A stretch of 26,224 nt of DNA from a virus. The DNA lies in the IMG/VR virus record IMGVR_UViG_3300025886_000135, positions 1-26,224 of that record; one strand, written 5' to 3'. The notes beneath the pieces are model-generated. The model saw nothing but the letters and a program-made list of their open reading frames with translations, ran no database searches and had not been told where the DNA came from. A program made the translations under genes and the position numbers. Below are positions 1-26,224 of the stretch, one piece after another. Positions within the stretch are counted from its first letter, which is position 1; every line of letters begins with the position of its first letter.

Positions 1-390
1 GTCTCGTTTTGATGTTCCGTAAAGGTATCCCTTCTTTTCAAACGGAACACTCAATATACTGTCTTGATCATAAAGGCGACCCAGCTTAATCAAATCACGT
101 TCAAGCTGACCACCATCATCGCCGTCGATCTTGTAGTTTGCGACGAAAAAGGATTCTTCTCCAACTTCCTTTTGAGTCTCGCTACCATAGTTTTCAAGAT
201 AACTACCCTTCACCTTAATGACCGAGTAGCCAGCATTCATTAAATACGCGAGAACCTTTTTGTTATTTGCCTTATTCTCTGCCTTGGTTTTGTCACCCCG
301 AAAGGCAGTGACCGCACCAACAGCATGGTTCTTCGTTTTTTGATAAATTCTATTAAGACTAGCTTCGGTGAGATTTTCTACCGAATTCAT
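1..390 (-). CDS. Unknown phage protein (C-terminus cut off by the window edge)
   Basis: An open frame starts at ATG 390-388 and runs without a stop for 130 codons to the left edge, so the C-terminus is missing. The start is supported by AGGAG about 7 bases upstream. It begins MNSVENLTEASLNRIYQK and contains AFRGDKTKAENKANN, GYSVIKVKGSYLE and a GEESFFV stretch, a pattern I associate with uncharacterised small phage proteins, but I cannot name the family. It lies 9 bases downstream of regA on the same strand. In T4 the gene after regA is gene 43 (DNA polymerase); this protein is not a polymerase N-terminus, so the order differs here or gene 43 lies further left. No membrane segment or signal peptide is visible. 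Confidence is high for a real gene; function is unknown. Confidence 0.8.
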   Translation of the reverse strand, partial: MNSVENLTEASLNRIYQKTKNHAVGAVTAFRGDKTKAENKANNKKVLAYLMNAGYSVIKVKGSYLENYGSETQKEVGEESFFVANYKIDGDDGGQLERDLIKLGRLYDQDSILSVPFEKKGYLYGTSKRD

Positions 391-399
391 ATAAATCTC

Positions 400-840
400 C
401 TATTGAGTTTTATTTCCGATATTGTATTTAGCAATTAAATCCCAATCGTTCTTGTCTTTATGAGTAATTATCTTTATCTGACCCAGAGGAACCAAAGGTT
501 CGGCACTCTTATTTACGTCAACTAAACTCAATAACCCCCACTCAGCCAAGAGATTCACGATGGTATTTCTGCGACCAAGATCATTCTCATTAAAATTAGA
601 CGCTTTTCCGTCTAGAGCAAAAAGCTCTTTGAAATGTACAATGTAATACTTGCCGCGTTTATGTAGTATATGACAGGATTGGAATAAAGCCTTTTCTTTA
701 CGACTAGCAATGCCAATACGAGTGAGTGTTTCTCGAATCTTCAGAAAATCTTCATCATCTGCTAATTCAACTTCTGCCAATGAATCTAAGTCAACTGGAA
801 CAGACTTATCATTGTCTCTGCCTCTTTGATCGCTTTCCAT
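400..840 (-). CDS. regA: RegA translational repressor of early mRNAs
   Basis: T4 RegA binds the initiation regions of early phage mRNAs, including those of the clamp and clamp-loader genes, and blocks their translation. Residues 31-72 (DFLKIRETLTRIGIA, then QSCHILHKRGKYYIVHFKE) closely follow T4 RegA, and the product ends in KYNIGN much as the T4 protein ends in KYTIGN. The protein carries about 22 extra acidic residues before the conserved core. The frame could open at a GTG at 852, but ATG 840-838 is preferred because GAGGTGG lies about 9 bases upstream and overlaps that GTG. The start lies inside the end of gene 62, so translation is probably coupled. It is the last gene of the 45-44-62-regA block, as in T4. 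Autoregulation is expected by homology and not shown here. Confidence 0.93.
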   Translation of the reverse strand: MESDQRGRDNDKSVPVDLDSLAEVELADDEDFLKIRETLTRIGIASRKEKALFQSCHILHKRGKYYIVHFKELFALDGKASNFNENDLGRRNTIVNLLAEWGLLSLVDVNKSAEPLVPLGQIKIITHKDKNDWDLIAKYNIGNKTQ

Positions 841-1222
841 TTTGAAGACCACCTCGTTTCAATCGTTTATGAATAAGAGATAGCTGGTCGCCCGTCAACA
901 CTTTGGCAATTTCATGAGCCTTTCTAAAGTTACAAGAATAATACTCTTTGATCGCATCAATGTCTTCATTTTTTTCAGGCTTCAACCATCTCGAAAACCG
1001 CTTCTTCTTTCTAATAGTATTTAGCAGATAGTCATTCTGCAAACGGCTGTCGAGGTGTCCCCGAAGGTTAACTTCATTTGCATGAAGCACTGTATCCTGA
1101 AAATATGACAAACTACGATTTACTACAAAGGGTACATACTCATTTTCTGTTAGGGGATCTTCATCCATTAAATTCTTCTTGCTAATGTTAATAGCAGTCA
1201 GAAAATCTCCCAGTTTAGCCAT
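809..1222 (-). CDS. 62: Clamp-loader small subunit (gp62-like)
   Basis: gp62 forms a 1:4 complex with gp44 that opens the sliding clamp and loads it onto primer-template DNA. The 137-residue protein has the core seen in short marine T4-like gp62 proteins: YVPFVVNRSLSYFQDTVLHA (about residues 29-48), HLDSRLQNDYLLN, a KKKRFSRWLKP patch and a terminal basic tail. It is shorter than T4 gp62 (187 residues), as expected for the marine branch, and sequence similarity to T4 itself is weak. It overlaps the preceding 70-codon gene as TAATG and overlaps regA at its own end, which indicates translational coupling through the block. Identity rests on the core motif together with position between 44 and regA. 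Confidence 0.88.
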   Translation of the reverse strand: MAKLGDFLTAINISKKNLMDEDPLTENEYVPFVVNRSLSYFQDTVLHANEVNLRGHLDSRLQNDYLLNTIRKKKRFSRWLKPEKNEDIDAIKEYYSCNFRKAHEIAKVLTGDQLSLIHKRLKRGGLQNGKRSKRQRQ

Positions 1223-1434
1223 TAGTCATCATCCTCTTCTTTAGTAAAAAGCATTCCACTCTCGGCTGAATATCCAGATTCAAGATACTTAGCAAATCGA
1301 GCCGAGGCTTCTAGTGTTAGAAAGGGCCCGAAGACCTTTGCACTCGGCTCCAAGTCAAACTCTACGCTTTCAAAGTCAACGATATAGAATCCACTGTCTC
1401 TACTAACAGTGGAAAGATTTGTCGAAATGTCCAT
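1222..1434 (-). CDS. Small acidic protein inserted between clamp-loader genes 44 and 62
   Basis: This 70-codon gene is joined to both neighbours by TAATG stop-start overlaps, so it is almost certainly translated with the clamp-loader subunits. In T4, genes 44 and 62 are adjacent with nothing between them. The protein has a likely short alpha/beta core (SGFYIVDFESVEFD, then KVFGPFLTLEASARFAKYLE) and an acidic tail (KEEDDD). No catalytic motif, membrane segment or metal site is visible. Its stoichiometric co-translation with gp44 and gp62 suggests a replication accessory role, but that is inference from context. I do not recognise the family. Confidence 0.82.
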   Translation of the reverse strand: MDISTNLSTVSRDSGFYIVDFESVEFDLEPSAKVFGPFLTLEASARFAKYLESGYSAESGMLFTKEEDDD

Positions 1435-2384
1435 TACTTGTACTCCAATTCTTTCATTAGTTCAGTTAAACATGCTACCAAATTTATTTCTGCATCAGCC
1501 ACAAAAGCTGCTTTATACTGATAATCCCCAATCAGAAGAACTGCCTGCGGAATGCTCTGCGGCTTAACATGCCCATACAATCCATCATAAACCAAACGAT
1601 AAATTCGTGATGGGTCATTATCGAGATTATCAACCACCCAACTACGCATGTTCTTAAAGTTTTTATCCTTCAAAGACTGCATGAGCTGTTTGATCGACTG
1701 CTCCGTGATAGTCGTGAGAATACCCGCATCAATCTCACCAGACACAGAGTATCGCTGCAACTCATTGATCACTCGGCGAAAATCAGGAAAGTGTTTAGTA
1801 ATCAGTTCAACCAGAACCTTTTCATTATACTTGACTGATTCCTTACCGAGAATCTCAATCACTCGCTTGAGCAAACTCATTGCGAGCTTCGGGCGATCCT
1901 TCTTGGAAAAGCGAAAATCAATAACACTACACCGACTATGAATCGGTTCAATGATACGATTTTTGAAATTACAAGTAAAGATAAATCCACAGTTCTTAGA
2001 GAACTCTTCAATAAACCCACGAAGTGCAGGTTGTGTCGATTGTGGATTAAGATAGTCAGCCTCATCGAGAATGACAATCTTCCGCTTGCCAGTGGAAGTG
2101 ATGGAAACACCGGACGCAAAGCTCCTTACATCATTGCGAAGCGTGTCGATGTTTCCGCTTTCACTTCCATTAATGATGATATAATCCACACCCAACTCCT
2201 CACAGAGAGCGCGGGCAACAGTAGTCTTGCCTGTACCTGCGGTCCCTGAAAGAAGAAGGTTCGGAATATCACCATTAGAAACGAACTCAAGGAATGTATC
2301 CTTCAGACCTCTCGGTAGAATACAATCCTCAATAGTTCGGGGTCGATACTTTTGACACCAAATAAAATCATCACGAAGTTCCAT
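1434..2384 (-). CDS. 44: Clamp-loader ATPase large subunit (gp44-like)
   Basis: gp44 is the AAA+ ATPase of the T4 clamp loader; with gp62 it loads the gp45 clamp at primer-template junctions. The 316-residue protein opens with WCQKYRPRTIEDCILP, the usual start of replication-factor-C type ATPases. It carries Walker A GTAGTGKT (residues 47-54), Walker B ILDEAD (105-110) and the arginine-finger SRC motif (150-152), followed by the helical lid and collar region. Length fits T4 gp44 (319 residues). The ATG at 2384 has AGAGGA about 11 bases upstream. It follows the clamp gene by a short 29-base gap and overlaps the downstream 70-codon gene by TAATG. All key catalytic residues are present. Confidence 0.96.
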   Translation of the reverse strand: MELRDDFIWCQKYRPRTIEDCILPRGLKDTFLEFVSNGDIPNLLLSGTAGTGKTTVARALCEELGVDYIIINGSESGNIDTLRNDVRSFASGVSITSTGKRKIVILDEADYLNPQSTQPALRGFIEEFSKNCGFIFTCNFKNRIIEPIHSRCSVIDFRFSKKDRPKLAMSLLKRVIEILGKESVKYNEKVLVELITKHFPDFRRVINELQRYSVSGEIDAGILTTITEQSIKQLMQSLKDKNFKNMRSWVVDNLDNDPSRIYRLVYDGLYGHVKPQSIPQAVLLIGDYQYKAAFVADAEINLVACLTELMKELEYK

Positions 2385-2413
2385 AATATAATTATTCCTC
2401 TTTTATATTTTAT

Positions 2414-3091
2414 CTAGCCAGTGGTAACTGTAGAATACGCAGATTCACTAGAGATCCAGTATTCCAATTGAATATCCCTATGAGTAAATTGACCGATTCC
2501 TTGACCAGAAATCTTGACATCATAATCCCCCGGAAACAGCTTCAGATTATCCACAATAAAGGTGGCACAGAAATCTTCATCAAATTCAATATTGTCTGCC
2601 TTGAGGTCGATATCAAAACTATTTGAAGATCCTTTCGTCTTATCCGAAACATTAGCAACAAATGGATTAGTCTGAATACTCACATGAGGGAGATTCAAAA
2701 CACCTGCTGCCTTCCTAATTGACTTGAGGTTCTCATGAGTCAAAATAAACTCAAGATCCGCACTCGGCAAAGTAATATTATTCTGGGGAGCGGTTTGGAT
2801 CAGAGTGGGATCAGTATAACCATACCGAATCTTCTGCTTGCCAGAACTCACGTCCACATAATCATTATCAAATTCAAATGCAGGATCTTCCAAAAGACTA
2901 ATAGCACTAAGAAACTGGCTCAGTTCATAAATACCAAAATCCTTTGGGAAGGCTTCGTCTACAGTAGCCTTAGCCAGAATGTTTTTGCCAGCAGAGATTG
3001 TAAAAATATCCGACCCCGGATTAATTACAATAGATCCCTGAATTGACGAAAAGTTATTAAGAATAGAAAGTGTATCTTCACTGATCTTCAT
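2414..3091 (-). CDS. 45: DNA polymerase sliding clamp (gp45-like)
   Basis: gp45 is the trimeric ring that tethers the phage DNA polymerase and, in T4, also activates late transcription by contacting gp33 and gp55. The 225-residue product (MKISEDTLSILNNFSSIQ...) matches the length and N-terminal pattern of T4 gp45 (228 residues, MKLSKDTTALLKNFATI) and has the alternating beta pattern of a clamp. The frame can open upstream at 3118, but ATG 3091 is preferred because it gives the gp45-type N-terminus and has GGAG 9 bases upstream. It overlaps the end of the DUF3310 gene by 14 bases. The late promoters in this window imply that the clamp also serves late transcription here; that is inference from T4. 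Confidence 0.93.
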   Translation of the reverse strand: MKISEDTLSILNNFSSIQGSIVINPGSDIFTISAGKNILAKATVDEAFPKDFGIYELSQFLSAISLLEDPAFEFDNDYVDVSSGKQKIRYGYTDPTLIQTAPQNNITLPSADLEFILTHENLKSIRKAAGVLNLPHVSIQTNPFVANVSDKTKGSSNSFDIDLKADNIEFDEDFCATFIVDNLKLFPGDYDVKISGQGIGQFTHRDIQLEYWISSESAYSTVTTG

Positions 3092-3371
3092 TATCATTTT
3101 CTCCATCATTAAGTTCACTAAAATGCATCAACAATAAAGTATAATGCATTGCCTTCAATAAGTCGAGTTTGTTCTTACCCTTCTTCCTTCCATAACGAGC
3201 AATGTACTTCATAGCATTCCCTTGACAGAAATGCTCCGCAACACCGATTGAATTTAACAAATCTTGAATTTGAGTACCATTGTCATCAGCCCCAACATAA
3301 TGTTGGTTATATGTTTTTTCAATGTACTCTTCCACTTTTTTCAAATTATCTAATTCATTATATTTCCACAT
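3078..3371 (-). CDS. DUF3310 family protein
   Basis: This 97-residue protein has the DUF3310 signature: a Q-H-Y element near the N-terminus (YNQHYVGADD), a QIQDLLNSIGVAEHFCQGN stretch, then GNAMKYIARYGRKKGKNK and a closing DLLKAMHYTLLL helix. DUF3310 proteins are small and common in phages; some are annotated as nucleotide kinases, but the biochemical role is not established. The gene starts one base after the upstream glycosyltransferase stop codon and overlaps the start of gene 45, so it belongs to the replication operon. Only a weak GAAG ribosome site is visible, which suggests translational coupling. Family assignment is confident; function is not. Confidence 0.88.
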   Translation of the reverse strand: MWKYNELDNLKKVEEYIEKTYNQHYVGADDNGTQIQDLLNSIGVAEHFCQGNAMKYIARYGRKKGKNKLDLLKAMHYTLLLMHFSELNDGENDNEDQ

Positions 3372-3372
3372 A

Positions 3373-4410
3373 TCACTTCTTAGCTTTCTTTTCCTTTCGT
3401 TTCTTTCGTCGTTCTTCAGCCTCGGATCGCCTACGCTCGGCCCGAGTCTTTAATTGATCTTGATTCATCTTGGGGAATGGAATTGGCTCTTGCGGAGGCT
3501 GAATCTTTGGTGGCTGAATTGCTAAAGGTTTACCAGATCCAGCCATCTTCGCAACAGGCTTATCTACGACACCACCATGCGATGCGTTAGGAAGTTGTGC
3601 GATTGCAGGAAGGTTTCCAGCAAAGACATAAGAACCGATATGCTGTAGTTGCATCCACGGACACATCCAAACCTTGAAGCCAATCTTTCGCGACCACTGA
3701 CAGAACATATAGTCTTCTGAAAGATACCGCCTAGACTGAGGATCAATGATTGTATCGAAGAATGCTGTGATCTCACGCGACCCATCGAAGTGTTCCGAAC
3801 GATTGTGGTCAGGAAGATAACTAGCAATTTCTTTATACTCTTCAGCATACTTTTCAAATACCTTACGCTGAATACACATAAACCCAGTGCCACCTTCAAG
3901 CACCTCTACAGGTTCTCCGATAGCCATCTTTTGTGCGCCACCAACGGGATTGAAAACAAAGTCTCCAACATACTGCTCAAGTGAAGCAGGATTGCCATCT
4001 GGCGGGATGCCATATTCAACAGCGGCAGCAATGCGTTCCCATGCAATACACTTCTTAGGATACGGACCACAGACAATATCCTTATCGGAATCCTCATCTG
4101 CAAGTGCTACCATCGCGAGAACGTCATGAGGATTAAACCCGATGTCACTATCCAAGAATACCAAATGACTAAATCCAGATCGCATAAACTCATCGCAAAT
4201 ATAATTCCTTGCTCTAGTGATTAAGCTCTCGTTAAACAAATAAAAGAACCGAAGTTCAATTCCCATACTGGCACACATCGCAGCAAGATCGTTTGTTGCC
4301 TTAGTGTACATACCATGACACTGACCACCATACATTGGAGTGCCGATGAAAATCTTTTTCTTTCTCATCTCCTCCATAGATACTTCTAATTTCAATTCAA
4401 TTCTCCTCAT
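3373..4410 (-). CDS. GT-A-like glycosyltransferase with basic C-terminal tail
   Basis: The protein resembles GT-A-fold glycosyltransferases. It has an N-terminal strand KKIFIGTPMYGG (residues 18-29), an RARNYICDEF helix (66-75) and FLDSDIGF (85-92) carrying the metal- and nucleotide-sugar-binding DxD motif. Further on are EDYMFCQWSRKIGFKVW and a histidine (LQHIG), typical of the acceptor half. The last 60 or so residues are proline-rich and then very basic (RRRSEAEERRKKRKEKKAKK), possibly for DNA binding. The target could be hydroxymethylated DNA or a surface glycan; nothing here decides. The start is uncertain: ATG 4410 has no ribosome site, while AGGAG (4407-4403) sits 7 bases before TTG 4395. 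ATG 4377 or 4368 are other options. Confidence 0.85.
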   Translation of the reverse strand: MRRIELKLEVSMEEMRKKKIFIGTPMYGGQCHGMYTKATNDLAAMCASMGIELRFFYLFNESLITRARNYICDEFMRSGFSHLVFLDSDIGFNPHDVLAMVALADEDSDKDIVCGPYPKKCIAWERIAAAVEYGIPPDGNPASLEQYVGDFVFNPVGGAQKMAIGEPVEVLEGGTGFMCIQRKVFEKYAEEYKEIASYLPDHNRSEHFDGSREITAFFDTIIDPQSRRYLSEDYMFCQWSRKIGFKVWMCPWMQLQHIGSYVFAGNLPAIAQLPNASHGGVVDKPVAKMAGSGKPLAIQPPKIQPPQEPIPFPKMNQDQLKTRAERRRSEAEERRKKRKEKKAKK

Positions 4411-4473
4411 TAAATATAATAATATAATTATATTTGGTTCTTATCAACCCCTTACGGGAACACATTCATATAA

Positions 4474-4502
4474 TATATATGACCGATTTTTATCATCGTC
4501 AA
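4474..4502 (-). promoter_or_regulatory. Predicted sigma70-type promoter upstream of the glycosyltransferase/clamp operon
   Basis: On the minus strand TTGACG (4502-4497) is followed after exactly 17 bases by TATATA (4479-4474). It lies at the very end of the dUTPase gene and about 65 bases before the glycosyltransferase start, in a 97-base AT-rich gap. The gap also holds a small CCC/GGG hairpin near 4449-4459. The match is good but the surroundings are AT-rich, so a chance match is possible. Confidence 0.4.
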
Positions 4503-4507
4503 AAATA

Positions 4508-5011
4508 TTATCCAGTAGATCCAAATCCACCGCTACGATCAGTCGTGCGGGCGGGTTTTTTGGAGGTTTCTATGATTCGATACATTTGATGAGCAACCAA
4601 TTCACCCTGTGCAATACGCATGTGGTTTGTGATGGTCTGATGTTCACCGGACAAATTTATTACAGCAATAAAAATCTCTTCCTTATAATCATCATCTATA
4701 ATGCCTTCTTGGTTAGCCAGAGCCAAGCCCCTTTTGAAAGCCAGTCCAGATCGGGGGTGAATTCTGAGAGAATGGTTTTGGGGAATGTCGGCAATCAGCC
4801 CAGTAGGAATTAACATCCTTCCCAATGGAGCAATAATCACCTTGCCGTCTTTTACTATATTATGTTTAAAGAGACAATCATTGGCTTTTAATTCTTGACC
4901 CTCAATTAAATAAGATTCAAAATCAAAACATGCTGATCCAGCCGTTGCCATCTTTGGCATTGAAACATCATCATACATTTTATAAACTTCAAGCTGACCA
5001 TATCCTCGCAT
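4508..5011 (-). CDS. dut: dUTP diphosphatase (trimeric dUTPase)
   Basis: The enzyme hydrolyses dUTP to dUMP and pyrophosphate, keeping uracil out of phage DNA and feeding dTMP synthesis. All five dUTPase motifs are visible in the 167-residue product: I ATAGSACFDF (22-31), II PRSGL (86-90), III GIIDDDYKEE (103-112) with the catalytic aspartate region, IV RIAQGELV (132-139) and V RSGGFGSTG (159-167). The C-terminal motif V, which closes over the active site, is complete. The stop-start overlap with the gene at 5011-5295 (TAATG) indicates coupled translation. T4 itself uses the all-alpha gp56 instead, so a trimeric beta dUTPase is a marine T4-like trait. Confidence 0.96.
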   Translation of the reverse strand: MRGYGQLEVYKMYDDVSMPKMATAGSACFDFESYLIEGQELKANDCLFKHNIVKDGKVIIAPLGRMLIPTGLIADIPQNHSLRIHPRSGLAFKRGLALANQEGIIDDDYKEEIFIAVINLSGEHQTITNHMRIAQGELVAHQMYRIIETSKKPARTTDRSGGFGSTG

Positions 5012-5295
5012 TAAAACAGCTCCTCATCATCTTGTAACTTCTCCCACGCTTTAGTCCAAAGAGTTTCTCCGGCTTCTCTCATGTGAGCAGGAAGGCATCT
5101 CTTATCATACGCCTGCCGCTGATCAATAATAGCATCAAACTTTTCATGCACAATATATTGTGCGCGTGATGGGCTGCATCGGATGTGCCGCGCTGATGCG
5201 AGAAAAATGGTTGATGGTCTTTTGTATACAAGAGACTCCAAAATGGTAGCATCTTCTTTATGACTCACAATCCCTCCGCAAATATCACAATTCAT
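5011..5295 (-). CDS. Unknown small protein with N-terminal CxxC
   Basis: This 94-residue protein starts MNCDICGGI, giving a CxxC pair at residues 3 and 6 and two more cysteines further on (RCS and KRCLP), which could bind one zinc ion. The middle is predicted helical (SRAQYIVHEKFDAIIDQRQ). GAGGT about 9 bases before ATG 5295 supports the start. It overlaps dut by TAATG and follows a small membrane protein gene. I do not recognise a family; co-translation with dut suggests nucleotide or DNA metabolism, as inference only. Confidence 0.78.
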   Translation of the reverse strand: MNCDICGGIVSHKEDATILESLVYKRPSTIFLASARHIRCSPSRAQYIVHEKFDAIIDQRQAYDKRCLPAHMREAGETLWTKAWEKLQDDEELF

Positions 5296-5296
5296 T

Positions 5297-5482
5297 TTAA
5301 TTGAACCTCTTTACAAAATCAAGAACAAAACCAATATTGGCAATTGCATATGCACCAAAGGTGATTGCCATTCCCATCTCACCTTGTCTTATATAAGCAA
5401 TCGTCTGAAACCCATACAGAACCCCCGTAATGATCAACGGAGCAGGAGTATCTGTCAAGAATCTAACCACGGAATCAACCAT
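5297..5482 (-). CDS. Small membrane protein
   Basis: The 61-residue product has two hydrophobic stretches, one around APLIITGVLYGFQTIAYI and one around MAITFGAYAIANIGFVLDFV, so it is probably a two-pass inner-membrane protein. The frame could open at GTG 5491, but ATG 5482 is preferred because AGAGG lies 8 bases upstream. It overlaps the end of the preceding gene by 8 bases. No family is recognised and no specific role can be claimed. Confidence 0.72.
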   Translation of the reverse strand: MVDSVVRFLTDTPAPLIITGVLYGFQTIAYIRQGEMGMAITFGAYAIANIGFVLDFVKRFN

Positions 5483-5858
5483 CAACAACACCTCTTCGTC
5501 TTCGGAGTCTCATGAATTTTACAAGTGCTTGCCCGATAGGACCATTCATTTGTGGAGTCGGATATCGGATGTGTTGAAACCGATTGCCTGTTATGCCTCG
5601 CCTAGATGCCTCTTGCAATTTGAAGAAGTCTGAAACATCATCAAACGAAAACGTGATAGTCGAATCGTCTGATCGTGAAATCTGAAAGATCGGCTCGCGA
5701 GCTTCGTTAGTTTTCCATCCAGCCGAACATGTTCCGCGCTCGAATGCAATAGGGCACAGTTCTTGAAGCGCGAGCGAGTGTTCTAGTTGACCATACAAAT
5801 CATTGGCTCGCTCGCGCTTCTCAAACAGATCACTAAGAGTATCTTCAATATTCTTCAT
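5475..5858 (-). CDS. Unknown phage protein, 127 residues
   Basis: A soluble-looking protein with a charged helical N-terminus (MKNIEDTLSDLFEKRERAND), two cysteines in ELCPIAFERGTCSAGW, a beta-rich centre (EPIFQISRSDDSTITFSFDD) and a very basic end (KFMRLRRRRG). AGAGGA lies 11 bases before ATG 5858. It sits directly downstream of phoH and overlaps the small membrane protein gene, so it is part of the same minus-strand operon. No family or catalytic motif is recognised. Confidence 0.78.
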   Translation of the reverse strand: MKNIEDTLSDLFEKRERANDLYGQLEHSLALQELCPIAFERGTCSAGWKTNEAREPIFQISRSDDSTITFSFDDVSDFFKLQEASRRGITGNRFQHIRYPTPQMNGPIGQALVKFMRLRRRRGVVDG

Positions 5859-5874
5859 AACAAAATTATTCCTC

Positions 5875-6612
5875 TTAACCGAACATTGCGTACAGACTCA
5901 AAACTTCTGTAACTACAGGATGTCGCTCAATCTCAGACTTTGAGAATTCAACAGTTCCTATCATTTTACTATTCTTTTTTGCGAGCCTATCAGTGAACTT
6001 CTTTAGTCCATTATCCTGATAGCCGCGATCATGCTGGTCTAAATCTCCTGTAACTATAAGTTTACTATTATCCCCGATGCGAGTCAACAACATTTTCATT
6101 TGGTTATCAGTTGCATTCTGCATCTCGTCGGCAATGATTATAGAGTGTTTGAATGTTCGCCCGCGCATGTATGCAAGCGGAGCGATTTCTATTATGTTCT
6201 CTTTAATCATATAACTCAATTCACCCGAAGAGTAATACTCCTCAAAGACATCAAACATAGGTCTGGTCCACGGGCTCATCTTCTCGACCATTGTTCCCGG
6301 CAAAAATCCGTGCTGCTCATCAACACTTACTGCTGGGCGGGTAATAACAAGTTTTCTTACGCTTCCTTCCTTTAGACTACGAATTGCATGGAGCGTACTG
6401 AGTAGGGTCTTTCCTGTACCAGCCGGTCCTGTTGCAAATGTAATATGTTTATTTGGATTCTCCAAAAGACTTAACATGTATTGTTGTTTAAGATTGCGCG
6501 GTTTTATGATTACAGGTTTTTCTTGTTTCCGCGCAATTGCAGCACTCTCCTCTACTAGTTGTAGGTGTTGTTCCGCTTGCCGTACCTTGAGTCTTCTGTT
6601 TTTGCGTCCCAA
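5875..6612 (-). CDS. phoH: PhoH-like P-loop ATPase
   Basis: PhoH proteins are P-loop ATPases of the SF1 helicase fold, widespread in marine phages. Their cellular role remains unsettled, with links to phosphate starvation and RNA metabolism. The 245-residue protein has Walker A GPAGTGKT (62-69), the TRPAV and HGFLPG elements (91-106), Walker B with IIIADEMQN (158-166), and the GDLDQHD sensor region. The start is a TTG at 6612, preceded by GGGAGGA with a good spacing; no upstream ATG fits. It is the usual size for phage PhoH. The first 30 residues are basic. It follows the 2OG oxygenase gene after a 30-base gap. Confidence 0.95.
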   Translation of the reverse strand: MGRKNRRLKVRQAEQHLQLVEESAAIARKQEKPVIIKPRNLKQQYMLSLLENPNKHITFATGPAGTGKTLLSTLHAIRSLKEGSVRKLVITRPAVSVDEQHGFLPGTMVEKMSPWTRPMFDVFEEYYSSGELSYMIKENIIEIAPLAYMRGRTFKHSIIIADEMQNATDNQMKMLLTRIGDNSKLIVTGDLDQHDRGYQDNGLKKFTDRLAKKNSKMIGTVEFSKSEIERHPVVTEVLSLYAMFG

Positions 6613-6642
6613 ATAAATCCTCCCACAGCCTCACAAAACTAT

Positions 6643-7374
6643 TTAGCGATTTGAATATCTACTAGTCAGTCTCATTTGAATAGCATGTAGTCGATGATTT
6701 ATATCATCAAGGATCGTCGTATCGGTTGCGGTATTATCCAGAGATTGAGAAATGTCATTGAGTGATGAAATACAATCAGACATTTCAGTTAAAATATAAC
6801 GATCTTGAGGCGAAGACACTAAGCAATCAAGAAGCCCTAAAGAAACAAACCGATGACCTGAAGTAATAGTATTAACCCGATGAAGATATCCTGTAGGATA
6901 AAACAAAATTGTTCCGGCTGGTTCCTTAAATAAACTCACTCCATGCTCATGTTTAATTTCAAACTCACCGCCATCATATTCGCATGGATCATTTAAGAAT
7001 ATAGTAAAAGCAATATTAACTACAGTACCATGACCTGTACTTAAAAGGTCGAGATGCCAATCGTAATAATCATCTTGATCATATCGAGCTACTGTATTAA
7101 ATATTGGATTAAACTCACCGCATGTAACTTTTTCAGCAGTGGTCGCAGATAGATTATTTCCAGCATCGGAAGACCAAATAGTTTCTTTAATGAAAGCGCG
7201 ATCTATTACACTAACATGATGCGACCCCGGCCAGGTAGAATTATCAAATACAGTATTCTTCTGCCTACGAGCTTCCTCATCGCCATGAACACGTTTCCGT
7301 GGAATATCTTTAGCCATATTTAAAAGAATTTCTAATTGATTACGATTCAATGCATTTTCAATCTTCGTTATCAT
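6643..7374 (-). CDS. 2-oxoglutarate/Fe(II)-dependent dioxygenase (PKHD-type hydroxylase)
   Basis: The protein belongs to the prolyl-4-hydroxylase-like 2OG-Fe(II) family, which hydroxylates proteins or small molecules using O2 and 2-oxoglutarate. The metal site is complete: H107 and D109 in YDWHLD, H165 in YPTGYLHRVN, and R175 in GHRFVS to bind 2-oxoglutarate. The DGGEFEI strand typical of PKHD hydroxylases is at about 134-140. The last 60 residues form a helical extension. The start ATG 7374 has GGAGGG 5 bases upstream and lies 17 bases inside the end of the preceding metalloprotein gene. Such genes are frequent in marine T4-like phages; the substrate is unknown. Confidence 0.92.
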   Translation of the reverse strand: MITKIENALNRNQLEILLNMAKDIPRKRVHGDEEARRQKNTVFDNSTWPGSHHVSVIDRAFIKETIWSSDAGNNLSATTAEKVTCGEFNPIFNTVARYDQDDYYDWHLDLLSTGHGTVVNIAFTIFLNDPCEYDGGEFEIKHEHGVSLFKEPAGTILFYPTGYLHRVNTITSGHRFVSLGLLDCLVSSPQDRYILTEMSDCISSLNDISQSLDNTATDTTILDDINHRLHAIQMRLTSRYSNR

Positions 7375-7774
7375 CTAGACCCTCCGGGCTTTTGCCGTCT
7401 ATCAAATCGGACCAAAGCTGAGCATAAACTATACCAAACTCAGGACCGTGGTCGCCATATTTAAATGACTTGGCTTCTTCGACTTTTACATTCCCGCTCC
7501 ATGTGATTGCATGGGCAAGTTCATGAATAGCAATTACCATACACAAATCTCGACCATGTGGAGTAGTCATGTAAACTTCATCGAATGCAATTTCGATATA
7601 CTGAGTTTTCCCTTTTCCTTTGAGTTCTGTTGTTGCCCAACACCCTTCCATAGATTTCTTGGGCTTAAATGCAACTGTAATAGGAAAGGCGGGTATATGA
7701 CCAGACCATTCCGATTGTTTAATAAGCGTTCGGACTGCTTTCCGTCCGTTTATATTTTCTTTGCTTAGACTCAT
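7358..7774 (-). CDS. Small zincin-type metalloprotein (SprT-like fold possible)
   Basis: A 138-residue protein carrying the zinc-protease motif HELAH (84-88) in VIAIHELAHAITW, followed by GDHGPEF with a third candidate zinc ligand at H109. This layout (HExxH then H-GP-F about 20 residues later) resembles small SprT/WLM-like domains that act on DNA-bound proteins, but I cannot place it firmly. The start ATG 7774 has AGGA 5 bases upstream. It overlaps the 2OG oxygenase gene, so the two are translated together. It lies directly downstream of the tRNA-Pro gene. Confidence 0.85.
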   Translation of the reverse strand: MSLSKENINGRKAVRTLIKQSEWSGHIPAFPITVAFKPKKSMEGCWATTELKGKGKTQYIEIAFDEVYMTTPHGRDLCMVIAIHELAHAITWSGNVKVEEAKSFKYGDHGPEFGIVYAQLWSDLIDGKSPEGLDDNED

Positions 7775-7792
7775 TACTGTCCTTTTAATAAA

Positions 7793-7869
7793 TGGTCGGG
7801 GATGCAGGATTTGAACCTGCGGCTTTCTGCTCCCAAAGCAGACACTCTACCAGACTGAGCTAATCCCCG
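7793..7869 (-). tRNA. tRNA-Pro (UGG)
   Basis: The minus strand folds into a full cloverleaf. Acceptor CGGGGAT pairs with ATCCCCG, the anticodon loop TTTGGGA gives UGG, and the T arm is GCAGG-TTCAAAT-CCTGC. The discriminator is A and the CCA end is encoded. It abuts the tRNA-Leu gene with no base between them. Confidence 0.95.
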
Positions 7870-7956
7870 TGGTGTCGGATGCGGGAATCGAACCCGCAAG
7901 ACCATATGGTCGGGAGATTTTAAGTCTCCTGCGTATACCAATTCCGCCAATCCGAC
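7870..7956 (-). tRNA. tRNA-Leu (UAA)
   Basis: Class II tRNA with a long variable arm. Acceptor GTCGGAT pairs with ATCCGAC, anticodon loop CTTAAAA lies on stem GGAGA/TCTCC giving UAA, and the T arm is GCGGG-TTCGATT-CCCGC. CCA is encoded. The 3' end touches the 5' base of tRNA-Pro, so the pair must be separated by precise RNase P cleavage. Confidence 0.95.
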
Positions 7957-7965
7957 ATAACATAT

Positions 7966-8154
7966 TCATTTATTCTTTCGATCTTCCTTCCGTTTTTTCG
8001 CCGCCAAAAATCTACGTTCTTTACGATTTAGATATATGAGATCCTCGGGCAAAAGATCCTTCCAAGAATCGTCTTGCCAATTTAAACGAATATGCTCGGA
8101 ACGGACCCCAAGTTGGTTTCCGTATTTCTTCTTAGAAGTTATTTTTTTTCTCAT
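7966..8154 (-). CDS. Small basic protein between tRNA genes
   Basis: A 62-residue, strongly basic protein (MRKKITSKKKYGNQLG..., ending KERRFLAAKKRKEDRKNK) with a tryptophan-containing middle (NWQDDSWKDLLPEDLIYL). Three in-frame starts are possible (TTG 8172, ATG 8160, ATG 8154); ATG 8154 is chosen because AAGGA lies 8 bases upstream. It sits between tRNA-Leu and tRNA-Thr on the same strand. A nucleic-acid-binding role is plausible from charge alone. No family is recognised. Confidence 0.68.
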   Translation of the reverse strand: MRKKITSKKKYGNQLGVRSEHIRLNWQDDSWKDLLPEDLIYLNRKERRFLAAKKRKEDRKNK

Positions 8155-8181
8155 AATCATTATCCTTATCAAATTAAAAAA

Positions 8182-8256
8182 TGGAGCCTTCTATCCGACT
8201 TGAACGGATGACCTGCTCATTACAAGTGAGCTGCTCTACCACTGAGCTAAGAAGGC
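8182..8256 (-). tRNA. tRNA-Thr (UGU)
   Basis: Complete cloverleaf on the minus strand. Acceptor GCCTTCT pairs with AGAAGGC, anticodon loop CTTGTAA on stem GCTCA/TGAGC gives UGU, and the T arm is ATCCG-TTCAAGT-CGGAT. Discriminator T, CCA encoded. A TTTTTTAATTT trailer follows the CCA. Confidence 0.95.
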
Positions 8257-8264
8257 ATTAAAAA

Positions 8265-8351
8265 TGGTGGAGGGAGGAGGATTTGAACCTCCGTAGGCAT
8301 TATGCCAGCAGATTTACAGTCTGCCCCGTTTAACCGCTTCGGTATCCCTCC
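8265..8351 (-). tRNA. tRNA-Tyr (GUA)
   Basis: Class II tRNA with a long variable arm. Acceptor GGAGGGA pairs with TCCCTCC, anticodon loop CTGTAAA on stem GCAGA/TCTGC gives GUA, and the T arm is GGAGG-TTCAAAT-CCTCC. CCA is encoded. Eight bases separate it from tRNA-Thr. Confidence 0.95.
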
Positions 8352-8361
8352 GATAATCATG

Positions 8362-8754
8362 TTAGCTATTGAACTTAGATATTCGATGTTTCAATTCAGA
8401 ACTACTCCACCCATGACCCCTTGGAATAATTTCAATATCAATATCCAAATCGCTACCCGTAAAATCATTTCGATCTTTATAGTCTTCGCCTAAGAAACGA
8501 ACACTCGGCGCTAGAGCTATTAACAATGTTTCAAGTTCATGCTCATGTTGATATACTACAATTTCATCTACATACTTGCAGGCTTGCAATTGTAAAAATC
8601 TTTCGGAAACCAATTGTACGACCACGTTCTTATGTGCTGGAAATGTGTGAAAGGCAGCGATCAAATGATCACACCGCTCGCTCGCATATCTCAAAGCACA
8701 CACATGACCCGGATGAAGCAGATCCCAACACGAAGCAATTATTCCAGTTTTCAT
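8362..8754 (-). CDS. Cytidylyltransferase-like nucleotidyltransferase (TagD/RfaE type)
   Basis: A 130-residue protein of the HxGH nucleotidyltransferase family, which joins a nucleotide to a phosphorylated alcohol or sugar, releasing pyrophosphate. The motif HPGH is at residues 14-17 in SCWDLLHPGHVCALRYA, and SERFLQLQACKYVDEIVVY follows as in TagD and RfaE-C domains. The expected ISST-like C-terminal motif appears as SSSELKHRI near the end. The product may be an activated sugar or glycerol for a glycan or modified nucleotide; the substrate is not shown. ATG 8754 is chosen over TTG 8757 because GGAG lies 7 bases upstream. It is embedded between tRNA-Lys and tRNA-Tyr on the same strand. Confidence 0.87.
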   Translation of the reverse strand: MKTGIIASCWDLLHPGHVCALRYASERCDHLIAAFHTFPAHKNVVVQLVSERFLQLQACKYVDEIVVYQHEHELETLLIALAPSVRFLGEDYKDRNDFTGSDLDIDIEIIPRGHGWSSSELKHRISKFNS

Positions 8755-8781
8755 CAATCATCTCCATATTAAATTAAAAAA

Positions 8782-8857
8782 TGGTGAACCCCCTGAGACT
8801 CGAACTCAGAACCTAAAGGTTAAAAGCCTTTTGCTCTACCAATTGAGCTAGGGGTCC
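8782..8857 (-). tRNA. tRNA-Lys (UUU)
   Basis: Cloverleaf with acceptor GGACCCC against GGGGTTC (one G-U pair), anticodon loop CTTTTAA on stem AAAGG/CCTTT giving UUU, T arm CTGAG-TTCGAGT-CTCAG, discriminator A and encoded CCA. The same TTTTTTAATTT trailer as after tRNA-Thr follows. Confidence 0.94.
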
Positions 8858-8860
8858 ACA

Positions 8861-8937
<77 letters not shown>

Positions 8938-8951
8938 GTGGTATCAATCAT

Positions 8952-9212
8952 TCATGACGGACCCTTCATCCAGTTTTCATCATCCGCACTGACCCACTCA
9001 TCGTCATTATCATCATCAAGGCCTGCCATGAAGGCGGGATCGTCATAGTATGAATCGTCAGGCTCAAACACGTCACCGAGAAAATCAGACAAATCAACTC
9101 GGACCTTATTAATAGACAGTTTCAAGTGAGCAATGTCATCAGGATCTTTTAGATTATCCAACACGACACCTAACGGCGACAAAATCTCTTCAATCAAATT
9201 TTTCTTCATCAT
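8952..9212 (-). CDS. Unknown small acidic protein
   Basis: An 86-residue protein with a helical N-terminal half (KKNLIEEILSPLGVVLDNL, then IAHLKLSINKVRVDLSDFL) and an acidic tail rich in D and E (LDDDNDDEWVSADDENW). Two adjacent ATG codons at 9212 and 9209 share the ribosome site AAGGA, at 4 and 7 bases; the second may be the real start. It lies between tRNA-Arg and a 26-codon membrane ORF. No family is recognised. Confidence 0.72.
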   Translation of the reverse strand: MMKKNLIEEILSPLGVVLDNLKDPDDIAHLKLSINKVRVDLSDFLGDVFEPDDSYYDDPAFMAGLDDDNDDEWVSADDENWMKGPS

Positions 9213-9219
9213 ATTATCC

Positions 9220-9300
9220 TTATCGTGTAATGTTTACTACGAACAAGATCGCAGCCAGTGATAAATTAAAAAACATCAAACCTTTTTCAAGACGACCCAT
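9220..9300 (-). CDS. Predicted 26-residue single-pass membrane microprotein
   Basis: ATG 9300-9298 opens a 26-codon frame ending at TAA 9222-9220. It starts MGRLEKGL and continues with a hydrophobic core (MFFNLSLAAILFVVNI), long enough to cross a membrane once, ending TR. A strong ribosome site (GAGGGGAG) lies 6 bases before the ATG. The frame fills the gap between its neighbours exactly: it overlaps the upstream gene by 14 bases and ends 7 bases before the downstream start, as expected for a real gene in this packed operon. It follows the positive-inside pattern poorly (R and K at the N-terminus, R at the end). Function is unknown. Confidence 0.55.
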   Translation of the reverse strand: MGRLEKGLMFFNLSLAAILFVVNITR

Positions 9301-9490
9301 CAAAACTCCCCTCGTTTTCATCAACTAGAAACAATTCACCTTCCAATTGTGCAATAGCACTTGCTACCACATGATCAACAAGATCCCTATCAACATCGCC
9401 TTGTATACTATCTAGGTCAATTTGAATCTGGTCCAAAACCAATTCCGAAGCAATATCAAACGCATCAAGTGTTAGTGTAAATCCCATCAT
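9287..9490 (-). CDS. Unknown small acidic protein
   Basis: A 67-residue acidic protein (MMGFTLTLDAFDIASELVLDQIQIDLDSIQ...), probably helical with two amphipathic stretches and a polar end (VDENEGSFDGSS). GGAG lies 5 bases before ATG 9490, and the start overlaps the stop of the preceding gene by 4 bases (ATGA). It is in the same packed operon as the tRNA genes. No family is recognised. Confidence 0.72.
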   Translation of the reverse strand: MMGFTLTLDAFDIASELVLDQIQIDLDSIQGDVDRDLVDHVVASAIAQLEGELFLVDENEGSFDGSS

Positions 9491-9744
9491 TCAATCTCCT
9501 CAATTACATTAAAATTATCATCCATACGTTCCGATACCCAACGACCATCTTGCCCCCACTTTTCGCAAGTGGAACATTTACAGTTAATAGATTCCAGCCA
9601 CAACCAAGGACCGGGGGCATTTGATGAACGAACGAAACCTTTACCAAGTTCCCCATCAACAATCCGACCCACTTTCCAAAGATCGCCATGTTGACTGACA
9701 CGATTCTTGCCGTGTCTCGTTTTACCTTTTAGTTTAACTTTCAT
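9487..9744 (-). CDS. Unknown small protein with CKCSTC motif
   Basis: An 85-residue protein starting MKVKLKGKTRHGKNRVSQHG, a start I have seen in uncharacterised proteins of marine phages, followed by tryptophan-rich strands (GPWLWLESINCKCSTCEKWG) and an acidic end. The cysteine cluster (residues about 55-60) could bind a metal but has only one good CxxC pair. GGGAGA lies 10 bases before ATG 9744 and overlaps the stop of the upstream gene. Function is unknown. Confidence 0.76.
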   Translation of the reverse strand: MKVKLKGKTRHGKNRVSQHGDLWKVGRIVDGELGKGFVRSSNAPGPWLWLESINCKCSTCEKWGQDGRWVSERMDDNFNVIEEIE

Positions 9745-9747
9745 GTT

Positions 9748-10191
9748 TTAAAAGTCTCCCTTGAGCCCAATGGTCTTCAGAACCTTGACTCGGTTGATGT
9801 GATTTTGTTTGATGTTACCGGGATTATATGTGTCTTCGGCATGACGCTTGATCGTTGCCGTCGCAATATAACAACAACCTTGTGCCAAAGGCGTATCCTG
9901 CTCGCTTTGAATATCTTCACTAAAACTAACGAAAACATTACCTGCTTCATCCACAAATGTGAAAACATCAAAGTTGCGACCAGTTGACTTTCGTTTCACA
10001 AACTTCAGAAAGAAATGTGCCCGTTCCGCCGGTTTGCCTACATGCATCGGGACATGACTAGAGGGAGGTCCGTCTACATAAGGACGGCTAATCGAAACAG
10101 ATTCAACTAGCTTACCACTGATCCCTTTCTTTGGAACATCTTCCATATAATTATAACCATGACCATCGAGAACTACTTCTGTACTTGACAT
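9748..10191 (-). CDS. Unknown phage protein, 147 residues
   Basis: A beta-rich protein with strands such as FFLKFVKRKSTGRNFDVFTFVD and a C-terminal GCCYIATATIKRHAED then HINRVKVLKTIG. The last pattern (ATIKRH followed by T/H-INRVK) recalls OB-fold-like domains in phage replication proteins, but the resemblance is weak and I do not assign a function. AGGAA lies 7 bases before ATG 10191. It sits just downstream of tRNA-Met. Confidence 0.74.
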   Translation of the reverse strand: MSSTEVVLDGHGYNYMEDVPKKGISGKLVESVSISRPYVDGPPSSHVPMHVGKPAERAHFFLKFVKRKSTGRNFDVFTFVDEAGNVFVSFSEDIQSEQDTPLAQGCCYIATATIKRHAEDTYNPGNIKQNHINRVKVLKTIGLKGDF

Positions 10192-10233
10192 AACAACTTT
10201 CCTGAACGTGATAGTAAAATGAAACTGAATGAG

Positions 10234-10309
10234 TGGTGGGCTGGGTGGGACTCGAACCCACGACCATCCGGTTATGAGCCGGGGGCTCTAACCACTGAGC
10301 TACCAGCCC
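10234..10309 (-). tRNA. tRNA-Met (CAU)
   Basis: Cloverleaf with acceptor GGGCTGG pairing CCAGCCC, anticodon loop CTCATAA on a CCGG/CCGG stem giving CAU, T arm GTGGG-TTCGAGT-CCCAC and encoded CCA. A fully paired acceptor end argues against an initiator tRNA. CAU could also be an isoleucine tRNA if the C is modified to lysidine; the sequence alone does not separate these. Confidence 0.93.
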
Positions 10310-10336
10310 ACTCACACATGAATATAATTCCTTATA

Positions 10337-11566
10337 TTAGAAAGGAACCAGATCCGTCTTAACGCGGTCATCGTTACCAGCAACCTCCTCTACAGTATCA
10401 TCAGCAGGAGACTTAGCATCGGCATCAATCTTCTTATAAAGATCAACAAACGATTCCTTCGTTTCCTCATCGAACCGAGCAACACAAAGCTCGACTGCCT
10501 TGAGACGATCACCGAAGATCGAGAACGCCTTGGCAATGTGAATCAATCGACGAGTCGCAATGATCTCGTCAACCCCACCATCGAAGAACGTCTTACGAAT
10601 GGTGTCTGCCCAACTAACAAGCAGACCAGCAAACTCATTATCCTCGACACCGAGAATCTTGAGTTCCTTCGCAACGATCTTCTTCTCAACAGTCATCGAA
10701 GGATAGGATTGTTCAAACGTAATCGGGAACCGCTCAAGGAACGCTTCGTTCAGTACGTTAGTTCCGATGAAGCGACCAGCCTCATCACCCTTACCCTTAG
10801 TGTTTGCAGTAGCAACAATGTTGAAACCCGGAGCAGGCTCAACCACTTCACCAATCTTTTTGAGAAAGAGAGGCTTGCCTTCAAGCACCGGCTGGAGGCA
10901 CATGATCTTATTAGAAGCAAGATCAATTTCGTCGAGAAGCAAAACAGCACCACGCTCCATTGCTTCCGTCACCGGACCCTTCTGATAAACGGTCTGCCCG
11001 TCAATCAATCGAAAGCCGCCGATCAAATCATCCTCATCGGTTTCAATAGTAAGGTTGACGCGAATGCATTCACGACCAGCCTTGGCACATGCCTGCTCAA
11101 CACCGAACGTCTTACCGTTACCGGAAAGACCAGTGATGAACATCGGGTAGAACATTTCCGAAGAAATGATCGTATGCCAATCAGCGAAAGAACCAAAGGG
11201 AACGAAGTTCTTAGACTTCGCCGGAACCAGACTGTTAAGCAACTGAGTCCGAACCGAAGAAGCAGCAGCCGGTGCAGAAACTTCTGCATCAGTAACCGGA
11301 GTAGCAACCTTCTTGGATACCTTCTTCTTGGCTACCCGCTTAACAGCAGGACCAGCAGAACCACCCTCAAATGGAGCCGGGACCGAATAGAGTCCGCGAC
11401 CAGCAGCAAACTTACCACCCATCAACCAAGTAGGGGTGGGAAGATCGTTATCCGCGCAGATTGACATAACCTGCGTTCGCGTAATGGTCGATCCGAATTC
11501 CTTCGTCGCAATAGCGATGAAAGCATTCTTGTCCGCAATAGTAGCACGACCTTGACGATTAGACAT
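10337..11566 (-). CDS. MoxR/CobS-like AAA+ ATPase
   Basis: An AAA+ ATPase of the MoxR/CobS group, which remodels partner proteins that usually carry a VWA domain. The 409-residue protein has an N-terminal HTH-like domain (10-62, TITRTQVMSICADNDLPTP then GRGLYSVP), an alanine/lysine linker (75-103), then the ATPase core: Walker A GLSGNGKT (146-153), the MoxR-type insert TDEDDLIGGF (177-185), Walker B LLLDEID (209-215) and sensor 1 VATANTKG. Marine phage homologues are often labelled CobS (cobaltochelatase); a chelatase role is not established. ATG 11566 (MSNRQG) is preferred to 11575 because GAGGT lies 10 bases upstream of it. It is the last gene of the unit starting at 14631, directly downstream of the VWA-zincin gene. 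Confidence 0.93.
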   Translation of the reverse strand: MSNRQGRATIADKNAFIAIATKEFGSTITRTQVMSICADNDLPTPTWLMGGKFAAGRGLYSVPAPFEGGSAGPAVKRVAKKKVSKKVATPVTDAEVSAPAAASSVRTQLLNSLVPAKSKNFVPFGSFADWHTIISSEMFYPMFITGLSGNGKTFGVEQACAKAGRECIRVNLTIETDEDDLIGGFRLIDGQTVYQKGPVTEAMERGAVLLLDEIDLASNKIMCLQPVLEGKPLFLKKIGEVVEPAPGFNIVATANTKGKGDEAGRFIGTNVLNEAFLERFPITFEQSYPSMTVEKKIVAKELKILGVEDNEFAGLLVSWADTIRKTFFDGGVDEIIATRRLIHIAKAFSIFGDRLKAVELCVARFDEETKESFVDLYKKIDADAKSPADDTVEEVAGNDDRVKTDLVPF

Positions 11567-11628
11567 ATTAAACATTACCTCTTTTTTTTATTTGAAATAC
11601 AAACTAACATTGAGTGAAACAAAGTTTA

Positions 11629-14100
11629 CTAAGCGATAGTCTCAATAAACTTCTTGAGCAGAACTCGGGACTTGATCTTGCCCTTGGAACCCTTCTTGAA
11701 TGCCGTGCGAATCTGTGCAACCTTTGCACCATCGGCAACTGAATCAAGCGCATTGCCATCATCAATCTTCAGAGAAGAGCCGCCACGAATAGCGAAGCGA
11801 ACATCATAACCACGACAACCAGTGACAACAGCACCGTCCTTCTTCAGAACCTCATACGCATCGTCGCGAGCATCTTTGCCCATCAGACCACCAAGCTCTT
11901 GCTTGGCAGTTCGACCATTCTCGGGAAGAACGAAGAACCCTACGATGCGAGCATCCGTGCGAGCCTTCAGACCTTCAAGAACGAAAGCAGTCTGATGCTT
12001 GCGATCATAACGACGACCCTCCGCCTTTTCGGTTTTACGAGTCGCTTCATCATAAAGAAACGTATCCGACTTATAATCAGTAAGGCCGGTTCGTATCGGT
12101 ATGTCATTCCCTTGATGGTCAGCCCGATAGTAAAGGGGATTTGAATCCCCGTCGCTCAGAATAACAAGATTGCAAATCTGAACACCAGTCTTATCACGAA
12201 AATTCTTGACAAGACCAGAAGCCAAAATCATAGCATCGTTCAGTGGAGTTGAACCCAAGACATCCGCATCACACGGCTTCATGTAATACTTGTCAACCCA
12301 ATGACCATCGCTACTAGTCCGATTCCCATACGAAGAATATGATGCCCAAAATTCCTTCATGAAGAAGATATATTCAAGAGCCTTCTTAAACATACCAGCC
12401 TTCAAGTCAGAAGAGATGAACTTCCGAAGGTATACCTCATGATCAATCATCACATCGTTATGATTATATTGATGAATGTCAACGGAAGCCAATGAATGAA
12501 GTGTGTCATTGAATCCATACACTTCAAACGGAATCTGAACCCGCTTGCAGAACAGAACCAGATTGATCAACTGCTCCAGAGTGCCAGCCATGTTAGGCTG
12601 CATGGAACCCGAAAGATCCAGCATCATAACCATGCCATGATTCTTGGCATCAGGCGCGATTGACTTGCGAAGGAAAAGATCCTCATCATACTTGTAAGCA
12701 TGAAGTTTGCCGACGTTAATAACACCAGTACGAGCAGTTGAAGAACGTCGATGTTGGTCAGCAGCCTTCTTCATATCAAACTCTTTTGCCATCAAGGAGA
12801 CGACAGGCTTGACCGAAGAAACATACTTCGCACACTCAGCCGAAAGCTCAGTCTGAAAAGCAGCGACATTTTCATCACCGTTTCGATTAAGATGATACTC
12901 CTGCTTATTAGCAAACTCCTCAAGAATTTGTTTCTCGTCATGAACATACTTCGTATAATCAACACGATCAAACGGGATCGCGCAGCGACGAGTAGCAGAA
13001 CCAAATGAATCCGAAAGCGACTCTGCGTTATCACGACTAGCAACGTCCGTCTCAGAGGAAGGATCAAAGTCAGGATTAGCAGCGTCACTCTTGCCAGCAT
13101 CCCCCGTAGTTACATCGCCGTCGCCGTCCTCGTCGCCATCATCGTCTGAATCGAAGTCGGAAGAATCATCACCATCATCGTCATCCTCATCAGCATTGGA
13201 ACCAGAGCTTGCCGAATCATCATCACCCTCGTCATCACCCTCGTCATCACCGTTAGGCGAATTAGTTTCCGAAGAATCATCAGACTCGTCGTCCGAATCA
13301 TCAGACGATTTATCATCATCAGGAGAATCGGAATCACCGTCATCAGAAGAAATGCCATCGCTGGAACCCGAATCGGAATCATCAGGCTCACCATCTTCAT
13401 CAGGCTCACCATCTTCGCAAGGCTCACCCTGAGCATCCTGATCGGGATTGTCTTCAGTATCCAACATGTATTCATAAATGTCGGTGGCAAGAGCAACCGC
13501 TTCATCGAACGACTCAAGACCATAACCGCGATCAAGAAAACTTTTCTCATCGTCATTATGAAACGGAATCACCGAAGCAAGATCCGAACCACACTTGAAT
13601 CGAATATTCAAGCGATCCGCAATGTTACCATTATCAGCAACATCAGCGAGAGAGTCCCCGAAGAAACCCGCATCAATCAATCGCTTGTATCCTTCGTTGA
13701 AGTCGGTACGAAGACCGGGATACTTGCGCTTAACACGCTTCTCAATACGAACGTCTTCGGTGACATTCAGAATCGAGCGATACCCGTCCTTCTTACCATA
13801 CGCAGCAGGGATCGAAGGATTTTCCCACGCATCAACCGGAGTGTATAGCGCGTGACCAACCTCATGACCCGCGAAGAGAAGATAGCAAACCTTCGGCATA
13901 TCCTTAAAAGCCGGAAGAGTCAGAGTCCGAGTTTTTGTGTTGAACATCGCAGTATGAGCAGAAGGATCATGAATAACATTCAAATCCTCGGTGGCAAACA
14001 ACTTGGCAAGCTGATTAAGAGCAGTCAAGTTAACCGGAACAGCGGAACGACCGTGAGCGTTTCGCTCGGGAGCAGTTAGTGCATCAGGGTGGAAATTCAT
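11629..14100 (-). CDS. CobT-like VWA protein with N-terminal zincin motif
   Basis: An 823-residue, three-part protein. Residues 1-215 hold a metallopeptidase-like domain with HEVGH at 79-83 (CYLLFAGHEVGHALYTP), followed by NVTEDVRIE (112-120) whose E115 could be the third zinc ligand. Residues about 219-333 are a very acidic D/E/S/G linker with short repeats (GEPDEDGEPD, DDEGDDEGDD). The C-terminal part has a VWA domain with the MIDAS motif DLSGSM (495-500), a STPLND threonine and ILSDGDS. CobT subunits of cobaltochelatase share the acidic linker plus VWA layout and pair with CobS, matching the adjacent MoxR gene. ATG 14100 is chosen over TTG 14121 (AAAGG 10 bases upstream). Substrate and protease activity are unknown. 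Confidence 0.92.
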   Translation of the reverse strand: MNFHPDALTAPERNAHGRSAVPVNLTALNQLAKLFATEDLNVIHDPSAHTAMFNTKTRTLTLPAFKDMPKVCYLLFAGHEVGHALYTPVDAWENPSIPAAYGKKDGYRSILNVTEDVRIEKRVKRKYPGLRTDFNEGYKRLIDAGFFGDSLADVADNGNIADRLNIRFKCGSDLASVIPFHNDDEKSFLDRGYGLESFDEAVALATDIYEYMLDTEDNPDQDAQGEPCEDGEPDEDGEPDDSDSGSSDGISSDDGDSDSPDDDKSSDDSDDESDDSSETNSPNGDDEGDDEGDDDSASSGSNADEDDDDGDDSSDFDSDDDGDEDGDGDVTTGDAGKSDAANPDFDPSSETDVASRDNAESLSDSFGSATRRCAIPFDRVDYTKYVHDEKQILEEFANKQEYHLNRNGDENVAAFQTELSAECAKYVSSVKPVVSLMAKEFDMKKAADQHRRSSTARTGVINVGKLHAYKYDEDLFLRKSIAPDAKNHGMVMMLDLSGSMQPNMAGTLEQLINLVLFCKRVQIPFEVYGFNDTLHSLASVDIHQYNHNDVMIDHEVYLRKFISSDLKAGMFKKALEYIFFMKEFWASYSSYGNRTSSDGHWVDKYYMKPCDADVLGSTPLNDAMILASGLVKNFRDKTGVQICNLVILSDGDSNPLYYRADHQGNDIPIRTGLTDYKSDTFLYDEATRKTEKAEGRRYDRKHQTAFVLEGLKARTDARIVGFFVLPENGRTAKQELGGLMGKDARDDAYEVLKKDGAVVTGCRGYDVRFAIRGGSSLKIDDGNALDSVADGAKVAQIRTAFKKGSKGKIKSRVLLKKFIETIA

Positions 14101-14154
14101 AATTATAAAACCTTTAATCAAAGAAACGAAGAGGAGAAACTCAGAACTAACAGA

Positions 14155-14631
14155 CTAACGAAGCGACCGCGAAGCGCGGACCATCTTATCGTGTGCTAGT
14201 CGCGACTTGTCTAGAGAGTTGACACCAGAACCACCAGAGATGCGGACCTTACTGGATCGCTTGAATCCCGCAGAAGTTCTAGTCGGAAGAACATCAATAG
14301 AACCACCGTTCGCAAGGAACGCTCTCATCGACTTGGAGTCGGAAGAACCAGAAGACAACCGAAGAGTATGATCGGCAGAAGCACGAGTGACTCGCTTCGC
14401 TGCTTTGGGAAAAACGAGGGACTTGAATTCGACCCGCGCAGTCCGAACCTTGGAAGCATCGACAGCAGCAGCGAGTCGGATGTTAGTCGCGATGGCTCGC
14501 TTGATCGCAGCAGGGCGATGATGGAGCGGAAGCGACAAGATCCGATCGGCACCAGTTAGAGAATCGTCCCCAACAGCAAGCAGAATATCGGCAAGAGTGG
14601 TAAAACGGGCAGTAACGGAAAGTCTGGTCAT
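14155..14631 (-). CDS. Unknown basic protein leading the MoxR-VWA operon
   Basis: A 158-residue, strongly basic protein (MTRLSVTARFTTLADILLAVGDD..., ending HDKMVRASRSLR) rich in R, S and A. It has a predicted helical N-terminal half and a low-complexity, serine- and glycine-rich C-terminal half. No family or catalytic motif is recognised. ATG 14631 is preferred to TTG 14649 because GAGGAG (overlapping that TTG) sits 10 bases upstream. It is the first gene after a near-consensus sigma70 promoter and precedes the VWA-zincin gene by 54 bases, so it is probably an early protein made with the ATPase pair. A substrate or adaptor role is only a guess. Confidence 0.78.
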   Translation of the reverse strand: MTRLSVTARFTTLADILLAVGDDSLTGADRILSLPLHHRPAAIKRAIATNIRLAAAVDASKVRTARVEFKSLVFPKAAKRVTRASADHTLRLSSGSSDSKSMRAFLANGGSIDVLPTRTSAGFKRSSKVRISGGSGVNSLDKSRLAHDKMVRASRSLR

Positions 14632-14661
14632 AATGATTTTTCTCCTCAATCAACGTGGCCA

Positions 14662-14690
14662 ATTATACCGCAGCATACCCTCTAGGGCAA
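14662..14690 (-). promoter_or_regulatory. Near-consensus sigma70 promoter for the MoxR-VWA operon
   Basis: On the minus strand TTGCCC (14690-14685) is followed after exactly 17 bases by a perfect TATAAT (14667-14662). Transcription would start near 14655, about 25 bases before the ATG at 14631, leaving just room for the GAGGAG ribosome site. No TATAAATA late element is present. This marks the operon as early, read by host RNA polymerase. Confidence 0.75.
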
Positions 14691-15330
14691 CGGGGAGAGG
14701 AAAAATAATTCGACCCTAAGTACCTGATTTTAAAGGGGAATTAGACTTTCTTTTCTAGGGGCTCTGTGTTGAGTCTCAGAGGAAGGCTCTAGAGCCCCTG
14801 TATTGAGTCTCGCGTTATATGGGGTAAAACCCCTCCAGATATGTGGGATCTAGGCCGCCAAATAGGCTCACGGTTTCCCATGAGCCTAAATTTTAGAACA
14901 TTTCTAGCCAACTTTTTTTTAACGATCCGCATTATTGGGTTATACATATTCTTAAAGACTCATAAGAATCTTTAATTTAATACAAAATCATTATAGTTAA
15001 ATTAAAATAAAACCTGATCCGAAGGATCATCATCGACCGTTAGGTCGATGGTTTAAAGATTACTAAAAACGAACAATAAAAGAATAACCTATGATGCTTC
15101 TATGCTGAGGGTACTCACGAGTACGCCTCGCTCTTCTGCGATAGCGTCTCTTCATTCCTTGCGTCATCTTTTTTTATACCATCCTTTTCCCCTGATTGTT
15201 ATGCGGGCACTATCACGCTCGGGGGTTCGTGTAGCCCCTTCTTGCTAGATCGTGTCAGAACGTCTGCCCACCATCTCGCCAATATTTAGACCAGTTTAAT
15301 CTTTTTTTGTGTGAACATTTGGTTGCATTA
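14691..15330. other. 640-bp hairpin-rich intergenic region without a convincing gene
   Basis: No frame with a credible ribosome site and length is present. The stretch holds several inverted repeats: AGGGGCTCT/AGAGCCCCT (14757-14765 and 14791-14799), TAGGCTCA/TGAGCCTA (14863-14870 and 14881-14888), two tandem hairpins at 15015-15050, and GAGG-GTACTC/GAGTAC-CCTC around 15107-15129. TTGAGTCTC is repeated at 14769 and 14803. The region separates the early-type MoxR operon from the late genes. It could hold regulatory RNA, a replication origin or only terminators; nothing decides. Confidence 0.6.
14999..15029 (-). terminator. Predicted rho-independent terminator of the leftward late genes
   Basis: Read on the minus strand, TGATCC-TTC-GGATCA (15029-15015) is followed by GGTTTTATTTTAAT. 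A second perfect hairpin (CATCGACC/GGTCGATG, 15031-15050) stands just before it. The position, about 300 bases past the end of the 15331 gene, fits termination of the late unit read leftward. The second hairpin, followed by GTTTAAAG on the plus strand, could also act weakly rightward. Confidence 0.6.
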
Positions 15331-15714
15331 TCAATTCATTTTATCCATTGCGGTAAATGCTAAATCAACTAGCCAAATAACTACAGTAAATAATATACCA
15401 ATAACCGAGAATGATGTGTATATCTTAATCTTCAATTTGATCAACTCGTCATTAAACTCACGAACCCGGACCTCCATATCCTGAATTGACCCTGCGTGAT
15501 CTTTTGAATGGTGCATATTTTTTGATAATGCATTTCTGATCGTTTTAACTTCTTCTTTTGTCAACTCACTAGTGCCTGACATATCAACTATATGTTTTAA
15601 ATTCTTAAAGTCGTGCCTCAACTCCTTGAGTTCTTGCTCAAGTGCCCCGAATTCTCGATCCGTAATAGACCAAGACCACTTATTAGTGTTGTGCGAGTCG
15701 TTTCCGTTTGGCAT
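15331..15714 (-). CDS. Coiled-coil protein with C-terminal membrane segment (holin-like candidate)
   Basis: The 127-residue product has a heptad-like helical region (EFGALEQELKELRHDFKNLK and later MEVRVREFNDELIKLKIKI) and a single hydrophobic segment near the end (YTSFSVIGILFTVVIWLVDL), giving a tail-anchored protein with most of its mass in the cytoplasm. This layout resembles XhlA-type lysis proteins, though the family cannot be confirmed. The start at ATG 15714 lacks a clear ribosome site and lies inside the upstream secreted-protein gene, overlapping it by 97 bases in another frame, so translational coupling is likely. It is the last gene before the terminator region. A lysis role is inference from topology and late position. 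Confidence 0.72.
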   Translation of the reverse strand: MPNGNDSHNTNKWSWSITDREFGALEQELKELRHDFKNLKHIVDMSGTSELTKEEVKTIRNALSKNMHHSKDHAGSIQDMEVRVREFNDELIKLKIKIYTSFSVIGILFTVVIWLVDLAFTAMDKMN

Positions 15715-15845
15715 GTCGTATCTTTGATTACCTTTCCAGCATTAGTGTCCATACCTGCACTGATCATGCAACTAGCTGATCTTGCCTCACCGGCAATAAT
15801 AAGCATTCCAAACGAAATAACGCCAACAATAACAAACTTAACCAT
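15618..15845 (-). CDS. Small secreted protein overlapping the holin-like gene
   Basis: A 75-residue protein beginning with a signal-peptide-like stretch (MVKFVIVGVISFGMLIIAGE) followed by ARSASC. The cysteine at residue 26 is preceded by S-A-S and so is only a poor lipobox; ordinary cleavage near residue 24 is also possible. The rest is polar with a second cysteine (DTTCQTE) and could be disulphide-bonded. AGGA lies 9 bases before ATG 15845. The C-terminal third is read in another frame of the downstream gene. Nested small envelope genes are typical of lysis (spanin) cassettes, but this pair does not show the standard i-spanin/o-spanin topology. Confidence 0.65.
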   Translation of the reverse strand: MVKFVIVGVISFGMLIIAGEARSASCMISAGMDTNAGKVIKDTTCQTETTRTTLISGLGLLRIENSGHLSKNSRS

Positions 15846-15846
15846 A

Positions 15847-16245
15847 TTACTTAATCCTTCTCTTAATGATATCGTCGAACTCAGGGTAAACTGAAAGATG
15901 CTCGGTCAGACTTCGGATATCCTTTGATACATTCAATAGAACTCTTTCATCTAACCGATCATCTTTGATTGAATTTAAAAGAGCAGTAAGAACCTTTGCA
16001 TTGTCTACAAGATCCAAATGAGTCTCTTTAATATTTTTTGGTTGTGGTGCTACTCCACCTCGCATTTCAGTAAGTGTTCCATTGATAGATGATAAAAGGT
16101 TTTTGGTGATCTTTCCTCCACCCGAACCCACGTTTTTATATCGAGAACGATTCTCGTTAAAATTTTTATCTTCATTCGTCAAGCGATGCTTATTTACTGG
16201 CTCTTCACCTTTCATCATTCTAAATGTATCTTCTAAAGATGCCAT
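15847..16245 (-). CDS. Unknown late-region protein, 132 residues
   Basis: A mostly helical, charged protein: MASLEDTFRMMKGEEPVNKH, a glycine-rich hinge (NVGSGGGKITKN), then helical stretches (HLDLVDNAKVLTALLNSIKDD and LLNVSKDIRSLTEHLSVYP). GAGGGGA lies 8 bases before ATG 16245, which overlaps the end of the upstream gene by 13 bases. It is in the leftward late cluster. T4-like phages have small helical head or neck proteins of this size, but no specific match is seen. Confidence 0.78.
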   Translation of the reverse strand: MASLEDTFRMMKGEEPVNKHRLTNEDKNFNENRSRYKNVGSGGGKITKNLLSSINGTLTEMRGGVAPQPKNIKETHLDLVDNAKVLTALLNSIKDDRLDERVLLNVSKDIRSLTEHLSVYPEFDDIIKRRIK

Positions 16246-16604
16246 TTAACCATTCCCCTCTCCAGAGTCATCGCCTTCTTCGCTGCTTTTGCGGTCGCTT
16301 CTTCGAGGATTCCCTCTTCGTCGAGGAATTCATCGAGGGTCGAGCCACGGTGCGGATTCGTCTTTCCCTTCGTCGCTACTCGCGGGCTGCGCCCGCTCCT
16401 CTTGATCATTTCGCTCGCTCCAATTGTCTCTTGCGGCTCCTCTCCAGAGTCATCGCCTTCTCCGATATGCTCAGCCCACTCAGTGCCCCACTTTTCTTTG
16501 AGTTGCTTAATTCTTTTATTTAGAGCATTGGTCATATCAGAATCTTCATTAGTTTCACTTTCATCTTCTTCGCCATAAATTTCTTGTAGATGTTTTCTTG
16601 ACAT
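16233..16604 (-). CDS. Late-region protein with a GC-rich inserted C-terminus
   Basis: The 123-residue product starts MSRKHLQEIYGEEDESET with an acidic helical first half (KRIKQLKEKWGTEWAEHIGEG). From about residue 58 the DNA becomes much richer in G+C, and the protein reads KRSGRSPRVATKGKTNPHRG then STLDEFLDEEGILEEATAKA. That last stretch resembles the N-terminus of HTH antitoxins of the HigA/XRE type in proteobacteria. The GC-rich part lies between two 23-bp direct repeats and changes the reading frame at the end. Without it the original frame would end EGDDSGEGNG at a TAA just before the next ATG. GTG 16616 is an alternative start, but GAGAGGTG 9 bases upstream favours ATG 16604. Confidence 0.72.
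   Translation of the reverse strand: MSRKHLQEIYGEEDESETNEDSDMTNALNKRIKQLKEKWGTEWAEHIGEGDDSGEEPQETIGASEMIKRSGRSPRVATKGKTNPHRGSTLDEFLDEEGILEEATAKAAKKAMTLERGMVKWHL
16257..16279. repeat. 23-bp direct repeat, copy 1
   Basis: Identical over 23 bases to 16439-16461 (it begins cctctccagagtcatcg). The two copies are 182 bases apart and bracket a GC-rich segment. In this copy the sequence is read in a shifted frame near the end of the 16233-16604 gene. Confidence 0.95.
16280..16438 (-). other. GC-rich inserted segment encoding an antitoxin-like fragment
   Basis: This 159-base stretch between the direct repeats has roughly 60% G+C by eye, against AT-rich flanks. Its coding strand reads SPRVATKGKTNPHRG and STLDEFLDEEGILEEATAKA, the latter like the start of HigA/XRE-type HTH antitoxins (pattern GSxLDDFLxEEGIxEEV). 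It looks like foreign DNA joined into a phage gene, probably by a short template-switch or repeat-mediated insertion. The similarity is from memory of the family pattern only. Confidence 0.55.
16439..16461. repeat. 23-bp direct repeat, copy 2
   Basis: Identical over 23 bases to 16257-16279. Here it encodes EGDDSGEE in the frame of the gene. A 182-base offset is not a multiple of three, so duplication shifted the frame of the downstream copy. Confidence 0.95.
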
Positions 16605-16608
16605 GTTT

Positions 16609-17085
16609 TTATTCACCTCTCGTAATCAATAGAATTCTTTTAATTTGTCTCTCAATGATTTCTTTTCTATTAGGCCAGTATATATATTCCTGTGCCAAAG
16701 ACTCTGGTTTAATAAAATTGACCAATAGTGGTAGAACTAACTTCTCCAACTCTTTCATTTTTTCTGTAGTTTCTTCTTTAACCTGTCTGGCAATTTCATC
16801 ATCTGTTGATTCGGTATTACTTACCCGCTCCAAGAGAGTATCTAGCTTTCCTTCTATGTTCAGTTCATCGAAATCTAAAAGTGATTTAATTCCCGAAAGC
16901 GTAGTTTGAATTTCATTAACTTTATCTTCTAGATTACCAAGACCTTCAACTTTTGTAGAAATTGTTTCTACGGTCTGTGCAGTGGACGAGGCTTCGTCAT
17001 TAGGTTTGGCATCTACAAAAGATAAACCAAGATCCATATCATAATCATCTATCTCAAACCCTTTTAAAAAATCGTGATCATCCAT
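16609..17085 (-). CDS. Coiled-coil late protein
   Basis: A 158-residue acidic protein with an N-terminal acidic segment (MDDHDFLKGFEIDDYDMD), a long predicted coiled coil (about 45-125) and a C-terminal element IYWPNRKEIIERQIKRILLI. That end pattern (YI-WPNR followed by I-I-QI-K-L) recurs in marine T4-like phage proteins of unknown role. AAGGA is 8 bases before ATG 17085. The start overlaps the end of the HNH-protein gene by 8 bases. A head or neck morphogenesis role fits the late context but is inference. Confidence 0.78.
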   Translation of the reverse strand: MDDHDFLKGFEIDDYDMDLGLSFVDAKPNDEASSTAQTVETISTKVEGLGNLEDKVNEIQTTLSGIKSLLDFDELNIEGKLDTLLERVSNTESTDDEIARQVKEETTEKMKELEKLVLPLLVNFIKPESLAQEYIYWPNRKEIIERQIKRILLITRGE

Positions 17086-17362
17086 TATCCTCTTCCTTAT
17101 CCCTTAGTCTCGGCTCTCTTCTATTATAGTGCTGAGTAACAACTGAAAGGTTTGCTTTATCATTATTTAGCGGGTCATTGTCTTTATGATGAACGTCCTT
17201 ACCTTCAATCTCTTCGTCTGTTACTTTTTTGCGGACAATGCGCCGAGCAGAATTCCGAGCAGAACGACGAGCAATCTGATCTGGTCGAGAATGGTAGTTT
17301 GCATATTCTCTAGCATAATTCCGTTCCTTCAATCCTGCCGCAAGCTCTTGGTAAGTTTTCAT
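17078..17362 (-). CDS. Small HNH-nuclease-like protein with T4 internal-protein-like N-terminus
   Basis: The 94-residue protein ends in an HNH-type motif: DVHHKDNDPLNN (57-67), NLSVVT (71-76) and H78 with NRRE (80-83), as in small phage HNH endonucleases. Before this is a very basic helix (IARRSARNSARRIVRKK, 30-46) suited to DNA binding. Its first six residues, MKTYQE, equal those of the T4 internal proteins IPI-IPIII (MKTYQEFIAEA), whose N-terminus targets them into the capsid. The T4 cleavage glutamate at residue 10 is a glycine here. GGAG lies 7 bases before ATG 17362. It could act in packaging, as a homing-type enzyme, or as a packaged nuclease. Confidence 0.82.
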   Translation of the reverse strand: MKTYQELAAGLKERNYAREYANYHSRPDQIARRSARNSARRIVRKKVTDEEIEGKDVHHKDNDPLNNDKANLSVVTQHYNRREPRLRDKEEDNG

Positions 17363-17396
17363 TACTATACTCCAAAATGATTCTTATACTGTAATT

Positions 17397-17867
17397 TTAA
17401 TCGTTTTTAAAAGACTCACTAGTCTCCCCATACGCTGCTATCTGGGCATCAATATCGCCCTTCCCGTAGACAAGGTGACCAGAACTAAAAGAAGATTCCC
17501 AATTTGATGTTATGCTATCTGATGATGACATTCCCTCATCGTACCAATAGGGTGCATATGATCGCAATTTAGTTTTGCTCGTTGATGATATGATTTGGTC
17601 GATTAATCCATCTCTCGTTGCGTCAAATAGCGTGATGAAATAAGCCCGTTCAGAACTAATACAAGTAGCAGTTAAATATGTGTTTGGTTGAATGCGGTGT
17701 TCTGCGACTCCAGTCAAAATGGTTTGGTTAACATCTATTGATCCTTCAGCTAACACAATAGAATAATCCTCATCGACAGCCCAATCGTAATTAATCGTTT
17801 CGCCACTCTCTAGCATATTTAATATTGCTAGTGTTTCTGTAGTAAATGATACTCTTGATGTTGCCAT
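17397..17867 (-). CDS. Beta-rich structural-type protein, paralogue of the 23520-23972 product
   Basis: A 156-residue protein whose first 95 residues align with the product at 23520-23972: MATSRVSFTTETLAILNMLE against MATTKCSFNTETLCVFNMLD, then GETINYDWAVDEDYSIV, HRIQPNTYLTAT, ERAYFITLF and QIISSTSK. Later parts also align (YWYDEG, NWESSFSSGH), with a diverged end. The strand pattern is compatible with a cupin-like or jelly-roll fold, though no metal-binding histidines are obvious. AGGA is 7 bases before ATG 17867. It probably belongs to the virion because it follows the late promoter at 18326 and a structural-type gene. No specific role is known. Confidence 0.8.
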   Translation of the reverse strand: MATSRVSFTTETLAILNMLESGETINYDWAVDEDYSIVLAEGSIDVNQTILTGVAEHRIQPNTYLTATCISSERAYFITLFDATRDGLIDQIISSTSKTKLRSYAPYWYDEGMSSSDSITSNWESSFSSGHLVYGKGDIDAQIAAYGETSESFKND

Positions 17868-17939
17868 ACCGATTTCCTCAAATTTTTAAATGATCATAAC
17901 GATTCAGAGTATTCCGTCGAGTTGCAAAGGTAATTTCTA

Positions 17940-18287
17940 TTAGTAAAGCCCCACGAGATATGTGGATGTAGTGTTTTGACTAATATCCGCGTCTGTACTA
18001 TTGTAAGCATAAACACCATCCATACGGACTGGAAGAATCGTGCCTGCCACCACATTATAGAAAAATACATTTGCATTTTGATGTGTATTGTTGCCTCCAG
18101 CCATCTTGCAGAATACATTACCCGAAGTGCCGATATACAATCCACGAATGGTTACGGGAAGGTCTTCCTGACCGGGAGTGATGGGATATGCTTTATTTGC
18201 AGGAGCATCTAGAGCTTGATGTTTATTTTTAAATGCATCCTTAGTGGGACTTGGAGGATAATTTGAACTGTACGTTCCTTCTGCCAT
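17940..18287 (-). CDS. Structural-type small phage protein
   Basis: The 115-residue product has the pattern PITPGQEDLPVTIRGLYIGT then GNVFCKMAGGN, FFYNVVAGTILPVRMDGVYA and a TTSTYLVGLY end. Small proteins with this order (TP-D-LP, LYIG-SG, F-NV-AGT-LPVR-V) occur in many tailed phages among head and tail genes; the exact location in the virion is not known to me. AAGGAG is 10 bases before ATG 18287, and a perfect late promoter lies 39 bases upstream. The gene is followed by a 72-base gap before the paralogue gene. Confidence 0.82.
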   Translation of the reverse strand: MAEGTYSSNYPPSPTKDAFKNKHQALDAPANKAYPITPGQEDLPVTIRGLYIGTSGNVFCKMAGGNNTHQNANVFFYNVVAGTILPVRMDGVYAYNSTDADISQNTTSTYLVGLY

Positions 18288-18325
18288 TGTTTTATAACTC
18301 CTTGAGAGGTGTATTCATTCTATAA

Positions 18326-18333
18326 TATTTATA
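18326..18333 (-). promoter_or_regulatory. T4-type late promoter (TATAAATA)
   Basis: A perfect TATAAATA on the minus strand, 39 bases before ATG 18287. In T4 this element is recognised by gp55-RNA polymerase with the gp45 clamp as activator. The spacing to the ribosome site AAGGAG is short and typical. Confidence 0.82.
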
Positions 18334-18347
18334 CACCATTAGCCTTT

Positions 18348-18839
18348 TTATTTTTGTGCCGTTCCGGCTTTAATTCCTGTCGTGGCAAGATGCCTTCGGG
18401 CTCCACGAAGAAACTCGCGAGCTTTTGATTTTGATTCTGGGTTATCCCCACCTTTCATTTGCAAACGCGCAGTTTGTATATTACTCTTTGCTTTTTTCAG
18501 CTTTTCTGCGTTCTCTGCAATATTCATGGCAATTTTTTCTCGCGATTTGATTCTTTGCACTCTTACTTGCTTGATATCTTCGGCATCATCTGGGCCCTCG
18601 TCAAGTTCGTCTTCTGTCAATTCGGGTATGAGAGATTCTAAAAGATCAAATAGAGATTCACTAATTTCAAATAAAGATTCATCCCTCTCTTGATCTGTAA
18701 TATTTAAAAGATCCTCGATAGTTCCTAGTTCTGTTTGAAGATCCGCATATCTTTCAGCAAGAACATCTTGCCTAATAGATTCTCTCTCTTGGCTATCTGC
18801 TGCAAGAAACGAATTGACCCTTCCGGTCGAAAACTTCAT
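18348..18839 (-). CDS. Helical coiled-coil late protein
   Basis: A 163-residue, almost fully helical protein: AERYADLQTELGTIEDLLNI, SLFEISESLFDLLESLIPEL, an acidic break (EDELDEGPDDAED), then a basic helix (KSREKIAMNIAENAEKLKKA) and a basic tail ending TGIKAGTAQK. AGGGAG lies 9 bases before ATG 18839 and a perfect late promoter stands 46 bases upstream. Its mixed acidic and basic coiled coils would suit a scaffold or core protein, but no family is recognised. Confidence 0.8.
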   Translation of the reverse strand: MKFSTGRVNSFLAADSQERESIRQDVLAERYADLQTELGTIEDLLNITDQERDESLFEISESLFDLLESLIPELTEDELDEGPDDAEDIKQVRVQRIKSREKIAMNIAENAEKLKKAKSNIQTARLQMKGGDNPESKSKAREFLRGARRHLATTGIKAGTAQK

Positions 18840-18884
18840 CGTATCATACTCCCTAGAGGTGATGTTGATTCATTGTTATTTAGG

Positions 18885-18892
18885 TATTTATA
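18885..18892 (-). promoter_or_regulatory. T4-type late promoter (TATAAATA)
   Basis: A perfect TATAAATA on the minus strand, 46 bases before ATG 18839. It overlaps the stop-codon side of the nuclease gene upstream, so the late genes here are expressed both from upstream readthrough and from their own promoter. Confidence 0.82.
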
Positions 18893-19237
18893 TTATTTCA
18901 TATAGGGCACTGCAAACCCCTCGTCGATTAGGATCTGGTTTAATGATATTTCTTGACCCTCAATCAATAATTCCCCAAGGATTCTGCCATACATTCCAAT
19001 TTCGTCGCCCTTAACAGTTTTAATCACACACTTATTATCAGCTTGCGTGAGCAAATCTTGTAGGCGATCCCTTGCATTAATACCGGCTTCTTTAGATTCC
19101 CCACGAACTTCTGGGGTATTTATTCCACGGAGACGAATAGGCTGATTTCTCATCCATAAACCAAACCCCAAATCGAGATCCGCCCACACAGTATCTCCAT
19201 CATAAACTCTTATTATATTTGCATTATATTCGTACAC
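18893..19237 (-). CDS. Thermonuclease-like (SNase) nuclease
   Basis: The 114-residue protein is a staphylococcal-nuclease-fold domain, which cleaves DNA or RNA using calcium. Motifs are VYDGDTVWAD (11-20) with D15, IRLRGINTPEVRG (34-46) with R35, T41 and E43, and MYGRILGEL carrying the second arginine. Staphylococcal D40 is an asparagine here (N40), as in some family members. No signal peptide is present, so it would act inside the cell or in the virion. The start is GTG 19237 with AAGGAG 7 bases upstream. It is transcribed from the minus-strand half of the overlapping late promoters at 19261-19272. Confidence 0.9.
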   Translation of the reverse strand: MYEYNANIIRVYDGDTVWADLDLGFGLWMRNQPIRLRGINTPEVRGESKEAGINARDRLQDLLTQADNKCVIKTVKGDEIGMYGRILGELLIEGQEISLNQILIDEGFAVPYMK

Positions 19238-19260
19238 AGTAAATCTCCTTTAATGATATT

Positions 19261-19268
19261 TATTTATA
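19261..19268 (-). promoter_or_regulatory. T4-type late promoter, leftward member of an overlapping pair
   Basis: Perfect TATAAATA on the minus strand. It drives the SNase-like gene with a leader of only about 15-20 bases before the GTG start. It shares four bases with the rightward element at 19265-19272. Confidence 0.82.
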
Positions 19269-19272
19269 AATA
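19265..19272 (+). promoter_or_regulatory. T4-type late promoter, rightward member of an overlapping pair
   Basis: Perfect TATAAATA on the plus strand, 20 bases before ATG 19292 with GGGAGG in between. Together with the minus element it forms the palindrome TATTTATAAATA, so only one RNA polymerase could occupy the site at a time. Confidence 0.82.
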
Positions 19273-19291
19273 TAATCACTGGGAGGTTCAA

Positions 19292-19900
19292 ATGTATACA
19301 AGTCTAAATTCAGAAATTAAAAATATACTCGATCCAAATGAAACCGAATACGATTCGGGTGAGGACGTTATCACAATATTGGAGTTCATGATGATTGTGG
19401 ATTCAGGTGATATGCTATTGGCTGAAGAGCGGGGCGAAAGTGTAAAAAACCTTTTCGCAAAAGTGTCAAGTAAGCTGGGGTTCGCCGCAAAGAATAAAAA
19501 AAATCTCCTTGGACTCCTTGGTTCTATTGGACAAACTGGAGCAAAGGCTATTTTATATTCGATCCAAGCCACCGCTGGAAACGAAGGCGCAAAAGAAAAA
19601 CTTGCACAAGTTCTTAAAAATTCTAATGCAAAATCTGAAATTATAGATTTTGTTATTCGCGCAGATGTATTGACCCTACATTTAATCAGTACGCCGATTC
19701 ATATGATTGATGCGATTGCAGGTTTTGATATTGCAGAAAAGATTAGAGAGAAGGCTGTTGGTGGCGGGGAAAGACTTAAAGATGCTGTTGACTTAATCCA
19801 AAAATCTGCAAAGAACCTCGGAAATCCCTCAACTGCACGAAAAGTCAAAAAAAGTTTGAATACAATTAAAAAGGTATTTTCTTTGAAGGCTGTAGAATGA
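19292..19900 (+). CDS. Unknown late protein, first gene of the rightward operon
   Basis: A 202-residue helical protein: MYTSLNSEIKNILDPNETEY, ITILEFMMIVDSGDMLLAEE, a lysine-rich stretch (GFAAKNKKNLLGLLGSIG), then IIDFVIRADVLTLHLISTPI and a basic C-terminal half (STARKVKKSLNTIKKVF). The frame opens at 19253, but that start would lie upstream of the late promoter; ATG 19292 is preferred because GGGAGG lies about 5 bases before it. Its stop overlaps the next ATG (ATGA). The N-terminal MLLAEE could act as a processing site (L-A-E), but this is speculation. No family is recognised. Confidence 0.82.
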   Translation: MYTSLNSEIKNILDPNETEYDSGEDVITILEFMMIVDSGDMLLAEERGESVKNLFAKVSSKLGFAAKNKKNLLGLLGSIGQTGAKAILYSIQATAGNEGAKEKLAQVLKNSNAKSEIIDFVIRADVLTLHLISTPIHMIDAIAGFDIAEKIREKAVGGGERLKDAVDLIQKSAKNLGNPSTARKVKKSLNTIKKVFSLKAVE

Positions 19901-20745
19901 AAAGATTTAACGAAGTATATAAAAATTCTGGTCTAGGCAAGTGGTTCCATAATCAATCTGCTGGGGGAGAACCCGGATGGGATCGTTATGATAGCACAGG
20001 AAAGAAATCTGGAAAGTGTGGAGACTCTAAAGACGGTGAACCATATGCTGCGTGTCTATCCAAGCAAAAGGCACAGAAGCTAGGAAAGAAAGGTGTTTCA
20101 TCTTTTGTAAAACGAAAGAGAAAGGCTCAGAGTTCCGCAGGGAAACCCGATAAGGGTGACGGCGGGCGGGGGTCAAAGCCTATTAATGTCAAAACTGGCG
20201 TCACAGACAAAGACCCAAAGAAAAAAGGAATCCAAGAGATGAAGTCATTCCGTGAACTAACAGCAGAACTACAAGAAAAGAACGAACCTACTAATCCCAA
20301 GCTATGGTCATCTGTCATTTCGCAAGCCCGGTCCAAGTTTGATGTGTACCCCTCTGCGTATGCTAACGCATGGGCATCCAAGCAATACAAGAGCAAGGGT
20401 GGCGGCTGGAAAAGTGTGAAGGAAGAAGAAGTCGATTGTGGATGCGAAGCCTGCTCCGAAGAGCGCATTGACGAGAAGTCTGCTGCATGGCAACGCAAGG
20501 CGGGAAAGAATAAAGAAGGTGGATTGAATGCTGCCGGAAGAAAATCATACGAAAGAGAAAATCCCGGCAGCGATCTAAAGGCTCCGGTGTCTGCTGCACA
20601 AGCCAAGAAGAGTGGCAAGGGTGGCAAGGCAGCAAATAGACGCAAATCATTCTGCGCTCGCATGGGTGGAATGCCAGGCCCAATGAAGGACGAGAAGGGA
20701 AGACCAACTCGCAAAGCTCTGGCTCTACGAAAGTGGGATTGTTAA
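19897..20745 (+). CDS. Two-part DUF-type protein with DUF6321-like end and possible internal start
   Basis: The 282-residue product appears to be a fusion of two modules. Residues 1-113 start GLGKWF and contain GGEPGWDRYDSTGKKSGKCG, GEPYAACLS and KKGVSSFVKRKRKAQ. Residues 115-282 begin MKSFRELTAELQEKN, continue with a FDVYPSAYANAWASKQYK element and end with RRKSFCARMGGMPGPMKDEK, TRKALALRKWDC, which I recall as DUF6321-like, common in marine phages. The second module has its own ATG at 20239 with AAGGA 10 bases upstream, so a separate 168-residue protein is possible. Both modules are basic. The start is set by ATGA overlap with the previous gene. Function is unknown. Confidence 0.85.
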   Translation: MKRFNEVYKNSGLGKWFHNQSAGGEPGWDRYDSTGKKSGKCGDSKDGEPYAACLSKQKAQKLGKKGVSSFVKRKRKAQSSAGKPDKGDGGRGSKPINVKTGVTDKDPKKKGIQEMKSFRELTAELQEKNEPTNPKLWSSVISQARSKFDVYPSAYANAWASKQYKSKGGGWKSVKEEEVDCGCEACSEERIDEKSAAWQRKAGKNKEGGLNAAGRKSYERENPGSDLKAPVSAAQAKKSGKGGKAANRRKSFCARMGGMPGPMKDEKGRPTRKALALRKWDC

Positions 20746-20746
20746 G

Positions 20747-21070
20747 ATGATCAATGAAGGATATAGTAGACAATCAATAAAAAATATGCCTACGGAAAAA
20801 CTAGGAACTCTTTATAAGTGGCTCAAGTTTGGTCGAGGGGATGACCACATTAAAAATGGAGATTCCGATTTAAAAGATCGTCGCGATCTTATTGGCAGCG
20901 AATTGGGAAAACGCGCTCGAAAGGGTGATGATAATGCCAAGCGACATCTGAATAATCGGTTCAATAATCAGGTCGATAAATATGGAAAGAGTGTCCCGAT
21001 AAAATCCGCACCACCCAAAAACTCACTACCGCAGAAGATAATGCGTATGCTAAAAGGAAAGATGAAATGA
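20747..21070 (+). CDS. Unknown small basic protein
   Basis: A 107-residue, lysine/arginine-rich protein (MINEGYSRQSIKNMPTEKLG..., ending PQKIMRMLKGKMK) with helical stretches containing RRDLIGSELGKRARKGDDNA. It begins one base after the upstream stop codon and overlaps the kinase gene by ATGA, so all four plus-strand genes are probably translated in series. No motif for a known function is visible; basic charge suggests nucleic-acid binding or packing. Confidence 0.8.
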   Translation: MINEGYSRQSIKNMPTEKLGTLYKWLKFGRGDDHIKNGDSDLKDRRDLIGSELGKRARKGDDNAKRHLNNRFNNQVDKYGKSVPIKSAPPKNSLPQKIMRMLKGKMK

Positions 21071-21816
21071 AATCTTTTAAAGACTATGCTGGAATTAGAG
21101 AAGAATCCTCTCCAGACTATGACCTACTACTCACAGAAGGCATTAACGATCCCGGTATCTTCAAAGCCGTCTTCATGGCAGGCGGGCCCGGATCAGGCAA
21201 ATCGTTCATTAGCGGAAAAACCGGACTAACATCTATGGGTCTTCGTGTGATCAACTCTGATGACATCTTTGAAGCTCAGTTGGAAAAGGCGGGAATGAAA
21301 GCCACTCCAGAAAATATATGGTCAGACAAGGGGCAAGTCATTCGTGTCGGAGCAAAAGCCCTCACGAAAAAAAAGCAAGAAATATCTATTGATGGTAGGC
21401 TAGGGCTTTTGATTGATGGAACAGGAAAGGATGTTGCCAAGATTAAGAAACAAAAAGCCGGTCTTGAACGTCTGGGATATGATACCATGATGATCTTTGT
21501 TAACACCACCCTAGACACATCGGTGTCTCGTGATAAGTTAAGGGATCGTTCTGTCGGTAAAGAGAAGGTCACTCAGATGTGGTCAGGTGTTCAGGAGAAC
21601 ATTGGCGCATTTCAGAGAATGTTTGGGGCTAAAGGGTTTATTGTTGTAGATAATACTGAAGGCAAAGACTTTAAGAAAGAGACGCTAGTGGCATACCGAG
21701 TTGCCTCTAAGTTTATTACTGCCGAGCCTGAGAATCGTCTTGCAAAAAAGTGGATTGATGCCGAAAGAAAAAATCGTGGAATCAAAACATTAAAGCCTGC
21801 CAAGAGAAAGAATTAA
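21067..21816 (+). CDS. Zeta-toxin-like P-loop kinase
   Basis: The 249-residue protein has a P-loop FMAGGPGSGKSF (36-47) followed by VINSDDIFE, the layout of zeta-toxin and related small-molecule kinases. A central LLIDGTGKD strand and an arginine-rich lid (SRDKLRDRSVGKEK) complete the kinase core. The first 12 residues, MKSFKDYAGIRE, resemble the capsid-targeting type seen in other late genes here. LLTEG at 21-25 forms a T4 prohead-protease-type site (L-T-E before G). It is the last gene of the rightward late operon. Substrate may be a nucleotide, sugar or nucleotide-sugar; a toxic or modifying role on host molecules is possible. No partner antitoxin is seen. Confidence 0.85.
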   Translation: MKSFKDYAGIREESSPDYDLLLTEGINDPGIFKAVFMAGGPGSGKSFISGKTGLTSMGLRVINSDDIFEAQLEKAGMKATPENIWSDKGQVIRVGAKALTKKKQEISIDGRLGLLIDGTGKDVAKIKKQKAGLERLGYDTMMIFVNTTLDTSVSRDKLRDRSVGKEKVTQMWSGVQENIGAFQRMFGAKGFIVVDNTEGKDFKKETLVAYRVASKFITAEPENRLAKKWIDAERKNRGIKTLKPAKRKN

Positions 21817-21890
21817 TATGATTAAAGATTCTGTATTAAATATCGCTCTAGCATATGCCATTATATAATCCCCACATCTTTCATTATTCT

Positions 21891-22976
21891 TTATTTAAAA
21901 TTTTTGATATATTTAATAAAAAGGCTGACCGCCTCATTTGTTGGAGTTGGTGATGGATCGTCTACGCAATCTGTAAAATTTTCATATTCCAGAACACCAA
22001 TTTCATCAAATACATTTCTAACCCTATCAGTGAGAAGCCCGATTCTCTTTACGTTTGGAACTATCTTTGAAAATGCGACATGGGATGATGCTTTCAGAAA
22101 TGGAGAATCTTTCAACCATTTTCGTATGTTCTGATTATTTTCTAAACCAAGTCTTTCTATGATTGGTTCAGCCGCAGACATTCCTTTATTTAATATCAAA
22201 CTAGATTCGATTATAAATTCTTCGCGGACCTTTAATTCATTTTCTGTTAAGCCATCCTTATAAACACTCTCTAGCATTTTTACACCAAATGCAACATGCC
22301 GGGATTCATCTAACATAATTTTACTAGTAATTTCTTGAATTAATGGTTCATCGAAATTTGATGCCTTCATAAGAGGAAATGATCCAAGAGCAACACCTTC
22401 AATCATAATTTGCATCCCGATCACTGAAATGTCCCAATCAGATGTGGACAAAATCTCATCGAAAAGTTCTTTTAATACATGACGTATCGGATAATTATTT
22501 TCTAATTTTTCTGTTAGATATCGTTTGTAGGTTTCTGCGTGCTTTATTTCATCCAATGCTTGTGTTGCTGAAAAATATTTTGCTGCCATGTCGGGACAAA
22601 CTTGAACCAGTTTAGAACATCCAAGAATTCCACCCTGCTCTCCGTGGAAAAATTGGGAGATTGTATACGCATTTCTTTCGACTACTATTTTGTTATAAAG
22701 TTCGTCTGAAATATTTTTAGGTGTTTGCATGATGATTTTTTGGTTTTGATTTCTTGCTTGCCTATTATGAATTATTTTTTCCATATCGACATCGACACTC
22801 CAGTCGATATCGGTTGTTGGGTTCCATGAAAATTTTTTACTCTTTTCGTATAAATTTACTAATTCATTTTCTTCAGCATCATATTTCCAATTAAAAATTG
22901 TCGTTACTGTAGATTCCACCTCAGAATATTCCCCATACTCCGGCATGTGCAGACCAACCTTATTTTCATATTTCAT
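21891..22976 (-). CDS. Ferritin-like diiron oxygenase-type protein
   Basis: A 361-residue protein of the ferritin-like superfamily with a complete diiron site: E113 (HGEQ), E143xxH146 (DEIKHAE), E193 (IEGVALG) and E224xxH227 (DESRH). The preceding NPTTDIDWS (52-60) is typical of the bacterial ferritin-like oxygenases related to AurF and R2-like proteins. Such enzymes oxidise small molecules using O2; the substrate here is unknown. It is not a class I ribonucleotide reductase R2, which has a different length and tyrosine environment. The frame can open at TTG 22994, but ATG 22976 is chosen as it follows the upstream stop at 22985. It is the last gene of the leftward late operon of the adhesin-like protein. 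Confidence 0.88.
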   Translation of the reverse strand: MKYENKVGLHMPEYGEYSEVESTVTTIFNWKYDAEENELVNLYEKSKKFSWNPTTDIDWSVDVDMEKIIHNRQARNQNQKIIMQTPKNISDELYNKIVVERNAYTISQFFHGEQGGILGCSKLVQVCPDMAAKYFSATQALDEIKHAETYKRYLTEKLENNYPIRHVLKELFDEILSTSDWDISVIGMQIMIEGVALGSFPLMKASNFDEPLIQEITSKIMLDESRHVAFGVKMLESVYKDGLTENELKVREEFIIESSLILNKGMSAAEPIIERLGLENNQNIRKWLKDSPFLKASSHVAFSKIVPNVKRIGLLTDRVRNVFDEIGVLEYENFTDCVDDPSPTPTNEAVSLFIKYIKNFK

Positions 22977-22984
22977 ATCTGCAT

Positions 22985-23515
22985 TTATCCCCAATCAATA
23001 TTCAAATCGTCTGTCACAATATCATTCTCTGGTTCGTCATTGTAAATGTCGAATGTTTCTGGATTTCTTTTTGTCCCAACATAGCACTGATCTTTGATTA
23101 TGACCGTTTGCGTTGGGTGTTCATCAATATATTCATGCTCTTCTTTTGTTGCAGCATTAATCTCTTTCCAGTTTCCTGTATTGTGTAAAGACTTTGGAAT
23201 AATTGCCGTGTATGCTGAATTTGAATCGTTCAAGTTCACCATACCAAAACCGTTAGTATATTGTTCACCCGAACCACATAAAGGCCTCACAGCTCCAAAA
23301 GGCGATTGAACGTCCGCATGAACGTTCCAAATATTATGCGAGGTATTGGATGTAAATACTCTGGTGTTTCCCGAAGTCCAATATAAAATAGCATTTGCTG
23401 AAGCTAAATTATGACCTGATCGTGCGGCTGTCGAATGAACCTCGTCATTAGCAAAATATGTTTTGGCTGACAGTACGACGTGATCTTTCGTTGCAATCCA
23501 TTTTACTCTTCTCAT
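22985..23515 (-). CDS. Unknown virion-type protein, 176 residues
   Basis: A beta-rich protein rich in N, S and T (AILYWTSGNTRVFTSNTSHN, NGFGMVNLNDSNSAYTAIIP), typical of tail-fibre or spike-associated proteins, with an acidic end (DEPENDIVTDDLNIDWG). AGGAGA lies upstream of ATG 23515, partly inside the upstream gene stop. It lies between the paralogue of the 17397 gene and the diiron enzyme gene in the adhesin operon. No family is recognised. Confidence 0.78.
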   Translation of the reverse strand: MRRVKWIATKDHVVLSAKTYFANDEVHSTAARSGHNLASANAILYWTSGNTRVFTSNTSHNIWNVHADVQSPFGAVRPLCGSGEQYTNGFGMVNLNDSNSAYTAIIPKSLHNTGNWKEINAATKEEHEYIDEHPTQTVIIKDQCYVGTKRNPETFDIYNDEPENDIVTDDLNIDWG

Positions 23516-23519
23516 AGTA

Positions 23520-23972
23520 TTACCAATCTCCTAATAATATCTGATCATCAATCGCCGTTTTTGTTAAAGTATAATTTCCAGATGCGAATATACTTTCCCA
23601 TGACATTTCCAAATTATCTGAAAAGTCTGGCGCACCATATTCATACCATGTTGGTGTGTGATTTCTCATTTTATTTTTTGATGTCTGATTTACAATTTGG
23701 TTGGCAATATGATCTATATCTATTCTGAATAGTGAAATGAAATAGTTCCGACCAGAACTAGTTGCCGTCGCGGTTAAATTTTCATTTGGTTGAATTCTAT
23801 ATTCATTCACCGAATTTACCAATGTCGAATTTTGAAACCTTACAGATCCTTCTAGAACAACAACCGAGTAGTCAGTATCTAAACTCCAATTATAATCAAT
23901 CGTTTCGCCTTCATCGAGCATGTTGAAAACACAAAGTGTTTCTGTATTAAATGAACATTTCGTCGTTGCCAT
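23520..23972 (-). CDS. Beta-rich structural-type protein, paralogue of the 17397-17867 product
   Basis: A 150-residue protein that aligns with the 17397-17867 product from the first residue through NMLDEGETIDYNW, DYSVVVLEGSV, YRIQPNENLTAT, RNYFISLF and TSKNKMRN, then TWYEYGAP and WESIFASGNYT. The end differs. Because the DNA copies are well diverged, the duplication is not recent. It lies directly downstream of the adhesin-associated 70-residue gene, in the late unit fed by the promoter at 25625. The fold may be cupin-like or jelly-roll, without obvious metal ligands. Confidence 0.8.
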   Translation of the reverse strand: MATTKCSFNTETLCVFNMLDEGETIDYNWSLDTDYSVVVLEGSVRFQNSTLVNSVNEYRIQPNENLTATATSSGRNYFISLFRIDIDHIANQIVNQTSKNKMRNHTPTWYEYGAPDFSDNLEMSWESIFASGNYTLTKTAIDDQILLGDW

Positions 23973-23980
23973 ATTTTTTC

Positions 23981-24193
23981 CTAGTCAATTTTGGGGTTAT
24001 TTAAGTTATTCTGTCTCGACTGCCTACTCTTAAAAATCGCATTTTTTATTCTTTCTTCAACATACGCGGTATTGCCATCGGCAGTAATTCCTATATTGAT
24101 ATGATCGAAAACATATTCCTCGTCGTCAATAACAGTAACAATGCAAGTTCCGGTATATGCTTCCATTTTATGTATGGTCGTTTGAATAGGCAT
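23981..24193 (-). CDS. Small unknown protein downstream of the adhesin gene
   Basis: A 70-residue beta-rich protein (CIVTVIDDEEYVFDHINIGI, then AYVEERIKNAIFKSRQ). The frame could open at TTG 24229 inside the adhesin gene, but ATG 24193 is preferred since it immediately follows the adhesin stop at 24196. The ribosome site is weak, so coupling to adhesin translation is likely. In T4-like phages a small gene after the fibre gene is often a chaperone or tip protein, but nothing in this sequence shows which. Confidence 0.62.
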   Translation of the reverse strand: MPIQTTIHKMEAYTGTCIVTVIDDEEYVFDHINIGITADGNTAYVEERIKNAIFKSRQSRQNNLNNPKID

Positions 24194-24195
24194 TT

Positions 24196-25602
24196 TTATG
24201 TAACCCGTATATCCCTTCCTTGCATCCAATTACCATCACCTCTTTCGTTAGTGAATGTATTGGAAACAGATACGTTAGATGTGTTCCAAAAAATTAAAGA
24301 ACCCTCAAGACCTGCGGTGTGGGCAAGAGCTAAAGCGTTGAATTTTCCGGGGGTTCCAGCGGCTTGTGATGTATTATAAGATCCACTAGAATACCAAGAT
24401 CCTCCGCTGCCACCAACACCACCTTCGTCCCCACCACCTCCTCCACCGGCACCACCTCGCATATATCCTGTTGTTTTGTTTATGATATTAATTCGAGTTC
24501 CACTTATGGCAGAATCAGTCCAAACATTTGACCTAAAATAAACAACATTTCCACCCCACCCCGCTTGTGTGACAGAATAATCGGGATTCCTTGCCGTGAA
24601 GCTGTTTATTTGAGATGATAAAGATGGATATGATCTTCCGGCATTTATCGCATCTCCCTGACCGGCTCCCCCCGAACCAAAACTATCTATGTCTGATGAC
24701 GTTCCATTCGCGGCATAATTGGAAGATTCATTAACAGTGTGCGGCCACCAGTTATATCCAAGTCCCCCTGTTCCCGGCAACGGAAGAAAAGAATCAGGTG
24801 TTTCTGGAATATTCGCGCCAGTTGTACCCGTGGTTACTGCAATGTTTGAAAATTGATAATAACTATATTCTGTTGGATTCGTCGGGAAGTTTCCAGAAGA
24901 AATTGTTTGGTGAAGACCCATTCCAGCTCCACCACCACCTCCACCCTCTCCATTTGTTGCCTTTTCTTTAAACCTAACACCACCCATTCCGCCGTATCCA
25001 CCACCACCTAGAGTGTTTCCACTATTTTCAATTGTTAAAATTGTATCATTGATTGTTCTTTCTGATACTTTGTTGGTGTTGAAGTCGATTAAAATGCAAG
25101 GATCGGCAGAAGCGTCTCTGTAATGATGTTCATCTGATCGGGAATTGAGTGCATAATCAGCTCCGGGTGAAGTAGCAGCTAATCCACTGTGATCATTTTC
25201 CCAAGAAGAAAATACATCTATTGCTTTTACATGTGTAGCATGTGAGTTTGTTCCAATAGACATTCCTTCGGGAATTTCAATTGTGATATTCAGTGGGGTA
25301 TCAATTTCGTATGGAGAAGAAGCCGAGCGATATCCAGCAAAAGGATCTCTCGGCACTGTAGCGCCGGATTGATCAGAAACATCAAGAGTGTCTTCGCTGT
25401 TTATTGTGTGAACAAAGTCGTCTGGAAAACTTACCGTATAGTAATTTCCATCTGCATTTTTTCTGGACGCAATTGTACTACCGGCTGTACTGTAGGCGAG
25501 GGCATTTAAAGATAAATTTAGAGAAAGATTAGTATCTCCAAAAAATGCAGCTACTCCAGACCTGTTTGTGTCTGATATGTTTACACCTAGTGAAATTTTC
25601 AA
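24196..25602 (-). CDS. Glycine-rich adhesin-like tail protein (gp38-type polyglycine domain)
   Basis: A 468-residue protein with an N-terminal beta-rich part (1-195) and a C-terminal part containing clustered glycine-rich motifs: LGGGGYGGMGG (198-208), GEGGGGGGAGMG (218-229), GTGGLGY (277-283), FGSGGAGQGDA (308-318), GWGGN (348-352) and RGGAGGGGGGDEGG (382-395). This resembles the polyglycine II sandwich of T4-like gp38 adhesins, which sit at the fibre tip and bind the host receptor. Spacer segments between the motifs would be the variable receptor loops. ATG 25617 is possible, but the late promoter ends 8 bases upstream of it and no ribosome site fits; TTG 25602 has GGAGGGG 6 bases upstream and is preferred. 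Confidence 0.8.
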   Translation of the reverse strand: MKISLGVNISDTNRSGVAAFFGDTNLSLNLSLNALAYSTAGSTIASRKNADGNYYTVSFPDDFVHTINSEDTLDVSDQSGATVPRDPFAGYRSASSPYEIDTPLNITIEIPEGMSIGTNSHATHVKAIDVFSSWENDHSGLAATSPGADYALNSRSDEHHYRDASADPCILIDFNTNKVSERTINDTILTIENSGNTLGGGGYGGMGGVRFKEKATNGEGGGGGGAGMGLHQTISSGNFPTNPTEYSYYQFSNIAVTTGTTGANIPETPDSFLPLPGTGGLGYNWWPHTVNESSNYAANGTSSDIDSFGSGGAGQGDAINAGRSYPSLSSQINSFTARNPDYSVTQAGWGGNVVYFRSNVWTDSAISGTRINIINKTTGYMRGGAGGGGGGDEGGVGGSGGSWYSSGSYNTSQAAGTPGKFNALALAHTAGLEGSLIFWNTSNVSVSNTFTNERGDGNWMQGRDIRVT

Positions 25603-25624
25603 ATTAATCCCCTCCATTCATGTG

Positions 25625-25632
25625 TATTTATA
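25625..25632 (-). promoter_or_regulatory. T4-type late promoter (TATAAATA) for the adhesin operon
   Basis: A perfect TATAAATA on the minus strand, 22 bases before the preferred TTG start at 25602. Its position makes ATG 25617 lie at or near the 5' end of the transcript, which supports the TTG start. A related plus-strand TATAAATT at 25629-25636 overlaps it but is imperfect. Confidence 0.8.
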
Positions 25633-25712
25633 AATTTTGTTGAAGCTAAATATAGATGCCTATGGATTCAAAATGAAATAAACAGAAGAAATATTACAAA
25701 GCGGAAGTAATA

Positions 25713-26224
25713 ATGAAACGTTTCAAGGATTACATAACAGAAGCCCCTGCATGGACGAAAAGTGCCTCCGAGCATATCTTTTTTACTGACATTCATGTTC
25801 CACTGAGTGCCAAGATGCTCAAGCGTGCGCTCAACACCAAACTCCCACGAGCCACCGTGTTTCATGTGACCAATGCACAATACCTTGATGATATCATCAA
25901 GATGCAGGGAAAGCGAAAGTCTCTTTCGGCTGCAACCCAAATGCATCCTACTGTTGTCGCAGGGGGCATCAATGTTGGGGGTGGAATGGTCTTTGAATTA
26001 GAAGCTGATGTGATGGTGTCCGCACCTAACGACATTATGTCTCGACCGGATAAAACCGGAAGACGTTGGCTGGAATGGTACATGCTCTCTACTCGTGGGG
26101 CTCCTAATGGAGCAGCGATCAAGGAGGCTGCGGAGAAGTTTGGGCAGAAGGAACTCATAAAGCTGATCGAGAAGTATGGCGGACCAAAGCGTGTGAAACC
26201 TTATCAAGCCGCTATTGCGTGGTC
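25713..26224 (+). CDS. Unknown late protein with capsid-targeting-like start (C-terminus cut off)
   Basis: An open frame begins at ATG 25713 and continues past the window end (170 codons seen). It starts MKRFKDYITEAPAWTKS; the first 11 residues match the T4 internal-protein pattern MKTYQEFIAEA in register, with an I-T-E before A cleavage site at residue 10. A conserved block follows: IKMQGKRKSLSAATQ, GGINVGGGMVFELEAD, DIMSRPDKTGRRWLEW, which I recall in uncharacterised marine phage proteins. A weak GGAAG ribosome site lies upstream. It diverges from the adhesin operon. It may be a packaged protein; the function of the main domain is unknown. Confidence 0.8.
   Translation, partial: MKRFKDYITEAPAWTKSASEHIFFTDIHVPLSAKMLKRALNTKLPRATVFHVTNAQYLDDIIKMQGKRKSLSAATQMHPTVVAGGINVGGGMVFELEADVMVSAPNDIMSRPDKTGRRWLEWYMLSTRGAPNGAAIKEAAEKFGQKELIKLIEKYGGPKRVKPYQAAIAW

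Follow-up and report, generated by a model that had tools for sequence, protein, structure and literature searches.

We propose that two adjacent minus-strand genes in a stretch of 26,224 nucleotides from a T4-like phage (IMG/VR record IMGVR_UViG_3300025886_000135; hereafter the window) encode a protein-remodelling machine of the MoxR-VWA type that contains its own metallopeptidase and acts at replication time, a reading to which we assign a probability of roughly 0.6. The proposed partners are an AAA+ ATPase, P0002, and a metallopeptidase-VWA protein, P0001, and for this pair we observed the domains, the conservation of the catalytic sites, the gene pairing, its genomic position and the lack of CobN. 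The presence of the pair in phages, and its place among the core genes of T4-like cyanophages, is already known; the conservation of its zinc ligands and MIDAS, its slot beside replication genes and the link of its N-terminal domain to CobT are new.

Domains and catalytic sites of the encoded proteins

The operon consists of three minus-strand genes, P0003, P0001 and P0002, behind one promoter-like site, and all three lie where the initial annotation had placed them (Table 1). P0002 was described there as a MoxR/CobS-like ATPase, and this assignment holds: the protein carries both Walker motifs, matches phrog_249 (1.8e-120) and Pfam AAA_5 (1.3e-18), and finds midasin, CobS, NorQ and CbbQ in the PDB, with Walker A intact in 85/85 ATPase homologues. 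An in-frame ATG 9 bases upstream of its start would give a protein of 412 residues.

Table 1. Features of the window discussed in the text (aa, amino acids; all on the minus strand).
Feature	Positions	Strand	Basis
P0003, basic lineage-specific protein, 158 aa, pI 11.8	14155..14631	-	dN/dS and 5 members
P0001, metallopeptidase-VWA protein, 823 aa	11629..14100	-	phrog_459 'peptidase' 1.6e-159; predicted structure
P0001 N-terminal zincin-like domain, residues 20-218	13447..14043	-	HEVGH 79-83, third ligand Glu115
P0001 acidic disordered linker, residues 216-345	13066..13455	-	61 Asp/Glu versus 2 Lys/Arg
P0001 VWA domain with MIDAS, residues ~483-823	11632..12654	-	D495, S497, S499, T618, D650
P0002, MoxR/CobS-type AAA+ ATPase, 409 aa	10337..11566	-	Walker A 146-153, Walker B 209-215, Arg279
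gp45 sliding clamp	2414..3118	-	40% identity to S-PM2 gp45, 4e-54; conserved neighbourhood
gp44 clamp loader	1434..2384	-	57% identity to HTVC008M gp44, 4e-139; neighbourhood
gp62 clamp loader	809..1222	-	phrog_225; 45% identity to S-PM2 gp62; neighbourhood
RegA translational repressor	400..852	-	60% identity to S-PM2 RegA, 1e-56; neighbourhood
Promoter-like site TTGCCC-17-TATAAT (putative)	14662..14690	-	10/12 consensus matches; upstream of operon

The zinc-protease motif that had been noted in the VWA protein is borne out by its homologues. The predicted zinc-site residues H79, E80, H83 and E115 are present in 93/93 T4-like loci with an intact N-terminus, in a collection for which one search pattern, NVxED, pre-selected E115 and none pre-selected HExxH. 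HExxH and the third glutamate are likewise invariant in a 94-sequence alignment restricted to HExxH-bearing proteins, from which three sequences cut at contig ends were left out, and the MIDAS residues, which include the DLSGS motif at residues 495-499, are invariant in 94/94 of the aligned proteins. The N-terminal domain is modelled confidently (pLDDT 90) and its top PDB matches are mostly zincins and include abylysin, selecase, ArdC and peptidases of families M61 and M1, all with E > 0.1 and none reaching E <0.001. The linker is predicted to be disordered, with pLDDT <50 over residues 220-340, and the nearest PDB folds of the VWA domain are the VWA of NorD, from NorQ-NorD, and the MIDAS of midasin (MDN1). 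From these sequence features, the N-terminal domain is probably an active peptidase. At least two related proteins from phages, those of Nican01 and BUCTxx99, have lost HExxH, which implies that the pair has some function independent of proteolysis.

P0003 is, judged by its substitution pattern, a real gene, because its dN/dS is ~0.15-0.18 against two close relatives (L002 and L001) and the changes fall mainly at third positions. Its family has five known members from a single lineage, each directly upstream of the VWA gene, and a weak, sub-threshold match to SutA-RBD recurs in 5/5 of them. The initial annotation had suggested this basic protein as adaptor or substrate; as a general role this fails, since five members in one lineage stand against hundreds of phages that carry the pair without P0003. 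With five members only, a general third component is rejected, and P0003 is a lineage-specific add-on and not a core part.

Gene neighbourhood and expression timing

The pair is the cyanophage "peptidase-CobS" pair, represented in 463 and 528 phage records. The ATPase gene lies directly downstream of the VWA gene on the same strand in 83/96 loci; most of the remaining 13 are cut off before that point, and in three the VWA gene lies next to the ATPase gene in inverted orientation. A slot between gp46 and gp45 is shared by a cyanophage, a pelagiphage, an Ochrobactrum phage and a Nonlabens contig, and in almost all T4-like loci the pair sits within the replication block and not the structural block. 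In unrelated phages it adjoins DNA polymerase III alpha, primase, ligase or helicase, several of the 110-kb phages being possibly related to each other and so not independent cases; in the Roseobacter CRP-810 and Gordonia Chelms groups no replisome gene was found within ~5 kb. Phage genes cluster by expression time, and the position of the pair is therefore weak evidence as to its client. When genomes were searched for relatives of the pair in cells, every hit was a phage-like contig within a host assembly.

The single sigma70 promoter previously proposed for the operon is retained here as a promoter-like site. Sigma70-type motifs in the window are no more numerous than chance (14 found versus 13.2 expected), so conservation in relatives was used instead: ~30 bases spanning the promoter-like site match exactly in the closest two relatives (L014 and L015) between variable flanks, and the site is not kept in L003 or L020. 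The late-type motif ATAAATA is absent near the operon and lies ahead of several genes at 18-19 kb; its overall count (9 versus 7.2 expected) is not significant, and only its positions are informative. The conserved sigma70-like site, the lack of a nearby ATAAATA and the replication neighbours are thus indirect indications that the operon may be expressed early; a literature search on the expression timing of the pair found nothing.

Cobalamin synthesis and the relation to CobT

The pair commonly enters tallies as an auxiliary B12 gene, and PMC8651126, which describes it as a viral CobST cluster, proposes that phage CobS and CobT work with host CobN to make cobalamin. P0002 is indeed a CobS-type ATPase, the VWA domain of P0001 is detectably similar to CobT (hhalign 1.9e-6), its N-terminal domain is linked to CobT through SSU5-type phages, and some hosts (Prochlorococcus, Synechococcus, Rhodobacteraceae) possess CobN. 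Nevertheless, P0002 scores 80.2 bits on the CobS equivalog TIGR01650, below the cut-off of 558.55, and P0001 matches neither Pfam CobT or CobT_C nor NCBIfam TIGR01651, whereas its SSU5 relative does match CobT models. The initial annotation had found no CobN in the window, a genome fragment, and our search agrees and extends this to 14 complete genomes of other phages with such a pair. E. coli phages also carry the pair, among them PhiR41_1, listed with a K-12 host; the E. coli control genome lacks CobN, as does a Nonlabens assembly in which a phage contig bears the pair. All 4 complete T4-like phages tested encode a class I ribonucleotide reductase, with no class II enzyme above cut-off, and the zinc ligands fixed in phages are absent from cellular CobT. 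On the CobN search, the CobS/CobT models and the reductase class we consider a role in cobalt chelation highly improbable; the pair is very likely a MoxR-VWA machine and not a chelatase.

Profile comparison links the T4-like N-terminal domain, through SSU5-type phages, to the N-terminal domain of cellular CobT, in which HExxH is gone; direct comparison of the T4-like domain with CobT was not significant (0.054 to 0.14). This chain points to a pseudo-peptidase domain in CobT; a literature search for CobT as a metallopeptidase found nothing. A broader reading, in which the pair is a replication-dedicated, ATP-dependent protease-remodeller across unrelated phages and CobT a relative that lost its zinc site, both from one shared ancestor, strikes us as doubtful. 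Within it, profile comparison speaks for the family link between the phage proteins and CobT and not for the replication role or the direction of change.

Proposed mechanism, alternatives and known systems

In the mechanism that we favour, P0002 would form an ATP-hydrolysing ring to which P0001 would bind. The MIDAS metal site of P0001 would hold a client, which the long acidic tether would present to the N-terminal zinc peptidase (HExxH plus Glu115) to be cut or trimmed, and no cobalt would be inserted into corrins. The target of the machine, active in the replication phase, would be a protein of the phage or of its host; one tied to replication or recombination is the foremost candidate, and we put this assignment forward tentatively.

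Several other roles deserve consideration. The HExxH domain could be structural or peptide-binding, as it may be in CobT, leaving ATP-driven remodelling as all that matters; its counterparts without HExxH in cellular CobT and in two phage proteins fit this idea, but all three ligands are fixed in the T4-like set and we think it unlikely. Even less probable, in our estimate, is a chaperone that remodels and trims structural proteins during virion assembly, the role that PMC7824862, citing Acidianus two-tailed virus as a parallel, proposes in group 2.2 jumbo phages. That study describes the same domain make-up, ATV ORF892 appears as a weak match in our fold search, and T4-like phages need prohead processing, yet the pair occupies the replication block in almost all T4-like loci, several other groups place it beside polymerase, primase or ligase, and the ATAAATA motifs lie before genes at 18-19 kb and not near the operon. 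Dismantling or cutting of a host protein early in infection, as takeover or counter-defence, seems to us about as improbable as virion assembly: the promoter-like site and the location in the replication block would fit expression at early or middle times, the pair occurs across very different hosts, and the antirestriction metalloprotein ArdC is among the weak fold matches, but conservation of a single pair from cyanobacteria and SAR11 to Bacteroidota and Proteobacteria favours a client that is itself conserved and perhaps encoded by the phage. PADLOC, which covers defence and not counter-defence, gave no match to defence-related families, which also speaks against this role and led us to reject membership of a defence system.

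Few non-T4 core genes of marine T4-like phages are as widespread as this pair. For its T4-like and SSU5-type members the auxiliary B12 label is probably mistaken, and many tallies of auxiliary metabolic genes would be affected. What is gained is a testable hypothesis, in which a MoxR ring and a zinc peptidase work as one unit in the replication phase; if the broader reading were true, a B12 enzyme subunit, CobT, and a phage protease would share one ancestor.

NorQ-NorD, CbbQ-CbbO, RavA-ViaA and midasin also combine a MoxR-group ATPase with a MIDAS-type VWA, and the VWA domains of NorD and MDN1 are the top fold matches of that of P0001. The partners in these systems are not known to carry this HExxH N-terminal domain, and the systems act on known enzymes or on ribosome precursors. 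Viral CobST and cellular CobS-CobT share the order of N-terminal domain, acidic linker and VWA, with both domains detectably similar; unlike the cellular system, the pair studied here has no CobN, retains its zinc site and falls below all curated CobS/CobT cut-offs. The group 2.2 jumbo phages likewise fuse an N-terminal metallopeptidase to a VWA and have a MoxR ATPase partner, whereas gene position here points to the replication phase. Closest is the Kyanoviridae pair of phrog_459 'peptidase' and phrog_249 'CobS', with full-length homology, the same order, the same gp46-gp45 slot and an ATPase ~55% identical to P0002, from which the window lineage differs in having P0003 directly upstream, other genes at the usual gp46/gp47 site and a longer acidic linker.

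The three-gene operon and the remainder of the window

The window, an IMG/VR virus record of 26,224 bases with a G+C content of 41.5%, has no end repeats and is therefore probably a fragment. Its T4-like replication genes are gp44, gp45, gp62 and RegA, and its gp44 is 57% identical to that of HTVC008M. The initial annotation had placed three minus-strand genes behind one sigma70 promoter, and all three genes were recovered; the promoter motif itself is unremarkable, but the site and the bases around it do not differ between the window and its two nearest relatives. The observation is confirmed, and its interpretation as a phage system acting on a host or phage protein is supported in part.

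P0003, the basic protein, is under purifying selection and belongs to a family of five known members from one lineage, each encoded immediately before the VWA gene. Each of the five gives a sub-threshold match to the RNA-polymerase-binding domain of SutA (best E 0.0015), a possible likeness that we treat as a lead only. Elsewhere in the window, the SprT-like protein is a second zincin in the gene block of the VWA-ATPase pair, one tRNA gene directly follows the ATPase gene, and two proteins that are 50% identical to each other are possibly a duplicated structural protein.

Features of the window and their coordinates
Feature	Position	Strand	Remarks
P0003, basic protein (158 residues)	14155-14631	minus	
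P0001, metallopeptidase-VWA protein (823 residues)	11629-14100	minus	HEVGH at residues 79-83, acidic tether, VWA domain with DLSGS
P0002, MoxR/CobS-type AAA+ ATPase (409 residues)	10337-11566	minus	AAA+ motifs complete
N-terminal part of P0002 (residues ~8-67)	11366-11545		resembles short winged-helix module (by eye)
Promoter-like site	14690-14662		
SprT-like protein	7358-7774		own HELAH motif; Pfam 5.4e-5, just under cut-off
Seven tRNA genes	7793-10309		Pro, Leu, Thr, Tyr, Lys, Arg, Met
Protein of the 50%-identical couple	17397-17867		no family match
DUF6321 protein	19897-20745	plus	5e-25
Zeta-toxin-like P-loop kinase	21067-21816	plus	1.9e-10
Ferritin-like diiron protein	21891-22994		weak AurF, DUF455 and phenol-hydroxylase matches; no PHROG match
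Protein of the 50%-identical couple	23520-23972		

Distribution and gene neighbourhood of the pair

P0001 falls in PHROG family 459 (the 'peptidase' of T4-like cyanophages) and P0002 in family 249 ('CobS'), and tblastn found homologues in 463 and 528 phage records, respectively, to which IMG/VR scans added at least about 80 further loci. At 83 of 96 loci the two genes are co-oriented, with the ATPase gene downstream of the VWA gene. Most of the other 13 end too soon; at three (L035, L037 and L038) the VWA gene is inverted relative to all its neighbours and still adjoins the ATPase gene, and two (L062 and L066) have no ATPase gene nearby despite several kilobases of available sequence. One gene order, gp55, gp47, gp46, VWA, ATPase, gp45, gp44, gp62, RegA, recurs in Synechococcus, Pelagibacter and Ochrobactrum phages as well as on a 188-kb contig from a Nonlabens assembly, and a peptide deformylase gene often separates gp46 from the VWA gene (L005, L010, L018, L019 and many others). 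The lineage of the window retains the downstream half of this order and has swapped the upstream half for other genes. Contigs binned as Flavobacteriales, Chloroflexi, Euryarchaeota, Planctomycetota and others (L100-L119) also carry the T4-like order and look like phage rather than host sequence.

Outside the T4-like group, SSU5, Cyrano, Nican01 and a Rhizobium phage have the pair next to DNA polymerase III alpha and DNA ligase, and ICP2 has it next to primase and helicase; in BUCTxx99 it shares its neighbourhood with a primase, a helicase, a recombinase and polymerase III alpha, and in a Gordonia phage it lies a few kilobases from primase and DnaB. No replisome gene was found within the stretch read in CRP-810 or Gordonia Chelms. 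Mainly because of these gene positions, we prefer, on circumstantial grounds, a role in the replication phase over one in virion assembly.

Cobaltochelatase and the relation to CobT

We disfavour a cobaltochelatase on the basis of its subunit models, the absence of CobN and the class of ribonucleotide reductase. P0002 scores 80 bits on the CobS equivalog against a cut-off of 558, and P0001 matches none of Pfam CobT, CobT_C and TIGR01651. As the initial annotation had stated, the window contains no detectable CobN, and neither do 14 complete genomes of phages that carry a pair of this kind. CobN was also not found in the Nonlabens genome or in a control search of E. coli, the host of relatives such as PhiR41_1, but it is present in some hosts (Prochlorococcus, Synechococcus and a Rhodobacteraceae bin), which counts against the non-chelatase case. 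The usual argument, in which extra B12 benefits a phage reductase, finds no support here: each of the four complete T4-like genomes tested encodes a class I ribonucleotide reductase small subunit, and no class II enzyme scored above cut-off in any of them.

Profile comparison connects the phage VWA protein with CobT. The phage and CobT VWA regions align with an hhalign E of 1.9e-6 (probability 90%). The N-terminal zincin-like domain (N-domain) of T4-like members does not match CobT significantly when compared directly (E 0.054); it matches that of SSU5-type and related phages (E 3.5e-15), which in turn matches CobT over 115 columns (E 8.3e-7; reversed control 0.28). In the latter alignment, phage DHEVAH pairs with DAYALR of CobT, and the Glu of the third ligand is retained. 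HExxH is absent from six cellular CobT proteins (Alphaproteobacteria), the phage proteins of Nican01 and BUCTxx99 have lost it as well, and the SSU5 protein combines an intact HExxH with Pfam CobT membership at 2.1e-37. The simplest reading of these sequence comparisons is that CobT carries a domain of zincin origin that lacks the zinc site; the direction of this change is presumed. A literature search, a weak negative, found no paper stating this. The Cyrano VWA protein (L153 5992-8100) is annotated as 'dimethylbenzimidazole phosphoribosyltransferase', a misnomer that probably arose from confusion with the enterobacterial CobT.

Catalytic sites and known systems

Across 94 aligned P0001-type proteins, H79, E80, H83 and E115, the HExxH and third ligand of a gluzincin, are invariant, although E115 was partly pre-selected because one search pattern contained NVxED; HExxH was not pre-selected, and every one of the 93 loci whose N-terminus is intact has it. 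The residues of the MIDAS, the metal site of the VWA domain (D495, S497, S499, T618 and D650), are likewise invariant. The AlphaFold model of the N-domain (mean pLDDT 90) has no PDB match at E <= 0.001, and its best-ranked matches are largely zincins (abylysin, selecase, jannalysin, ArdC, and M61 and M1 peptidases). The winged-helix-like module of the ATPase is kept in relatives; a Klebsiella SSU5-type ATPase has, by eye, a CxxC zinc-finger-like N-terminus in its place.

The pair is already described in the literature. cobS is a cyanophage core gene (PMC3037559, PMC2984593), jumbo phages encode a MoxR protein together with a metallopeptidase-VWA fusion (PMC7824862), and cobST is a two-gene cluster of tailed viruses whose cobT was considered 'mistakenly annotated as a peptidase' (PMC8651126); our analysis suggests that, for T4-like members, 'peptidase' is the better label. 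Work on S-CREM1 calls the ATPase MoxR and found 14 virion proteins, four called structural and nine unknown, with the MoxR protein not named (PMC9964418). The window pair is a further case of a described type that adds useful new constraints on its function. In the full P0001 model, the best PDB matches of the VWA part are the NorD VWA domain (NorQ-NorD) and the MDN1 MIDAS domain, both partners of MoxR-group AAA+ proteins.
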